A stretch of DNA of 64,000 nt, from the NCBI RefSeq assembly GCF_900176375.1, contig NZ_FWYF01000003.1, forward strand, positions 620,001 to 684,000. Direction: 5' to 3'. The position numbers were made by a program, and so were the translations under genes. The DNA is from Reichenbachiella faecimaris (GTDB taxonomy: Bacteria > Bacteroidota > Bacteroidia > Cytophagales > Cyclobacteriaceae). Position 1 is the first letter of the stretch, and the number at the start of each line of letters is the position of its first letter. This document shows, in pieces, positions 1 to 64,000 of this stretch. The notes beneath the pieces are model-generated. The model made no database searches and was not told the origin of the DNA. It saw nothing but the letters and a program-made list of their open reading frames with translations.

Positions 1-1
1 A

Positions 2-1645
2 GATTATTCCAAATCTATTTATGCCTATTTTTTGATAGGTGAGATTTACTTCAAGCAGGCAAACTATGAGGAAGCCAAGTCATATTTGGGCCATTACCTT
101 TCTCGTGATAATACTGAGATACAAAAACGCAAACAGGCAGAGGTAATGGTCGACAATTGTCAGTTTGCACTGATGGCCATGGAGACTCCATTTGACTACA
201 ACATTCAAGTACTGCCAGATCATGCCAATTCGTTTGCCTTGCAATACTTTCCAGTTCTTTCGGTAGATCAGCAAAAGATATACTTTACGAGGAGGGAAGG
301 ACTCTCAGTTCAGCACGATGAGGATATATTCTTTAGCGATAGACAAGCTGACGGAGGCTGGTCTGTGCCTCAGTCTATTTCTGAAAACATCAATTCAGTT
401 TATAATGAAGGAGCAGCTTCATTGTCGGCTGACGGACGAATGTTGGTTTTTACCTCATGTGATGGGAGAAGAGGATACGGGAGTTGTGATATCTATGTGT
501 CTTACAAGGAGGGAAACAACTGGTCTGAGCCTGAGAACATGGGTAATATGATCAATTCGGCAGCCTGGGAAGCACAGCCTTCTTTGTCAGCAGATGGAAG
601 CACGGTTTATTTTGTTTCGAATAGGCAAGGAGGATTTGGGCGAAAGGATATTTGGTCATCGACCAAAAACAAGAAAGGAAAGTGGGGGGAAGCCGTAAAT
701 ATTGGAAAAAAAATTAATACAAATAAAGACGAAATTTCACCCTTTATTCATGCGAATGGGGAGTCAATTTACTATTCCTCAAATGGAAATATTGGTCTTG
801 GGGGACTGGATATTTATATGAGTGAAAAGACTGACTCGCTCTGGTCTGAACCTGTCAATTTAGGTTACCCTCTTAACGACGCGCATGACCAGGTCTCATT
901 GTATATATCGTCTGATGGAGAGAAAGGATACTACACGATAGAAAAAAAGGACAGGGGAAGTTTCGAGAGCAAATTGTACAGTTTTGACCTACCTGATAGC
1001 TTTCAGGTGTCGAGTAAAAGCTCCTATCTCAAAGGCACTGTGACTGATGCGGAAACTGGATCTCCTCTGAGTGCCGAAATAAAGTTGTATAAGCTTGATA
1101 ATGAAAAATTTTATTCTGAATTGAGCTCTGACAAAGAGTCAGGAGAATATACTGTTGTGCTATCTGAAAAAAACCAGTATGGCCTCTATGTGTCATCCAA
1201 AGGCTATCTATTTCAGGATTTTTCTTTTTCTTTTGATGAGATCAAAGTCTTTGATTCTAATTTATTGGATATAAAACTAGAGCCTGTGAAGATAGGAGCG
1301 ACCACTGTGCTTGGTAACATCTTTTTCGACTTCAACGAGTATACACTGCAACGATCTTCTATGTCTGAGCTCAAAGAAGTGTATGATTTTTTGAAACAAA
1401 ACCCCAATGTAAAGGTTGAAATTTCAGGGCATACTGACAACGTAGGAACTGCCGCATACAACCTTGAATTGTCTACTAAAAGAGCCAAATCTGTCTATGA
1501 TTTCTTGCTTTTCAAACGTATCAGAGCTGAGCAGATTTCTTATGTAGGCTATGGTCATGCTCATCCAGTAGCCCCCAATGATAATTTGGAAAACCAGTCC
1601 ATGAATAGGAGAATTGAGTTTAAAATTTCGGAAATTTCGAATTAA
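2..1645 (+). CDS. PorE-like TPR/PD40/OmpA outer-membrane-associated protein (5' end outside window)
   Basis: The reading frame is open from base 2, so the gene starts upstream of the window; an internal TTG at 32 is not a real start. Visible order: the end of a TPR helix pair (IYAYFLIGEIYFKQANYEEA), several PD40/WD40-like blades with the signature SxDGxxxxFxS (about residues 75-310), a carboxypeptidase-regulatory-like beta domain (TVTDAETGSPLSAEIKLYKL), and a C-terminal OmpA domain with FDFNEYTL, GHTDNVG and NRRIEF, which in this family binds peptidoglycan. TPR-WD40-CRD-OmpA is the order known for PorE of the type IX secretion system, but Bacteroidota carry many paralogues of this architecture, so a PorE role is only possible. 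PorP/SprF and type IX cargo genes lie elsewhere in the window. No terminator is evident before the next gene. Confidence 0.85.
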   Translation, partial: DYSKSIYAYFLIGEIYFKQANYEEAKSYLGHYLSRDNTEIQKRKQAEVMVDNCQFALMAMETPFDYNIQVLPDHANSFALQYFPVLSVDQQKIYFTRREGLSVQHDEDIFFSDRQADGGWSVPQSISENINSVYNEGAASLSADGRMLVFTSCDGRRGYGSCDIYVSYKEGNNWSEPENMGNMINSAAWEAQPSLSADGSTVYFVSNRQGGFGRKDIWSSTKNKKGKWGEAVNIGKKINTNKDEISPFIHANGESIYYSSNGNIGLGGLDIYMSEKTDSLWSEPVNLGYPLNDAHDQVSLYISSDGEKGYYTIEKKDRGSFESKLYSFDLPDSFQVSSKSSYLKGTVTDAETGSPLSAEIKLYKLDNEKFYSELSSDKESGEYTVVLSEKNQYGLYVSSKGYLFQDFSFSFDEIKVFDSNLLDIKLEPVKIGATTVLGNIFFDFNEYTLQRSSMSELKEVYDFLKQNPNVKVEISGHTDNVGTAAYNLELSTKRAKSVYDFLLFKRIRAEQISYVGYGHAHPVAPNDNLENQSMNRRIEFKISEISN

Positions 1646-1815
1646 TAGAAATTAAAATCTACAAGAAGACCCTTACACCCTATTATTACTTTTTTTAAAG
1701 CAAATGTCCGCTAAATAACCTTTTGATTTTTTTGTCTTAGTACCGTAAGGGTAAAAATGACCTGACCTTTTTAAAGGCCAGTTAAACATATTTTATCATT
1801 AAAAACTAAGACAAT

Positions 1816-4800
1816 ATGAGAAAACTACTACTAAGTATCATGTTGCTGTCTGCGCTCATTGGTGAGTCGTGGGCGCAAGATCGTACCGTGTCTGGTAAAG
1901 TCATCTCCGAGGAGGATGGATCTACCTTACCGGGCGTGACTGTTGTATTAAAAGGAACGGTCACAGGAACAACTACCGATTTGGATGGTAATTACAAATT
2001 ATCGATTCCAAGTGAAGGTGGAACGCTGGTTTATTCCTTTGTTGGTATGGCCGCACAAGAGGTTGAAATAGGACAACGAAGTGTAATTGACATTACTATG
2101 CTTCCAGATGCTCAGCAGCTGACAGAAGTGGTTGTTACTGCTGTGGGTATTGAGAGAAGTGCTAAAACACTGAGTTATTCAGTAACTGCTGTCAATAATG
2201 AAGAGTTGACAAAGACCAAAAGTACAACTCTATTGAACTCATTACAGGGTAAAGTGCCAGGTGCGCAAATCCAGACAGCGTCTGGAGCTCCAGGTTCTTC
2301 GCAAAAGATTCTGCTAAGGGGTATTTCTACGCTTGGTAATGGTGATGGTCAGCCACTTATTATTATCGATGGTATTCCGATGAACAATGGTCAGATGGGT
2401 ACTTTTGATGGACAAACCTCATTAGGAGATGCTGGAGCCTTTTCTGAAGTTACGGATGCAGGTAATGGTATTTCTACCTTGGAGCCTGAGAACATTGAAA
2501 GTGTAAGTGTTTTGAAAGGAATTTCGGCGGCTGCACTTTATGGTTCTGCTGCAGGTAATGGTGCCATTATTATTACGACCAAAAGTGGTAAAGGCGCTGC
2601 TTCACAAGGAAGATCACAAGTGACTTTCTCTTCATCATATATGATGGAATCACCGTTAAGGATACCAAAAGTACAAACCGTATTTGGTTTAGGCCAGTTG
2701 GGTGAAAATGTATTCTACAACAATGACCAAGAGACTTGGGGTGAGCCTTATGATGGTGTATCTAGACCATATTCTCAAGTGGTGGGTGATCAGCAATTGT
2801 GGAAGCCTTATGTGGCGACTCCTCAATCAATGAGAAATGCATTTGATTTAGGAAGTGCCTTCAAAAACACAATTACTTTTTCTGGTGGCAATGATATGAC
2901 AAATTTCTTTGCGTCTTATTCTTTCTTGGATCAAAAAGGTATTGTGCCTTACACAGGACTTAAAAGACACAATTTGAAGTTGACTGGTGGTTCTAAGATG
3001 AAAAATAATATTTCTATCAAAGGGTCAGTTGAGTATACCAAAACATATCAGGATGGTAGCCCACAAGGATTTGGTGGTAACTCTGATGCTGGTTTTTATG
3101 CAAACTTGTTAAGAACCTCTTCGGATTTGAATACTGAAGAAGCGAAAGATTTCAACAATCCATTTTATGACATTGCTGGATATTTTACGCCATTTAATTC
3201 AAACCCATTTAGAGCAGCTGCTACGCGTGAAGATTTAACAGATTGGAATCGTGTGAATGGATTTGTAGAATTGGGCTATCAGCCATTTGATGTTCTGAAT
3301 TTCACAATAAGAGCTGGAGCTGATTTGAGTGATAGAGAATTAGAGCAATGGAGACCTATTGAGTTTGCAGGTGCACCTAATAACATCAACAGACCCGGTA
3401 CTATAAGAGTGGCCAACAGTAAAACTTCACAGTTCAATTTGGATGCGATTACCACATTCAATAAGAATTTGACTGAAGATTTGAGCTTAACTGTTCTTGC
3501 TGGATTGAATGTGAGAGACAATAGAGCCGAAACTACTACGGCACAGCAACCTGCTTTAGGTATTGCTGGTTTTAGAAGTTTGAATAATGCGAGTGCACCT
3601 CCAATTGTTGCACAAGGCTTTGCGCAAAGAAGGTTGGTTGGTGCTTATGGACAAGCTTCCTTAGGGTTCAAAAATACTTACCACTTAGAGTTTACTGCTA
3701 GAAATGACTGGTCTTCTACTTTACCTGTAGATGCTAACTCATTTTTCTACTGGTCTACTGCCGCTAACGTGATTGTCTCTGAACTCATTGATTTAGGGCC
3801 AATTAATTCATTGAAATTAAGAGGTGCTTACTCTCAAGTGGGTAATGATGCACAGCCTTATAACACAAGTTCAACCTTCATAGTTGGTCTAGATCCAAAC
3901 ATTAACTCACAACGATCTGCAGCATATCCATATACTGGATTTGTAGGAGCTCGAGCTAGTAATACTGTAGGGAATCCTACTCTGAAGCCAGAAACTACTA
4001 AAGGTTTTGAAATAGGTGCAGAGATGGGAATCCTAAATGAGAGAATCAGCTTTGATGTAGCTTATTATGATCAATTGTCTGAAGATCAAATCCAGCCAGT
4101 TGCTGTTCCAAATACTACTGGATTTACTACTAGAATTTTGAACGCAGGGTCGATCAGAAATAAAGGTGTTGAAATGGTATTAACTGCTGTACCTGTGGAG
4201 GGAGAATTTACCTGGACAGTGAGTATGAACTATACTAAAAACAAGAACATAGTAGAGGAGATCGCTCCAGGTTTGGATAAAGTAAACCTTGGTGGTATTA
4301 CTTCAGGGGGCGCTGCTATGAATATTGTTGCAATTCCAGGAGAACCTTTCGGCTTGTTTGAATATACAACTTATCAAAGAGATCCAAATGGTAATTTGAT
4401 TGTAGATGCTAACGGACGTCCTCAGTTTGATAATGATGGTAACGTGTCTGATGGTAGATCAATTCAGCCTGATTTTACAGCTGGGATAAGTAATACTTTT
4501 GGTTACAAAGGACTTAGATTATCTATGAACTTCCAGGGTCAAAGCGGGGGTAGTTTCTATTCTGCAACTTTCGCACAGTTTGAAACTCCAGGAAAATCTC
4601 ATTCTACCACTTATAACATGAGACATCCATGGATTGTACCAGGATCTGTTTTGGATAATGGTGATGGTACTTATTCTCCAAACACTACGAATTTTGTTAC
4701 TGATGCGAACCAGTACTGGAACAACAGAACAATTGAAGACTATTTGCTTGATGCAAGTTATATCAAGTTGAGAGAGCTTTCTTTGAGCTATGATCTTCCT

Positions 4801-5013
4801 ACTCGTTGGTTTGAAAATACACCAATCAGATCGCTTAACGTCGCTGCTATAGGTAGTAATTTATTCTTGTGGACACCTAGCGAAAACGTATATGCAGATC
4901 CTGAGCAAGCGCTAGGATTTGGTATTGGTAATGCATCAAGTGTACCAGGGTTTGAATACGCTCCAATTCCATCTACAAGATCGTACGGTTTTTCTTTGAG
5001 AGCTACACTTTAA
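1816..5013 (+). CDS. SusC/RagA-family TonB-linked outer membrane transporter
   Basis: This 1065-residue protein has a signal peptide ending near ESWAQ, an N-terminal carboxypeptidase-D-regulatory-like domain (about residues 22-110, VSGKVISEEDGSTLPGVTVV), a TonB plug with RGISTLGNGDGQPLIIIDGI, then a long beta-barrel with many aromatic strand ends and a C-terminal RSYGFSLRATL strand. Length and architecture are typical of SusC. It forms a gated barrel that, with the SusD lipoprotein encoded 12 bp downstream, imports oligomeric substrates using TonB energy. ATG 1816 is the natural start. The 170-bp leader carries an imperfect inverted repeat (1762-1781). No glycosidase, sulfatase or sigma/anti-sigma pair adjoins it, so the substrate cannot be read from context. 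Confidence 0.95.
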   Translation: MRKLLLSIMLLSALIGESWAQDRTVSGKVISEEDGSTLPGVTVVLKGTVTGTTTDLDGNYKLSIPSEGGTLVYSFVGMAAQEVEIGQRSVIDITMLPDAQQLTEVVVTAVGIERSAKTLSYSVTAVNNEELTKTKSTTLLNSLQGKVPGAQIQTASGAPGSSQKILLRGISTLGNGDGQPLIIIDGIPMNNGQMGTFDGQTSLGDAGAFSEVTDAGNGISTLEPENIESVSVLKGISAAALYGSAAGNGAIIITTKSGKGAASQGRSQVTFSSSYMMESPLRIPKVQTVFGLGQLGENVFYNNDQETWGEPYDGVSRPYSQVVGDQQLWKPYVATPQSMRNAFDLGSAFKNTITFSGGNDMTNFFASYSFLDQKGIVPYTGLKRHNLKLTGGSKMKNNISIKGSVEYTKTYQDGSPQGFGGNSDAGFYANLLRTSSDLNTEEAKDFNNPFYDIAGYFTPFNSNPFRAAATREDLTDWNRVNGFVELGYQPFDVLNFTIRAGADLSDRELEQWRPIEFAGAPNNINRPGTIRVANSKTSQFNLDAITTFNKNLTEDLSLTVLAGLNVRDNRAETTTAQQPALGIAGFRSLNNASAPPIVAQGFAQRRLVGAYGQASLGFKNTYHLEFTARNDWSSTLPVDANSFFYWSTAANVIVSELIDLGPINSLKLRGAYSQVGNDAQPYNTSSTFIVGLDPNINSQRSAAYPYTGFVGARASNTVGNPTLKPETTKGFEIGAEMGILNERISFDVAYYDQLSEDQIQPVAVPNTTGFTTRILNAGSIRNKGVEMVLTAVPVEGEFTWTVSMNYTKNKNIVEEIAPGLDKVNLGGITSGGAAMNIVAIPGEPFGLFEYTTYQRDPNGNLIVDANGRPQFDNDGNVSDGRSIQPDFTAGISNTFGYKGLRLSMNFQGQSGGSFYSATFAQFETPGKSHSTTYNMRHPWIVPGSVLDNGDGTYSPNTTNFVTDANQYWNNRTIEDYLLDASYIKLRELSLSYDLPTRWFENTPIRSLNVAAIGSNLFLWTPSENVYADPEQALGFGIGNASSVPGFEYAPIPSTRSYGFSLRATL

Positions 5014-5025
5014 ATTTTTAATAAG

Positions 5026-6519
5026 ATGAAGAAATATATAAATAAGCTAATGATCGTTTTGGCCACTTTTGGTTTAATGGCCTTAGGTGCATGCGATGAT
5101 TATTTGGATATAAATAATGACCCTACACAGGTCGTAGATCCGGATCCTAATTTTACTTTGACTTCTGGGATCATTGATATAGCATATTTTCATACGGATG
5201 CCTATGGCTTGGCAGCAAGTTATTGGGTGCAGTACGTTACTCAGGCTGGAAATGTGGCAGGCGTGACAGCTCAAGATCAGTATCAGGTATTGCCAGGGGA
5301 TAATGCTTATCAGAGAGATTTTAATGGATTGTATTCGGGTCCTATTCAGGATTTGGTTTACACATCAGAAGAAGGATTGGTAAGGGATCAGACTAATGTC
5401 GCAGCTATCGCTGAATTGGTAAAAGCCTACACCTTTCATTCGTTGGTAGACATGTTTGATCAGGTTCCTTATGCACAGGCAAATAAAATCGATGAATTTC
5501 CTAATCCAGTTTATGATGATGGTCAGGATATTTACGATGATTTAATTATCAAGATAGATGCAGCTATAGATGCTATTGACCCACTTTCTATTGAAGCTGT
5601 TACCGGTGATATTATCTTCGGAGGTAACATGAATCGCTGGGTGGAATTTGCGAATACATTGAAGCTCAAAATCTATTTAAGACAGACTGAAGCGCGCACA
5701 AGTGTGGCTCAATCTGGTGTTGAATCCTTGGATGGAGAGGCATTTTTAAGCTCAGATGCTTTGATGGCATTTGATCAATCAAATCCTTCAAATAGACATC
5801 CTGCAGAATTGGCAGATATTGGCACTCAGTCTTTTAATGCAGCTAGTGGGACTATTGGTAATCATATGTTAAATACAAATGACCCAAGAATAGACGTTTA
5901 TTTTAGACGGCCAATAGATACTACTGATGATCCAGCACCTGCTGTTATTCCTCATCAATTTATTGATCAGGCGAATGGTCCAAATGTGACTGGCCCGGAT
6001 GCAGGTTTGAGCTATTACTCTGCCAGAGGGGATTATATGATTGGGACAGGTTCAGCTTTTCCTTATTTCACTGCTACTGAGTCAAGCTTTTTGCAAGCTG
6101 AGGCAGCATTGAGAGGATGGATTACCACGGGTACTGCTCAGGAATTTTATGAGCAGGGCATCAGGGATTCATTTGCAAGTGCTGGTCTTTCTGGAGCTGA
6201 CGCATGGATAGCGGCAGAAGCACCATATCCAACAGGTGGAACGTTCGATGCGCAATTAGAGGCGATTATGACAGCGAAGTGGATAGCATTAATCCGTCAG
6301 CCACTTGAAATGTGGAATGAGTGGAAAAGAACAGGTTATCCTTCGACAACACCTGCTACTCCAGTAGCTGGTCAAGTGTATATTGATCCAAGTCCAGCAA
6401 GTCTATTGCCAGCAGGAGAGTTTGCGTTGAGATTTCCTCCTACTTTGACAGAAGCTACTTTGAATGAAAATACTCCTGATGTGGTTTCATTGTCAACGCC
6501 AGTATGGTGGGACATGTAA
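5026..6519 (+). CDS. SusD/RagB-family nutrient-binding lipoprotein
   Basis: A 497-residue lipoprotein with signal peptide and lipobox LGAC (Cys23) followed by DDYLDINNDP, the N-terminal hallmark of SusD-like proteins. The middle contains the TPR-like helical region with KAYTFHSLVDMFDQVPY and NRWVEFANTLKLKIYLRQ, and the C-terminal part has EAIMTAKWIALIRQPLEMWNEWKRTGYP. It is expected to sit on the cell surface as the lid of the SusC barrel encoded just upstream. The 12-bp gap and shared direction indicate one operon. The closest visible type is the SusD-like subgroup that goes with short accessory lipoproteins rather than classical starch SusD. Confidence 0.93.
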   Translation: MKKYINKLMIVLATFGLMALGACDDYLDINNDPTQVVDPDPNFTLTSGIIDIAYFHTDAYGLAASYWVQYVTQAGNVAGVTAQDQYQVLPGDNAYQRDFNGLYSGPIQDLVYTSEEGLVRDQTNVAAIAELVKAYTFHSLVDMFDQVPYAQANKIDEFPNPVYDDGQDIYDDLIIKIDAAIDAIDPLSIEAVTGDIIFGGNMNRWVEFANTLKLKIYLRQTEARTSVAQSGVESLDGEAFLSSDALMAFDQSNPSNRHPAELADIGTQSFNAASGTIGNHMLNTNDPRIDVYFRRPIDTTDDPAPAVIPHQFIDQANGPNVTGPDAGLSYYSARGDYMIGTGSAFPYFTATESSFLQAEAALRGWITTGTAQEFYEQGIRDSFASAGLSGADAWIAAEAPYPTGGTFDAQLEAIMTAKWIALIRQPLEMWNEWKRTGYPSTTPATPVAGQVYIDPSPASLLPAGEFALRFPPTLTEATLNENTPDVVSLSTPVWWDM

Positions 6520-6548
6520 GGTGAACTTTTAATCTTAAATGAATAAAA

Positions 6549-7271
6549 ATGAAAAATTTGAAATATATATTATTGGCTATTCTTCCAGTAGTGCTTCTTT
6601 CGAGTTGTGCTGAAGATATGCCAACCGGTGAGCTGATTACATACCCTACCATTGTATTTACGGGGGAGAATACAGTTACATTGGCTCCAGGAGAGACTTA
6701 TGTGGAACCAGGTGTAGATGCTTTTCAAGGTGATGCAGTACTTCCGCTAGAAACATCTGTAACGTCTAGATACAGAGGGTATTCAGGATCTGAGGTAGGG
6801 TCTGATCCTGATGTGTACTATGTGAATTATACTGCAACAAATGCAGATGGTTTTGTTGGTACCGCTGCACGTACAGTTATCGTACCGCCAATTGCTGGTG
6901 ATATGGTGACTGATCTTTCTGGAATGTACACAGCAACAACTACCAGAATAGGTGGTGAAAGCTATAGCGGCATGCAAGTGATGATTTGGCCAGAAGGAGG
7001 AAATACTTTTGGTATTTCTTGTAATATTGGCCATTTCTATGCGGATGGACGTGCATTTGGTACGGCGGATAATCTTTATCTAGGTGCTGGAAGTACCATC
7101 ACAGTTAATGCACCAGGTGATTATACATTCACTTCTGGTTTTTTTGCAGGCTTCGGAATCAATTTTACTATCACTAGCATGACGGTAAATGCAGCTACCA
7201 AAACCATAACCTGGTCAGGTGAAGGTAACTTTGCCAATTCGGTTTGGGACGTGGTTGCAGTTCAACAATAA
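6549..7271 (+). CDS. Lipoprotein with DUF5012/BT_2262-like domain
   Basis: This 240-residue protein has a signal peptide and lipobox LLSSC (Cys20). After it comes an Ig-like segment (about residues 30-115) beginning TYPTIVFTGENTVTLAPGETY and containing VYYVNYTATNADG, as in the DUF5011/5012 Ig-like domains that follow SusC/SusD genes, then a beta-rich C-terminal domain (DLSGMYTATTTRI to FANSVWDVVAV) that resembles the BT_2262 fold. It lies 29 bp after susD and is probably a surface-exposed accessory binding protein of the same uptake system. Assignment to the family is by sequence pattern and context; ligand unknown. Confidence 0.75.
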   Translation: MKNLKYILLAILPVVLLSSCAEDMPTGELITYPTIVFTGENTVTLAPGETYVEPGVDAFQGDAVLPLETSVTSRYRGYSGSEVGSDPDVYYVNYTATNADGFVGTAARTVIVPPIAGDMVTDLSGMYTATTTRIGGESYSGMQVMIWPEGGNTFGISCNIGHFYADGRAFGTADNLYLGAGSTITVNAPGDYTFTSGFFAGFGINFTITSMTVNAATKTITWSGEGNFANSVWDVVAVQQ

Positions 7272-7289
7272 TTTAAAAGGACAATTAAT

Positions 7290-8135
7290 ATGAAAACGAT
7301 ATATAAATATAATTTAGCTATTATTTGCGCCTTGTTCTTGATCACTTCATGTGAGATAGATGATGGGGATGATCGAGATGTAGAGTTTACGCCTAAATTA
7401 GGTACAGCTACTGTGAACTTAATCAACGCAATAACATCTGCGGATGAACTTGAGGCTCAGGGATTTCCAATTAATGGAGTAGACTTATGGGTGGATGAGA
7501 CGAAACATGGACAGAATATGCAGTTAGGAGATATTCTTACTGTAGAACATGATTTTCCTCAGGGAAGTATGTTTAGAGCTGTACATGGTGATCAGTCACC
7601 AACGTACCTTACTAACTCAGTGACTTCGTATCATACCATTTTTGCGTCTAATACGGCCTCGGCTATGCTTCCTGCTGATCACAATGTGCCTTTGCAGGGA
7701 CAGCTGAAGGATGGGGCTTCTTATACTGCTATATACTTTGATTTTGGTGGTTTGAGTCATGACTACCCAGCAGTTCAGCTGGTAGAGGATGACTTGACTG
7801 CTCCTACAGGGGGTAATGCCAAAATAAGGTTCGTTAATGCTGCAGGTGGTGAATGTTGGAATAACAGTTGTGTAACTACTTTTATGCTTGGAACTACAAA
7901 CTTAGGAACCGCTATTTGGGGGCCATTTGGAGGTGCTTTAACAGATTTTGTCGAAGTTTCGGCTGGTTCATTGAGTATTGAAACGCTTGATGGAGATGGA
8001 GCTTCTTACTTTACAGGTTCAGTAAATGTTGCTTCTGGTGGCGTTTATACCATTGTATTTTCTGGTAATGAGGGCTATGGTGATAGCCCAACTGTGACAC
8101 CAGAACCAAATAAATATACAGTTCTTCAACATTAA
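7290..8135 (+). CDS. DUF4397-like accessory lipoprotein of the SusCD operon
   Basis: A 281-residue lipoprotein (LITSC, Cys21). Two beta domains are visible, each beginning with a strand typical of DUF4397 (GTATVNLINAITSADEL and NAKIRFVNAAGGECW), separated by a DGASYTAIYFDFGG strand that also fits that family. The C-terminal half has cysteines in GECWNNSC that could form a disulphide. It is the last gene of the SusC-SusD operon: 18 bp separate it from the preceding gene and a strong terminator follows 22 bp after its stop. A role in surface capture of the transported molecule is inferred from position only. Confidence 0.6.
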   Translation: MKTIYKYNLAIICALFLITSCEIDDGDDRDVEFTPKLGTATVNLINAITSADELEAQGFPINGVDLWVDETKHGQNMQLGDILTVEHDFPQGSMFRAVHGDQSPTYLTNSVTSYHTIFASNTASAMLPADHNVPLQGQLKDGASYTAIYFDFGGLSHDYPAVQLVEDDLTAPTGGNAKIRFVNAAGGECWNNSCVTTFMLGTTNLGTAIWGPFGGALTDFVEVSAGSLSIETLDGDGASYFTGSVNVASGGVYTIVFSGNEGYGDSPTVTPEPNKYTVLQH

Positions 8136-8156
8136 TAATTGATTTTAATATGAATG

Positions 8157-8185
8157 AAAGGCTCGCTGATCAGCGAGCCTTTTTT
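8157..8185 (+). terminator. Rho-independent terminator of the SusCD operon
   Basis: A perfect inverted repeat GGCTCGCTGA/TCAGCGAGCC (8160-8179), flanked by AAA on the left and a run of six T (8180-8185) on the right, begins 22 bp after the last gene of the operon. The flanking A/T runs let it act in both directions. Confidence 0.9.
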
Positions 8186-8342
8186 GTGTATATTTTTGAT
8201 AACCAATCATATGGAAGTGCTTCTGATTGCTTATCTGGAATTGAAGGTGTTGAGTATTAGATGAGAAACCTCGAACCGTGAAATACTAAAAAAATGAACG
8301 CTGCCATTTTTGAAAATGAGATTTCTTTGTTGTTAGGCTCTC

Positions 8343-8380
8343 AAAAAAAACATAGCGCTCATGGTTTTGTTAGCGCTGTT
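8343..8380 (-). terminator. Rho-independent terminator for the alpha/beta hydrolase gene
   Basis: Read on the minus strand, an AGCGCT...AGCGCT stem with outer AAC/GTT pairs is followed by eight T (complement of the A run 8343-8350). It lies about 35 bp beyond the stop of the gene at 8416 and separates the converging transcripts. Confidence 0.75.
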
Positions 8381-8415
8381 ATTATTTAAAATCATTGCCA
8401 AATAGTGAGCGTTAC

Positions 8416-9840
8416 CTACTCATATAGATAAGTGTACTGGTCGCGAAGACCATTGAACATAGGATATTGCTGAATTTTAAGTAACAATTCATCGTTAATT
8501 TTCTTGGCCTTCTTGAGATAAGAAATGGCCTTGTCCTTTTGATTGTACTGTGCACAGTATATGGCCTGATTCCACAAAAACCAAATTGAATTTGGATAGA
8601 GATATAAATTGAGTTCGTGCATGGATAGAATCAATTCCACATTATTAAAGGCCTTAGCTCCTTGCACTTGATTATGTACTTGACCTCTTAAGAAATCGAT
8701 CAGTCGAGCCGCCGAAAGTCCTTTTGAGTTGTCTAGGCTCACTTTATTGCTTATTTGACCTATTTCACTTTTCCACCATCGCAAAGAATATTGCCCGGAG
8801 TCAGGGTCAAAACCTGGTCTAAAAAAGTAGGATCTGAATTCGTTTAAAGCTTTTACCAATGCAATTTGTTCTTCTTCCTCGTTTTGCAATATTTTTTCTT
8901 CTTGCTTGATGGCTTTGTCGAGTTTTTTTTCTGATTCTATAGCTAAGATTTTCTCATTTATAATTGAATTGTTGATGTCCTTGAAATTCTTCAAAATGGC
9001 CTGATAACTTTTCTGTTTTTCTACGTTAGACATCGCTTGAGTGGTATCTAAATATTGAGTCCTAAGATTCATATAAGAATTCAATTTCGTGGATTGATTC
9101 TTTTTAATATTATACTCCAGAAGCCCTAAATGCCATTGGATAGCTTGATCATATATTTCTTTTGGTGGCCATTGATGTGCCGCATGGTAGATAATTAATT
9201 CATTCTTGACTCCCAGTTCATCAAGCGTTTGTTGAAACCTCGTGTGCTCTAAATAATTCATGTCTTGGTTGCCTACTATTCCAACGTATGGAGTCGCATA
9301 AGTTTGTGCATCAAATAATGCACCATCACCCCTAGGGCCTGCTACAGCTATTACTCCAGTGATACTGGAATCGTTTTGAGCAACTAACTGTGAAAATCTG
9401 CCACCTCCAGAAAATCCACTGGTGAATTGCCTTTTCGCATCAAGTTTGAGCCTGATGTTGACATCCTCTGACATATTTTGATAGGCTTTTTCGTTGATAA
9501 CTATCGGACCATTCCTAGAGTTGTAAGAACAGGCCAATAGTAATCCATATTTTTCTGCAAGGTCTTTGTAAAGCCTCAATGGAAGCTTGGCCCTGGCTGC
9601 AGGCTCAAAAAAATATATGATTGGCCATGATTCGGAATCATCATAAGAAGATGGGATATAAACTGCATAATATTGCTCCTTATCATTTTTGCAGTAAATA
9701 GAATCCATGATCGATCCTGGGGTTATTTCAGTCGGATTTTCTTTTTTTGGTTTGCATGTGGCTACAAATGTGAAAATCAGCAGGCATACCTGACATAAAA
9801 TGATTAAGGTACCTAGTCTTTTGAATTGTTGTGCTTTCAT
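8416..9840 (-). CDS. Secreted alpha/beta hydrolase with helical C-terminal extension
   Basis: A 474-residue protein with an N-terminal hydrophobic segment (about residues 9-29) ending VATC, a weak lipobox; it is therefore exported and perhaps lipidated. Residues 45-240 form an alpha/beta hydrolase (dienelactone hydrolase/PHB depolymerase type) with nucleophile elbow GFSGGG (Ser144), acid GNQD (Asp193) and base HAAHQW (His222). The remaining ~230 residues are helical and charged, with a last TPR-like repeat (NQAIYCAQYNQKDKAISYLKKAKKIN). Substrate is not evident. It stands alone between the SusCD operon and the DUF4249 operon, with its own terminator. Confidence 0.75.
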   Translation of the reverse strand: MKAQQFKRLGTLIILCQVCLLIFTFVATCKPKKENPTEITPGSIMDSIYCKNDKEQYYAVYIPSSYDDSESWPIIYFFEPAARAKLPLRLYKDLAEKYGLLLACSYNSRNGPIVINEKAYQNMSEDVNIRLKLDAKRQFTSGFSGGGRFSQLVAQNDSSITGVIAVAGPRGDGALFDAQTYATPYVGIVGNQDMNYLEHTRFQQTLDELGVKNELIIYHAAHQWPPKEIYDQAIQWHLGLLEYNIKKNQSTKLNSYMNLRTQYLDTTQAMSNVEKQKSYQAILKNFKDINNSIINEKILAIESEKKLDKAIKQEEKILQNEEEEQIALVKALNEFRSYFFRPGFDPDSGQYSLRWWKSEIGQISNKVSLDNSKGLSAARLIDFLRGQVHNQVQGAKAFNNVELILSMHELNLYLYPNSIWFLWNQAIYCAQYNQKDKAISYLKKAKKINDELLLKIQQYPMFNGLRDQYTYLYE

Positions 9841-9925
9841 AGCTAATGAACATCAATCGACTTTTTATCACTTATCTGACATAGGGATAAATTGAATGAT
9901 TGTAACCTAGCTGACACGCCATTTC

Positions 9926-11017
9926 TTAATTTGGCCAATAATCGGGCTTTATATTTGTGGCAGGCCAATATCTGCAATCAATACATTCTAAAGGAATACA
10001 CGACCGCTCACAATTGATAGGGCCTAAATTCCCAGGAACATCTACGTCTTCTAATATTACCCTCGCGTTAGTCATGGCAGATGCTCCGAAATACCCTAAT
10101 ACTGTTTCGTCAGGATTTTCGTTAGAAACAATATTGCCTCTGATTTGAAAATTAGGGCTTTCGAATACAGTGCCCGTATTTTCATTTTGTGATTGGATTG
10201 AGCTCCAATATTCGAAGGCAGTTTTTGTCAAAGAGAACTGTTCTATATTGGCGGCGTAGCCAATATTGAATCGCCTGTCAGCTGGAGTAGAATAGATGAA
10301 GTAATCCTCAACCGTTCTACCGTTAAAAAGCAAATCATCATCAAGTTTGAGAAACTCCAGATCAAAAGCTGTGGCCCAGCAAGTCTTTATGGTCTCATCT
10401 GGACATATCCCACAAGTAGGGTCGCAGTCATCAGGTACTTTAATAATCTCAGCGTAGGGAGCGAAAACCTCATAAACACCTTTGTACCCCCAGCGATAAT
10501 AATCTTTTGTTTCCGAATTATCTGTAAAAGTGATACTGAAACTTACTTCAGGGGATTTTACGATTGAACCATTGTTTGATGATAAGGATTCACTATAGGT
10601 GTTTTCAAAACAAACATTATCTATTGTTGCACCATTTGGCAGCAGTTTTTCTGGTCTGGAGTAATATTCTCTTCCATCATTAAGGACTACGTGTAAAGTG
10701 TAAACTCTACCAATTATGCCAGCAAAGTTATTTGGTGTATAATAATTGCCATTTTTTCCCTCTATCAATTGTACGATATTACTTTCATCATCTGATATAT
10801 CAACTTGAGCTTTTTGGACAATTGGGTCTATTGTCTTAAATAGGGGGTTTTCATCGAATGGATAAGAGAGAGCAATTTGTACTTGATGGGTTTTGGGTTC
10901 GTTAGTTATCCATCCATGAATGACCAATGCAGTTTCAGAAGATAGGGGCACTTTGATTTCATCCACACATTCAACGTGGATTAAGCTCAAAATTAAGACG
11001 TGCCAACTCTTTTTCAT
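9926..11017 (-). CDS. DUF4249 protein (copy 2 of tandem pair)
   Basis: 363 residues, DUF4249 family: N-terminal signal-like segment followed by CVDEIKVPLSSETALVIHGWIT, then beta-rich body with QVDISDDESN, YYTPNNFAGIIGRVYTLHV and a C-terminal cysteine cluster (CERSCIPLECIDC). The cysteine that would be lipidated is preceded by HVE, a poor lipobox compared with LISC in the neighbouring copy, so lipidation is uncertain. Its start codon directly abuts the stop of the upstream paralogue (0-bp gap), and both follow a TonB receptor, the usual context of DUF4249. It probably acts as a surface partner of that receptor. Confidence 0.85.
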   Translation of the reverse strand: MKKSWHVLILSLIHVECVDEIKVPLSSETALVIHGWITNEPKTHQVQIALSYPFDENPLFKTIDPIVQKAQVDISDDESNIVQLIEGKNGNYYTPNNFAGIIGRVYTLHVVLNDGREYYSRPEKLLPNGATIDNVCFENTYSESLSSNNGSIVKSPEVSFSITFTDNSETKDYYRWGYKGVYEVFAPYAEIIKVPDDCDPTCGICPDETIKTCWATAFDLEFLKLDDDLLFNGRTVEDYFIYSTPADRRFNIGYAANIEQFSLTKTAFEYWSSIQSQNENTGTVFESPNFQIRGNIVSNENPDETVLGYFGASAMTNARVILEDVDVPGNLGPINCERSCIPLECIDCRYWPATNIKPDYWPN

Positions 11018-12133
11018 CTAGGGCCAGTAGCTTGGTTTTACATTAATTGCTGGCCAAGACCGACAATCTATACAAGTAGCAGGTATGCATCCTGAAGCGT
11101 TTGGACTACAATTTATAGGGCCAGATTGAAATTCCACATCTGGTATTTCATTTCCATCTACAAGCAACATTGTTGTTGTTTTGGCAGATGCACTAAAGTA
11201 CCCTAAGACCAACTGTTCAGGATCCTCCTCAGAATAGACATTCCCTCTGATTTGAAAATTCGGTGTTTCAAAAACTGTCCCATTATTGGTTAGTTGGGTG
11301 CTAAGCGCATCATAATAATCGAATGCTGCTTTAGTCAAGGAATACATTTCAATATGTGCAGCATAGTAAAAGTTGAATTGACGATTCGCAGATGTAGAAT
11401 AAATTACATAATTATCTACTGTTTTTCCATTAAACAGTTCATCACTTTCAACCTTTAAAAATTCATTATCGAATTCACTGGCCCAGCATCTTTTAGTTGG
11501 GATATTACATGGCCCACATTTACCAGCAGGTTGTGCTTGTGTTTCTGCATCACAAGGCGGAGAGGTATCTGCTAGAGGTGCTTCCACTTCATAGACTCCT
11601 GTGTAGCCCCAACGGTAGTAGTCATTAGTTTCTCCATTATCATTGAATTTGGCCGTAAATTGAACTTCTTTTTCTTCAGTAGTTGATTCGGCGGTACTAA
11701 CTTGTTTGACCGTGTTTTCAAAACAGACTTCTTCTATTGTCGCTCCAACTGGTAAAATTCTTTCGGGTTTTGAGAAATAAACCTCACCTGTCTTTAAAGT
11801 GACTCTCAAGGTGTAAATTTTACCTATTTCACCTGCAAATGCAGCTGGGGTATAGTAAGCTCCATTTTTTCCTTCAAACAAGGCAGTTACATTTCCTTCA
11901 TTGTCTGAAATTTCAACCTGAGCACCAAACACCAATGGGTCTATGGGAGCGAATGTAGGGTTGTCATTAAAGGAATAGGAATGTGACAACTGAATTTTAT
12001 GATTTTTTGTCTCATCAGTTATTGAGCCTTCTATGGTAAGAATAGCCTCACTTGATAAAGGAATATCGATTTCATCCACACAGCTTATCAGGAAGCACGA
12101 TACAATTGAAATTATGCCTGTTAAATATCTCAT
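11018..12133 (-). CDS. DUF4249 lipoprotein (copy 1 of tandem pair)
   Basis: A 371-residue lipoprotein with good lipobox LISC (Cys18) followed by VDEIDIPLSSEAILTIEGSI, the family's first strand. It is alignable along its whole length with the next gene: shared blocks include ATIEEVCFENT/ATIDNVCFENT, YYRWGYTGVYEVEAP, TVDNYVIYSTSANRQFN and a C-terminal CIPATCIDCRSWPA. It begins 10 bp after the TonB receptor gene on the same strand. The pair therefore results from a tandem duplication and probably provides two surface subunits for one receptor. Ligand unknown. Confidence 0.9.
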   Translation of the reverse strand: MRYLTGIISIVSCFLISCVDEIDIPLSSEAILTIEGSITDETKNHKIQLSHSYSFNDNPTFAPIDPLVFGAQVEISDNEGNVTALFEGKNGAYYTPAAFAGEIGKIYTLRVTLKTGEVYFSKPERILPVGATIEEVCFENTVKQVSTAESTTEEKEVQFTAKFNDNGETNDYYRWGYTGVYEVEAPLADTSPPCDAETQAQPAGKCGPCNIPTKRCWASEFDNEFLKVESDELFNGKTVDNYVIYSTSANRQFNFYYAAHIEMYSLTKAAFDYYDALSTQLTNNGTVFETPNFQIRGNVYSEEDPEQLVLGYFSASAKTTTMLLVDGNEIPDVEFQSGPINCSPNASGCIPATCIDCRSWPAINVKPSYWP

Positions 12134-12143
12134 GCAGAGGTTA

Positions 12144-14540
12144 TTAAAAATTGAAATTGAATGTAAGAGAAGGAAAGGCGTGCCCTAATACTGATAGTTT
12201 ATAAGCCTTGGGAGGGACACCTAGCTTGTTAATAAAAAATACTGAATACGCATTTCGTCGTCCGAGTAGATTATAAATGGAAAAAGTCCAACTGTAATCC
12301 CACTTACGATTTATTCTAGGCTTGCTTTTGATGGTCATTGATACGTCCAGTCGATAATAATCTGGGATTCTGTCTTGATTTCTCAATGAGAAATTCGCCA
12401 CGCCTGTTAGGTTGGCTACGTTGTAAGCTGATAACGGAACCGTGAGGGGCCTCCCTGTACTATACGTAAAATTCGTACCAACCTCTACTATAGGACTAAA
12501 TTTATGATTGATGGCCATGGTGATATCATGAGGCTTGTCATAATTGGCAGGGTATCGATTTCCGAGGTTGATTTTTTCATCATCATATTCACCACTGACT
12601 GTCCGGTAAGTTCTGGAATAGGTGTAACTGATCCAGCCTGTAGTTAGTCCAATTTTTTTATTTACAAAGATTTCTACACCATAAGCTTCTGAACTGCCAG
12701 GTATCAATTCACTTTCAATATTTTCATTCATCAATAAAACAGCACCATCCTTGTAGTCTAAAATATTGTCTGCCTTCTTTCGATAAAGCTCTACTGAAGA
12801 CTCAATAGCATTGTTGCTCCAGTTTCTGAAGAACCCAATTGAGTACTGATCACCTATTTCCGGTTTGATGTATTTATTGCTCGTTTTCCAAAAGTCGGTA
12901 GGTGTAGCTGCTGCTGTATTTGAAATCAGGTGTAGGTATTGTCGAGTGCGGTTATAACTCATTTTTATAGAGTTGAAGTCGTCAATCGTGTAATTCAAAA
13001 CCACCCTAGGCTCAAAACCTTGATAGGATGCAATAGTTTCCCCTTTGTCGTAATAGACAGTATCAATAATGTTCGCATTATTTTTTGAGTCACCCACTCC
13101 ATAAATGAAATCGCTGCCAGCGCCAAAATTGTCAAATCTGGAAAATCTTATTCCAGGTCTGATCGATAGTTTGTTATTGATTTTGATTTGGTCTTCCAAG
13201 AAAATGGATGATTCCAACGATCTTTCTTTTTCTATGGATTTTGCTTCTACAGGTGAGCTTGTGGAAAGAGGCTTTCTTTCTCCTGGTGAGAAATCATAGA
13301 GCAGGGTTTCGAATCCAAAGTTTAGCGTATTTGATTCACCTAACTTATAAACAAGACTAGATTTTAGGCTTTTATATTCAATTTCTGATTCAATTCTAAA
13401 ATCATTGACAGTGCTTTCATTTTCTATTTGATAAGAGTATTTGCCGATTAGTGCAGTTGTATTCAAAGATATTTTCTCAGAAAACATTTGATTCCATTTA
13501 AGGACATGATTTGCAGTTTGCCAGCTAAAAGTGGTATCTGAAGCAAAGCTGAATCCATCTCCACTGAGGTATCCTGAATAGCTGATTTGACAATTGTCAT
13601 TAACCAGATAGGATACCTTAGCATTAAAATCTTGAAAGGAGGCTGAACTGTTTTTTACATCAATATTATTCACACGCTTCAGTAGCCAGTCTGTATAGAA
13701 CACACGGCCTCCTAGTAGGACTGAAATTTTGTCCTTGATAATGGGACCATCTAAAGCCAGCTTGCTTGACACCAAACCTACACCACCAGAGACATTGTAT
13801 TTCCTGTAGCTGCCATCTCTAAGCTCTACATCTAAAAGTGATGACAGTCGTCCACCATAGCTGGACGGTATGCCGCTTTTATAGAGTGTAGCGTTTTTCA
13901 CAACAAGAGGATTAAAGGATGAGAAAAACCCGAACACATGAGACGAATTGAATAAAAGTCCTCCGTCCTGTAGGACAAGATTTTGATCAATCCCACCACC
14001 TCTTACATTAAACCCACTTGACCCTTCGCCTACTGTTGATACGCCAGGCAAAAGCATCAAACTTTTTATGACATCAGGCTCTCCCATGAAAGAAGGCAAG
14101 GAGTTTATTTTTTCAATGCTTAAAGAATTTTTACCAACATCCAAACTTTTGACATTGGCGTCTGCCTTCTCACTGTAAATTACAAACTCATCTAATTCAA
14201 GCGTCTTTTCTGACATTTCCAAATTGAGTGTTCGATCCTTCAAGAAGTCTATTTTGGCTTCTTGTTTTCCGAGTCCAACCCTGCTATATTCTATTACAAA
14301 TGTTCCGAGTGGGATAGTTATTTCGTAGTTGCCATTGGCATCAGTGATTGTTCCTTTTTTTAAACTTGGAATATAGACATTCACACCAACTAGGCCTTCT
14401 CCAGTCCAATTGCTTGTAACTCTCCCGGCTAGTTTTGCTTTATAAGATTGAGAAAAAAGGGGGGAATAGGTCAATGATGAAAGGCTAAATAATAGCACAA
14501 ATAGGCATCTAAGCTTTCGATGAGTAAGAGTTTCGTACAT
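12144..14540 (-). CDS. TonB-dependent receptor (DUF4249-associated type)
   Basis: A 798-residue outer-membrane receptor. After a signal peptide (SPLFSQ) comes a carboxypeptidase-regulatory-like domain (about residues 38-115, AGRVTSNWTGEGLVGVNVYI), a plug with SLMLLPGVSTVGEGSSGFNVRGGGIDQNL, and a barrel ending in HAFPSLTFNFNF with terminal Phe. The plug sequence is the class normally followed by DUF4249 genes, as here. It is predicted to import a ligand delivered by those lipoproteins; which ligand is not visible. It is the first gene of a three-gene minus-strand operon. Confidence 0.92.
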   Translation of the reverse strand: MYETLTHRKLRCLFVLLFSLSSLTYSPLFSQSYKAKLAGRVTSNWTGEGLVGVNVYIPSLKKGTITDANGNYEITIPLGTFVIEYSRVGLGKQEAKIDFLKDRTLNLEMSEKTLELDEFVIYSEKADANVKSLDVGKNSLSIEKINSLPSFMGEPDVIKSLMLLPGVSTVGEGSSGFNVRGGGIDQNLVLQDGGLLFNSSHVFGFFSSFNPLVVKNATLYKSGIPSSYGGRLSSLLDVELRDGSYRKYNVSGGVGLVSSKLALDGPIIKDKISVLLGGRVFYTDWLLKRVNNIDVKNSSASFQDFNAKVSYLVNDNCQISYSGYLSGDGFSFASDTTFSWQTANHVLKWNQMFSEKISLNTTALIGKYSYQIENESTVNDFRIESEIEYKSLKSSLVYKLGESNTLNFGFETLLYDFSPGERKPLSTSSPVEAKSIEKERSLESSIFLEDQIKINNKLSIRPGIRFSRFDNFGAGSDFIYGVGDSKNNANIIDTVYYDKGETIASYQGFEPRVVLNYTIDDFNSIKMSYNRTRQYLHLISNTAAATPTDFWKTSNKYIKPEIGDQYSIGFFRNWSNNAIESSVELYRKKADNILDYKDGAVLLMNENIESELIPGSSEAYGVEIFVNKKIGLTTGWISYTYSRTYRTVSGEYDDEKINLGNRYPANYDKPHDITMAINHKFSPIVEVGTNFTYSTGRPLTVPLSAYNVANLTGVANFSLRNQDRIPDYYRLDVSMTIKSKPRINRKWDYSWTFSIYNLLGRRNAYSVFFINKLGVPPKAYKLSVLGHAFPSLTFNFNF

Positions 14541-14777
14541 CTAATTAGAAAGGATAATGTTATTATACTTTGAGTCTGCCAACAACCGTTTATGTAGAGG
14601 TTAGCAGAAACGAAATTAGAGGATAACGCCACGTTTAAAATCTATTTTATAAGACTATTCATAAGAATGTCGGCAAAGATACAAATTGCTCTTTTGGAGT
14701 AATGGGGAAAGGTTTTTGGATTGTTGATGCCCTTCTTTGATAAGGCCTATCCTTGCATAAGGAATGAATCTTGGTCG

Positions 14778-15074
14778 CTATTCTCCCTTATTAAAACAAA
14801 AGCCACGTTCGTCGGATTCTTCTAAGAAATCCACTTCAAGTCCCATGAGATACATGACATGTTTTTTTTCTATGACAATGGGTACTTCATCATGTAGGTA
14901 AGAAATGTCGGAATCTTTGGGTTTGTCGAATCCAAGCATATAGCCCATCGCTCCGCAGCCGCCACCTTTAATGCCAATGCGCAAGGCATAATCCTCTGGA
15001 ATACCTTTGTTGGTCATGATATTTCTCACTTCTTCAATCGCTTTAGGGGTAATGCTGACAGGCTCCAGACTCAT
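14778..15074 (-). CDS. HesB/IscA-family iron-sulfur protein lacking the C-terminal CGC motif
   Basis: 98 residues with the A-type Fe-S carrier pattern: ITPKAIEEVRNIM, LRIGIKGGGCGAMGYML (Cys40) and a strand VDFLEESDERGF. Canonical IscA/ErpA proteins have three ligands, one Cys in the GGC segment and two in a C-terminal CGC(G) tail. Here the protein stops at GFCFNKGE, so only Cys40 and Cys93 are present and the tail is absent. It may be a divergent, possibly Bacteroidota-specific branch; Fe-S transfer is the family role, and whether this form binds a cluster is open. It stands alone and is divergent from the gene at 15143. Confidence 0.8.
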   Translation of the reverse strand: MSLEPVSITPKAIEEVRNIMTNKGIPEDYALRIGIKGGGCGAMGYMLGFDKPKDSDISYLHDEVPIVIEKKHVMYLMGLEVDFLEESDERGFCFNKGE

Positions 15075-15142
15075 TTTTCTCTCTTCCGTTTTTCTATGGC
15101 AAAAATACTTATTTTTGAATTACACAATTTAAAATTTCAACC

Positions 15143-15664
15143 TTGGAGGCACTAACAGATTTTGGAAAAATCATCTTACCAGCAGGAGCTGTTTTATATG
15201 CTATGTTTTTGACTACTCGTATGTTTTTAAACAAAGAATATGAGAAAAGACTCATTGATATTAAGATAAAAAATAATGATACTGTCTTACCCGTTCGTTT
15301 GCAGGCTTATGAGCGAATATGCCTATTCTTAGAACGCATAGCACCCAAAAATTTAATTGTCCGGCTGAACATTGGAGAAATGACTGCTGGCGAATTTCAG
15401 CAAGTGCTCTTGCATGAAATCAGGGAAGAGTTTGGACACAACTTGTCACAGCAAGTATATATGTCAGAAGAATCCTGGAATCTGGTTAAAAATGCCATGG
15501 AAGAAATAATTATGCTAGTGAATGAAGCATCAGGAGAGTTGGAACAGGAGGCCATGAGCATTGACTTGGCTCGAAAAGTATTTGAGAAGGTGATAGAAAA
15601 ACAAGAGTTGGGCACTGATGTGGCTTTGTCATTCGTTAAAAATGAAATCCAGCAAGTGTTTTAA
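15143..15664 (+). CDS. Conserved membrane-anchored protein of unknown function (DUF7935-like)
   Basis: 173 residues. An N-terminal hydrophobic helix (about residues 8-25, ILPAGAVLYAMFLTTRMFL) is followed by a soluble helical domain with QAYERICLFLERIAPKNLI and ETAGEF/LLHEIREEFGHNLSQQVY-type segments, resembling a protein family conserved in Cytophagales (recognised from pattern only). The frame starts with TTG at 15143; the next ATG is at residue 20 and would cut the membrane helix, so TTG is preferred. It lies 6 bp upstream of the DUF1232 gene and probably forms an operon with the following two genes. Confidence 0.65.
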   Translation: MEALTDFGKIILPAGAVLYAMFLTTRMFLNKEYEKRLIDIKIKNNDTVLPVRLQAYERICLFLERIAPKNLIVRLNIGEMTAGEFQQVLLHEIREEFGHNLSQQVYMSEESWNLVKNAMEEIIMLVNEASGELEQEAMSIDLARKVFEKVIEKQELGTDVALSFVKNEIQQVF

Positions 15665-15670
15665 AGTGAG

Positions 15671-16072
15671 ATGATGAGTAAGAAAGAAAATTTCAAAAAG
15701 TATCAAAATAAAGCCACAGAGGTGCTAAAGGACAATAAACGTGTCCAGAATTTACTTGGCTCAACACGCGAAAAACTGACAGAAGTGCTGGAGAACAATG
15801 ATCGTTTGAAGGATTTTTCTGACAAAATCTACGTCATGATTCGAATGGTGAAAGCGCAAATCTCTGGAGAATATCGAGAGTTCCCTTGGCGTACCTTGGC
15901 TATGATGGTGGGTGCCCTGATTTACTTTGTGACTCCATTGGATTTGATTCCAGATGTGATTCCTATTTTGGGTTTGACGGATGATATTTCTATCGTTTAT
16001 TGGATTTACAAAAGTGTACAAGAGGATATTGAAAGATTCGAGGAGTGGGAACAAACCATTGAGCTTTCATGA
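15671..16072 (+). CDS. YkvA-family (DUF1232) membrane protein
   Basis: 133 residues: a charged helical N-terminal half and a C-terminal DUF1232 domain with the diagnostic ALIYFVTPLDLIPDVIPILG segment and DDISIVYWIYKSVQEDIERF. DUF1232 proteins are small membrane proteins of unknown biochemical role. The stop codon overlaps the next gene's start as ATGA (16069-16072), implying translational coupling. The start may be either of two consecutive ATG codons. Confidence 0.88.
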   Translation: MMSKKENFKKYQNKATEVLKDNKRVQNLLGSTREKLTEVLENNDRLKDFSDKIYVMIRMVKAQISGEYREFPWRTLAMMVGALIYFVTPLDLIPDVIPILGLTDDISIVYWIYKSVQEDIERFEEWEQTIELS

Positions 16073-16257
16073 ATATAAAAAAACTCAATCGCTATGGTAT
16101 CCTGGGAGGGTTCGTGCTTATCTTTCTAGCCTCTCTACATTTTTATCGTTCTTACCAAGCGGGTTCTCCCAGATGGTTTTATCTAGTCATGGCATGCGGG
16201 ATGGGTCTCATTCTGTTTAATACTTTATTCGGCAAACGGCCAAAGCAAAAGCCTTAA
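16069..16257 (+). CDS. Small two-helix membrane protein
   Basis: 62 residues with two predicted membrane helices (about residues 10-26 and 36-54) separated by the short loop YQAGSPRW, and a basic tail GKRPKQKP. No family recognised. The 4-bp ATGA overlap with the DUF1232 gene makes translation of this frame likely and suggests the two membrane proteins work together. Confidence 0.65.
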   Translation: MNIKKLNRYGILGGFVLIFLASLHFYRSYQAGSPRWFYLVMACGMGLILFNTLFGKRPKQKP

Positions 16258-16545
16258 GCTATCAATAATCAAATCAGATGCTCATTATCCAATACCAAAC
16301 ATCACCAAAATGAATTTTCTGCTATTCCTCATTTTTGATTTTTGAATGGCGAGTTACGAAAAATTAGACCTTTACAATTCGAGGTTGCGCATCTTGTCAA
16401 GCTTCTAAAGCTCTTGCAGTCTCAAAATCGTTATTCAACAATCGTATTTCGTGAATTAAATATTAACCGAGTTAGCATGCTTCATCCTCCCTTAATTTTA
16501 TAATTTTACGGCTTGTTTTATCCAGACTAAAAAGCACGTAGTTTA

Positions 16546-18960
16546 ATGAAGGTTTCTCTGAATTGGTTGAAGGATTTTATTGAGTTGAAAGAAGACTCCA
16601 ATATCATCTCAGAAATATTAACAGATACAGGATTAGAAGTAGAAGGCTTAGAGAAATTCGAAGAAATCGAAGGTGGGCTTGAAGGACTTGTCATAGGAGA
16701 AGTTCTGACCTGTGAAAGGCATCCTGATGCGGATAAATTGAGCGTGACTACGGTAGAGATTGGTGCAGAAGAACCTGCGCCAATCGTGTGTGGCGCACCC
16801 AACGTAGCCAAAGGCCAGAAAGTAGTAGTTGCTACAGTTGGAGCAACTTTATTCCCGGAAGGAGGCGAGTCATTCAAAATCAAGAAAGCGAAAATTAGAG
16901 GTGAAGTATCCTTAGGAATGATCTGTGCAGAGGATGAAATTGGTTTGGGTCAATCACATGAAGGCATCATGGTGCTTGATACAGATTTGCCAAATGGCAC
17001 GTCAGCCAAGGATTATTTCAAACCAGAAACGGATACTATTATTGAAATTGGCTTGACTCCAAATCGTGCAGATGGCGCTTCTCACTTTGGTGTGGCACGA
17101 GACCTAAAGGCTGCATTTAGAAGACCAACCATATTCCCAGACCTGAGTAGCTTCAAAATTGACAATCAGTCAAATCCAGTTGAAGTGGTAGTTGAGAATT
17201 CGGAAGCTTGTCCTAGATTTTCAGGGCTGACCATCTCCAACCTTACAATCAAAGAATCTCCAAAATGGTTAAAAAACCGTTTGAAAAGTATAGGACTTGC
17301 TCCAATCAATAATGTGGTAGATGCGACCAACTATGTACTTCATGGTTTAGGTCAGCCCCTTCACGCTTATGATATGGCCGATGTGAACGGAAATAAAATC
17401 ATAGTGAAGACATTGCCCAATGGTACCAAATTCACGACACTTGATGAGAAGGAAAGAGAACTGACAGATAAAGACCTGATGGTTTGTGATGCGAACAAAG
17501 GCATGTGCATAGGCGGAGTTTTTGGCGGTATAAATTCTGGAGTAAAGGACAGTACCACTGCCATTTTTCTGGAAGCGGCCTACTTCTCAGCAGATTGGGT
17601 AAGAAATACGGCAACCAGGCATACAATTAAAACAGATGCCTCTTTCCGATTTGAAAGAGGGACTGATCCAAACATGACCGTACATGCGTTGAAGTATGCT
17701 GCCATTTTGATCAAGGAATTGGCAGGTGGAGAAATTAGTTCGGACGTTGTTGATATCTATCCAGAGCCAATAGCTGATTTTGAAATTGAGGTCAAATACA
17801 AAAATGTAGATCGCTTGATAGGCAAGCAGGTGCCACACGATCGTATCAAAGAAATTTTAGAGGATTTGGATATCGAGGTGTCTAATGAATCTGAAGAAGG
17901 TTTTAAAGCAACTGTACCTCCTTATCGCGTAGATGTAACCAGAGAAGCAGATGTGATTGAGGAGATCCTGCGTATCTACGGTTACAACAACGTAGAGCTG
18001 GAAGAGAACTATGGGGCAGATTATTTAGCGGCATTCCCAACCCCGGATAAGGATAAAATTCAATCAAAAACGACAGACTTTTTAGCCGCACAAGGCTTCA
18101 ATGAAATCATTAGCAATTCGTTGACTAATCCCGAGTACGTGACTAAAACTGGCCTTTGGGATGCCAAACTGAACGTGGAGGTTTTGAATAAGCTGAGTGA
18201 AGAACTTGGCGTGATGAGACAAACGATGGTCTTCTCTGGACTTGAGTCTTTAAAATACAACATTAATAGAAAACAGACCAACCTTAAATTTTTTGAATTC
18301 GGCAGAATTTATACAAGTAAAGAAGGGCAATACAACGAACAGGAGCAGCTGGCCTTGTTCTTTACAGGAGATCAGACAGACGAAAGTTGGAATGTGGATA
18401 AAAAGTCGATTGATTTTTACAGCTTATCATCTACAGTTCACAAAATTTTGGATAAATTTAGCATTGCTGAATTCGATTCCATACCGACCAACAATCCGGT
18501 TTTCGACTATGGTTTAGATATTTCAAAGGACGGCCAGCTTTTGGTGTCTCTTGGAAAGGTTAACCGAAAAGTTCAGAAAGTAGCAGAAGTAACCCAAGAT
18601 GTATTCTATGCTGAGTTCAATTGGGCCAAAATGCTAAAAAAGTATGGTAAAAAGATACTATACAAGCCAGTACCAAAGTTTCCTGAAGTACGAAGAGACT
18701 TATCGCTGGTATTGGATGAGCAGGTAAGCTTCCAGCAGATTCTGGAGTTGACCAAAAGAGAATCGAAGAAGTTGGTCAAAAGGATCAACGTATTTAGCGT
18801 CTATCAAGGGGAGAGTATTGGTGAAGGTAAGAAGTCTTACGCATTGAGTTTTATTCTTCAAGATGAAAATAGAACACTCAATGACAAGGCGATAGACAAG
18901 ACAATGAACGGGTTGATTTCCTGTTTTGAAAAAGACCTAAACGCAATAATTAGAAAGTAA
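16546..18960 (+). CDS. pheT: Phenylalanine--tRNA ligase beta subunit
   Basis: 804 residues, the normal full length. Domains in order: EMAP/OB tRNA-binding domain (about 40-150, ERHPDADKLSVTTVEIG, ICAEDEIGLG), B3/4 editing domain (about 215-390, NVVDATNYVLHGLGQPLHAYD), B5 domain (about 405-475), catalytic-like core (about 490-690) and C-terminal anticodon-binding FDX-ACB domain (KFPEVRRDLSLVLDEQVSF to the end). It forms the alpha2-beta2 enzyme with PheS, not encoded in this window. The upstream 288 bp (16258-16545) hold no gene or clear regulatory RNA that I could identify. The next gene starts 2 bp after the stop. Confidence 0.97.
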   Translation: MKVSLNWLKDFIELKEDSNIISEILTDTGLEVEGLEKFEEIEGGLEGLVIGEVLTCERHPDADKLSVTTVEIGAEEPAPIVCGAPNVAKGQKVVVATVGATLFPEGGESFKIKKAKIRGEVSLGMICAEDEIGLGQSHEGIMVLDTDLPNGTSAKDYFKPETDTIIEIGLTPNRADGASHFGVARDLKAAFRRPTIFPDLSSFKIDNQSNPVEVVVENSEACPRFSGLTISNLTIKESPKWLKNRLKSIGLAPINNVVDATNYVLHGLGQPLHAYDMADVNGNKIIVKTLPNGTKFTTLDEKERELTDKDLMVCDANKGMCIGGVFGGINSGVKDSTTAIFLEAAYFSADWVRNTATRHTIKTDASFRFERGTDPNMTVHALKYAAILIKELAGGEISSDVVDIYPEPIADFEIEVKYKNVDRLIGKQVPHDRIKEILEDLDIEVSNESEEGFKATVPPYRVDVTREADVIEEILRIYGYNNVELEENYGADYLAAFPTPDKDKIQSKTTDFLAAQGFNEIISNSLTNPEYVTKTGLWDAKLNVEVLNKLSEELGVMRQTMVFSGLESLKYNINRKQTNLKFFEFGRIYTSKEGQYNEQEQLALFFTGDQTDESWNVDKKSIDFYSLSSTVHKILDKFSIAEFDSIPTNNPVFDYGLDISKDGQLLVSLGKVNRKVQKVAEVTQDVFYAEFNWAKMLKKYGKKILYKPVPKFPEVRRDLSLVLDEQVSFQQILELTKRESKKLVKRINVFSVYQGESIGEGKKSYALSFILQDENRTLNDKAIDKTMNGLISCFEKDLNAIIRK

Positions 18961-18962
18961 TA

Positions 18963-19262
18963 ATGTCAGACAATCCTCTACGCTCAGAACTCAGCCACTT
19001 AGAAAGAAAATTAGTTTTGTTGATCAGTGATCATCAAAAAATGAGAGAGGAGATTCAAGTGCTGAAAAAAGAAAATAGCGATTTGCGCGTGCAACTCGAC
19101 AGAAAGGGGGAAGAAATTTCCAGCTTTCAAAATCAAGATAAAATTAGTAAAATTGTGAATGGCATGGTAGTGAACAGTACCCATAGTGCTGCAGATTTGA
19201 GTGACATGCTGAATGAATATATAATTGAAGTTGATAAATGCATTGCTCAATTGAGCGAATAG
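18963..19262 (+). CDS. Short coiled-coil protein between pheT and zapA
   Basis: 99 residues, with a continuous coiled coil over residues 5-60 (LRSELSHLERKLVLLISDHQ, LKKENSDLRVQLDRKGEEIS) and a short C-terminal helix region (SAADLSDMLNEYIIEVDKCI). It begins 2 bp after pheT and ends 10 bp before zapA. Position and coiled-coil form suggest a ZapA partner, analogous to ZapB or the ZapA-linked coiled-coil proteins of other phyla, but no sequence family is recognised, so this remains inference. Confidence 0.7.
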   Translation: MSDNPLRSELSHLERKLVLLISDHQKMREEIQVLKKENSDLRVQLDRKGEEISSFQNQDKISKIVNGMVVNSTHSAADLSDMLNEYIIEVDKCIAQLSE

Positions 19263-19272
19263 AATAGTCTAG

Positions 19273-19557
19273 ATGACAGAATTATCAATAAAAATAAAAA
19301 TAGGCAATAGAGAATACCCTATGAAGGTGGCGGCTAGTGAAGAAGCAACCATTCGTGAAGCGGGTAAAAAAATAAATGAGAAGCTAAAGTCTTTTCAGGA
19401 TCAATTTGGTATTGACGATAAACAGGATCTTTTAGCGATGGTGGCCATCGATAGTTTCGTGGAAAAACTGAGGGCTATGGAGCTCCGGCAAACCACTGAT
19501 GAAGTGGCGATGGATCAAATTTCAAAACTCAACCGATTAGTCTCTGCTGAACTATAA
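19273..19557 (+). CDS. zapA: Cell division protein ZapA
   Basis: 94 residues with the ZapA pattern: N-terminal beta strands LSIKIKIGNREYPMKVAASEEATIREAGKKINEKL, then DKQDLLAMVAIDSFVEKL and a C-terminal coiled-coil helix. ZapA tetramers crosslink FtsZ filaments at the division site. It lies in a pheT-coiled coil-zapA-rny row on one strand, an arrangement consistent with a housekeeping operon. Only 36 bp separate it from rny, which leaves no room for a 6S RNA here. Confidence 0.88.
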   Translation: MTELSIKIKIGNREYPMKVAASEEATIREAGKKINEKLKSFQDQFGIDDKQDLLAMVAIDSFVEKLRAMELRQTTDEVAMDQISKLNRLVSAEL

Positions 19558-19593
19558 TATTCATTTCTGCTAAGCATTCTTTGCTCCCGTGCC

Positions 19594-21177
19594 ATGATAA
19601 ATATATACATCATGGACAACACACTACTTATATTACTTTCATCCCTTGGTGGATTAGCCGTAGGTTTTGGCATTAGCAAGTTTATGGCCAAACGAGCCGA
19701 AGGCAAGCGATTGTCTGAATCCAGAGGGCAAGCCGAGATGATCATCAAAGAGGCAACGATTAGTGCTGAGAATATCAAAAAAGAAAAGGCCATTGAAGCG
19801 AAGGAACATTTCCTAAAAAAGAAGTCTGAATTTGAAGAAGAAGCCAATCGTAAAAAGAACCTCATTATTGCTAATGAGAATAAGGTCAAGCAGAGAGAAA
19901 GTCAGGTATCCAAGCAAATAGAGCAAAACAAACGAACAGAAGCAGAGCTTGAGAGTCAAAAAGAAAACCTTGATGCGCAGATGGAAATCGTGAAGCGCAG
20001 AAAAGAGGAAATTGAAAAAACCAAGCAAGATCAGACAGCAATCCTGGAGAAAATATCTAACCTATCAGCCACTGAAGCGATCGATCAGCTGAAAGAAACG
20101 CTGAAAGATGAAGCCAGGACCAAAGCTTCTTCGCACATCAAAGACATCATAGAAGAGGCCAAACTTACGGCAACAAAGGAGGCTAAGAAAATCGTAATCC
20201 AAACGATTCAGCGTACAGCTACAGAACATGCCATTGAAAATTGTGTGTCTATTTTCAATATAGAAAGTGACGATATCAAAGGTAAGATTATTGGGCGTGA
20301 AGGACGAAATATTAGAGCCTTAGAAGCTGCTACAGGTGTGGAGATAATTGTGGATGATACGCCAGAGGCCATTATTATTTCTGGGTTTGACCCTGTCAGA
20401 AGAGAGATTGCCAGATTGTCTCTGCACAGACTAGTGACGGATGGAAGAATTCACCCTGCTCGAATTGAAGAAATTGTCGCTAAGACCACAAAGAACATTG
20501 AGGAAGAAATTGTGGAAATTGGCGAACGAACAGTCATAGATTTAGGTATTCATGGCCTTCACCCAGAGCTAATCAAAATGGTGGGTCGTATGAGATTCAG
20601 ATCATCTTATGGTCAGAACTTATTGCAGCACTCAAGAGAAGTTGCCAAGCTTTGTGCTACGCTAGCTTCTGAGCTGGGACTCAATGCCAAGCAAGCGAAA
20701 CGTGCGGGCTTACTTCACGATATTGGAAAAGTTTGGCCTGAGGAAGCCGAACAGCCACATGCCATTGTGGGCATGGAATTGGCCAAGAAATACAAAGAGC
20801 ACCCGGATGTATGCAATGCCATTGGTGCGCATCACGACGAAATTGAAATGACCACGTTGATTTCTCCAATCATACAAACCTGTGATGCGATTTCGGGCTC
20901 GCGTCCAGGGGCAAGGAGAGAGATCATGGAATCTTATATCAAGCGTCTGAAAGATCTGGAAGCACTTGCTTTGGGATTCGAAGGTGTACATAAGTGCTAT
21001 GCGATACAGGCTGGTAGAGAACTACGCGTATTGGTAGATGCTGATAAAGTGACTGATAAGTCTGCAGGAGATTTGTCTTTTGAGATTTCGTCTAAAATCG
21101 AAAATGACATGCAATATCCTGGTCAGATCAAAGTAACCGTTATTAGAGAAATGAGATCAATCAGCTACGCCAAGTAG
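19594..21177 (+). CDS. rny: Ribonuclease Y
   Basis: 527 residues (522 if the second ATG at 19612, [11 protein letters not shown], is used). Order: N-terminal membrane helix, long coiled coil (about 30-200, rich in K/E), KH domain with [15 protein letters not shown], and HD domain with [12 protein letters not shown] and LLHDIGK (His375-Asp376) plus AHHDEIE. RNase Y is the membrane-anchored endonuclease that initiates mRNA decay in many bacteria; both catalytic HD and RNA-binding KH motifs are intact. The full coiled coil and family length indicate a complete gene. Confidence 0.96.
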
Positions 21178-21256
21178 GTGGATTAGTAATACATGTTGTT
21201 TCTTTTATTGTGCATGGTCGGAGTTGACAATGTGCTTCACATTAAGCTCTTATATC

Positions 21257-21652
21257 ATGACAGACAAATTACATGTTCTTGTACTATTTTTTATTCTCAT
21301 CTTTCTTACTTCAGGCTGCCAGGACGAAGACCAACCCAGTATCCTTGGCGTATGGTCGTGTAGCGAGGGATATCTTGAAAATTGTGGTGAATCCTCCATT
21401 TTTTATGATTTAGAATGTGAAGGTTTTGAAGTTACCTTTCTGTCGGACGGAACTTTTGCTACAGCCATTGAATTCAATGGAGAGATTATTGAGAGTGAAG
21501 GCACTTATATTATTTCTGATGATTTTTTGATTTTAAACCTTGAAACTGGAAATGAGGCAACAGATAGGTTTACACTATCTTCTAGCGAACTTCAAATTAT
21601 CAATGAGCAAGGGGAGGGCTGTCAGTTGATTTGGGTTTACACAAAGGTTTAA
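21257..21652 (+). CDS. Small lipocalin-like lipoprotein
   Basis: The frame is open from 21224 but the start at ATG 21257 (MTDKLHVLVLFFILIFLTSGC) gives a clean signal peptide with lipobox LTSGC, so this start is chosen (131 residues). The mature part is acidic and beta-rich, with ILGVWSCSEGY, FEVTFLSDGTFATAI, SEGTYIISDDFLILNL and CQLIWVYTKV, the strand pattern of the lipocalin-like domains common in Bacteroidota. Three or four extra cysteines may form disulphides. Function unknown; it stands alone between rny and an unrelated membrane protein. Confidence 0.7.
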   Translation: MTDKLHVLVLFFILIFLTSGCQDEDQPSILGVWSCSEGYLENCGESSIFYDLECEGFEVTFLSDGTFATAIEFNGEIIESEGTYIISDDFLILNLETGNEATDRFTLSSSELQIINEQGEGCQLIWVYTKV

Positions 21653-21717
21653 TTGGCTTGATATCAACGTTTTTATGAAAGAACTTTTTTATCAATCCCA
21701 ATAATATATTGGCATAA

Positions 21718-22284
21718 GTGCGATATTTGCTTGCAAAGTGCCAAAAGCTTTTGAGAGAAAAATTCGTAGCCATATTGTTTCTATTTGTTCTAATCGTGCC
21801 TCCAGTGGCTACTATTGGTTGGTTGCGTTTTGAAAAGTATCAACTACGACGACAGATCAAACGGCAACTGATGGTCTATATAGATCGCAATGAGCTTGTA
21901 AAATTTAAGTTTTCAGATCAGGAGGTTGAAAATGAATTGGTCTGGGAGCACGCCAAAGAGTTTGAATATCAAGGACAGATGTACGATGTAGTGCATAGAA
22001 AAGAACTCGGAGATAGCACAGTGTTTTGGTGTTGGTGGGATCATGAGGAGACCAAACTTAACCAACAGCTCTTGTCTATTACTAATCGTGCTTTTGGGAA
22101 TGACCCCCATAAAAAAGAAACACAAACGCATCTTATCACATTTCTCAAGTCGCTTTATGCACAAGAAAAAATGCAATGGGAAGCGTGCATTACCCTATCT
22201 ACAGTAGATAGTTGTACAGCTTTTTGTCAAACTTTCTATTCTTTTCTAAGCTCACCACCTACACCACCACCCAATTTGAGTTAA
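21718..22284 (+). CDS. Single-pass membrane protein of unknown function
   Basis: 188 residues from a GTG start. One membrane helix near residues 16-36 (FVAILFLFVLIVPPVATIGWL) follows a short basic N-terminus; the rest is predicted soluble, with KFKFSDQEVENELVWEHAKE and a two-tryptophan segment FWCWWDHEET. No family recognised. It sits upstream of the heme-receptor-like TonB gene in the same direction and might be cotranscribed with it, but the leader of that gene contains hairpins. Confidence 0.55.
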   Translation: MRYLLAKCQKLLREKFVAILFLFVLIVPPVATIGWLRFEKYQLRRQIKRQLMVYIDRNELVKFKFSDQEVENELVWEHAKEFEYQGQMYDVVHRKELGDSTVFWCWWDHEETKLNQQLLSITNRAFGNDPHKKETQTHLITFLKSLYAQEKMQWEACITLSTVDSCTAFCQTFYSFLSSPPTPPPNLS

Positions 22285-22307
22285 TCCTTTTTTGTGTTCA
22301 TTCTCGC

Positions 22308-22347
22308 TGCCATTTGGCAGACGGAAATGATATGCCCATTCGGGCAT
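22308..22347 (+). promoter_or_regulatory. Two hairpins in the leader of the TonB receptor gene
   Basis: TGCCATTTGGCA (22308-22319, palindromic) and ATGCCC-ATTC-GGGCAT (22332-22347, 6-bp stem, 4-nt loop) lie 30-70 bp upstream of the start at 22378. They could be an operator or an RNA control element; neither matches a Fur box that I can recognise. Confidence 0.35.
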
Positions 22348-22377
22348 GAATTGATTATTAACTCAAAAAATCAAATA

Positions 22378-24783
22378 ATGAAGAATATTTATTTATTGTG
22401 GTTATTGCTGGGTGTCTGTATATTGGCAAAAGCTCAGACAATAACCATAAAGGACAAGGAAAGTCAGCTTCCAATAGAGCTGGTGACCCTGTCCAGCACA
22501 AAGCCCAGTGCTTATGCAACTACCAATGCAAAGGGGCAAGCTGATGTTTCAGCATTTAAAAATGCAGAGAAAATTGTGATTCGAACACTGGGTCATAAAC
22601 CAGTGGCTCAGTCTTATGAAGAACTGGTTTCAGGGGATTTGGTAGTGTTTTTAGAGCACTCTAATCTCAATTTGGATGAAGTGGTAATTTCAGGAACCAG
22701 ATGGAATCAAATTTCCTCGAATGTACCGTCTAAAATTGTGTCGATTGGTGCTGAAGCCCTGAAGTTGCAAAACCCACAAACTGCAGCAGATCTATTGAGT
22801 TTGTCTGGTAAAGTTTATGTGCAAAAGAGTCAGCAGGGTGGTGGAAGTCCTATGATTCGAGGATTTGCTACCAATCGATTGCTCTACACCGTAGATGGTG
22901 TTCGTATGAATACGGCTATTTTTAGAGGAGGCAATATTCAGAATGTGATCAACTTGGACCCCTTTGCTACTGAAAATACCGAAGTGCTGTTCGGGCCAGG
23001 TTCTGTGATTTATGGGAGTGATGCTGTAGGAGGAGTAATGAGTTTTCAGACGCTTACACCACAGCTGTCACTTACTGATAAACCTTTGATTTCAGGAAAG
23101 GCACTGACGCGCTATTCGTCTGCAAACAATGAGAAGACCGGCCACTTTGATGTGAATGTAGGTTTCAAAAAGTGGGCCTTGGTATCTAGTATCAGTTACT
23201 GGGACTACGATGATTTGCGCCAAGGAAGCCATGGGCCTGATGACTACCTAAAGACCTATCATGTCGAACGTGCAGATAGTGTAGATCACGTCATAAGTCA
23301 AAGTGACCCATTGCTACAAGTGCCGTCTGCCTATTCTCAAATCAATTTCATGCAGAAGGTAAGGTTCAAGCCAAATCAGAATTGGGACTTTCAATATGGA
23401 TTTCACTATTCCGAAACATCGAACTATGGACGGTACGATCGACACAATCGTACCCGAAATGGAACAGCTCGCTATGCAGAGTGGAATTATGGGCCACAAA
23501 AATGGATGATGAACAATCTGAATGTAACTCATTCTGGAAACAATTCTTTGTACGATCAGATGACCGTCAGATTGGCTCATCAGGCTTTTGAAGAAAGTAG
23601 GATTGATCGATCATTGAATAGTGATGAGCGAACAACCAACTCAGAAGAAGTAGCAGCTTATTCTATCAATCTTGATTTTGTTAAAGTCATGAATACGAAA
23701 CATAAGCTGTTTTATGGTGCCGAATATGTGTTGGATGATGTGACCTCTACAGGAATGCTTACGGATATATCTAATGATACTCATACTATTGGTCCGGCAA
23801 GATATCCGCAGTCTACTTGGGCGTCAATGGCCGTGTATGTCAATGATGAATATTCGGTTTCCGAGCAATTCACGGTTCAGGGCGGCTTACGTTACAACCA
23901 CTTCAAACTGGATGCAGCATTTGATAATGCCTTTTATCCATTTCCATTCGAGGAAGCCAATCTAAACAATGGCGCATTGACGGGGAGCTTGGGTGGCGTA
24001 TATCGCCCGTCAGATTCCTGGGTGATTAGTACCAATTTTGGAACGGCATTCAGATCTCCCAATGTGGACGATATAGGAAAAGTATTCGATTCAGAACCAG
24101 GCGCGGTTACAGTCCCTAATCCTGATCTGGATGCGGAATATGCCTACAATGTGGATTTGGGTGTGGCCAAGGTTTTTGGCGACTTTGTGAAACTTGATGT
24201 GACAGGATATTATACGATCCTGAAAAACGCTTTGGTTCGTAGAGATTATCAACTCAATGGACAGGATAGCATTCTATACGATGGAGTATTGAGTCAGGTA
24301 CAGGCCATGCAAAATGCTGCTGAAGCCAATGTATATGGCGTACAGTTAGGCTTGGAGGTTAAACTTCCCGCAGGTTTCAATTTCTCCTCAGATCTGAATT
24401 TTCAGAAAGGAGAAGAAGAGTTGGATGATGGTACCACCAGTGCTTCACGTCACGCTGCGCCATTTTTTGGAGTGAGCAGATTAGGGTTTAAGGCAGACAA
24501 ACTCAATCTGCAATTGTACACCACCTATCAAGGTGAGAAAAGTTTTGATGATCTGCCAGTATCTGAGCAAGGCAAAGACGAAATCTATGCAAAAGATGCC
24601 GATGGCAATAACTATTCTCCCTCTTGGTACACCTTAAATTTTAAAGCCATGTTTCAGTATTCGGAAGCTTTTACAGTAAGTGCAGGTTTGGAGAATATTA
24701 CAGATCAGCGATATAGACCCTACAGCTCTGGACTGTCGGGTCCAGGAAGGAATTTTGTTTTTTCCTTGGCTGCTAATTTTTAG
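22378..24783 (+). CDS. TonB-dependent receptor resembling heme/hemoglobin receptors
   Basis: The frame is open from 22294, but ATG 22378 (MKNIYLLWLLLGVCILAKAQ) gives a proper signal peptide and is taken as the start (801 residues). A short carboxypeptidase-regulatory-like domain precedes a plug with SQQGGGSPMIRGFATNRLLY and TVDGVRMNTAIFRGGN, sequence typical of the HmuR/hemoglobin-transferrin-lactoferrin receptor class, and FRSP and PNPDL barrel motifs that correspond to FRAP and NPNL of heme receptors. The barrel ends in NFVFSLAANF. Heme uptake is a reasonable guess, but no heme-binding lipoprotein or haem permease adjoins it, so other metal chelates are possible. Confidence 0.85.
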   Translation: MKNIYLLWLLLGVCILAKAQTITIKDKESQLPIELVTLSSTKPSAYATTNAKGQADVSAFKNAEKIVIRTLGHKPVAQSYEELVSGDLVVFLEHSNLNLDEVVISGTRWNQISSNVPSKIVSIGAEALKLQNPQTAADLLSLSGKVYVQKSQQGGGSPMIRGFATNRLLYTVDGVRMNTAIFRGGNIQNVINLDPFATENTEVLFGPGSVIYGSDAVGGVMSFQTLTPQLSLTDKPLISGKALTRYSSANNEKTGHFDVNVGFKKWALVSSISYWDYDDLRQGSHGPDDYLKTYHVERADSVDHVISQSDPLLQVPSAYSQINFMQKVRFKPNQNWDFQYGFHYSETSNYGRYDRHNRTRNGTARYAEWNYGPQKWMMNNLNVTHSGNNSLYDQMTVRLAHQAFEESRIDRSLNSDERTTNSEEVAAYSINLDFVKVMNTKHKLFYGAEYVLDDVTSTGMLTDISNDTHTIGPARYPQSTWASMAVYVNDEYSVSEQFTVQGGLRYNHFKLDAAFDNAFYPFPFEEANLNNGALTGSLGGVYRPSDSWVISTNFGTAFRSPNVDDIGKVFDSEPGAVTVPNPDLDAEYAYNVDLGVAKVFGDFVKLDVTGYYTILKNALVRRDYQLNGQDSILYDGVLSQVQAMQNAAEANVYGVQLGLEVKLPAGFNFSSDLNFQKGEEELDDGTTSASRHAAPFFGVSRLGFKADKLNLQLYTTYQGEKSFDDLPVSEQGKDEIYAKDADGNNYSPSWYTLNFKAMFQYSEAFTVSAGLENITDQRYRPYSSGLSGPGRNFVFSLAANF

Positions 24784-25115
24784 GAGGTAAGAGAAATTTA
24801 TTCAAAGGACGGTCATTTCGACCGAAGGGATAATCTTATTAAATTTTAATAGATTTCTTTGATTGCTGATTTCTTATTGCTGGGGTAGGGCGTTTTGGCA
24901 TAAAGCCGTTCTATTACTGAACAAGAGTTTTTCAAACAGCAAAAAGGAAATTTAAAATTAGATTTTTAGGTTAGGTAAACAGACAGCCTCGGGTGAAAGC
25001 TTGGGGCTGTTGTTTTTTGTGCAATAGTTCTTTTTATATTAGCCATACAGATAGAGTGCAAATCAAGTGCATTGTGCACTTTATACGATTGTTATCTACC
25101 ATTCCCGTTTCGCAG
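24784..25115. other. Intergenic region with terminator and short hairpin
   Basis: 332 bp without a convincing gene. It holds a terminator (24984-25019) and a perfect small hairpin AAGTGCA-TTG-TGCACTT (25065-25081), then GTTATCTACC (25091-25100), which recurs inverted at 25749-25758 on the other side of the next gene. Confidence 0.6.
24984..25019 (+). terminator. Rho-independent terminator after the TonB receptor
   Basis: Stem CAGCCTC (24984-24990) pairs with GGGGCTG (25003-25009) with one G-T pair, followed by TGTTTTTTGT. It lies 200 bp after the receptor stop. Confidence 0.7.
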
Positions 25116-25758
25116 ATGAAGCCTTCTAACATCATTGAATTTGACTACCGAAAGCGTATGAACGCTATCCTTGGTGAATCCTGGAAGATTTTCAAATCGC
25201 AATTCATTCATGGTAGACACGAAATCAACAAAGAAGCCCCCTTTCAACATCATTTTGCGCAGATAATACGATCTGTCGGTAATCTTTACTCAATTGGTGA
25301 GAATGACCTTTTCAAAGTTGATTTGGAAACCAAATGTGAGAACGTAAAGGGAAAGTCCAAGTACATAGACATTTCCTGCAAATTTGTAAAACACTGCAAC
25401 TGTGCCATCGAACTAAAATTTAAAACTTCCCAACAGGGAGCACAAGATCACGGAAGAATTGATGTTTATGTTGACATTGAGGCACTAGAACTCGTTACCG
25501 AATCTCAATTTGATCTTGGCAAGTTTTACATGATCACAGATAGCACTCCTTATGTAAATCAATCAAGAAAGGGAGTTGGAACTGTCTTTTCAACCCACGA
25601 TGGACATTTTTCATCTTCTAACCAAGAATTTTGGTACAACAGTAAAGGGCGTGAGGATGTTAGGGTCAATTTGCGTAACTCATATAATTTCAACTGGGAA
25701 CACATTGAAAACTGGTACTTCCTCGAACTAACAATTGAGTAGAAAAAAGGTAGATAAC
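25091..25758. repeat. Inverted 10-bp repeats flanking the PD-(D/E)XK-like gene
   Basis: GTTATCTACC at 25091-25100 and its complement GGTAGATAAC at 25749-25758 bracket the gene almost exactly; with one or two mismatches the similarity extends 5 bp further out. It may mark the ends of an inserted unit, though 10 bp can occur by chance. Confidence 0.4.
25116..25742 (+). CDS. PD-(D/E)XK-fold nuclease-like protein, isolated
   Basis: The frame is open from 24993 inside the terminator; ATG 25116 is the likely start (208 residues). The arrangement Glu40 (helix), KYIDIS (Asp85) and IELKFK (Glu99-x-Lys101), followed by a helix with DVYVDIEALE, matches the core of PD-(D/E)XK nuclease-fold domains. No DNA-binding or helicase domain is attached and no methylase adjoins it, so it is not a standard restriction enzyme. 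The C-terminal part is beta-rich and unrecognised. Flanking inverted repeats and an unusual 3' region suggest horizontal arrival. Nuclease activity is inferred from the motif only. Confidence 0.55.
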   Translation: MKPSNIIEFDYRKRMNAILGESWKIFKSQFIHGRHEINKEAPFQHHFAQIIRSVGNLYSIGENDLFKVDLETKCENVKGKSKYIDISCKFVKHCNCAIELKFKTSQQGAQDHGRIDVYVDIEALELVTESQFDLGKFYMITDSTPYVNQSRKGVGTVFSTHDGHFSSSNQEFWYNSKGREDVRVNLRNSYNFNWEHIENWYFLELTIE

Positions 25759-26094
25759 GAACGCTGATCGGGCATATGTCTTAGTGCATTCTGGCTGGTT
25801 TCTGTGGAACTCGACCATGAATCTGCCGCTAGGAGAGGTAGGTGCTTTTTACTTGCCGCATCTCGCAGGGTAATTTGTTTTCGGAACGAAGTGCGCTTTC
25901 GAGCCATTTTCAACTATCTCCGTAATTCGATACTTTAGTGATATTGGAAAGTGTGAGCGCACTTACCACACATAAACGATATCAACAGCACATACCACTA
26001 CCATCCCACCGATTGACTTCAACGCAAAAATCCTTCTTTTTAATAAGAAAAGTATTTACTTAGATTACTGGATAAAGACCATAACCAGTAACCT
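25743..26094. other. Non-coding 3' region after the nuclease-like gene
   Basis: 352 bp with no supported gene. It contains a 9-bp inverted repeat AAGTGCGCT (25889-25897) / AGCGCACTT (25956-25964) and a composition different from neighbouring spacers (more G and C over 25760-25915). It may be the trailing part of an inserted cassette and contain the promoter of the kinase gene. Confidence 0.45.
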
Positions 26095-27999
26095 ATGAAT
26101 AGAACCTTTTGGCTGATGATCATTTTCCTGACTCATTGGAGAATTGCCATGGCACAAACATCTGAATTTGATAGCTTGTATCGGATGCTGGATCAGCCGT
26201 TGGGAGATTCTGTCAAAGGGTATGTACTAGACGAACTGTCCTATGTCTGGTTTTATAGCAATCTGGATAGCTCATTGACCTATGCAAAAAAATCCCTTCA
26301 AACCTTCGAATCCTTAGATTTGGAAAAAGGGATAGCTCAGGCATACACCTCTATAGCTGTAGCCTATCATTACAAAAACAATTGGGATAGTGCAGAGGCA
26401 AATTATCAAAAGGCTAAATCCTTTAAAGAAGCTATAGGTGATGAAGTAGGGATTGCTGGAAGTCTTAATAATCTTGGTGTACTCTATATGGATAAGGGGG
26501 ATTTAGAAGCTGCTGCCAATCAATTTCTGACCTCTCTGAAACTGAAAGAAAATCTTGGAGACTCTGCTGGCATGGCATCCGGCAATGCCAATTTGGGATT
26601 GATTTTGCGTAAGCAGGGAAATCATGAGGGAGCATTGTCCTATTATTCGAAAGCACTAAGAATTCTCCTTCAGCTCAATTCGAAAAAGAGCCTGCCTACC
26701 ATTTATCTGAACATAGGCTCGCTTTACAATTATAAGCTTGATTACGACAGTGGATTGTATTACAATAGAAAGACGCTAGACATTGCACGAGAATTGAATT
26801 CCGTCCGCTACATAGGAGAGAGCTATGTCAATCTCAGTAATTCTTTTTTGGGTTTGGAAGCATTGGACAGTGGCATTTATTATATAGATGAAGCCGTTGA
26901 GATTTTTAGGAGCAATGCGGATACGGTCAATTTATGTAAAGCCTTGATCGCTGCATCTTCTATACGTTTTGAGAATAGGGAATATAAATCAGCGCTAGAT
27001 GCGGCATTAGAAGTTAAGAAATTAAATAAAGAAAGGAACCCAGACCTTGAAGTGGATTATTACTTCAGTCTGGCCAAAAGTTATGAAGGACTTGGACAAA
27101 TGGATGAGGCCTATGAATCTTTGCTTTCAGCATATTCAGCCAAAGACTCTTTACTCAACAAATCACTTAATGAAACAATAGCCAATTTGACCGCCCAGTA
27201 TGAGAGCGAAAAAAAGGAACGTCAGATATTGGCCCTGGAGCGAGACAAGATAGAAACGGATTTGAATTTGGCTCAGTCGAATAATCAGAAAAACGTATTG
27301 CTACTGGCTTCAGCATTGATCCTTGGGGTGTCCATTTTGATATACCGTCTCTATCGGGTGAAAGTGAAATCCGAAGGCCAGATTGCAAAATCATTGGCAG
27401 AAAAAGAAACACTGCTCAAAGAAATCCATCATCGAGTGAAAAACAATCTTCAAGTAGTGTCTAGTCTACTCAGTATGCAGTCGAGATTTATCAAAGATGA
27501 GGAGGCATTAGGTGCAGTCAATGAAGGGCAGTCGAGAGTCCAGTCTATGGCATTGATCCACCAGAAGCTCTATATGGAGAATAACTTGTCTGGCGTTAAA
27601 GCCAAAGAATATATTGAGGATTTAACGGAAATTTTAAAGGAGTCCTATCAGACGGGTATAGACGTGGATTTCGAATATGTAGTGGATGACCTCACCATTG
27701 ATGTAGACACCATCATCCCAATTGGACTCATATTAAATGAGTTGATTTGCAATGCGCTTAAACATGCATTTACTCCAGGTAGTAAAGGAATAGTTTCCAT
27801 CAAACTTCAAGAAAAAAACGAGGAATTGGTATTAGAAGTTAGTGACAATGGCATTGGATCAAATGGGGAAACGTCAAGTGAATCGTTCGGAATCGTGCTG
27901 ATCGAATCATTAGCATCCAAACTAAAGGCGAGACTAGAGGTCATTGCGGATCATGGTACCAGCACTGTTTTACATATTACAAAATATAAATTGGCTTAG
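26095..27999 (+). CDS. TPR sensor histidine kinase (HisKA_2 type)
   Basis: 634 residues: signal peptide (ending AMAQ), about seven TPR units (residues 60-340, for example GIAGSLNNLGVLYMDKGDLE), a coiled coil, one membrane helix (about 400-418, VLLLASALILGVSILIYRLY), then a HisKA_2 dimerisation domain with EIHHRVKNNLQ (His445/446) and a HATPase domain with LNELICNALKHAF and DNGIGS. The TPR part is thus periplasmic and the kinase cytoplasmic. The stop codon abuts the start of the LytTR regulator, so both form one two-component unit. The signal sensed is unknown. Confidence 0.92.
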   Translation: MNRTFWLMIIFLTHWRIAMAQTSEFDSLYRMLDQPLGDSVKGYVLDELSYVWFYSNLDSSLTYAKKSLQTFESLDLEKGIAQAYTSIAVAYHYKNNWDSAEANYQKAKSFKEAIGDEVGIAGSLNNLGVLYMDKGDLEAAANQFLTSLKLKENLGDSAGMASGNANLGLILRKQGNHEGALSYYSKALRILLQLNSKKSLPTIYLNIGSLYNYKLDYDSGLYYNRKTLDIARELNSVRYIGESYVNLSNSFLGLEALDSGIYYIDEAVEIFRSNADTVNLCKALIAASSIRFENREYKSALDAALEVKKLNKERNPDLEVDYYFSLAKSYEGLGQMDEAYESLLSAYSAKDSLLNKSLNETIANLTAQYESEKKERQILALERDKIETDLNLAQSNNQKNVLLLASALILGVSILIYRLYRVKVKSEGQIAKSLAEKETLLKEIHHRVKNNLQVVSSLLSMQSRFIKDEEALGAVNEGQSRVQSMALIHQKLYMENNLSGVKAKEYIEDLTEILKESYQTGIDVDFEYVVDDLTIDVDTIIPIGLILNELICNALKHAFTPGSKGIVSIKLQEKNEELVLEVSDNGIGSNGETSSESFGIVLIESLASKLKARLEVIADHGTSTVLHITKYKLA

Positions 28000-28692
28000 A
28001 TGAACAAAAAGGTGTTGGTGGTAGAAGACGAGGCATTAATTGCCCGCGACCTTAGTTTTATCCTAGAGGATATTGGGATCAAACACATTCGCATGGCCAT
28101 GAGCTACGAAGACGCACTGGATGAATTGAAAAGAGAAACCTTTGATCTAATCTTACTCGATATCAATCTTTCGAGCGAACAGGATGGGGTGGATCTGGCA
28201 CGCCATATCAACAATACTGTTCAAACGCCATTTATTTTCATTACTTCATACTACAATGCTTCTACAGTTTCAAGAGCCAAGGTGACACAGCCATTAGGTT
28301 ATTTATTAAAGCCATTTAATGCCAATGATATCCGCATCAATGTGGAAATGGCTCTCTACAAATCTGATCATGCCAAAGAAAACACAGCGATTTATCTGAG
28401 AGAACAATCAGGAACGATTCATCTAGAGTTAGATGAAATAAAGTACCTGGAGGCACAGGACAACTATACCAAGATTGTTTGTCAGACTCGGGAGATCATA
28501 GCCAGTCAGACGCTCAAGTCCATGTTGGCCAAACTGCCAGAGTCAAATTTTGTACGAACACATAAATCATTTGCCGTACGTGTGGATCACATCAGTATGA
28601 TCAAAGGAGGATTTGTTTATATAGAGGACGATAAAGTGCCGATTGGCCGATCATACAAATCCGACTTTCAGGCCCGTATTGCAATCCTTTAG
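28000..28692 (+). CDS. LytTR-family response regulator
   Basis: 230 residues: receiver domain (about 1-120) with acidic pocket VVEDEA, phosphorylation site LILLDIN, and K in GYLLKPF, then a LytTR DNA-binding domain (about 130-230) with YLEAQDNYTKIV, TLKSMLAKLPESNFVRTHKSFAV and IPIGRSY-like end. It starts one base after the kinase stop. LytTR proteins bind pairs of direct repeats; such a pair (TGTCGTTTACT twice) begins one base after this gene's stop, ahead of the adhesin/PorP operon, which is the probable target. Confidence 0.94.
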   Translation: MNKKVLVVEDEALIARDLSFILEDIGIKHIRMAMSYEDALDELKRETFDLILLDINLSSEQDGVDLARHINNTVQTPFIFITSYYNASTVSRAKVTQPLGYLLKPFNANDIRINVEMALYKSDHAKENTAIYLREQSGTIHLELDEIKYLEAQDNYTKIVCQTREIIASQTLKSMLAKLPESNFVRTHKSFAVRVDHISMIKGGFVYIEDDKVPIGRSYKSDFQARIAIL

Positions 28693-28723
28693 TGTCGTTT
28701 ACTCAAAACTTTTGTCGTTTACT
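28693..28723 (+). promoter_or_regulatory. Direct repeat pair, candidate LytTR operator
   Basis: TGTCGTTTACT occurs at 28693-28703 and again at 28713-28723, a 20-bp repeat distance (about two helical turns), 70-100 bp before the adhesin start. Known LytTR sites are paired ~9-bp direct repeats with a period near 21 bp. Confidence 0.6.
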
Positions 28724-28793
28724 TAGAATATTACTTACCTGATTTTTTATTGGATAATTTAAGGATGTAGTCTCAAAACAGTTCTTAAAAACC

Positions 28794-31526
28794 ATGAAAG
28801 GATCAGTCGCCTTAAGCTTGCTTGCAAGCGTCCTATTATTTTCATTTTCGGCTATAGCTCAATCAGTAGGTGTCGGAACAGAAACACCTAATGCCAATGC
28901 CATTCTAGAACTCGTAGCTCCCAACAATAATCAAGGTTTGCTGGTGCCAAGGATGACTACTGTCCAACGAACAGCCTCAACTTTCACAAGCAATCTTTCT
29001 ACTGTAGAAAATGGCTTGATGGTATATGACGAAGATTTGAACAAGTTCTTCTTTTGGATCAATGATCAATGGACTGAACTAGCGACTGGTAATCTCAATG
29101 GGTTGCCAGACCAAGTGGGTCATGGTGGTAAGTATTTGACTACTGATGGCTCTTCTTCCTTATGGAATGATATTGACTTTAGTGATCTAATCAATGTCCC
29201 TTCCGATTTGCTGGACGGCGATGATGATACGCAGTTGACGGACGCAGATATCGCAGCCTTAGGATATATCAAAAGTGCAGATGATGCAGACATAGACCCA
29301 ACCAATGAAAATCAGACAGTCTCTGCAGGTACGGGTATATCTGTGACGCAGACTGATGAAGATTTTGAAGTAACCAATACTTCACCAGATCAAACCGTCG
29401 TGCTATCTGATGGTGGCAGTGGCAACGTAACTATTGGCGGTACTTATCCCAATTTGACTATTGATGTGCCGGACAATCTAGATAATAGCGACACCAATGA
29501 AATTCAGGATATCAGTACAGACGGGACGGCAGGGGACATTACCCTATCAGATGGTTCTACATTGACCTTGAATGTAGATGATGCAGATGCTGACCCATCA
29601 AACGAAGATCAAACAGTTTCAGCAGGTACGGGTATTTCAGTAAATCAAGTAGGCGATGACTTTGAGGTGACCAACACCTCTCCTGATCAGACGGTAGCCC
29701 TGTCAGATGGTGGCAGTGGCAATGTTACTATTGGCGGTACTTATCCCAATTTGACTATTGATGTGCCAGACAATCTGGATAATAGTCCAATTAATGAAAT
29801 CGAACTCCCAGATCAAACGAGCCAAGGTGGAAATTTTTTAACCACTGATGGTAGTGATCCTGCCTGGACAGCCATTGCTGAAACACAATGGAATACCAAT
29901 GGCACCAGCATCAACTATGCCACTGGAAATGTGAATATTGGATCTGGGACAATTCCTACGTCACCTTTACAGTTATCCACGAGCAATGCCAGCAGCACGA
30001 CACCCCAACTGACGATTTCCGAATCAAATACCACCTCAGATGCATCCTTCACGATGAACAATGCTGGAAATGCCTTCACCTTGGGTGTAGATGGTACAGA
30101 CGATTATTTCAAAATCAGTGACGCCACTTCATTGGGTTCGAATGACAGGGTTATTATTGATAATCTGGGTTCTGTAGGCGTTGGGGTTACTCCCAATGCA
30201 CAGTTTCATGTGGAGTCAGGATCGTCCGAATCTACCACAGTTCGTGTGACCAACAACCACGACGGAGCTGGATCTAAAATAGGTACGCTCATTGAGCTAG
30301 ACGATCAAGGTAGCGCGATCAAAACAGGAGTATACAACAACATAGATGGTACAGCTTCTAGTACGCAGCAGGTCAGAGGCATATACAATCTGATCAACCC
30401 AACAGATGGTACTACCTATGGGATGCATACCCAGATCAATGCAACAGGAACTGGTATTCGTATGGGAGCATTTTCTGATGTGAGAGCAGCAGGAACTAGC
30501 AGTTCCTTGATTTATGGCTTTAGAGCCAATATGGATCATGATGGCACTGGCGACAGTTATGGTTTGTATGCACAAATGAGTGGATCTACCACTGGTACCA
30601 GATACGGCGTTTTTACGGATGGTGAAGATCAAAATTATTTTTCAGGACATGTGGGTATTGGGGATCAAGATTCTGATGTAGAATTAACTATTAAGTCTTT
30701 TGATCTCAATTCTACTTTGCCTTTGGTTAGGTTAAACTCAGGTGCCAATACCAGTGATGCAGGTATTAGTTTTAGCGTGACAGGAGGTAATGAATACATA
30801 GTAGGAGTAGACGCTACTGATGACTATTTTAAAATCAGTGACGGAGCCGCAGCAGGCAGTGGAGAAAGATTCACCATAGACAATTCAGGCAATGTGGGTG
30901 TCAACCAATCAGCACCCAGTGCCAAATTGGATGTGGTCGGAACTTCAGAATTCAATGGGACAGTGGACATTCAAAGTTCTTTGGATGTCACTGGCCAGTT
31001 GACCGTGACCAATGATATTGAAATTCCAGAAACCAATGCCTACACCTATGCCAGCGCTCAAACACGGCAAGCAAGTTATCACCCTACAGAATTTCAAGTA
31101 ATGCGACTAGATGGAGATACGGAAGATTTGGTTTCACCTCTTTTTACTACCCCTTATGTCTATTTTTCTGGTGGAGGTGGTTCGGGACTAGCGTATGCTA
31201 CCGCTCCCATCAAACTTCCTGATGGCGCCATAGTCACTGAGTTAGAAGCTTGGCTTTTTGATAACAATGCCACAGCCAGCCGATTTGCCCGAGTGAATCT
31301 TTATAGAAGTGACATCGGGGTAATCGCAACCAATTCAAACATGGCTCAAGTAGAGACGACAGCAGAAAGTGCTTCTGTACAGGAGCTCAATGATAATACG
31401 ATATTCTTCGGAACGATAGACAACGATAACTACACCTATCGAATACTGTATACATCAAATGATGATGCTTCTGATCTGCAGCTTCATGGTGTTAGAATCA
31501 CTTACACAGTACTTCAAGTAGACTAA
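28794..31526 (+). CDS. Secreted repeat surface protein, tail-fibre/adhesin-like
   Basis: 910 residues with signal peptide (SAIAQ). Residues 24-100 resemble the usual start of Bacteroidota surface proteins (VGVGTETPNANAILEL, GLLVPRMTT, GLMVYDEDLNKFFFW). Two copies of a 99-residue repeat follow (29281 and 29578 onward) with VSAGTGISV and SDGGSGNVTIGGTYPNLTID, a motif also common in phage tail fibres. Later come VNIGSG..., GNVGVNQSAPSAKLDVVGTS blocks and a C-terminal beta domain. No clear type IX C-terminal signal is visible. Immediately downstream are a type IX cargo protein and PorP/SprF, so surface display is likely. Confidence 0.8.
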   Translation: MKGSVALSLLASVLLFSFSAIAQSVGVGTETPNANAILELVAPNNNQGLLVPRMTTVQRTASTFTSNLSTVENGLMVYDEDLNKFFFWINDQWTELATGNLNGLPDQVGHGGKYLTTDGSSSLWNDIDFSDLINVPSDLLDGDDDTQLTDADIAALGYIKSADDADIDPTNENQTVSAGTGISVTQTDEDFEVTNTSPDQTVVLSDGGSGNVTIGGTYPNLTIDVPDNLDNSDTNEIQDISTDGTAGDITLSDGSTLTLNVDDADADPSNEDQTVSAGTGISVNQVGDDFEVTNTSPDQTVALSDGGSGNVTIGGTYPNLTIDVPDNLDNSPINEIELPDQTSQGGNFLTTDGSDPAWTAIAETQWNTNGTSINYATGNVNIGSGTIPTSPLQLSTSNASSTTPQLTISESNTTSDASFTMNNAGNAFTLGVDGTDDYFKISDATSLGSNDRVIIDNLGSVGVGVTPNAQFHVESGSSESTTVRVTNNHDGAGSKIGTLIELDDQGSAIKTGVYNNIDGTASSTQQVRGIYNLINPTDGTTYGMHTQINATGTGIRMGAFSDVRAAGTSSSLIYGFRANMDHDGTGDSYGLYAQMSGSTTGTRYGVFTDGEDQNYFSGHVGIGDQDSDVELTIKSFDLNSTLPLVRLNSGANTSDAGISFSVTGGNEYIVGVDATDDYFKISDGAAAGSGERFTIDNSGNVGVNQSAPSAKLDVVGTSEFNGTVDIQSSLDVTGQLTVTNDIEIPETNAYTYASAQTRQASYHPTEFQVMRLDGDTEDLVSPLFTTPYVYFSGGGGSGLAYATAPIKLPDGAIVTELEAWLFDNNATASRFARVNLYRSDIGVIATNSNMAQVETTAESASVQELNDNTIFFGTIDNDNYTYRILYTSNDDASDLQLHGVRITYTVLQVD
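29281..29785 (+). repeat. Two 297-bp-period internal repeats in the adhesin gene
   Basis: Copies at about 29281-29488 and 29578-29785 are nearly identical over the stretch coding SDGGSGNVTIGGTYPNLTID, where most differences are silent, indicating recent duplication or gene conversion. Confidence 0.8.
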
Positions 31527-31537
31527 AGACTAGATCA

Positions 31538-32689
31538 ATGAAAACCATGAAAAGATTTAGTTACTTCTTGATTTTAGGAATAGTAAGTACTTCACAGGTA
31601 AAGGCACAAAACCTAATGACCAATGATCACGCACTAGTAGCCATAGGCAATGACGTGCCATTTACTGTGCAAGGAAACCTATCTAACCAAGGTATGATGC
31701 TTAACGAAGGTGACCTGAGACTACTCGGAGACTGGACAAACGTTGGTAACTATAGTTCAGTCTCCGGCACCTTCTATTTATTAGGGAGTGATCCCCTCTT
31801 CGAATCGGGCAGTTCCACTTATCAGCATTTAGGTATAAGCACAATGGGTAACCTAAGTCTAGCGTCAGATTTGACTATCTCTGGTACGCTGGAGCTGATT
31901 TCTGGCGTGATGAATTTCTTAGGTGACGCCTCTCTCACTATCGAAGAAGACGCAGTGATCCTGGGAGGAGACGAAAGTTCGTATGTGAATGGCTTGCTCT
32001 ATTCTGCCCAGCAGGGCGAAGTCCATTATCCCATTGGTACAGACCAAAGCTATCTGCCAGTGGAATTACTCAACGTGCAGAGTTCCGTGCCAGTAGGGAT
32101 AGTTGCCATGGGAGAAGAATTAGACGTCACCCTTTCTCAAGCATTGGAATCTATATCTCCCAATCGTTATTGGCAAATCATGAAGAATGCGGACTTCAGT
32201 GTGGATGGTCTGGTATTGCCCGTGACGAATGAGCATTTTATATCGTCAGAGTCAGAAGCAGTCATAGCCTATACCGAAAACCTGGGAAGCCCACTGACGA
32301 TTTTGGGACAATCAGAATTCACAGGATCAACTACTTCGGGCAGTATTACCTCAAATACCCCGATTCTGTCAGGCTATTACTTGTTGGGAGACAAAGGTTT
32401 GGCTCTGCCACCTGTGAAAGTAATCAATATAGTTACCCCATTACAAGATGGAAAACACGATTTTCTCAGGATAGAAAATATTGAGTTCTATGAAGAAAAT
32501 GTAGTAGAGATTTTTAATCGCCAAGGCAAAATGGTTTTCTCCATGCTGGGATATAACAATCTGGATCGAGTGTTCAGAGGGGATGCCAATGTGGGTAATG
32601 GTGAGTTATTGCCTACGGGCAACTATTTCTATACCGTCAACCTAGATGGATCCAAAAGAGAGTCAGGCTTTGTCTACATCAAAAACTGA
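31538..32689 (+). CDS. Type IX secretion cargo with gliding-type C-terminal domain
   Basis: 383 residues: signal peptide ending VKAQ, beta-rich body with short beta-helix-like repeats (LSNQGMMLNEGDLRLLGDW, LSLASDLTISGTLELISG), and a C-terminal domain of the gliding-motility-associated/type B sorting kind (IVTPLQDGKHDFLRIENIEF, VEIFNRQGKMVFSM, LLPTGNYFYTV). Type B cargo usually depends on a PorP/SprF partner, which is encoded 5 bp downstream. The gene starts 11 bp after the adhesin and likely shares its promoter. Confidence 0.85.
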   Translation: MKTMKRFSYFLILGIVSTSQVKAQNLMTNDHALVAIGNDVPFTVQGNLSNQGMMLNEGDLRLLGDWTNVGNYSSVSGTFYLLGSDPLFESGSSTYQHLGISTMGNLSLASDLTISGTLELISGVMNFLGDASLTIEEDAVILGGDESSYVNGLLYSAQQGEVHYPIGTDQSYLPVELLNVQSSVPVGIVAMGEELDVTLSQALESISPNRYWQIMKNADFSVDGLVLPVTNEHFISSESEAVIAYTENLGSPLTILGQSEFTGSTTSGSITSNTPILSGYYLLGDKGLALPPVKVINIVTPLQDGKHDFLRIENIEFYEENVVEIFNRQGKMVFSMLGYNNLDRVFRGDANVGNGELLPTGNYFYTVNLDGSKRESGFVYIKN

Positions 32690-32694
32690 ATGAC

Positions 32695-33597
32695 ATGAAA
32701 ATACACTTCTCCCTATTGTTTTTCATGATCTCCTGCTCTCTTTTTGCACAGCAGGATCCATTGTACAGTCAGTATCAGTTCAATCAGCTTATGATCAATC
32801 CTGCCTATGCTGGCATGTACAATAGTTTGTCAGCTGGGGCGATCAGCCGATTTCAGTGGGCGGGTATAGATGGAGCACCACGCACCAATACGGTCATTAT
32901 TCAATCGGGCTTGTTGGAAGGGCGGATGGGAGTAGGAGGTTTGGTGCTCAATGATCAGTTTGGTGTGAGTAACAATTATGAAGTGCAGTTGGCGGGATCT
33001 TACAATATTAATTTTGAGCATGCTCGTTTGGGAATGGGCATTCAGGGTGGCTATATTCAATATGGGTATGATTTCTCCAAGGTAAACTTTGATTACCTAG
33101 ACGATCCTGAAATCCTAAATGGCCACGAAACCATTTCCAAACCCAATGTGGGTCTAGGATTGATGTATATGAGCGAGCGTTTTTTTGTAGGAGCCTCTGT
33201 TCCCAGAATCCTCAATGTGTCGATTACTGATGGGATGACTACTTCAGAGCGGTACAAACGACATTATTATTTTACCTCTGGTTTTGTTGCCGAAATCGAC
33301 AGAACACCCGTCAAGCTGATGACCTTGGTACGTTCGATGAATGGCGAAGACGTATCAGTAGATATCACAGCTAGTGTATTTTTGGATGCCATCGTGTGGG
33401 CTGGCCTGACAGTTCGCGACTTCAAGCATTTTGGAGCCATGGCCATTTTCAGCTTAGGTGATAATCTCAATGTGGGCTACTCCTTTGAGATGCCTTCCAA
33501 CTCTCTGGTCTATGGCAACTATGGCACTCACGAAATCTCACTGCAATTCACTTTCAAAACTTCTCCAATCACCCTTTTTCAGCAGAAGTATTTTTAG
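32695..33597 (+). CDS. PorP/SprF-family type IX secretion outer membrane protein
   Basis: 300 residues with signal peptide (SLFAQ) followed by QDPLYSQYQFNQLMINPAYAG, the family signature, and a 14-strand-like barrel with GVGGLVLNDQFG, PNVGLGLMYMSERFFVGAS and a C-terminal HEISLQFTF. PorP/SprF proteins are outer-membrane partners for particular type B cargo in gliding and adhesion. Encoded as third gene of the adhesin-cargo-PorP operon. Confidence 0.95.
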   Translation: MKIHFSLLFFMISCSLFAQQDPLYSQYQFNQLMINPAYAGMYNSLSAGAISRFQWAGIDGAPRTNTVIIQSGLLEGRMGVGGLVLNDQFGVSNNYEVQLAGSYNINFEHARLGMGIQGGYIQYGYDFSKVNFDYLDDPEILNGHETISKPNVGLGLMYMSERFFVGASVPRILNVSITDGMTTSERYKRHYYFTSGFVAEIDRTPVKLMTLVRSMNGEDVSVDITASVFLDAIVWAGLTVRDFKHFGAMAIFSLGDNLNVGYSFEMPSNSLVYGNYGTHEISLQFTFKTSPITLFQQKYF

Positions 33598-33693
33598 ACG
33601 GTAGGTTTTTAGTTGGCTGAATCTTTAGTGAAAGTAGCTTTCCATTGTTTTTAGGACGTATAGATCTATTATATTAGTGACAGATATAACCGA

Positions 33694-33718
33694 CGTAAAC
33701 ACTATAGTGGTGTTTACG
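33694..33718 (+). promoter_or_regulatory. Hairpin upstream of the zinc-ribbon gene
   Basis: CGTAAACAC (33694-33702) and GTGTTTACG (33710-33718) form a perfect 9-bp inverted repeat 7 bp before the ATG at 33726. It could be an operator or a translation-blocking hairpin; a recombination site is also possible given the cassette-like surroundings. Confidence 0.45.
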
Positions 33719-33725
33719 ATTTATT

Positions 33726-34529
33726 ATGACTGCGGAAGACTCAATAGAAAAGTTGCCAATTTCCAAAAAGTGCCCAAGATGCGCTAATGAATGTTCTAAT
33801 GAAGCCATAGTCTGTGGTTCGTGTTCATTTTCTTTTTCAAAAACTAGGAGAGCATGGAAGCGTACAGTGAACATAGCGTCCACCGTTTCACTATTTATTG
33901 GCTTACTGGTGGTTGTAATTAATCAAAGTACTCAAATATTCGATAGGTTGAGGCCAACAGAATTTGTTTTTTTGGGTATTGGAAGTGCAACAGGCACAAA
34001 CAGACTTATAACTGATAATTTTACTTTAGGAATTAAGAGTGGTGGATCCATTATGCTGGAAAAACTTCAATTTTATGGGTCTGACAAATATAGTTCCCAG
34101 CTTCACATGGATATTTTAGTTGGAAGGGGCTTTAAGTCAAAAGATATTGCGAGCATAAAAATAAATCCAACGGCAATACATCTTAGTTATCAGCCTGCTT
34201 CAAGAGAGATTCTTGAGTCTTTTATTGACGCTGGAGTACAACCAGAAGACCTATCATTTTTCTTCAAAATTAGACCTACATCAACCGAAAATAGTTTTTA
34301 CCTAAACAATCCAAAGTCATCTATTCCAGGAATAGCAAAAGTCTCATATTTTGAAATAAACAATGAATCCCAAAAAAGACAGTTCAAAGAATATCCTGTT
34401 ACTCTTTTGATCTGGGTTAGAAAATTTGAAAACCTTGGTGCCGTCTTCGAGCAAAAGGATTTTCCACATGTGGATCAAGAAAAATTGCTGAAAGACTATG
34501 CAGAACTAATTAATAAGTTGACGGAGTAG
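33726..34529 (+). CDS. Zinc-ribbon single-pass membrane protein, unknown function
   Basis: 267 residues. An N-terminal zinc ribbon CPRCANECSNEAIVCGSC (two CxxC pairs) is followed by a membrane helix (about 48-70, TVSLFIGLLVVVINQSTQIF) and a ~190-residue domain, probably outside the cytoplasm, with mixed beta structure and no recognised family. It is the first of three unrecognised genes that are followed by copies of a shared repeat. It has the AT-rich codon use of an acquired gene. Role unknown. Confidence 0.65.
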   Translation: MTAEDSIEKLPISKKCPRCANECSNEAIVCGSCSFSFSKTRRAWKRTVNIASTVSLFIGLLVVVINQSTQIFDRLRPTEFVFLGIGSATGTNRLITDNFTLGIKSGGSIMLEKLQFYGSDKYSSQLHMDILVGRGFKSKDIASIKINPTAIHLSYQPASREILESFIDAGVQPEDLSFFFKIRPTSTENSFYLNNPKSSIPGIAKVSYFEINNESQKRQFKEYPVTLLIWVRKFENLGAVFEQKDFPHVDQEKLLKDYAELINKLTE

Positions 34530-34547
34530 CAGGGGATTCTTGCATCT

Positions 34548-34725
34548 GTTAAAACGGGCAATTGCTAGGAAAGAATGAGGTTTCATTGGTTTAGATACTT
34601 TGGTGGGACTTGGAAAGTCCGTCTCATTTAATAAATTTAAACAATGGAGTGGTTTGGTGGCAACGAACAGGTCAGTGTTTCCTAATCCCCACTGATCATA
34701 CATAGCCAGATCACTGTCATATATA
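34548..34725 (+). repeat. Cassette-type intergenic repeat, copy 1
   Basis: About 175 bp that starts 19 bp after the zinc-ribbon gene and aligns with copy 2 (36441-36610). A 23-bp block is identical in both (34623-34645 and 36517-36539); on either side are matching tracts GGTTT(C/T)ATTGGT, GAAAGT..G.CTCATTT and GTGGC..CGAA. No integrase recognition core is demonstrable by eye. Boundaries are approximate. Confidence 0.75.
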
Positions 34726-34745
34726 AGAACAGATTTCGACAGAAA

Positions 34746-35513
34746 ATGAAATTGAAAAAGACAACATGTGGTATTCTTAGCCTAATTATTCTTAACTCTT
34801 GTGTTGTTCAGCATCATCCTTGTAACACCATAGCTAAGAATCAAAACACGAATTCTGTTGATTTTGATATTGTAAAAGCCAAATTTCCATTGTTGAAAAA
34901 GAATCTATCAAGTGCAAATTCCTTGTTTGTAACAGTATCCAATCTAAAAAATAAAACAAGTGTAAGTTCATACTTATCTGACGTTAGAGGAGATACACTT
35001 GTAATATCTTCAGCATTAAAAAATAACCGAACCAGAGAGCGAATGGTGGTTAATTATGAATTCCCGACATCAATTCTATCACAAAGTGAAGCAAAAAAGC
35101 TAGAGGATGGAAAATATCAAATAACTTATAAGAGTAATTTCGGCGAAAAATCCATACAAAATCTAATTTACAATTTAGAAATTATATCCATTGATAATGG
35201 TCAGATTTACTTGTACACTGGGAAGTTAATTGATCAAGAAGGCACAGAAGTGAGCTTTGTACTCCAAACAGACCCACTCGCTACCTTAGCTCTATTTGCT
35301 GTAGTAAATTATTCTTCGTCAATCTCCAGCAAATGGGATCATTTCTTTAATTTATGTAGGGATAGATACAACAAGTACAAGAGAGTGTGCGAAGATCAAG
35401 ATCCACCTAAAAAGGCTGAAATCATCCATACTTTCAAACGACCTTTATTGGAAATAGGCAATTTCAAGATCGGTGAGGAATACATTGAAGACTGTGAAAT
35501 CGTATGTAAGTAG
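34746..35513 (+). CDS. Lipoprotein of unknown function, cassette gene
   Basis: 255 residues with a lipoprotein signal (IILNSC, Cys19) and a second HHPC cysteine nearby. The body has a beta-rich central part (LFVTVSNLKNKTSVSSYLSD, YQITYKSNFGEKSIQNLIYN) and a helical C-terminal tail with further cysteines (NLCRDRYNKYKRVCEDQDPP, DCEIVCK). It has no recognisable family. It lies between the two repeat copies and is followed after 3 bp by a polytopic membrane protein, so the two probably function together in the envelope. Confidence 0.6.
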   Translation: MKLKKTTCGILSLIILNSCVVQHHPCNTIAKNQNTNSVDFDIVKAKFPLLKKNLSSANSLFVTVSNLKNKTSVSSYLSDVRGDTLVISSALKNNRTRERMVVNYEFPTSILSQSEAKKLEDGKYQITYKSNFGEKSIQNLIYNLEIISIDNGQIYLYTGKLIDQEGTEVSFVLQTDPLATLALFAVVNYSSSISSKWDHFFNLCRDRYNKYKRVCEDQDPPKKAEIIHTFKRPLLEIGNFKIGEEYIEDCEIVCK

Positions 35514-35516
35514 AAA

Positions 35517-36392
35517 ATGGATTCAACTATTATTAAGGATTTTATTTTCAAGCCTTTGACACTGGGATCTCTTATCATGGTAATTTCCTATGCCTTTGAA
35601 ACGATCAGTAAATCGATACCCAAAGAACGTCATGATGAACTTGCAGATAAACTCGCTTCTTTTAATCTTACAAATCTCGTCAATGAAGTATCTAATGCCT
35701 TATCTGCATCCTTCGACAATATTTTCGGAGAAAAGTACTTATCTGTCAAATCATTCAAAAAGGCTACTATTTTTTCGTTTATATCGGTTATAGTTTTTTA
35801 CTTCTTAGCATTATCACTGCACGAAATTTCTTGGGAAGGTCTTATTTGGAAAGATTGGTTTTTTTGGCTAATTCATATGACGATAAACTTCACGATCTTT
35901 AACCTAATTCCCGATTATTTCATCTATGTAAAGACTCGATATGTGCTCCACTTACTCGCTGATGGAAACCATAATTATACCAGAGTATTAATAATAGATT
36001 TATTGGTGACTCTAGTTTTCGGGATTACTAAATTTTTACTTATAACGTATGTACTTTCAACCATTTTTGAATTTAGGAATGATGAGATGTTCGTCTCTGG
36101 GTGGAACGCACTCACATTATCTGTTTCTAACTTTGATGGAACTGGAGTCACATATTTGAATGCGGTTCCAGGAGTTTTTATTTACTCTAGCCTATTCTTC
36201 TCTGTTTTTCCATGGTTTTATATACTCTCCTCTTTTCTAGCTAACAACAGTAAAAAGTTTTTTGAATTCAGTTATTTTATCAAGAAGTGGATTGATTTCG
36301 TGAACAAGCCAATCGAATCCCTCAAAACAATCAGCGTCATTGTGATTATCTTGCTTGGATTGATCGTATTTATTTTAGATTTGATTTTTTAA
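35517..36392 (+). CDS. Polytopic membrane protein of unknown function, cassette gene
   Basis: 291 residues. Hydrophobic segments suggest five to six membrane helices: about 15-30 (weak), 84-103 (TIFSFISVIVFYFLALSL), 115-135, 160-185 (LIIDLLVTLVFGITKFLLIT), 215-240 (FIYSSLFFSVFPWFYILSSF) and 272-291 (ISVIVIILLGLIVFILDLIF). No transporter or enzyme motif is recognised. It starts 3 bp after the lipoprotein gene and repeat copy 2 begins about 50 bp after its stop. Confidence 0.6.
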   Translation: MDSTIIKDFIFKPLTLGSLIMVISYAFETISKSIPKERHDELADKLASFNLTNLVNEVSNALSASFDNIFGEKYLSVKSFKKATIFSFISVIVFYFLALSLHEISWEGLIWKDWFFWLIHMTINFTIFNLIPDYFIYVKTRYVLHLLADGNHNYTRVLIIDLLVTLVFGITKFLLITYVLSTIFEFRNDEMFVSGWNALTLSVSNFDGTGVTYLNAVPGVFIYSSLFFSVFPWFYILSSFLANNSKKFFEFSYFIKKWIDFVNKPIESLKTISVIVIILLGLIVFILDLIF

Positions 36393-36440
36393 ACGCCATT
36401 ACAAAAATTCTTAAGGAAAAAGTTGCTACTGAAATTAAAG

Positions 36441-36610
36441 TGCTAAACGGACAGTAACATTGGCTATAAACAGGGTTTTATTGGTCAGGATATTTTCGTG
36501 AGATTAGAAAGTTTGCCTCATTTAATAAATTTAAACAATAGCAGCTTTGTGGCCGCGAAAAGGACGGCATTTTCGAATCCTTGCTCATCATTGCCAGCTG
36601 TTCGTCAAAC
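36441..36610 (+). repeat. Cassette-type intergenic repeat, copy 2
   Basis: Counterpart of copy 1, beginning near GCTAAACGGACA about 50 bp after the membrane-protein gene and reaching the end of the spacer before rmuC (convergent). The identical 23-bp core is at 36517-36539, 1894 bp from that of copy 1, so the lipoprotein and membrane-protein genes lie exactly between the repeats. Confidence 0.75.
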
Positions 36611-36632
36611 GGAGTAGTAAATTTAGACAACC

Positions 36633-37970
36633 TCAATCCTCCCCAGACCTCTCAAGCAGCTTCTGATCCATGTTCTTAGTTGCTTTAGCACCAAGTTTTT
36701 TCATTTTTTCTGCTCGATTGATGAGGTTCCCCTTGCCCTCATAGAGTTTTTTGGCGGCTTCCACATAGACTTTTTGGGTAAGGTCGAGCTGGCGGCCAAT
36801 GCCTTTCACATCTTCAGTGAACGCCACGAATTTGTCGTATAAATTCCCTCCTTCTTTGGCTATTTCAATGGCATTTCTGTTCTGATATTCTTGCTTCCAG
36901 ATACTGGCGATCGTTCGCAACGTAGCGATCAAAGTAGCAGGACTCACGATGACAATATTTTTGCTATAGGCGTCATTAAAGAGCTCAGCATCTTTTTGCA
37001 CGGCCAAGGAGAATGCAGGTTCTATTGGAATGAACAACAAAACGAAATCTAGCCCTTCTACACCATACAGGCTTTGGTAGTTCTTTTCACTCAGTCCTTT
37101 GATGTGAGCCCTGAGTGAAAGCAAATGTGCTTTGATTTGCTTCTCTTTTTCTTCCTTATCATCTGTATTGGTATATCGCTCATAGGCGATCAGTGAGACT
37201 TTAGAATCCACAATGATACTTTTGTCATCAGGCAATTTCACGACCACATCAGGCTGGTATCTGTTGCCTTCGTCATCAGCGTAAGACTGCTGCACGAAAT
37301 ATTCTCGTTGCTTTTCAAGGCCAGATTTTTCCAGTATACTTTCCAAGATAAACTCTCCCCAGTTGCCTTGTGCTTTGGTGTCGCCTTTAAGTGCTTTCAC
37401 TAGATTTTCAGCTTCTTTAGTAATTTTTTGGTTCAGCTCTTTGAACCCGGCAATTTGTTCTTTCAGCGCAGAGTTACGCGCAATATTTTCTTTGTTGGTT
37501 TCTTCTACCTTTTTCTCGAAGGCTACTATTTTCTCACCTAGTGGTTTTAGGAGTTGATCTACTTGCTCTTTGTTGTGTGTGGTGAATTTCTTGCTGTTTT
37601 CTTCCAGTATCTCGTTGGCCATATTTTTGAATTCAGCCGAGAACTTTTCACGAATTTGGTTGAGCTCTTCTTTCTGAGTTTTTAGCGTTTCCTGAATATT
37701 TTTATAGTCAGACTCTAATCGTGAATGTTGATTGCTGAGCTGCATGATTTTCTCTCGTTCACCACGCAGTTCATCATTCATTTCTTTGAGGTTTGCAGTC
37801 AGCGATTCAGATCGTTCTATCTCCATTTTCACCTGCAGTTCCAATTCTTTAGTTTTCAGTTGGGCATCAGCATTTTGCGGGTTTTGAAATTTTGATTTGG
37901 CTACAAGCCATGCTGCTCCAGCACCTAAGACGAGACCAGTAAACAGGTAAACGAAATGATAAACTTCCAT
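36633..37970 (-). CDS. rmuC: DNA recombination protein RmuC
   Basis: 445 residues: an N-terminal membrane helix (about 5-22, HFVYLFTGLVLGAGAAWLV), long coiled coil (30-200) and the RmuC domain with GNWGEFILESILEKSGLEKQ, QPDVVVKLPDDKSIIVDSKV and FIPIEPAFSLA. The RmuC domain is a nuclease-like PD-(D/E)XK fold implicated in limiting inversions at short inverted repeats. It is convergent with the cassette-like genes, and its 3' end lies next to repeat copy 2, so it is probably an old neighbour that bounds the inserted stretch. Confidence 0.94.
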   Translation of the reverse strand: MEVYHFVYLFTGLVLGAGAAWLVAKSKFQNPQNADAQLKTKELELQVKMEIERSESLTANLKEMNDELRGEREKIMQLSNQHSRLESDYKNIQETLKTQKEELNQIREKFSAEFKNMANEILEENSKKFTTHNKEQVDQLLKPLGEKIVAFEKKVEETNKENIARNSALKEQIAGFKELNQKITKEAENLVKALKGDTKAQGNWGEFILESILEKSGLEKQREYFVQQSYADDEGNRYQPDVVVKLPDDKSIIVDSKVSLIAYERYTNTDDKEEKEKQIKAHLLSLRAHIKGLSEKNYQSLYGVEGLDFVLLFIPIEPAFSLAVQKDAELFNDAYSKNIVIVSPATLIATLRTIASIWKQEYQNRNAIEIAKEGGNLYDKFVAFTEDVKGIGRQLDLTQKVYVEAAKKLYEGKGNLINRAEKMKKLGAKATKNMDQKLLERSGED

Positions 37971-38024
37971 AAAACAAATCTATAAAGTGTAGATAGATTT
38001 TAATTACTGCTTGAATCTATTTTT

Positions 38025-38981
38025 CTAATAATCTCCATAAAGCCTTTGTAGCCAGGCAAAAAACTCCATGCTCCATGCCAGCGCAATATGGAGAATAACA
38101 CCACCCCAAATTCTTTTGGAATATAAAGCCAGAATGCCAATGAGGTAACCACCAAAAGCCGAGCTGATGGCTTCTGCCATTGGTTTGCCAAAGTGTAGAA
38201 ACATGTAAGCCCCTACCATAGCCAACACGGCATGACCACCAAGCACACGAGTAAACCCAATGACCAGAAACCCCCTGAAAAAAAGCTCAACATTAAGGAA
38301 ATTGGCTCCATAAACCCCCTCATAGATGAGCATGGGAACCCAACCCGAAATGTCATGTTCGACAGCAAATTTATCGCCACCACTAGGTAAGTAGCGAGGG
38401 TAGTAATTCGTAAGATCAGACAGGAATGAAGCCAATCCAATGCCGACCACTACCAATAAAAGTAAGACACCATAGGGCTTAAAGTCAGTGTTGCGCACGG
38501 TCAAACCATACCAACTCTGAGACTCGTCCTTTTTTCGTTCATACCAATAATAAAATAGGATCAGAGGTAGGAGTAGGGTGAAAAAGGTTTTGCCACGCCA
38601 CATCACTTTTCGCACAAAGCGATAGTCGATTACATCTAAATGTTCGATCAAGCCGTAGTGGAAGTACAGCGTTCTGCTAAAGCCTAAAAGCACGAAGCCA
38701 AAAATAAATAACAGCCAAAATTCTTTAGACCTTACCCATGCTTTGTTTGCATCGAAAACGTACAAAAGACTACAAATGACTAAAAATGGAAATCCCATAA
38801 ATAGCGTCATGTAGAACCAATGCCACAATGTTCCCTGGTATGAATCTACAATACCATCCTCAAAGTCAAACGTATAATTGAGATAAGTGCAAAGGGCAAG
38901 GAAAAGGGCTGTACAGAGGTATAACCCTAGGTGATAATGTTCCTGAAGATACTTGTTCAGGTACTTCCAGATTTGTTTCAT
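38025..38981 (-). CDS. CPBP-family intramembrane protease with variant motif
   Basis: 318 residues with about eight membrane helices. The C-terminal half has the CPBP (Rce1-like, Abi) pattern: NVELFFRGFL (motif 1, canonical EExxxR with first Glu replaced by Val but the second Glu and Arg kept), YMFLHFGKP (motif 2 with His) and LHIALAW (motif 3 His). CPBP proteins are glutamate intramembrane peptidases or their relatives. The catalytic Glu/His set is thus largely present, and the substituted first Glu leaves activity uncertain. Its start directly abuts the stop of the exported protein gene at 38982, so both are cotranscribed. Confidence 0.85.
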   Translation of the reverse strand: MKQIWKYLNKYLQEHYHLGLYLCTALFLALCTYLNYTFDFEDGIVDSYQGTLWHWFYMTLFMGFPFLVICSLLYVFDANKAWVRSKEFWLLFIFGFVLLGFSRTLYFHYGLIEHLDVIDYRFVRKVMWRGKTFFTLLLPLILFYYWYERKKDESQSWYGLTVRNTDFKPYGVLLLLVVVGIGLASFLSDLTNYYPRYLPSGGDKFAVEHDISGWVPMLIYEGVYGANFLNVELFFRGFLVIGFTRVLGGHAVLAMVGAYMFLHFGKPMAEAISSAFGGYLIGILALYSKRIWGGVILHIALAWSMEFFAWLQRLYGDY

Positions 38982-39476
38982 CTAGTCAAGAAGATCAAAA
39001 CTGAGTAAGATTTCCATGGCGTCTTCAGCCACTTCCATTTCCATTTCTTTCTCAAAGGCAACGTAGGCGTAGTAATTGTTTTTGTTCTCTTTGTCCATAA
39101 GACCTAAAACAAGATAGATCCGTCCATCTTTGGTCCCTGAGACAAAGCCACCAGACATACTTTCAAACTCCAGCAACTCCATTTCGTCTATCTCACTCAA
39201 ATTGAGATCGTCCTCTGCCATTTTGATAACAAAACCAGCCAAATCAAGACCTTCCAGTGCGCTATCTTTCAAAGGATATAGTCCGAATTCAATACCTTCC
39301 TTACTGGCTTCTAGTGCCTCTTCTGTATTTGTGGTAACAGCAAATTCTTGAGGCAATTCAAATTGTAGATGGTAATACGCCCATTCGTAAGACTGCCAGA
39401 CCTGAGCCTGCACCATAACTGGAAAAAGAATAAAAACAAGAACAAACGGAAAGGAAGCAGATTTACGGCGGGTCAT
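38982..39476 (-). CDS. Exported protein of unknown function upstream of the CPBP protease
   Basis: The frame is open to 39518, but ATG at 39476 (MTRRKSASFPFVLVFILFPVMVQAQ) gives a standard signal peptide and is preferred (164 residues). The mature part is strongly acidic with short helices (EALEASKEGIEFGLYPLKDS, EISEIDEMELLE-like region) and strands such as GRIYLVLGLMD and YYAYVAFEKEM. No recognised family. With its 0-bp junction to the CPBP gene it may be that protein's partner or substrate. Confidence 0.6.
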   Translation of the reverse strand: MTRRKSASFPFVLVFILFPVMVQAQVWQSYEWAYYHLQFELPQEFAVTTNTEEALEASKEGIEFGLYPLKDSALEGLDLAGFVIKMAEDDLNLSEIDEMELLEFESMSGGFVSGTKDGRIYLVLGLMDKENKNNYYAYVAFEKEMEMEVAEDAMEILLSFDLLD

Positions 39477-39532
39477 AATTTTATATTTTAGAATAAATAT
39501 AAATACATTATCATTCAATAGACAACGGAAAT

Positions 39533-39550
39533 TGCCGTTGGGATCAATAA
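39533..39550. promoter_or_regulatory. Short hairpin in a divergent promoter region
   Basis: CAACGG (39533-39538) and CCGTTG (39545-39550) form a 6-bp inverted repeat between two divergent genes, 35 bp before the kinase start. Possible operator; weak evidence. Confidence 0.3.
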
Positions 39551-39584
39551 TAAATTGATTAACTTTTAGAAAAATTTTCTGATT

Positions 39585-42077
39585 GTGGTAAGCATCAAAT
39601 CTTGTTTGAGTCTTCTGATCCTGTTTTGTGGTATTCAGGCTTTCTGCTCTAATCAGCCTGTGATCAATCCTGAAAATTTCCTTAATAACAATAAATCGCT
39701 AAAACCATATCTAAGGGTATACACAGATCCTACTGGCAATGCTTCTATAAATGACATATTAAGAGACGAACCTGTTTTTTCTCAACTCAAAGGTGAGCTC
39801 AGCAAAGAAAATATCTATTGGGGCAAGCTACTGGTCGAAAATAATCAAGAAGTCATTAAACTTTATCTACTGCATGTAGGGAAGAATGATTTTATTGATT
39901 GCTATTTTGTGCAAAACGACTCCATAGTACAGCACGAACAAAGTGGGTATATGTACCCACAACACTTGAAGTCTGTGCCTAAAGGCAGCTACTATATTCC
40001 GCTACTGATGAATGCCAATTCTACCCAAGAGTTGTACATCAGAATAGAAGAAAAAATCCACAATGATCCCGAATTCGATCTTCGTTTGAGTAGTGGAACC
40101 AACTGGGTTTATGAAATATTAGACAAGCATATCGTAGACTTTATTTTCCAAGGACTTTTTTGGATCATCATGATATACAACTTGTTCTTATTTGCCACTA
40201 CAAGAACAAAGGCCTACTTATATTATGCATTTTATTTAGGCTGTGTTGCGATCAACTATCTTTTTCTAACTGATATTCTGAGAGAATATGTTTTGAACGA
40301 AGTGCCGTGGCTCACTATCTATTTTATTCCAACAACCATTCTTGTAGTTGGCGCTTATTGGATTTTTGTCAACGATTTCATAAGTGCGAAAAAGTACTTC
40401 TTTCTTTATTATAAATGGATAAGAGTAGTATCCTATATTGATATAGGGATATTTTTTGTAAGTGTACTTGTCATTCACTTTACTAAAGAGATATATATTG
40501 TTACAGATGGTCTCAGAGCCGTAGCACTACTCAACGCCCTACTGATATTTGGTTTGATCTACCGGATTTATGATTCGAAATACGAGATGGTCAAGTACTA
40601 TATGTATGGAACAGGCGCTATGGTTATTATGGCGGTTATTGATACTATACTTTGGAATCCTTCGACCTCGCAGGCGAATTTGATGAAGTATGGATTGATA
40701 GCTGAGATAGTGGTCTTTTCTATTGGCCTGGCACAGAGAAAAAAAATACGAGAAAAGGAGAGAAGAAAGGCACTCAATAAGCAAATAGATCAGTTGAGAG
40801 TCAATGAAAGTTTGGCACAATGGCAGAAAGAAGAGCTCGAAAAAATCATTGATCACAGAACCAAAAAAATAAAGAAGAAAAATAAAAAGCTGAAACGCGC
40901 AATCAAAAAAGCCGAAACAGCAGCACGAGTAAAATCTGATTTCCTCTCAGTAATGAGCCACGAAATTCGAACGCCAATGAATGCAGTGATTGGAACTATT
41001 CATTTGCTGCTTGATGAAAATCCCAAAAGAGGACAGCTAGAACACCTCAAGACCTTGAAGTTCTCTTCTGAAAATCTCTTGATATTGATCAATGACATTT
41101 TGGATTATAGCAAGGTAGAATCTGGCAATGTTCAGCTAGAACATATTGATTTTCACCTCAGGGAGTTGACCAAAGGACTGGGAAATACCTACGAACAGAA
41201 AGCTGCTGAAAATGGCGTCAAGTTCAATATTCTGATTGATCACAATATCCCGTCCATGCTCAAGGGTGATCCAGCCAGGCTTACTCAGATATTGAATAAC
41301 CTGATCAGTAATGCCCTGAAGTTCACCCCTGGAGGCGAAATCAAATTATTGATTCATCTTTTGGCTAGAAGTAATGGGAGAGTGAAACTTGAGTTTGCCG
41401 TTGAGGATACGGGTATAGGTATTTCAAAAGACAAATTGAAGCTGATTTTTGAGAGTTTCACACAAGCACATGCGGATACCACTAGAAAATATGGGGGAAC
41501 AGGTCTTGGACTGGCAATTACAAAAAAACTAATCAAGCTATTTGACAGTCAGATTTTCGTGAAAAGCAAGGTCAATAGAGGCTCCAAATTTTACTTCTCT
41601 TTGTACATGGAAGAAGCTGCCCATGCCAATGCAGCCATAGAGCAAGACGACGTCTTGATGAAAGAAGAGGTGAAAGGTAAGCGGGTATTGGTGGTAGATG
41701 ATAATGAAATTAACCTGATGATGGCTAAGAAGTTCTTAGACAAGTGGGGATTGATTTGTGAAGTCGTATCGTCAGGACAAGATGCATTGATCAAGGTTTT
41801 TGATACAGATTACGATTTGATACTGATGGACTTACAAATGCCTGAAATGGACGGTTATGAAGTGACAGCAACCATTCGGTCTTTGGATAACACAGATTTA
41901 AAAAATATTCCGATTGTAGCTGTGTCTGCTGATACCTATGAAAATGTAAAAATAAAAATTGCTGAAGTAGGCATGAATGATTTTCTTTCCAAACCCTTCA
42001 ACCCTATGGAACTGCTTACAGTTGTGCACACATACACGAGAGGAGCAAGTCAGGAAATAGAGCCTACCAATTTGTAA
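39585..42077 (+). CDS. Hybrid sensor histidine kinase with 7TM-DISM sensor
   Basis: 830 residues from a GTG start. Order: signal peptide (to about residue 21), extracellular 7TMR-DISMED2-like beta domain (about 30-165), seven-helix 7TM-DISM region (about 185-390), coiled coil, HisKA with [14 protein letters not shown] (His459), HATPase with [25 protein letters not shown] and GGTGLGL, and a C-terminal receiver with [10 protein letters not shown] and [13 protein letters not shown] (Asp749) and SKPF. It is complete and all phosphotransfer residues are present. The next element would be an unlinked phosphotransferase or regulator; none adjoins it, so its target is not visible. Confidence 0.95.
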
Positions 42078-42245
42078 CCTTTCCCAATCTTTTCAATTCT
42101 ATTTAGTATTTTTAGAATATATATTATAATTATTAATGACTTGTTTAATGAGTTTTTTGCGTCTGTTTAAGTAACTCATTAAGAATGGTTTTTGATCAAC
42201 AATGATATTATCACTACTATTACACCCGAAAACCTCTAATCTGAT

Positions 42246-45200
42246 ATGAAACTTATTCTTTTACTCACCTTGGTTGTATTTCAAGATTCCTTGAGTGTAG
42301 ATAACAATAGAATGGTAAACGCTGCTCAAAAGTCTTATCAGGAAGCTGATTATTCAGGTGCTTTAGAAATGTACGCCAAGATCATAGAGTCGAATCAATC
42401 AGACAATAAGACTACAGATATCTTTCGAATGCAATTCAAACTAGTGGATTGTTTGATCAAGCTTGAAAGAAATAAGGAAGCCTCTACTACGCTCAAAGAC
42501 CTGAGGTTAGAATTATGGCGTGGTCAACACCAGGAGCTCTACCCAGCATATTTCCTTCATGCAGGCAACTTAGAGCTGGCTCTAGATAATGATACAAAAG
42601 CAATAGAAATGCTGGATTCGGCAAAAATGGTAACTAATGATGCTCTTCAGCTAATTGAAATCGAATTACGCCTGATGGATGTTTATGCATTGAATCGCGA
42701 TCTAATCTCAGCTACCCAAGTGCTAGATGAAATAAAAGAACTTTCGAATCAAGTCACATCTACTGAACCGTATGCAGGAGACATTCTTTTGGCAGAAGGT
42801 AGATTGCTGGGGCACAAAGGAGAGTTTAACCGTGCAATCAAAGTGCTCAACCAGGCCTTAGAACTAAAGAAAAAAAGCGTCAGTGATGGTCATCCTGATT
42901 TGGCGATTTATTATCAATCCCTTGGATTGCAGCATCAAGGACTGCTGCAATATGATAAGGCATTGGAGTATTTTAGCATAGCACTGGATATCAAATTGAA
43001 ATATTTTGGACAAAGGCATTTATCTGTTTCCGATACTTACAACGCCATTGGCTTTGTGCTTTACAAAAAAGCATTAGCTATTGAATCTCTAGAATTTCAT
43101 CGTAAAGCGTTATCTATCAGGAAGGAGAAACTGCAAGCGTCCAACTATAGGATCAAACAATCAAAGGAGATGCTCGGCATATCTTATGCCAAAGCTGATT
43201 CTTTTGCTAAAGCAGAGAAACTATTTCTGGAGGTTTATGAAACGCGCGTAAAAGACTTGGGCGAAAACAACCACTATGTTTCTTATTCCTTATACAATTT
43301 GGGTGCATTGGCCGAAGAAGTCTTGCAGTACGAAAAGGCTCTTGTTTACTTCAAGCGAGTGGTCGAAATGGGGAATAAAATCTATGGAGAGAACAATGCA
43401 GATCAAGCAGATAATTTGAATAGACTGGCGAGAATGTATTGGTACCTTGGGTACGATATTGAGGCTAAAAAGACCTACCAAAGAGCATTAGAGCATAATT
43501 TTCCAGAATATAAATTTGATGGCCACTACGCTTCTATGCCTGACTCGGATTATTATTTGACATTTAGAGAATGCAATCGATCACTACTCGGCCTGGCTGG
43601 TGTATATGGCAACTCAAATAATATAGACTCTCTTCGATTGGCCGTCCCGTTTATAAAGAAAGCTGAAGAATATTTGAACAAGCACAAACTGAGATTCTAT
43701 AACAATACTGATCTGACGAGTATTTCTCAGAGCTACAAATTCATAGCAGAAAACGCCAATGTTATTCTTTATAAGTTGGCTCAACGAGAAAATAAAAAGG
43801 AATACTTGGAGGAAATTTTCAGGTTGAGTGAGCAAGCCAGAGGATCCGCACTAAATACACAAATCAATGAACAAAAAGCTAGAGCTAATACTGGAATTTC
43901 GGTCGAAATGACCAATAAAGATGAGCAGATAAGAGCGAAGAAAGATTCGTTGAACTCACTTCTGGTATCGATGATGAGAGATGATGAAGACCTCGCTAAT
44001 ATTCAACCAGTCAAGAAAGAATTGTTTGAGCTGAATAGACAACAAGAAAAACTCATCTTGGAGATTGAAGAAAAATATCCAAAGTATTCAGAACTAAAAT
44101 ATGGGCAACGACCCGTGAGCGTATCAAATGTAAAATCCTATTTGAAGGAGCAGGAGGACAATGTGGCTTTGATGCAATATTTGTACACAGATAGAGAACA
44201 ATTGATGATTATGCTCATCACAAAAGATATCTATGAGGTCGTTTTTATTGACGATAGTTTGGGACTAAATAGTCATGTAGAAAGGTGTCGAAAGTCTATT
44301 GAAACATTCGATAAGGAATCATTTGAAAAAAGTGCTGATCTCCTTAACTCAATCTTAATAGCACCTGTGAAAAATTATCTGGATTCTGTAGACCGCATGG
44401 TGATCATACCAGATGGAGTGATTAGTTTGATACCTTTTGATGTGATTTGTGACAATAATAATATCGAAATGTTGCCTTACGTGATTAGCTATGATCTATC
44501 CGCAACATTGCTTTTGAGTCGTAAGCCATCTAGCAAGAGGTTAGACGGGTTTTTGGCTTATGCACCTGTTTTTGATGATCAGGATCAATCAAGCATAGAA
44601 CTGGGCGGACTAGTGTTGCGCTCAGATGCTTTGGTCAATCTTCCAGGAGCAATTGATGAAGTCAAGATGACAGGAGAAATTATGAATGGCACCATTCGAA
44701 TTGGTGATGAAGCTTCTGAATTCAATTTTAAAAACGAAGCTTCAGGATACAGTATTATACATTTGGCCACTCACTCGATTATTGATCAATCCAGTGATCA
44801 GTATTCAAAACTCATTTTTAGCGGCAGTGGTACAGATGAGGACAATTACTTGCATGCATTTGAACTTGCCAATATGGATATGGAGGCAAACCTTGTTACA
44901 CTTAGTGCCTGCAACACTGGAGTAGGAAAGCTCGAAGATGGCGAAGGTATAATGAGTATGGCAAGATCATTCAGATCAGCAGGAGTGCACAGCGTGGCGA
45001 TGAGCCTCTGGCCAGCATCTGACAAGTCCACGCCTGAGCTAATGAAGTACTTTTACCAAAACTTGAAGGCAGGACAGCGAAAAAGCGTAGCGCTCAATAA
45101 TGCCAGAAAGCAATATTTAACTACTGCCACTGGCAAAGCGCGGCATCCTTTTTATTGGGCTGGATTTGTGGTAATAGGAGACGACAGTCCGATCACCTCA

Positions 45201-45299
45201 GAAAACTCGAATATCGCAATGATCCTATCGATTTTGTTTTTACTCACTGCAGTACCGATCGTACTCGTCATCAAAAACAAATATCTCAGTATCGACTAA
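42246..45299 (+). CDS. TPR-CHAT protease, secreted with C-terminal membrane anchor
   Basis: 1017 residues. A short N-terminal signal-like helix (MKLILLLTLVVFQDSLS), then about ten TPR units (residues 25-440; PDLAIYYQSLGLQHQGLLQY, HLSVSDTYNAIGFVLYKKAL), a helical linker with coiled coil (about 540-610), and a CHAT domain (about 690-985) with HLATHS (His839/His843) and LSACNTG (Cys889), the His-Cys dyad of this caspase-like family. One membrane helix (about 990-1008) ends the protein, so the TPR-CHAT part would face the periplasm. It converges on a sigma/anti-sigma operon; CHAT proteins elsewhere act as proteases on signalling partners. Substrate here is inferred, not shown. Confidence 0.9.
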   Translation: MKLILLLTLVVFQDSLSVDNNRMVNAAQKSYQEADYSGALEMYAKIIESNQSDNKTTDIFRMQFKLVDCLIKLERNKEASTTLKDLRLELWRGQHQELYPAYFLHAGNLELALDNDTKAIEMLDSAKMVTNDALQLIEIELRLMDVYALNRDLISATQVLDEIKELSNQVTSTEPYAGDILLAEGRLLGHKGEFNRAIKVLNQALELKKKSVSDGHPDLAIYYQSLGLQHQGLLQYDKALEYFSIALDIKLKYFGQRHLSVSDTYNAIGFVLYKKALAIESLEFHRKALSIRKEKLQASNYRIKQSKEMLGISYAKADSFAKAEKLFLEVYETRVKDLGENNHYVSYSLYNLGALAEEVLQYEKALVYFKRVVEMGNKIYGENNADQADNLNRLARMYWYLGYDIEAKKTYQRALEHNFPEYKFDGHYASMPDSDYYLTFRECNRSLLGLAGVYGNSNNIDSLRLAVPFIKKAEEYLNKHKLRFYNNTDLTSISQSYKFIAENANVILYKLAQRENKKEYLEEIFRLSEQARGSALNTQINEQKARANTGISVEMTNKDEQIRAKKDSLNSLLVSMMRDDEDLANIQPVKKELFELNRQQEKLILEIEEKYPKYSELKYGQRPVSVSNVKSYLKEQEDNVALMQYLYTDREQLMIMLITKDIYEVVFIDDSLGLNSHVERCRKSIETFDKESFEKSADLLNSILIAPVKNYLDSVDRMVIIPDGVISLIPFDVICDNNNIEMLPYVISYDLSATLLLSRKPSSKRLDGFLAYAPVFDDQDQSSIELGGLVLRSDALVNLPGAIDEVKMTGEIMNGTIRIGDEASEFNFKNEASGYSIIHLATHSIIDQSSDQYSKLIFSGSGTDEDNYLHAFELANMDMEANLVTLSACNTGVGKLEDGEGIMSMARSFRSAGVHSVAMSLWPASDKSTPELMKYFYQNLKAGQRKSVALNNARKQYLTTATGKARHPFYWAGFVVIGDDSPITSENSNIAMILSILFLLTAVPIVLVIKNKYLSID

Positions 45300-45362
45300 T
45301 TGAGTCCTTAGAACTACTTATTTTCATTAAGTGGATTTCTTTTCCAAATGTTTCATATACAA

Positions 45363-45533
45363 TTATTCAATATCCTCACCTCCGTCTAGTATTGAGTCAG
45401 ACGAACCTTCAATCATGGTAGAAGGAGTGTTATGAATTTGTTCAAATTTCTCTAAAACTGGATCTTCATGGCAAGAAGTTAAAACGAAAAGGGCGATAAG
45501 GTTAAGCGCAAATAAAATTCTGTTCTTTTTCAT
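45363..45533 (-). CDS. 56-residue lipoprotein between the CHAT gene and anti-sigma gene
   Basis: A short frame encodes MKKNRILFALNLIALFVLTS followed by Cys21 (lipobox LTSC) and a 35-residue acidic tail HEDPVLEKFEQIHNTPSTMI...DGGEDIE. Signal peptide, lipobox and ATG start all fit an expressed small lipoprotein on the minus strand, 37 bp after the anti-sigma gene in the same direction. No family is recognised. It could be a peptide partner or substrate of the system around it. Confidence 0.6.
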   Translation of the reverse strand: MKKNRILFALNLIALFVLTSCHEDPVLEKFEQIHNTPSTMIEGSSDSILDGGEDIE

Positions 45534-45569
45534 ATTTCTTATACAATTGTGATAAAGTCATTTTCAAAA

Positions 45570-46307
45570 TTAATTTAATTTTTCAAGTAATTCTGAGACT
45601 CGTTCTGCGTAATCTTTTGAAGTTTTGAGTCTCCCCAATCGCTTGATAGCTAGATCAGGCTTGTTCTGTCTCAAATCTATCAGAGAAAGGTACCAAAGGG
45701 AGGCCTCTGAGTAGTAGAGGATATTTTGATTCTCAAGTTGTTTGAAATTCTCTTTGGCCTTTTCTATATAGCCCAATTCCATTTCACAGATGGCCTTGAA
45801 AAATAATGCCGAAGAATCTGTCGGAGATTCTTCCAGATATTGACTGAAATACAAGGAGGCCCTGTCATAATTTGTGGCGTCATATTGGATGAACGCCTTT
45901 TCTTTGTTGCCAGCTGATTCGCTATTTTCATCTCTAGTGGATGTATATTCAAAATTTTCGTACGGCTCGTAATAGGCGAGAAATAACTCCTCTCGACTGG
46001 GTTCAAGTACCCATTTACCAATCAGCATCATGCCCACCAGAACGGACGCAGCTATGGCCATTTTTAGAAAAGGAAACGAATTCGGTTTTTCAACCATGGC
46101 GTTCGATTCCCATTGATCGAAGTTTTTTTTGATAGACTCACGAGCATGTTGTCGAATGCCTAATATCTCTATTTCTATTTGGTCAGCCTCAGCCCTGAAT
46201 GCTAGATCTTGGTCATATTTCTCCTGAAATTGTTGTGCTTCTTCCTCACTCAATTTTCCATTGAAATAGTCTCTGATAAAAATGTCAACCTCTTCCATTT
46301 TCCTCAT
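45570..46307 (-). CDS. Membrane anti-sigma-like protein with periplasmic TPR
   Basis: 245 residues. N-terminal residues 1-70 (MRKMEEVDIFIRDYFNGKLS, EEEAQQFQEKYDQDLAFRAE) have the sequence pattern of Bacteroidota anti-sigma N-termini; one membrane helix at about 79-100 (FLKMAIAASVLVGMMLIGKW) separates it from a C-terminal domain with TPR-like helices (NYDRASLYFSQYLEESP, SALFFKAICEMELGYIEKAK). The start overlaps the sigma factor stop as ATGA (46304-46307), as usual for sigma/anti-sigma pairs. It is predicted to hold the sigma factor at the inner membrane. Confidence 0.75.
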   Translation of the reverse strand: MRKMEEVDIFIRDYFNGKLSEEEAQQFQEKYDQDLAFRAEADQIEIEILGIRQHARESIKKNFDQWESNAMVEKPNSFPFLKMAIAASVLVGMMLIGKWVLEPSREELFLAYYEPYENFEYTSTRDENSESAGNKEKAFIQYDATNYDRASLYFSQYLEESPTDSSALFFKAICEMELGYIEKAKENFKQLENQNILYYSEASLWYLSLIDLRQNKPDLAIKRLGRLKTSKDYAERVSELLEKLN

Positions 46308-46858
46308 TTTTGGGTACTTTTTCTCAACCTATCCAGACATCTTTTTTTCTGATTTTTAGCTACCCCATCATTTTTATAACCCAGCCGCTGGGCGATGTCT
46401 TTAAATGACAGACTTTCGTAGTAAAACAGTTTCAACAAAGACTTACAAGGCTCCAGCATATGATCTATTTCTCTCTTGATCTGTGCTGCAGCAGCGGCTT
46501 TATCGCTTCCAAGTTCTTCAGTGCCCTTCAGGAAAACCAAATGCTCGTTCAATCGGTCTTCGTGTTTGAGCACTGTATTTTGCTTTCTAAACTTCATCAG
46601 CACCTGATTCTTTGCTACACTATACAAATAAGTGCTCAATTGGCTCGTCAGCTGATCCAATCTGCCTTGTACTATATTTTCATACAGATACATCTGGGCT
46701 TCTTGATAGGCATCACGAGCTTCTTCTTCAGTCAGCGAAAGCTCTTTTTGGCACCAGGCAATAAACTTCTCTTGCTCTTTGAGATAAAAGGTTCTAAACA
46801 GAGCCTCCTTTCCTTCTTTTAGCTGATCAACAATGTCCTGATCCAAATTCTTAGTCAT
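46304..46858 (-). CDS. ECF-type RNA polymerase sigma factor
   Basis: ATG 46858 (MTKNLDQDIVDQLKEGKEAL) is preferred to the open frame's 46906, giving 184 residues. Region 2 is represented by FYLKEQEKFIAWCQKELSLT, EEARDAYQEAQMYLYENI and STYLYSVAKNQVLMKFRKQN, region 4 by CKSLLKLFYYESLSFKDIAQ followed by RLGYKNDGVAKNQKKRC, a helix-turn-helix. This sigma type is commonly coupled to a TPR anti-sigma gene and found near CHAT genes in the phylum. It is divergent from the giant repeat protein, a plausible target. Confidence 0.9.
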   Translation of the reverse strand: MTKNLDQDIVDQLKEGKEALFRTFYLKEQEKFIAWCQKELSLTEEEARDAYQEAQMYLYENIVQGRLDQLTSQLSTYLYSVAKNQVLMKFRKQNTVLKHEDRLNEHLVFLKGTEELGSDKAAAAAQIKREIDHMLEPCKSLLKLFYYESLSFKDIAQRLGYKNDGVAKNQKKRCLDRLRKSTQK

Positions 46859-47004
46859 TAATAGTTTTCGTTGCAAAAGGTATACATCAAATCTAAATAA
46901 GCCCAAACATCTTCTTAGGCTCAGTGGAAAGTTTTTTTCTCTTCCCTGTATACCTCTGGTCTTCTGTGCAATTAAGGGACACGAAACTTTAAAACCTTAT
47001 TGCC

Positions 47005-50000
47005 ATGAAAACTTTACTGTCTGATAAGCTTGCACTCTCTGTTAGATTTTTTTACGATCCAAAATTTTGGATTCAACTATCAAAAGCTTTATTGATTTTT
47101 ATCCTTTGTTTATGTACTTGGATAGGGGCAAAAGCCCAATCTATCAGCTATAAGCCATTTTATGATTTTTCAGTAGGCCTTACGCATGAAGATTTTTATG
47201 CGGTAGGTACAGAAGAAGGAGCTCCGAATGGAATCAGCTTTAATGATGATGGCACCCGAATGTTCATTATTGGTTATGGCTCTGATGCTGTTCAGCAGTA
47301 TAGTTTGTCATCTCCATACGACATAACCTCTACGGTAGAACATGAGGGCTCATATAACGTGTCTGCTGAGACAAATACGCCAAGGGATGTTGATTTTTCA
47401 GATGATGGTATGCGCATGTATATACTGGGAACAGATACAAGGCAGATGCATGAATATACGTTAAGTGCGGCCTATGATATTACTTCAACAGTCACTTATA
47501 CAACTAATACTCGATCAATTTCAGGGTGGGAATCTTTACCACTGGCTGTAGAATTTTCTGCAGATGGTTTGAAGGCTTTTTTTGTAGGTGCTCAGAGCAA
47601 AGTGTATGAAACCCGCATGTCAACTCCGTTCGATGTTGCTACTGGTAGTGCAGGGGTTTGGACATATACAGAAGATTTGAGTGCAGGTGACTTACGCGAT
47701 ATTCGATTCAGTCCAGATGGTAGAACGATGTATTTATTGGATGAATTTAATGATATTTTGAAAGTAGAATTGAATGTCGCCTTTGACCTTTATGAAGGAT
47801 ATACCGAATACGGATCTGTTTTCAATACGTCTGACAATGAAACCGAAACCTGGTCCATGGCTTTTGGCCTAAATGGCAGTCGCTTGTTGACATCTGAAAT
47901 ATCAGATGATAGAGTCAATCAATATAATTTCAATAATCCTACATTTTATGAATCTCTAGCTAATGACGGATCAATTGAGACTGCGGTCACATCTTTCGCA
48001 TTAGATGGAGAAACTTTCAACAATCCGGGAGGAAATTTAACTTATGGATCGGATTTTAGCATAGCTAATTTGCCTGCTGGTTTTTCGGCCATATTTTCTG
48101 TAGAACCAGAAGGTACCTTTGGAACGCTGACTTTCTCTGGTAGTACAGCTCTCCACCAAATCGACAACAACATCAGTGGACTCGTTTTTACTTTCGAAAA
48201 CTCCGCTTTTGCTGGTGATGATGCTTCTGCTGTAGCGAATGCAGTCGGTCATAACTCAGGTATAAATATTGACTTTAGAAACAACGGAAGCCCATTCATT
48301 TCTTTTGGTGGTTATGCAGACCTTTCCAAAGCAACACATGAGGGAGTTACTTCTTCATTAGCCACAGAAGACAATCAATTGACTGGTATGGCTTTTAGTT
48401 CTGATGGAATGAAGGTATTCATCACTGGTTCTCAACATGATGCCATATACCAATACAATCTTTCCAGTCCCTTCGACATTACTCAAGGGGTTTCTTATAG
48501 CAACAACTCAGTAGATATTTCAGGAGATGATACCGCTCCGCTTGGTTTGGCATTCAACCCTACAGGTACTAAAATGTTTGTAGTTGGCGCCTTAGGCGAT
48601 GAAGTGATGCAATATTCACTTTCGTCCCCATTCGACCTAAGTAGTACGGTGGAAAATGAAGGTAGTCCATTCAGCCTAGCCGCTCAAACGTATCGAATGG
48701 ACATTACATTTAGCCATGATGGACTGCTTATGTTCATTCCTGGCGAACAAATATTTGCCTATGCGCTCAATACACCGTTTGATATCACGACGGGTGGTAC
48801 ATTGGTTGGAGAACTCGATCATGGCATAGCTGCTTTCGCTACTGACGTAGAATTTAGTCCTGACGGTATGACTTTATATGCCTCTTCGGGATCTTCTGTA
48901 GTGACATTCCAATTAGAAGCCCCTTATTCATTAAATCAACAGGTTGGGAAGAGTGTGTCAACTTCTTTCAGTTCGTACGAAACGAGCATTATGAGTATTG
49001 AATTCGGTCCTGATAGACAGAAATTATTCGTAGCGGGTACTACAGGTGATGACCTGAATCAGTTTATGCTACCTATTTTACCCTTGGAAGAGTCCATTAC
49101 TAACAATGGGACTTTAGAAGGATCTAGGACAATTCGTATTGCGGATGACAAATTCACCAAAGCTGGTTCCACCCTGACGGCAGGAGTGGATTTCACAACT
49201 ACAGGTGTTCCTGCCGGACTTTCACCAGTACTGACTGTGGCGTCTGATGGACTATCCGCTGATTTAACATTTTCGGGTCAGGCTACATCTCATGGACCAG
49301 CAGCTAATATTGAGGATATAGTTTTTACTTTCAGTAATTCCGCATTTGTTGATAGTGATGCGAATGATGTGCTTTATGCCGTAGGTTCAAGCAGCCATTA
49401 TAGTATGGAATTTATAGATGCGAATGCTTCGGTATTTCATGCTAATGGATTTAAAATCGATGGTACAGTGAACTACACAGGATTTTCTATGTCTGTAAGA
49501 TCACAAGCCAGCAATCCGAGCGGGTTTGCTTTTAGTACGGATGGTATGAAGATGTATGTAGTAGATCAAACTTCACGTACTGTTTTTCAGTATAGCCTTA
49601 GTGCTCCGTTTGTGACCTACCCTGGCATGAGTTACGATGAGGTGACCTATGCTGTGGGACAGGATACTGCTCCTAAAGATGTAGAATTCAGTGAAGATGG
49701 TACCAAAATGTATATCGTGGGCGATGGAAACAACCGGATATATCAGCATACCCTATCTACCCCCTTCGATTTGTCTACTGCCAGTTACGGTGATACTCAT
49801 TTAATCGTAACTAATGAAGAGACTACACCAGATGGGATGTGTTTCAGTAAAAATGGAAGAAGACTGTATGTCATTGGCAATGGCAGCGGCAATATGGTGC
49901 ATCAGTACAGGTTATCACAGCCGTATGATTTGTCATCAGAGATTTCATTAGTTGGGGAAGTAGAAGTGTCATTTGTATCCATACCAACAGGCGTGTTTGT

Positions 50001-53000
50001 TTCTCCTGATGGCCTTACACTTCAGGCGATCGGTACTGGTGGCGACCTGATTTATCAATACAACATGTCCGTGCCACATGATGTCAGTAGCGCGGTATAT
50101 GCTTTAAAGATTTTGAATGTTAGAAGTAAGTCTAATTCACCTGCAGATCTCACCTTCAGTAGCGATGGGAGTCGTGTGATTATTATTGGGTCCAACTATG
50201 ACAATGTAGACCAATGGGAAATCGATACTGATGACTTTCAGGAGTCTGCATCCACACCGGGAGCAGTGGAAGGGGCCATAAGTTTGAGTATAGTAGGTGA
50301 TCAATTCAGTAATGCGGGAGGGTCATTATCAAATCCAGATGATTTCTTAGTGCCCGGCTTACCTACAGGCTTGGTACCCAATATGACTATTTCTGAGGAT
50401 GGATTGACAGCGACCCTGACGTTCACAGGTTCAGCAGAAAGTCACCAAAATAATGATGGCATAAGCGATCTTGTGGTTACGTTCGAAGATGGTGCCTTTG
50501 ACTCAGGGGATGCATCCGGAACACTCAATGCAGATATTAATACTGGTGCCAATATCAACTTTGCCAATGATGCTACATTGGTTTACTCCAACGGCTATAC
50601 GCTTGTAAATGACCCAGTTTTCTTTGCGTCTGTGCCTTCTTATGATACAGGTTCTAAAAGTGTGGCCCTCAGTGCAGATGGATATAAAATGTATGTAGTT
50701 GGTGACAATAATGAAATAATTCATCAGTATACCTTATTACATCCCTTCGAGCCGGGAAAAGGTTATAATTTGAATGGGTCATTCACTTTGCCTGGTAGCT
50801 CACAAGAAGCTATTACATTCAATAATGATGGTACGAGCTACTATTATCTTTCTGGTGCAGACTATGTGGCACAAGTAAGCCTATCGACTCCTTGGGATAT
50901 ATTATCTGACAGAACATCGGTAGGAACATTCGATTTTTCATCACAAGACACTGGGGCTTCCGATGTTACATTCAACGATGATGGCACCAAAATGTATATG
51001 ATTGGGTTCGTGAGTGATGCGATACATCAATACTCCTTGGATAAGCCTTTCGATCTTTCTACTGGAGTTTCTTATGATAATGTTTCATATGACATTTCGG
51101 CCCAAGCTACATTTCCTAGAAGCCTTGATTTTAATGCTGATGGTTCGAGATTGTTTATGCATGGTTCCAATGGTATTTTTGAATATCACCTCAGCAATCC
51201 GTTTGATATTAGTACTGGGATAACTTATACAGGAAACAACTATACGCCTTCTGAAGGAGCAGGTTTTGGGTTTGAACTTGTGGATGGCGGAAATAAAATG
51301 ATAGTAGTCAATGCCAATAATATTTACCAATACAACTTCGAAGCTGACGGGTTTGTGGAGTCGGCGAACAATGACGGCACGTTGGACGGGTTGATAGGTA
51401 TTCAACTGGGATATGACACGTTTGTGAATGCAGGCGCAACGCTGGCTCCTACTACACATTTTACATTGACCGGAATTCCTACTGGACTGACACCCACAAT
51501 GACCGTAGCCACAGATGGAAAATCGGTCAGTTTGAGATTGGAAGGCGCCGTGAGCAGTCATCAAGACAGTGACGATGTTAGCAATATACAGATCAGTTTT
51601 ACAGATGCAGCTTTTACTTCAACGAGCGCAGCAGCAGTCATCAACGCTATCAACTACGATACTGGTTTTGGAATCGACTTTCAGGACAACAACGCTCATA
51701 TCATCTATGGAAAGGCTTTGAACTTTGATGAATCACTTCCTAAGCTTAAGACTACCTATAGTGTGGCTACGCAGAGCGATCAGCCCAATGCGATGACGAT
51801 GAACCCTGAGGGAACAAAGATGTACGTGATAGACTATAATAGCGAGACCATATCGCAATACATTTTGACCATACCATTTGATTTAACCAGCATGTCTTTT
51901 GATAATTCTCTGGATCTATCTGCTGAGATCAGCGCTCCGGCTGCCATTTGTTTTAGTAGCAATGGCCAAAAAATGTTTATTCAATCATTTAACAACATTC
52001 ATTATCAATATACAATGAACACGGCCTATGACGTGAGTGCCGGAGCTACACTAGCAGGCACATTTACTTCTTCCTCCCAAGGGTTGCAGTCTTCCGGCTT
52101 TTGGTTCAAACCGGACGGTACCAAGATGTGGATTACAAGCTCGGCAGATAATGAGGTGAACCAATACAGCCTGGAGACCCCATTTGACATTACTGCAGGC
52201 GTGTCCTACGATGGTTATTCGCTAAGTGTGACTACCCGAAACTACACCAGCTTGATTTTTTCTAGTGACGGCAAAAGCCTATTCATCGGCAATGGCCCCT
52301 ATCCTGGCTCAGCTGGTATCACACAGTATGGGCTCAATGTACCATTTGATCTGACTGGTGGGACGGAGTATATTCGTGGTTTTAATGTACACGATATCAC
52401 GGGATCTCCTCAGGGTATATTTCTAAACCAGGATGAAACTAAATTCTATGTGTTGGGATCTACGGATGATTCGGTGTTTGAATTTGATTTAGAAATCGAT
52501 GATTTTGCCGAAGGAAACTTAAATGATGGCAGTGTCGAAGGGGCATTGGAGATTAGAATAGTAGATGAGCCTTTCACAAACGCCGATGGCCATTTAACAC
52601 ACGGATCTGATTACTCAATTACGAACCTGCCTGCCGGGCTCAACCCTCAGCTTGCTGTTGCAGCAGATGGATACTCAGCGACTTTGACATTTGAAGGCAA
52701 GGCCAATGCACATCAGGATATCAATGATGTAGGGAATTTGAGTTTCACTTTCAGCAATTCCGCCTTTGTCAATGGTGACGTGTCTGCTGTGGCCAATGCC
52801 ATTGCTTCTGCTTCTAATAGAAGTATTGATTTCAGAGATAATGTGCCAGGACTAACTTATGGCGATGTTTATGATTTGGGTATGGCAAGTCATGATGCCT
52901 CACCTTACGACATGTCGGGTCAGGATAGCGACCCCACCGACCTTTCGTTTAGTACAGACGGCTCCAAACTATTTGTTTCGGGCAATAATAGCGACATGAT

Positions 53001-55848
53001 CCATCAGTACAGTCTAACTTCCCCGTTCAATGCTACAAATATTGCATCCTATGATGGCGGCTTCGACAATTCGGCTCAGGATGAATCAGTAGAAGATCTT
53101 GCTTTTTCTGCGGATGGTATGCGCATGTTCTTATTAGGAGGAGATAACTATAACGTCTATCAATACAATCTAACCACAGCGTTCGACATTACTGACGGCG
53201 TTACGTTTAGTGGCAATGCCTTTAATTTTGAAGTATATGGACAAGATACTTATGCCTTTACCTTCAATGCTGACGGTACAAAAATGTACATTGCCTCCAC
53301 CAGCGACTATGAAATTTTTCAATTCTCGTTGTCATCACCTTATGACCTTGGTTCTACCATAACCGACGATGGTGATCCGCTCATTACCGCGGATGAATCG
53401 ACTGAATTTTACGCATCTCCTACGGGAATTGTCTTTTCAGCAGACGGGCGCTATCTGATGATGACCCAAGATGGGGATGACTACAATATCATGCGTTATA
53501 TTCTCAATGTTCCGTTTGATGTGACTCAGGGTGCTTTGAGAGATTTGAATGTTTATGATTTAGATCAGCATAGTATCTGGGGATCAGGCATTGCTCTAAG
53601 CGCTGATGGTTCACATGTATTTGTTACAAACGGTGACGATGCTACCATTGAAGGATTTACTATTGACGTTGGGGGCTTTATCGAAACAGGTGCCAATGAT
53701 GGCACTGTGACAGGTTCGATGGAGATAGCTATTTTCGATGATACATTTAGTAGCATGGGAGGAACGTTTGCCTCGGGTAGTGATTATACAATTACTAACT
53801 TGCCCACAGGGCTCATACCTACACTTACGGTGGCTGAGGACGGTTATTCGGCTACGTTAACATTGAGTGGAAATGCAGTAAGTAATGCAAACGCCAACGA
53901 CATCAGTGGTTTGGTATTCAATTTTATGAATTCAGCCTTTACCAATAGCAGCGCTTCGGATGTAGCGAATGCAGAAAATTCGGATAGCAAGATTGGTATA
54001 GATTTTCTTGCCAATACTGGCAATGATATACTCACCTTTTCATTTGCTACGGAGACAGGCCCAGCGACCATAGATGCTGAGAATCATTCAGTGGATATTG
54101 AGATTACGTTTACGTCCGATATTACGAACCTGATACCTGATGTTACAGTATCCGATGGTGCAGATTATTCGCCGAATGGTGCTACAAATTTCACAGATCC
54201 AACGACGATTACCGTAACTGCAGAGGACGGTACCCCACAGGATTGGTTAGTTACTGTTACAAAAGCACCACTGAGTATGGCTACTGATATCATCTCTTTT
54301 ATTGCGGAAGGTCAGACGGGTCCTGCAATTGTAGATGCCATCAATCATACGGTCGAAATGGAGGTGCTATTTGGAACTGAGGTGGCCAACTTGGCTCCGA
54401 CCATTACCGTGTCGCCAGGTGGTAGTATTTCACCGAATAGTGAAGTGAGCAGGGATTTTAATGATCCGGTTGTTTACACCGTGACTGCCGAGGACGCAAC
54501 TACCACGCAAGATTGGACAGTAACTGTAACTATTGCACCAAATGACGCTACGGATATTTTGAGTTTTACACTAGCCGAACAGAGCGCGGAGGCGGCAATA
54601 GACGATTCGAACCATACGGTAGACATTACCGTGGTGGCTGGTACGGACGTAAGCAGCCTCTCCCCGAGCTTTACGGTTTCGCCTGGAGGTACTGTTGTTC
54701 CCAGTAGCGGAACGGCCCAGGATTTCACCGATCCTATAGTATATACAGTAACTGGCCAAGACGGGATAACCGAGCAAGAATGGACGGTGACTGTAGAAGT
54801 AGAACTATTTACAGGTACAGAGATACTTTCTTTTGTTCTAGGCGAACAAACCCAATCTGCTGAAATAGACAACATCAATAATACGGTTGAAATTGAAGTG
54901 GCCTATGGCACTGATTTAACCAATTTGAGCCCAACGATTACTGTTTCGGCCGGAGCCAGTATCTCGCCTCTGGGTGCTCAGGATTTTAGTGAAGCGGTGA
55001 TCTATACGGTTACAGCAGAAGAAACTACGATCACGGAAGCATGGACAGTGACGGTTACAGAAGCACCAAGTAACGAAACAGATATTTTGACTTTCGTTTT
55101 GGATGAGCAAACTGAGGAGGCCAGCATAAATGCTGATAATCACACAGTGGCTATTGAGGTAGCCAATGGTACAGATCTAAGTAGCCTAGAGCCAGCGCTC
55201 ACAGTATCCGCAGGGGCTACTATTTCACCATCTGGTGTTCAGGACTTTAGCCAGACTGTAAGCTATACAGTGACGGCCGAAAACGAAATTACCACACAAA
55301 CCTGGTCAGTAACTGTGACCGAAGCACCTAGTAGTGCGACGGATATTTTAACTTTTGAGCTAGCAGCACAAACAGGAGCAGCGACTATAGACATCACCAA
55401 TCATACCATTGGCGTTGAGGTGGAATTTGGTACAGATTTGACGAGTCTGGAGCCTGCCATAACCGTTTCTGATGGCGCGACATTATCGCCATCAGGAGCA
55501 CAGAACTTCACCAATTCGTTCACCTATACAGTTATTGCAGAGGATGAAAGCACTTCACAGGAATGGGTGGTTACAGTTACTGAGGAAGACCAAGAAGTAT
55601 TGGCAGCGTCTGAGTTAGATTTTAAGCTAAAGGTCTATCCAAACCCAGCCACAGATCAAATTTTAGTGGAAGGGTTGACGAACGATACAAAGGTGGAGGT
55701 CATAGACTTAAGAGGGCAGACCGTGCTCTATCGAAGCATTAAAAATATGGAATACATCAATTTGACGAATTTAAAATCTGGTCTATACCATGTCCGATTT
55801 ACAAACGATAAGATTTCCACAACAACCAGACTTCTTATTCGGAAATAA
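47005..55848 (+). CDS. Giant secreted repeat protein with type IX C-terminal signal
   Basis: 2947 residues. A long N-terminus (about 45 residues) ends in a signal peptide (KALLIFILCLCTWIGAKAQ). Six consecutive ~380-residue modules follow: each holds several beta-propeller-like blades (FSxDGxxMYVxGxxxDxIxQYxLSSPFDI) then an Ig-like block (NDGTVEGSLEIxIxDDTFxNAGGxL...NLPxGLxPTLTVAxDGxSATLTFxG...FSNSAFxxxDASAVANA). After these come six ~90-residue DUF5018-like domains (DILTFVLDEQTEEASINADN, TVTAENEITTQTWSVTVTEA). The end (LKVYPNPATDQILVEGL, LKSGLYHVRFT, TTRLLIRK) is a type A sorting domain. Function is probably adhesion; the ligand is unknown. Confidence 0.9.
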   Translation: MKTLLSDKLALSVRFFYDPKFWIQLSKALLIFILCLCTWIGAKAQSISYKPFYDFSVGLTHEDFYAVGTEEGAPNGISFNDDGTRMFIIGYGSDAVQQYSLSSPYDITSTVEHEGSYNVSAETNTPRDVDFSDDGMRMYILGTDTRQMHEYTLSAAYDITSTVTYTTNTRSISGWESLPLAVEFSADGLKAFFVGAQSKVYETRMSTPFDVATGSAGVWTYTEDLSAGDLRDIRFSPDGRTMYLLDEFNDILKVELNVAFDLYEGYTEYGSVFNTSDNETETWSMAFGLNGSRLLTSEISDDRVNQYNFNNPTFYESLANDGSIETAVTSFALDGETFNNPGGNLTYGSDFSIANLPAGFSAIFSVEPEGTFGTLTFSGSTALHQIDNNISGLVFTFENSAFAGDDASAVANAVGHNSGINIDFRNNGSPFISFGGYADLSKATHEGVTSSLATEDNQLTGMAFSSDGMKVFITGSQHDAIYQYNLSSPFDITQGVSYSNNSVDISGDDTAPLGLAFNPTGTKMFVVGALGDEVMQYSLSSPFDLSSTVENEGSPFSLAAQTYRMDITFSHDGLLMFIPGEQIFAYALNTPFDITTGGTLVGELDHGIAAFATDVEFSPDGMTLYASSGSSVVTFQLEAPYSLNQQVGKSVSTSFSSYETSIMSIEFGPDRQKLFVAGTTGDDLNQFMLPILPLEESITNNGTLEGSRTIRIADDKFTKAGSTLTAGVDFTTTGVPAGLSPVLTVASDGLSADLTFSGQATSHGPAANIEDIVFTFSNSAFVDSDANDVLYAVGSSSHYSMEFIDANASVFHANGFKIDGTVNYTGFSMSVRSQASNPSGFAFSTDGMKMYVVDQTSRTVFQYSLSAPFVTYPGMSYDEVTYAVGQDTAPKDVEFSEDGTKMYIVGDGNNRIYQHTLSTPFDLSTASYGDTHLIVTNEETTPDGMCFSKNGRRLYVIGNGSGNMVHQYRLSQPYDLSSEISLVGEVEVSFVSIPTGVFVSPDGLTLQAIGTGGDLIYQYNMSVPHDVSSAVYALKILNVRSKSNSPADLTFSSDGSRVIIIGSNYDNVDQWEIDTDDFQESASTPGAVEGAISLSIVGDQFSNAGGSLSNPDDFLVPGLPTGLVPNMTISEDGLTATLTFTGSAESHQNNDGISDLVVTFEDGAFDSGDASGTLNADINTGANINFANDATLVYSNGYTLVNDPVFFASVPSYDTGSKSVALSADGYKMYVVGDNNEIIHQYTLLHPFEPGKGYNLNGSFTLPGSSQEAITFNNDGTSYYYLSGADYVAQVSLSTPWDILSDRTSVGTFDFSSQDTGASDVTFNDDGTKMYMIGFVSDAIHQYSLDKPFDLSTGVSYDNVSYDISAQATFPRSLDFNADGSRLFMHGSNGIFEYHLSNPFDISTGITYTGNNYTPSEGAGFGFELVDGGNKMIVVNANNIYQYNFEADGFVESANNDGTLDGLIGIQLGYDTFVNAGATLAPTTHFTLTGIPTGLTPTMTVATDGKSVSLRLEGAVSSHQDSDDVSNIQISFTDAAFTSTSAAAVINAINYDTGFGIDFQDNNAHIIYGKALNFDESLPKLKTTYSVATQSDQPNAMTMNPEGTKMYVIDYNSETISQYILTIPFDLTSMSFDNSLDLSAEISAPAAICFSSNGQKMFIQSFNNIHYQYTMNTAYDVSAGATLAGTFTSSSQGLQSSGFWFKPDGTKMWITSSADNEVNQYSLETPFDITAGVSYDGYSLSVTTRNYTSLIFSSDGKSLFIGNGPYPGSAGITQYGLNVPFDLTGGTEYIRGFNVHDITGSPQGIFLNQDETKFYVLGSTDDSVFEFDLEIDDFAEGNLNDGSVEGALEIRIVDEPFTNADGHLTHGSDYSITNLPAGLNPQLAVAADGYSATLTFEGKANAHQDINDVGNLSFTFSNSAFVNGDVSAVANAIASASNRSIDFRDNVPGLTYGDVYDLGMASHDASPYDMSGQDSDPTDLSFSTDGSKLFVSGNNSDMIHQYSLTSPFNATNIASYDGGFDNSAQDESVEDLAFSADGMRMFLLGGDNYNVYQYNLTTAFDITDGVTFSGNAFNFEVYGQDTYAFTFNADGTKMYIASTSDYEIFQFSLSSPYDLGSTITDDGDPLITADESTEFYASPTGIVFSADGRYLMMTQDGDDYNIMRYILNVPFDVTQGALRDLNVYDLDQHSIWGSGIALSADGSHVFVTNGDDATIEGFTIDVGGFIETGANDGTVTGSMEIAIFDDTFSSMGGTFASGSDYTITNLPTGLIPTLTVAEDGYSATLTLSGNAVSNANANDISGLVFNFMNSAFTNSSASDVANAENSDSKIGIDFLANTGNDILTFSFATETGPATIDAENHSVDIEITFTSDITNLIPDVTVSDGADYSPNGATNFTDPTTITVTAEDGTPQDWLVTVTKAPLSMATDIISFIAEGQTGPAIVDAINHTVEMEVLFGTEVANLAPTITVSPGGSISPNSEVSRDFNDPVVYTVTAEDATTTQDWTVTVTIAPNDATDILSFTLAEQSAEAAIDDSNHTVDITVVAGTDVSSLSPSFTVSPGGTVVPSSGTAQDFTDPIVYTVTGQDGITEQEWTVTVEVELFTGTEILSFVLGEQTQSAEIDNINNTVEIEVAYGTDLTNLSPTITVSAGASISPLGAQDFSEAVIYTVTAEETTITEAWTVTVTEAPSNETDILTFVLDEQTEEASINADNHTVAIEVANGTDLSSLEPALTVSAGATISPSGVQDFSQTVSYTVTAENEITTQTWSVTVTEAPSSATDILTFELAAQTGAATIDITNHTIGVEVEFGTDLTSLEPAITVSDGATLSPSGAQNFTNSFTYTVIAEDESTSQEWVVTVTEEDQEVLAASELDFKLKVYPNPATDQILVEGLTNDTKVEVIDLRGQTVLYRSIKNMEYINLTNLKSGLYHVRFTNDKISTTTRLLIRK
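47150..54010 (+). repeat. Six tandem ~1.14-kb modules inside the giant gene
   Basis: Module ends, each marked by a codon stretch for (G/S)I(D/N)F after a NSAF...ANA segment, fall near 48280, 49418, 50562, 51685, 52833 and 54008, spacing 1123-1175 bp. Divergence between modules at DNA level is high, so the duplication is old. Confidence 0.8.
54010..55590 (+). repeat. Six tandem ~265-bp DUF5018-like units
   Basis: Units beginning at about 54010, 54286, 54550, 54820, 55078 and 55336 each encode D(I/E)L(S/T)F..., NHTV, I(T)VS.G...SP, F...YTVTAED...W.VTVT. The linkers contain APSNETDIL or a close variant. They precede the C-terminal sorting domain. Confidence 0.75.
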
Positions 55849-55877
55849 GCAAGCGTAGTTTCATGGCACTTGCACAT

Positions 55878-55905
55878 AAAAGAGCAGCTTCGGCTGCTCT
55901 TTTTT
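55878..55905 (+). terminator. Rho-independent terminator with UUCG tetraloop
   Basis: AAAAGAGCAGC (55878-55888), loop TTCG and GCTGCTCTTTT (55893-55903) form an 11-bp stem running into a T run, 30 bp after the giant gene. UUCG is an exceptionally stable loop. Confidence 0.92.
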
Positions 55906-56466
55906 CAATTTAATATGTCAAGCTATTTATCGAATGAAATGCATGGTTCAACGATTTATTCAAAGAAGAATTCAAAAGTGATTTTACATTTACAGATAAG
56001 TTTCAATCAGCTATAAATAAATGAGGAGAATTAAGAAAAATGACCATTCCGAAATGATGTTGGAAGCAAAGTCTTCAGCAATCAAAATGATAATTAAGGA
56101 CTGGATTATGCGATTGATGTTTAGATCCACCCCAGGCATGAACGTATTAGCTACCTCTCTAATAAGTTAAAAATAAGAAATGAAAAACCTCTCTTCTCTT
56201 TTAGCATCAAAATGAATGCTTAAAAAAAGCTGAAACCATTCTTTTTTTGATAAATCACTTCGAGTGCGCCACTTTAAAGGAAAACGGAACGCATCTCCGT
56301 TTGACTAGATTTTTTCACTTCGGGAAATAAGAAATTAGATGGATTCTTGGGAATCTTCTGGGTCATGAAGTAATTTTTTTACAACAATTTTTTTATGATC
56401 CATTAATAGACTCCAGACAGTCTTGGATATTGATTATTTTGCATAACCATCTTAAACAAAACTAAA
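55906..56466. other. Gene-poor spacer
   Basis: 561 bp. It contains one short unsupported reading frame (56021-56170, 49 residues) and a hairpin AAACGGA-ACGCATC-TCCGTTT (56282-56302) that might be a weak terminator or operator. No RNA gene is recognised. The promoter of the epimerase gene is presumably near 56400. Confidence 0.5.
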
Positions 56467-57348
56467 GTGAAATACTCGATCGAAAACGACCTGTTCAAAG
56501 TAGAAGTTGATGAATGTGGCGCAGAACTTTGCAGTATTTTGTCTAAAAGCTCAGGCTTTGAATACATTTGGCAGGCAGACCCTGAAGTGTGGAAAGGTGC
56601 TGCTCCTGTGCTATTTCCTATTATTGGTGCGCTCAAATCGGGAAGTTATTCCTTTGAGGGCAAATCCTATCAACTACCCAAACACGGCTTTGTTAGAAAT
56701 AATAAAAAGGTAAGGCTGATCAATCGTACGAGTTCAAGACTTTCTTTTACCTTATCGAGCGATGAGGAAACTTTGGCCATGTATCCTTTTAAATTTGATT
56801 TGAAGATTAGTTTTTTCCTTTTTGAAAGCAGACTTCAAGTATTTCATGAGTTGATCAATACAGGTGATAGCTCCATGTATTTTTCACTAGGAGGGCACCC
56901 AGCTTTTAATTATCCATGGAAAGAAGACGAAAGCAAAGACGACTATTATCTGGAATTTGAAAGGAAAGAAAATAACTCCATTTTCGTACTAGGGAAGGGT
57001 GGTTTATTGACCAAAAAAGAAAGCCCCTTGATGGAAGACACCAATCGTCTGCCATTGGAAAATGGCATGTTCGATAACGATGCTTTGATCTTTACCGAGT
57101 TGAACTCTTCTGAAATCAGCATGAAAGCCAAAGGCTCAAAAGGTAAAATCAGTGTTAACTTTGACGATTTCCCATTTCTTGGGCTCTGGTCAAAACCCAA
57201 TGCGGACTTTTTATGTATAGAACCTTGGGATGGGTTGCCAGACTTTGAAGATTCAGATCAGGAACTAACCCGTAAACCAGGAATTATCAAATTAGGACAA
57301 GGCAATATTCATTATGCGTCATACACCATTCAAATTTTTGAAGCTTAG
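56467..57348 (+). CDS. Aldose 1-epimerase family protein (LacX/YeaD-like)
   Basis: 293 residues of the galactose mutarotase fold: IENDLFKVEVDECGAELCSI, YIWQADPEVWKGAAPVLFPI, HGFVRNNKKVRL (His of the family), FSLGGHPAFNYPW (second conserved His), and C-terminal FLCIEPWDGLPD with the catalytic-type Glu. The family interconverts sugar anomers or hexose-6-phosphate epimers; the exact sugar is not evident. The end overlaps the start of the next gene by 35 bp, so translation is coupled. Confidence 0.9.
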   Translation: MKYSIENDLFKVEVDECGAELCSILSKSSGFEYIWQADPEVWKGAAPVLFPIIGALKSGSYSFEGKSYQLPKHGFVRNNKKVRLINRTSSRLSFTLSSDEETLAMYPFKFDLKISFFLFESRLQVFHELINTGDSSMYFSLGGHPAFNYPWKEDESKDDYYLEFERKENNSIFVLGKGGLLTKKESPLMEDTNRLPLENGMFDNDALIFTELNSSEISMKAKGSKGKISVNFDDFPFLGLWSKPNADFLCIEPWDGLPDFEDSDQELTRKPGIIKLGQGNIHYASYTIQIFEA

Positions 57349-58216
57349 CTTCGCGCTATTCTTTTGTATTTCAATAAATGCTTGTCAGCAAAAAGAGCCC
57401 CCGTTGTCGGAGGAATACCTGAAGGCTGATGCAGCATTTAGGGAGCGTTTATCCAAGGGGCGCGACCATTACCTGAAGCTAGTAGGCTTGCACAAATTAG
57501 TCTTGGGCACCAATCTATTTGGTGATTCTGACGCGAACAATATTCAATTGTCTAGTGAGGGGCTTCCAGCTACTATTGGGGCAGTTGAACTGGCTGAGAG
57601 CAACGCAGTATTTACAGCTTCAGACAGCTTGGAAGTCCGTCTTCTAAAGAATGATTCTCTGGTCGCGATTTGGACAGATGAGTTTACTCAATCTTCGGAA
57701 AACGGAGCCATGCTCAAACATCAGCATTTGGAGTGGCAAGTAATCAAAAGAGTGGATGAATATTTTCTAAGAGTAAAAGATCAAAACAGCGCCTTGGCCA
57801 AAGCTTTTAAGGGATTTGAAGCCTATCCATTACAAAGTAGTTATGTGGTGGAGGCTGATTATCGGCCATTTGCTGAATTCCGTACAGAGGAAGTCAATAC
57901 ACAACTAGGCACCAATCAACAAATGGATTTTGCAGGTATATTGTCTTTTGAATTGAAGGGACAAACTCTTGAGTTATCTGTTGGAGATGGAGGGTTCCTT
58001 ATTGTTGGTGATATGACGAACGATGAAACTACCTATGGTGGTGGGCGCTACGTATATGTGGAACTTCCTGATTCTGCCGAAAAGGTCACTATAGATTTTA
58101 ACCGTTTATACAATCCTCCTTGTGTGTATTCAGAGTTTACTACCTGTCCATTGCCTCCTGTACAAAATGTGCTGCCATTGGAAATATTGGCTGGCGAAAA
58201 ATATGCACAACTATGA
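57314..58216 (+). CDS. DUF1684 lipoprotein
   Basis: 300 residues with a signal peptide and lipobox INAC (about Cys24). The mature part has the DUF1684 pattern: RDHYLKLVGLHKLVLGTNLF, ADYRPFAEF, TYGGGRYVYVELPDSAEKVT and IDFNRLYNPPCVYSEFTTCP. Family function unknown. It overlaps the epimerase gene by 35 bp at its start and the cupin gene by 4 bp (ATGA) at its end, indicating a tight three-gene operon. Confidence 0.9.
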   Translation: MRHTPFKFLKLSFALFFCISINACQQKEPPLSEEYLKADAAFRERLSKGRDHYLKLVGLHKLVLGTNLFGDSDANNIQLSSEGLPATIGAVELAESNAVFTASDSLEVRLLKNDSLVAIWTDEFTQSSENGAMLKHQHLEWQVIKRVDEYFLRVKDQNSALAKAFKGFEAYPLQSSYVVEADYRPFAEFRTEEVNTQLGTNQQMDFAGILSFELKGQTLELSVGDGGFLIVGDMTNDETTYGGGRYVYVELPDSAEKVTIDFNRLYNPPCVYSEFTTCPLPPVQNVLPLEILAGEKYAQL

Positions 58217-58533
58217 TTTTTCATGAACGTGACAGTTTAATCCGAAAAGAGCTCGTGCCCGGTATTAGTGGCGAGCTTATTCATACTGAAACCATGTCTA
58301 TCGGGTACTTTGATATAGAGAAGGGAGCAATACTCCCAGAGCATTCTCATGTGCATGAGCAGGTGACAAGCCTATTAGCAGGAGAACTAGAAATGACGGT
58401 AAATGGCGAATCCAAAATAATGAAGGCTGGGCATGTAGCTACCATTCCACCACATGCTGTGCATGCTGCATTGGCGCTCACTGACTGTAAAGTGATTGAT
58501 GTTTTCAATCCAGTGAGAGAGGATTATAAGTAG
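58213..58533 (+). CDS. Single-domain cupin protein
   Basis: The frame is open earlier, but ATG 58213 overlapping the DUF1684 stop as ATGA gives a 106-residue protein with normal cupin length. Motif 1 is GAILPEHSHVHEQVTSLLAG (two His, one Glu for metal binding) and motif 2 AGHVATIPPHAVHAALAL (His). Such small cupins are usually metal-binding and bind or isomerise small molecules; no specific substrate is visible. Third gene of the epimerase-DUF1684-cupin operon. Confidence 0.88.
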   Translation: MIFHERDSLIRKELVPGISGELIHTETMSIGYFDIEKGAILPEHSHVHEQVTSLLAGELEMTVNGESKIMKAGHVATIPPHAVHAALALTDCKVIDVFNPVREDYK

Positions 58534-58596
58534 ACTGAATGCTTTGGTCAAGTATTGATATTATCCTATATTGATAACTGAACAAAACCAATCAAC

Positions 58597-58845
58597 ATGA
58601 TCAAAAACATCATAATAGGAGTTCTTTCCTTATTCATTGTATTCTTTGTTGTCTATGCCAACATCAAAGCCAAAGAGGCTGAAAAACAAGTAGCAATGGC
58701 TCAATCAAATCTAGAATTGGCAGAAGAGAACGCAGCTTTAGCTAAGGCAGAGGAGAAAAAAGCTACGGAAGCGGCTGCTATGGCTTTAGTTGAACAGCAA
58801 AAAGTGCAAAAATTAAGAGAGCAATTGGAAGATTGTAAAAAGTAG
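58597..58845 (+). CDS. Small membrane-anchored coiled-coil protein (copy 1)
   Basis: 82 residues: N-terminal membrane helix (about 5-22, IIIGVLSLFIVFFVVYANIK) and an Ala/Glu/Lys-rich coiled coil (EAEKQVAMAQSNLELAEENA, LAKAEEKKATEAAAMALVEQ) ending in LEDCKK with a single Cys. It has a close relative 6 bp downstream. No family recognised. The pair may form a hetero-oligomer anchored at the membrane; the terminal Cys of both could crosslink them. Confidence 0.65.
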   Translation: MIKNIIIGVLSLFIVFFVVYANIKAKEAEKQVAMAQSNLELAEENAALAKAEEKKATEAAAMALVEQQKVQKLREQLEDCKK

Positions 58846-58851
58846 CTGAAA

Positions 58852-59097
58852 ATGAAAAAGAACCTATTAATAATCTTCTTAGTACTCCTGGTGGCCTTCC
58901 TGGGAACCTTTGCTAATATCAAATCGAATGATGCCGACAAGCAAAAAATTATGGCCTTGGAAAACAAAATCCTTGTGCTGGAGAACTACGAAAAGGCTAA
59001 AAAGGAAGAACAAAAGGCTGCCAAAGCTGCAGCTATGGCTAGAATCCATCAGCGAAGAGCTGACGAACTGACTTATGAGCTTGAAATCTGTGAATAG
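58852..59097 (+). CDS. Small membrane-anchored coiled-coil protein (copy 2)
   Basis: 81 residues, paralogue of the preceding gene: membrane helix (LLIIFLVLLVAFLGTFANIK), shared FANIKxxxADKQ block, Ala/Lys/Glu coiled coil with KAAKAAAMARIHQRRA, and a C-terminal LEICE with Cys in the same place as LEDCKK. Gap to copy 1 is 6 bp, so they are one operon formed by tandem duplication. Converges on the phosphoesterase gene with only 3 bp between stops. Confidence 0.65.
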   Translation: MKKNLLIIFLVLLVAFLGTFANIKSNDADKQKIMALENKILVLENYEKAKKEEQKAAKAAAMARIHQRRADELTYELEICE

Positions 59098-59100
59098 GAA

Positions 59101-59607
59101 CTAAGCTTTCTGTGCTCTGCTGCCTAGTTTTATAACTTCTAAGTCTTTGGGTTTTCCAGCTTGAAGTGTGAACCTTAGCAGGGTGCGCTCTTTATGGAAA
59201 CCATGTCTGCCAGCAGCACCAGGATTCATAAACAATACACCCGGCCGTTTAGGGTCATGCATCACCGTGAGGATATGAGAATGCCCACAAATGAAAAGCT
59301 GAGGCATCCATTTGTTAATAAGTGGTCGAACTCTTGGATTGTATCGAGGAGGTTTGCCACCGATATGAGTCATCCATACACGCACACCTTCGCATTCAAA
59401 TTTTTGATCTTCAGGAAACAGCTGTCGTACGTCCTGGCCGTCAATATTGCCATATACGCCTAGGGTGGGCTTAAACGCTCCTAATTGCTCAATAATCTCC
59501 ACAGTTCCCACATCTCCAGCATGCCATATCTGATCTACTTCTTTGAAGTATTCAAAGACTTTTGGATCTAAAAATCCATGAGTATCAGAGATCAGTCCTA
59601 TGCGCAA
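59101..59607 (-). CDS. YfcE/MJ0936-family metallophosphoesterase
   Basis: 168 residues, the usual length. All metal-binding motifs are visible: SDTHG (Asp8, His10), HAGD (Asp32), GNID (Asn54), MTHIGG (His81) and CGHSH (His109, His111). This family are small divalent-metal phosphodiesterases; physiological substrate unknown. Confidence 0.92.
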   Translation of the reverse strand: MRIGLISDTHGFLDPKVFEYFKEVDQIWHAGDVGTVEIIEQLGAFKPTLGVYGNIDGQDVRQLFPEDQKFECEGVRVWMTHIGGKPPRYNPRVRPLINKWMPQLFICGHSHILTVMHDPKRPGVLFMNPGAAGRHGFHKERTLLRFTLQAGKPKDLEVIKLGSRAQKA

Positions 59608-59720
59608 TTTTTATTAGTTTTGATGGTGAACAATTTCCTGTAGAGATCCGATGAGATGGTCTAACCCGCCAGATATCAAAACTCGAAGTTGGCACTTTTT
59701 TCTAATTAAACAACGACACT

Positions 59721-60248
59721 ATGCCCATACGTAGACCTTTCAATTTACAAAAATGGATCGATGACAATCGAGACCTGCTCAAACCGCCTGTAAGCAACAA
59801 AAATTTGTATGTAGAAGCCGAAGATTATATCGTCATGATCGTGGGTGGACCTAATGCCAGAAAAGATTATCACTACAACGAAACCGAAGAACTCTTTTAT
59901 CAACTGCAAGGAGATATTACAGTAAGAATTCAAGAAGACGGTCAGGCGGTTGACATAGATATCAAAGAGGGAGAAATGTATCTCCATCCTGCGAAGGTAC
60001 CACACTCCCCCATTCGTGGCGAAAATACAGTGGGGTTGGTGATTGAGCGTAAGCGAAATCGAAAAATGGACGATGGGTTGATGTGGTTTTGCGACAAGTG
60101 CAACACCAAGCTACATGACACCTATTTCTACCTCACCAATGTAGAAAAGGACTTTCAGCCTAGATTCAAAGAATTTTATGCTTCTGAAGATTTGCGTACC
60201 TGCAAAAAATGCGGCCACGTGATGGAAACCGACCCTCGTTTCGTTTAA
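59721..60248 (+). CDS. nbaC: 3-hydroxyanthranilate 3,4-dioxygenase
   Basis: 175 residues, typical of bacterial enzymes. Iron ligands fit His51, Glu57 and His95 (RKDYHYNETEELFYQ, HPAKVPHSP), with substrate-binding Arg47 and Arg99, the numbering known from the Cupriavidus enzyme. Two CxxC pairs (about 124-127 and 161-164) form the rubredoxin-like second metal site. It cleaves 3-hydroxyanthranilate to aminocarboxymuconate semialdehyde, the precursor of quinolinate for NAD. Kynureninase follows 190 bp downstream. Confidence 0.95.
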   Translation: MPIRRPFNLQKWIDDNRDLLKPPVSNKNLYVEAEDYIVMIVGGPNARKDYHYNETEELFYQLQGDITVRIQEDGQAVDIDIKEGEMYLHPAKVPHSPIRGENTVGLVIERKRNRKMDDGLMWFCDKCNTKLHDTYFYLTNVEKDFQPRFKEFYASEDLRTCKKCGHVMETDPRFV

Positions 60249-60326
60249 TCTATAAAAGCTGGGTAGGTGAAAAATTGGTGGCGATGTGGGTTTGGCCTTG
60301 CGCCTTTAAATTTTTCTTGATTTTTA

Positions 60327-60352
60327 TCTACTTTTTATTAAGAAAAAGTAGA
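60327..60352 (+). terminator. Possible terminator between the dioxygenase and kynureninase genes
   Basis: TCTACTTTTT (60327-60336) and AAAAAGTAGA (60343-60352) form a perfect 10-bp stem, immediately followed by a second hairpin (AGGCC-TCTTC-GGCCT around 60352-60367). There is no T run after it, so it may be a pause or processing site instead. Confidence 0.4.
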
Positions 60353-60445
60353 GGCCTCTTCGGCCTGAGGAGGGGCTCTGCAATAAAATAAACTTCTGTA
60401 TCTTCTATTTATTCAAGGTTTTCATTAACATATTTTTTGCCATAT

Positions 60446-61741
60446 ATGCAATACCAAAACACCATATCCTTCGCCCTCAACTGCGACAAAAACGACCCTC
60501 TAAAATCTTATAGAGATCAATTTCACATCCCCCAGCATAATGGGCAAGACTGTATTTACCTCGTAGGAAACTCCCTTGGCCTGCAGCCAAAGTCAACTCG
60601 AAGCTATATCGAACAAGAACTAAAAGACTGGCAAGACTTAGGCGTAGAGGGGCATTTTGATGAAAGGGCCACACGTCCATGGTTTCATTATCACAAATTC
60701 CTAAAAAGTCATTTGGCCAAACTGGCGGGTGCAAAAGAAATGGAAGTGGTGTCTATGAATAGTCTCACGACCAATTTGCATTTGATGATGGTGTCTTTCT
60801 ATAGACCTACAGCCAAACGATTTAAGATTATCACTGAAGCAGGTGCTTTTCCATCCGATCAATACGCCTTAGAAACCCAATTGCATTTTCATGCAAATAA
60901 GGGTGGAGAACGGCTTTTTGAGCCAGAGGAGGCATTAGTAGAATTAAAGCCCAGAACTGGAGAAGAAACACTCAGAACTGAAGATATCCTAGCAGCTATT
61001 GATGAGCATAAAGATCAATTGGCCTTGGTCATGATGGCAGGTGTACAGTACTATACGGGCCAATTATTCAACATCCAAGAGATTACTAAAAAGGGGCACG
61101 AATGTGGCGCTTTGGTGGGGTTTGATTTGGCCCATGCCTTTGGCAATATACCACTTAACTTGCATGGTGATGGCGTAGACTTTGCTGTCTGGTGCTCTTA
61201 CAAGTATTTGAATTCAGGACCAGGAAGTGTGTCAGGGGTTTTCGTACATGAGCGGCATGGCAGCAATCCTGATTTGCCTCGTTTTGCTGGCTGGTGGGGT
61301 CATGATGAGTCCAAAAGATTTCAAATGAAAAAAGGCTTTATCCCAATGGCTGGGGCTGATGCCTGGCAGTTGAGCAATGTGAATGTATTGCCAAGTGCTG
61401 CCCATTTAGCCTCACTGGAAATCTTCTCTGAAGCGGGTATTGAAAATCTTCGACAAAAAAGCATCCTTCTTACAGGATTCATGGAATTCTTATTGAACGA
61501 CCTAAACCGTGGCGGAGAGAAAATTAAAATCATAACACCTAGAGACCCTGATCAACGAGGTGCACAGCTTTCACTTTGTTTATCTACTGGGGGAAAAGAC
61601 TTGTTTAACCAATTGGGTGAAAATGGGATTATAGCGGATTGGCGAGAACCTAATGTGATCCGTGTGGCTGCCGTCCCGATGTACAATTCCTTTGAAGACG
61701 TTTGGAAATTTGTAGAGAAACTTAAAAAACTACTTTCCTGA
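60446..61741 (+). CDS. kynU: Kynureninase
   Basis: The frame is open from TTG 60437 but ATG 60446 (MQYQNTISFALNCDKND) is the natural start (431 residues). Fold-type I PLP enzyme: FHIPQHNGQDCIYLVGNSLG, DLAHAFGNIPL, and the PLP lysine in CSYKYLNSGPG (Lys253), followed by FAGWWGHDES. It hydrolyses kynurenine or 3-hydroxykynurenine to anthranilate or 3-hydroxyanthranilate. With the upstream dioxygenase it gives two successive steps from tryptophan to quinolinate; the first-step enzymes are outside the window. Confidence 0.96.
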   Translation: MQYQNTISFALNCDKNDPLKSYRDQFHIPQHNGQDCIYLVGNSLGLQPKSTRSYIEQELKDWQDLGVEGHFDERATRPWFHYHKFLKSHLAKLAGAKEMEVVSMNSLTTNLHLMMVSFYRPTAKRFKIITEAGAFPSDQYALETQLHFHANKGGERLFEPEEALVELKPRTGEETLRTEDILAAIDEHKDQLALVMMAGVQYYTGQLFNIQEITKKGHECGALVGFDLAHAFGNIPLNLHGDGVDFAVWCSYKYLNSGPGSVSGVFVHERHGSNPDLPRFAGWWGHDESKRFQMKKGFIPMAGADAWQLSNVNVLPSAAHLASLEIFSEAGIENLRQKSILLTGFMEFLLNDLNRGGEKIKIITPRDPDQRGAQLSLCLSTGGKDLFNQLGENGIIADWREPNVIRVAAVPMYNSFEDVWKFVEKLKKLLS

Positions 61742-61762
61742 AGAAATAGCAGAGCACATAAA

Positions 61763-61841
61763 TACGTAGAATTTGTATGAATTATTAAATTAACTACGTA
61801 AATATTTGTCATTACTTAGATAAACTACGTAATATTACGTA
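61763..61841 (+). promoter_or_regulatory. Four phased TACGTA boxes upstream of nirB
   Basis: TACGTA occurs at 61763-61768, 61795-61800, 61826-61831 and 61836-61841, in the 113-bp spacer before nirB. Two are embedded in identical AACTACGTAA (61792 and 61823). Intervals 32, 31 and 10 bp put all of them on the same DNA face, as expected of a regulator array. Regulator unknown. Confidence 0.6.
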
Positions 61842-61854
61842 TTAATTCTAAGAT

Positions 61855-64000
61855 ATGGAAAAGATCATAGTTATTGGCAATGGAATGGTAGGGTACAAGT
61901 TTTGTGAAAAACTGCGTACCAAGGCTCCCAAAGAGCAATTTTCAATAAAAGTATTTGGCGAAGAGCCCAATGTGGCCTATGATAGAGTACATCTCAGCGA
62001 GTACTTTTCTAACCAATCTGTCTCTGATTTGGAGATGGCACCTCGAAGTTGGTACGTAGAAAATGACGTCGAGCTGATTACAGGTGAGCTCATTATCAAT
62101 ATAGACCGCCAGAATAAAAAAGTAACCAGCCATACTGGGCTAGAGGCTTCTTATGATAAATTGGTTTTAGCCACAGGATCTAGCGCATTTGTACCGCCTA
62201 TCAAAGGTTCGGAGATGCAAGGGGTTTTTGTCTACAGAACCATTGAAGATTTGGAAGCCATTATTGAATATGGCAAGACCTCCAAAAAGGCGGCTGTATT
62301 AGGTGGGGGATTATTAGGCCTTGAAGCAGCCAAAGCCATGCTGGATCTGAAGCAGGAAACTCATGTCATAGAATTTGCTTCTAGATTGATGCCTCGTCAG
62401 CTTGATCAGGCTGGGTCGGATTCATTGAAGTCGAAAATGGAAGATCTTGGTGTGAATATTCACATGAATAGAAACACTGCCAGTATTCTAGGAGAGGATA
62501 AGATGACGGGCCTGGAATTTACGGACGGTCAACTGATGGCGGCAGATATGCTCGTGATCTCATGTGGAATCAAACCAAGAGATGAGCTGGCTATGCAATG
62601 TGGACTTGAAGTAGGGCAAAGAGGAGGAATAGTAGTTAATGACCTCCTGGAAACTACTGATAAAGCTATTTATGCCATTGGTGAATGTGCCTTGCACAAG
62701 AATTTTATCTACGGTTTGGTAGCTCCTGGATATGAAATGGCTGATGTAGTGGTGGATCAATTGTTAGGTGGAGAAGAGAAGGTTTTCGAAAGCTATGACA
62801 TGTCTACAAAGTTGAAGTTGATAGGCGTGGATGTGGCAAGTTTTGGTGACGCCCTTTGTGAAAATACACCACACAAGCCCATCGTCTTTGAAGACAAATT
62901 AGAAGGTATATACAAAAGAATCAACATCTCTGAAGATGGCAAGTCATTGCTAGGAGGTATATTGGTTGGAGATGCAGAGGCGTATGGCATGTTGCTACAA
63001 GTCACGCTAAACGGTATGGCCTTGCCTCCAAATCCAGAAGATTTGATACTGGGGAGCAGAGGAGGCGAAGCAGCCGAAATGGAACTGCCAGATACCGCTC
63101 AAATCTGTTCCTGTGAGAACGTAACTAAAGGGGACATCTGCAAAGCAGTTGTGGAGCAGAATCTCGAAAACATCGCAGACGTAAAGACTTGCACCAAAGC
63201 GGGGACTGGCTGTGGTGCCTGTACGCCTATGGTAACGGACATTTTCAACGACCAGTTGAAATCCATGGGCAAGACGGTCAAAAAGGTGCTATGCGAACAT
63301 TTCGATTATTCTCGTCAGGAGTTGTTCGATTTGATCAAAGTAAAGGGAATCAAGAGCTACGATGACCTCCTGGATGCACATGGATCGGGCGATGGTTGTG
63401 AAGTTTGTAAGCCAGCAGTGGCTTCTTTGATGGCGAGTATTTGGAATGAGTTGATTCTGAATCAAGATACGATTCAAGATACGAATGACAGATTCTTAGC
63501 CAATATCCAAAAGGGAGGGTCGTACTCTGTGGTACCTAGAATCCCAGGCGGAGAAATCACACCGGACAAATTGATTGTGATTGGCCAAGTGGCTAAGAAA
63601 TACGACCTCTACACCAAAATAACGGGCGGTCAGCGCATTGATTTGTTTGGAGCATCAGTGAACCAGTTGCCAGATATATGGGAAGAGTTGATAGAGGCGG
63701 GCTTCGAAAGTGGACATGCCTATGGTAAGTCATTAAGAACTGTAAAAAGCTGTGTAGGTTCGTCCTGGTGTAGATATGGTTTGCATGATTCGGTTTCATT
63801 TGCCATCCAAGTAGAAGAAAGATACAGAGGACTGAGGTCTCCACACAAACTGAAAAGTGCAGTATCAGGATGTAGAAGAGAGTGCGCAGAGGCATTGAGC
63901 AAAGATTTCGGAATTATTGCGACAGATTTAGGATGGAACCTCTACGTATGTGGAAATGGTGGCGCCAACCCACAGCATGCACTTCTGCTTGCAGGAGATA
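61855..64000 (+). CDS. nirB: Assimilatory nitrite reductase large subunit, 3' end outside window
   Basis: 715 codons visible; the frame is still open at the window edge. Order: FAD/NAD(P)-binding reductase domain (MEKIIVIGNGMVGYKFCEKL, VLGGGLLGLEAAKA, GECALHK), BFD-type [2Fe-2S] domain (CSCENVTKGD, CTKAGTGCGAC), a second BFD-like segment, nitrite/sulfite reductase ferredoxin-like half domain, and the [4Fe-4S]-siroheme cysteines SCVGSSWCRYG and SGCRRECAEA. It reduces nitrite to ammonium with NAD(P)H. The small subunit NirD would be expected beyond the edge. TACGTA boxes precede it. Confidence 0.95.
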   Translation, partial: MEKIIVIGNGMVGYKFCEKLRTKAPKEQFSIKVFGEEPNVAYDRVHLSEYFSNQSVSDLEMAPRSWYVENDVELITGELIINIDRQNKKVTSHTGLEASYDKLVLATGSSAFVPPIKGSEMQGVFVYRTIEDLEAIIEYGKTSKKAAVLGGGLLGLEAAKAMLDLKQETHVIEFASRLMPRQLDQAGSDSLKSKMEDLGVNIHMNRNTASILGEDKMTGLEFTDGQLMAADMLVISCGIKPRDELAMQCGLEVGQRGGIVVNDLLETTDKAIYAIGECALHKNFIYGLVAPGYEMADVVVDQLLGGEEKVFESYDMSTKLKLIGVDVASFGDALCENTPHKPIVFEDKLEGIYKRINISEDGKSLLGGILVGDAEAYGMLLQVTLNGMALPPNPEDLILGSRGGEAAEMELPDTAQICSCENVTKGDICKAVVEQNLENIADVKTCTKAGTGCGACTPMVTDIFNDQLKSMGKTVKKVLCEHFDYSRQELFDLIKVKGIKSYDDLLDAHGSGDGCEVCKPAVASLMASIWNELILNQDTIQDTNDRFLANIQKGGSYSVVPRIPGGEITPDKLIVIGQVAKKYDLYTKITGGQRIDLFGASVNQLPDIWEELIEAGFESGHAYGKSLRTVKSCVGSSWCRYGLHDSVSFAIQVEERYRGLRSPHKLKSAVSGCRRECAEALSKDFGIIATDLGWNLYVCGNGGANPQHALLLAGD

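Follow-up and report, generated by a model that had tools for sequence, protein, structure and literature searches.

What links a TPR-CHAT protein, a putative protease, to the ECF sigma factor and the membrane anti-sigma-like protein encoded opposite it in Reichenbachiella faecimaris? The question is raised by a window of 64,000 nucleotides, the whole stretch of DNA analysed here. The answer we favour, and hold to be moderately probable, is that this cassette is a dedicated transmembrane signalling system, in which the CHAT protein would cut the anti-sigma-like protein and so free the sigma factor for its own operon and a divergent giant gene. An earlier note had described a TPR-CHAT protein with an intact His-Cys dyad, a signal-like N-terminus and a C-terminal helix, an ECF sigma gene overlapping a membrane TPR anti-sigma gene at ATGA, and a 56-aa lipoprotein encoded between the TPR-CHAT and anti-sigma genes. 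All of these parts are found in the sequence at the window positions below, as established from the ORF list and a check of the sequence itself.

42246..45299, plus strand: TPR-CHAT protein of 1017 aa, putatively a periplasmic protease anchored in the inner membrane (Pfam, AlphaFold model, fold matches)
42246..42299, plus strand: signal-like N-terminus of the CHAT protein, a hydrophobic start, MKLILLLTLVVFQDS
44328..45182, plus strand: CHAT protease domain, residues 695-979 (Pfam CHAT, E 6e-55)
44772..44774, plus strand: candidate catalytic His, H843, in HLATH, invariant in 55/55 alignment rows
44910..44912, plus strand: candidate catalytic Cys, C889, in SACN, invariant in 55/55 alignment rows
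45021..45023, plus strand: D926, acidic, candidate S1-pocket residue, invariant in 55/55 alignment rows
45204..45293, plus strand: C-terminal membrane helix of the CHAT protein, 987-1016 in the model (hydropathy, AlphaFold model)
45363..45533, minus strand: 56-aa lipoprotein with an LTSC lipobox, accessory (sequence)
45570..46307, minus strand: membrane anti-sigma-like protein, 245 aa, with cytoplasmic helices, membrane helix, linker and TPR (Pfam, model)
45933..45935, minus strand: R125 in the juxtamembrane linker, candidate P1 residue of a cleavage site (conservation; coil in the model)
46011..46067, minus strand: membrane helix of the anti-sigma-like protein, about residues 81-99 (hydropathy, model)
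46304..46858, minus strand: ECF sigma factor, 184 aa (TIGR02937, 52.1 bits against a cut-off of 42.9)
46859..46885, minus strand: promoter-like site facing sigma, GTATACC-N16-ATTA, abutting the sigma start codon taken here
46948..46974, plus strand: mirror promoter-like site facing the giant gene (pattern match)
47005..55848, plus strand: giant secreted repeat protein, 2947 aa, divergent from sigma and its probable target
55633..55839, plus strand: C-terminal sorting domain for type IX secretion, in the giant protein (PF18962, E 2.2e-12; TIGR04183, E 2.1e-12)

The annotated neighbours from 38025 to 55848 include a CAAX-type protease, a small secreted protein, a hybrid histidine kinase and the giant protein; no Cas7-11/gRAMP partner gene occurs among them, and none of the four cassette proteins gave a match in PADLOC.

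Anatomy of the cassette

The CHAT domain (PF12770) scores 187.1 bits against a Pfam cut-off of 24, and the protein also carries a TPR_12 match (E 3.6e-25). Its AlphaFold model (pLDDT 83.7, pTM 0.80) matches DdvA, the TPR-CHAT protein of Craspase, and separase, which are among the closest solved folds. All 41 sigma-linked CHATs from the loci of the matches listed keep the equivalents of H843 and C889. The residue aligned to D926 is Asp in DdvA and Ser in Csx29. Separase has Arg at P1, and by analogy with it we presume that D926 serves in the S1 pocket. At the C-terminus, a hydrophobic stretch (990-1008) is followed by the basic tail KNK. Kyte-Doolittle hydropathy and charge, the basis of our topology, predict from this tail, the C-terminal helix and the signal-like N-terminus that the CHAT domain lies outside the cytoplasm, as the earlier note had proposed.

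That note had also suggested the small lipoprotein as signal or substrate, a role that its distribution does not bear out. It gives no Pfam match at E 0.01 and a single NCBIfam match far under the cut-off (BamJ, 17.5 against 100 bits). We rejected it as a core part, as it is absent from L041, L042, L181 and L199, four of the closest orthologues, in which the anti-sigma and CHAT genes overlap at their ends by 4 bases and therefore leave no room for a gene between them. Elsewhere the same slot, where filled, holds proteins apparently unlike it in sequence, namely short lipoproteins in L059 and L093, lipoproteins of about 240 aa in L133, L138 and L157, and small proteins in L084, L119, L121, L109 and L112.

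The anti-sigma-like gene overlaps the sigma gene by 4 bases (ATGA, minus strand, 46304-46307). By hydropathy and model its product has the layout of a one-helix ECF anti-sigma, being encoded directly after the sigma factor and consisting of a cytoplasmic part, one membrane helix with a conserved Ala-Ala (A86, A87), and a periplasmic part. At E 0.01, Pfam places it in no anti-sigma family, and its model retrieves mostly TPR proteins among the PDB matches listed; binding and inhibition of the sigma factor are predicted. The column of R125 holds Arg in 33 of 37 linked anti-sigmas (alignment set 1); of 33 further rows (set 2), 31 have Arg and two have Lys. These 33 rows are what is left of 35 once two that repeat set 1 are removed (the window itself, and L237, which duplicates a G023 row); L181 and L199 share 89% identity. 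The following residue is small or polar, and in many rows the Arg ends a longer motif, Y-P-N followed after some 4-6 residues by R. In the AlphaFold model, R125 falls within a low-confidence coil just outside the membrane. Conservation and model together point to R125 as the likely cut site. The cut proposed in the earlier note thus stays in the anti-sigma protein and is moved from its TPR part to the coil that separates the TPR from the membrane helix. That the Arg motif marks CHAT linkage is unsupported, given its retention in 13 of 22 anti-sigma-like proteins with no CHAT nearby (counted by eye).

For the sigma factor we take a start codon at 46858, which the ORF tool places further upstream, at 46906. 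Across the 4.7-Mb genome the promoter-like GTATACC-N16-ATTA-type pattern has just two matches, which lie in mirror image between the sigma and giant genes; with no third match, this genome offers no sign of a regulon beyond the cassette. The site that abuts the sigma start codon suggests that the sigma mRNA may be leaderless. The genomes of four orthologues do contain other matches, but fewer than a reversed control. When mirror sites were sought in 72 linked loci and compared with shuffles within 30-base blocks, L041, L042, L181, L199, L096 and L247 reached 0 or 1 of 40 shuffles. Since 1 or 2 of 72 loci would score so by chance, the site of L247 is unsure; the window itself scored 0 in this survey because the longer sigma ORF start, 46906, was used. 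Upstream of the CHAT gene, the window and L042 show scattered weak matches to a loose promoter pattern and four further loci show none, so the CHAT gene is probably outside the regulon. The giant type-IX-secreted protein, absent from the earlier note, is the probable output.

Recurrence of the neighbourhood

The 150 matches listed gave 119 candidate regions, of which 100 were taken besides the first 20, with the window's own region and 18 others left out. Of 143 CHAT-profile ORFs, the 126 covering more than 85% of the domain were counted. A sigma or anti-sigma gene adjoins 38 of the 77 CHATs with a C-terminal membrane helix versus 5 of the 49 without, for loci from the matches listed. Two CHATs, from G006 and G009 (no tail helix, sigma about 1 kb away, no anti-sigma), are linked in the 5/49 and unlinked in the 41/41 given above for the dyad. 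One count excludes CHATs less than 2 kb from the end of a stretch (linked: 2/17 with the tail, 2/5 without). Triplets of CHAT, sigma and anti-sigma, numbering 37 when both partners were found and the anti-sigma was not already used, occur in 24 genomes, in both opposite-strand and same-strand arrangements, and the trees are correlated. A cassette of this kind is also present in Roseivirga sp. E12 (L236). The conserved neighbourhood that the earlier note expected therefore holds at the level of gene families in many genomes, and since the same families sit together so widely, the grouping is more than chance. The exact cassette of the window is sparse, with no close orthologue in seven same-genus genomes among the matches listed.

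A putative signalling pathway and its rivals

In the mechanism we propose, the cytoplasmic part of the one-helix anti-sigma would hold the ECF sigma factor, while the TPR-CHAT protein would be tethered to the inner membrane through its C-terminus, which would place the protease on the non-cytoplasmic side. A signal of unspecified nature would be sensed by the long TPR superhelix of the CHAT protein, which would then cleave the linker of the anti-sigma after R125, close to the membrane on its periplasmic side. The remaining stump would be removed by an RseP-type intramembrane protease, releasing the sigma factor, which would most likely fire the two mirror-image promoters of its own operon and of the divergent gene for the giant surface protein. 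An RseP-type site-2 protease is encoded in the genome (TIGR00054, 237.4 bits, over the cut-off; G000:C4:560722-562005).

A different relation between the same partners would have the anti-sigma TPR part inhibit the protease in a securin-like manner, with R125 as pseudosubstrate and the true CHAT substrate elsewhere in the envelope (for instance the giant protein, or a different type IX cargo); the sigma factor would be activated by lost binding and not by cleavage. The separase-like protease fold of CHAT suits this arrangement, as do a tight genetic coupling in which the cutting itself is what we infer, and the Arg kept in anti-sigmas without a near CHAT. We consider it unlikely, however, as the Arg lies in a low-confidence coil by the membrane, where a site-1 cut is expected, and as many linked loci have no giant gene beside sigma, so that the giant protein is no common substrate. 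It is rather improbable that CHAT, as a scaffold or receptor that does not cut, alters the conformation of the anti-sigma for another envelope protease to remove: sigma/anti-sigma pairs do occur without a near CHAT, but a scaffold has no need of the His-Cys dyad that every linked CHAT retains.

R125 might also be kept for folding of the linker or for binding a ligand, the neighbourhood being real and protease and anti-sigma sensing in parallel. Retention of the Arg without a near CHAT, often within the longer Y-P-N...R motif, is consistent with this, whereas the low-confidence coil modelled around R125 speaks against it. Against it too, Arg-type anti-sigmas and membrane-tailed CHATs occur in the same 26 of 26 genomes and neither occurs in 33, a co-occurrence with some circularity (CHAT matches led to most of the loci taken, and CHAT presence was judged on those loci) and scored by a loose regular expression that accepts even G028, which has Ser in the Arg column. 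On balance we regard this explanation as quite improbable. Chance or hitch-hiking of functionally unlinked neighbours could draw on the sparse distribution of the exact cassette, and is made very improbable by the triplets in 24 genomes, their two strand arrangements and the correlated trees.

Known systems and wider meaning

The statement of the earlier note that no such pathway was known needs correcting: the structure of DdvA, an anti-sigma bearing TPR-CHAT, has been solved, and CHAT proteins have been noted near ECF54 sigma factors. DdvA (PDB 8rot, 8rw5) is joint first by Foldseek and the best profile match of the CHAT protein; DdvA/DdvS is, by its name, a pair from Myxococcus xanthus. It is a transmembrane anti-sigma of an ECF sigma factor with TPR and CHAT, its fold is shared by the CHAT protein here, and the His and Cys positions align. 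DdvA is, however, one polypeptide, whereas here separate proteins provide the anti-sigma and the TPR-CHAT, and both have a membrane anchor. According to passages of PMC4374960, the ddvS promoter requires DdvS and is active once DdvA is inactivated; DdvS controls an antiphage island (passages of PMC12288465), whereas the predicted output here is one surface protein.

In Craspase (Csx29-Csx30-CASP-sigma, type III-E CRISPR), the substrate of the TPR-CHAT protease is an inhibitor protein of an ECF sigma factor; target RNA triggers the protease via Cas7-11, and the cut falls between Csx30 residues 427 and 429 (parts of PMC10028731). The fold matches, but the CHAT protein here is membrane-anchored, has no Cas partner among its annotated neighbours, is predicted to cut at Arg and carries D926 where Csx29 has Ser. 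Separase, also a fold match, is a eukaryotic cohesin protease without a sigma factor. The RseA/DegS/RseP system resembles the locus in its one-helix anti-sigma, a site-1 cut expected outside the membrane and the presence of an RseP homologue; DegS is a serine protease, whereas the site-1 protease here would be a CHAT cysteine protease. ECF54 sigma factors have CHAT proteins in their genetic neighbourhood, but the group, with a listed example from Geodermatophilus, is said in the relevant section of PMC8999054 to lack an anti-sigma, and here a membrane anti-sigma-like gene overlaps sigma. PorA-PorXY-SigP of Porphyromonas gingivalis ties an ECF sigma factor to a type IX C-terminal-domain protein, as here, but is activated by a two-component system, and its account in passages of PMC7712824 describes no CHAT protein.

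New here are the conserved anti-sigma Arg as a likely cut site, the mirror promoter-like sites and the fold links to DdvA, Craspase and separase. Tentatively, membrane-tailed TPR-CHATs may form a phylum-wide class of separase-like site-1 proteases that act in the periplasm with specificity for Arg and activate ECF sigma factors. The anti-sigma would be cut at one conserved Arg, in cis or in trans, in expanded networks, and some cassettes would be wired to their own surface protein. If so, a large group of non-CRISPR CHAT proteins in bacteria would gain a function, and anti-sigmas a new type of site-1 protease with a cut site predicted to one residue. DdvA, whose external signal was unknown in 2015 (passages of PMC4374960), would be the fused form of the same mechanism, and a separase/caspase-like fold would be linked to cell-surface control in Bacteroidota.

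Recurrence of the CHAT/sigma/anti-sigma module

The locus lies in the 4.7 Mb genome of a member of the Bacteroidota, and its genes and promoter-like sites are arranged as follows.

42246..45299, plus strand: TPR-CHAT protein, 1017 aa
45363..45533, minus strand: lipoprotein, 56 aa
45570..46307, minus strand: membrane anti-sigma-like TPR protein, ATGA overlap with the sigma gene
46304..46858, minus strand: ECF sigma factor, facing the TPR-CHAT gene
46858-46862: junction of the sigma-side site and the sigma start
46859-46885, minus strand: GTATACC-N16-ATTA site, toward sigma
46948-46974, plus strand: mirror-image GTATACC-N16-ATTA site, toward the giant gene
47005..55848, plus strand: secreted giant protein, 2947 aa, with a type IX C-terminal sorting domain, divergent from sigma

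The earlier note had described the TPR-CHAT protein, the ATGA overlap and the 56-aa lipoprotein correctly on every point. The two closest named relatives of the CHAT protein are records from Cyclobacteriaceae and Flammeovirgaceae. The gene for a hybrid histidine kinase with a 7TMR-DISM sensor (39585-42077) precedes CHAT in the same orientation.

Searches of 59 genomes with the three proteins of the module returned matches in 52, 55 and 38 genomes, and 120 stretches around CHAT matches were fetched and scored using profiles made in this analysis. A C-terminal membrane helix occurs in 77 of 126 full CHAT genes. With "near" defined as a sigma gene within 2 kb or an anti-sigma gene within 1 kb, 38 of these 77 have such a neighbor, versus 5 of 49 helix-less CHATs (odds ratio 8.6, Fisher p 6e-6, kinship ignored). 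In a second set, drawn from named records and counting CHATs flanked by 2 kb or more in each direction, 23 of 48 helix-bearing CHATs are linked, versus 3 of 13 without the helix. Of the neighborhood for which the earlier note had proposed a survey, CHAT, sigma and anti-sigma do recur together, as 37 triplets in 24 genomes. CHAT lies downstream of the anti-sigma gene in 34 triplets (29 tail to tail, five in the same direction), and the two genes overlap in 13 of the 37. Distances between CHAT proteins correlate with those between anti-sigmas (0.418, a value reached by 8 of 2000 within-genome shuffles). Helix enrichment, arrangement and correlated distances thus identify a recurrent module, and we hold with high confidence that these genes constitute one.

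Its members also occur separately: 39 of the 77 membrane-tailed CHATs have no near partner, and sigma/anti-sigma pairs without CHAT are found. The window's own version is rare, with no close orthologue in seven same-genus genomes, where the best match scores 260 bits versus 755 and 733 in two other genomes (G012 and G035). Six loci (L059, L189, L205, L207, L226 and L237) carry at least two CHAT genes adjoining a single sigma/anti-sigma pair. One genome, G029, encodes 13 full membrane-tailed CHATs, of which 11 are listed as having neither sigma nor anti-sigma nearby, and also several sigma/anti-sigma pairs with no CHAT close by (loci L044, L063, L068, L069, L071, L072, L074, L076, L079, L082 and L086; second group L167, L171, L174, L176 and L177). 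It looks as if a large unlinked network had arisen here; many G029 contigs are short.

A conserved arginine in the anti-sigma linker

Across the 37 triplets, the best conserved anti-sigma residues are Met1, two membrane-helix alanines and then R125, which ranks above all TPR residues. Its column holds Arg in 33 of 37 (otherwise S, S, Q and F, never Lys) and, in a second alignment of 35 rows, 33 of them new, Arg in 33 and Lys in two; there, W205 (35) exceeds R125 and Y142 (33) equals it. Every Arg row continues with G, S, D, N, A, T or E, and the periplasmic part contains 3.5% Arg and 6.4% Lys. In the AlphaFold model (pLDDT 87), R125 falls inside a mostly coil stretch (residues 113-133), and pLDDT is 66 in block 121-130, lower only in the 71-100 blocks around the membrane helix. 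The linker around R125, which adjoins the membrane on its outer side, is otherwise loose and varies in length, and a residue kept constant there has the look expected of a protease site; whether R125 is the exact point of cutting we judge an even question. Arg is retained, as counted by eye, in 13 of 22 anti-sigma-like proteins lacking a near CHAT, and therefore linkage cannot tie it to CHAT; Arg-type anti-sigmas and membrane-tailed CHATs are carried by the same 26 genomes, a count that is partly circular. Two same-strand triplets (L118 in G008, L113 in G028) have T-A-M-S-S at that place and no Arg, possibly reflecting another cut specificity.

Paired promoter-like sites and neighboring genes

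The pattern GTATACCTN{15,18}ATTA matches twice in the whole source genome, both times between sigma and the giant gene, and its reversed control has no match there. The orthologous loci L041, L042, L181 and L199 carry GTTCAC-N16/17-GACTA on both sides; in L096, which is more distant, both sides carry GTTTAC-N16-GTACTA, and L045 has a single such site. The pattern matches 4, 8, 4 and 6 times in the genomes G012, G035 and those of L181 and L199, two in each being the sigma/giant pair, and its reverse matches 10, 18, 11 and 16 times; the pattern by itself is therefore no rarity in those genomes, and what is informative is that two copies stand paired within one short gap. A giant gene occupies this place in all five orthologous loci including the window's, some extending past the stretch end. 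Alignment to the window's giant protein extends over ~1900 residues for L042 (40%) and L199 (32%), and is limited to short repeats for L041 and L181. In all six loci viewed (the window, the four orthologous loci and L096), 0-4 bases separate the sigma-side site from the sigma start chosen. In four of the six, this start is the furthest-upstream GTG or TTG given by the ORF tool, so that a leaderless sigma mRNA, if these starts are right, is no more than a suggestion. The simplest reading is an ECF sigma factor driving its own gene and one neighbor.

The lipoprotein, which the earlier note had suggested as a signal or substrate, is not supported as a core part, since in L041, L042, L181 and L199 the anti-sigma and CHAT ends overlap by 4 bases with no gene between. 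At other loci nothing fills the slot, or other genes do, including two further short lipoproteins; the 56-aa lipoprotein is an accessory at most. A ~240-aa lipoprotein family fills the slot in three genera (L133 7512-8231, L138 9810-10544, L157 7481-8203). Small proteins without an obvious signal occupy it in L084 (4397-4825), L121 (9937-10308) and L119 (6826-7497), and likewise in L109 (9699-10067) and L112 (7791-8201); our impression is of at least two further kinds.

Proposed mechanism and known systems

In the mechanism that we propose, the TPR-CHAT protein would sense a signal, the anti-sigma would be cut after R125, the stump would be removed by an RseP-type protease (a homologue is present in the genome), and the freed sigma factor would act both on the operon that encodes it and on the gene for the giant type-IX cargo. 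We lean toward this scheme as a whole, which joins observed parts by putative steps.

The nearest relative is DdvA, which has anti-sigma and TPR-CHAT within one chain. In Craspase, according to PMC10028731, a TPR-CHAT protease lifts sigma inhibition through cutting; for ECF54, PMC8999054 notes CHAT nearby and no anti-sigma. A search of open-licence literature turned up no description of membrane TPR-CHAT and anti-sigma as a split pair in Bacteroidota.
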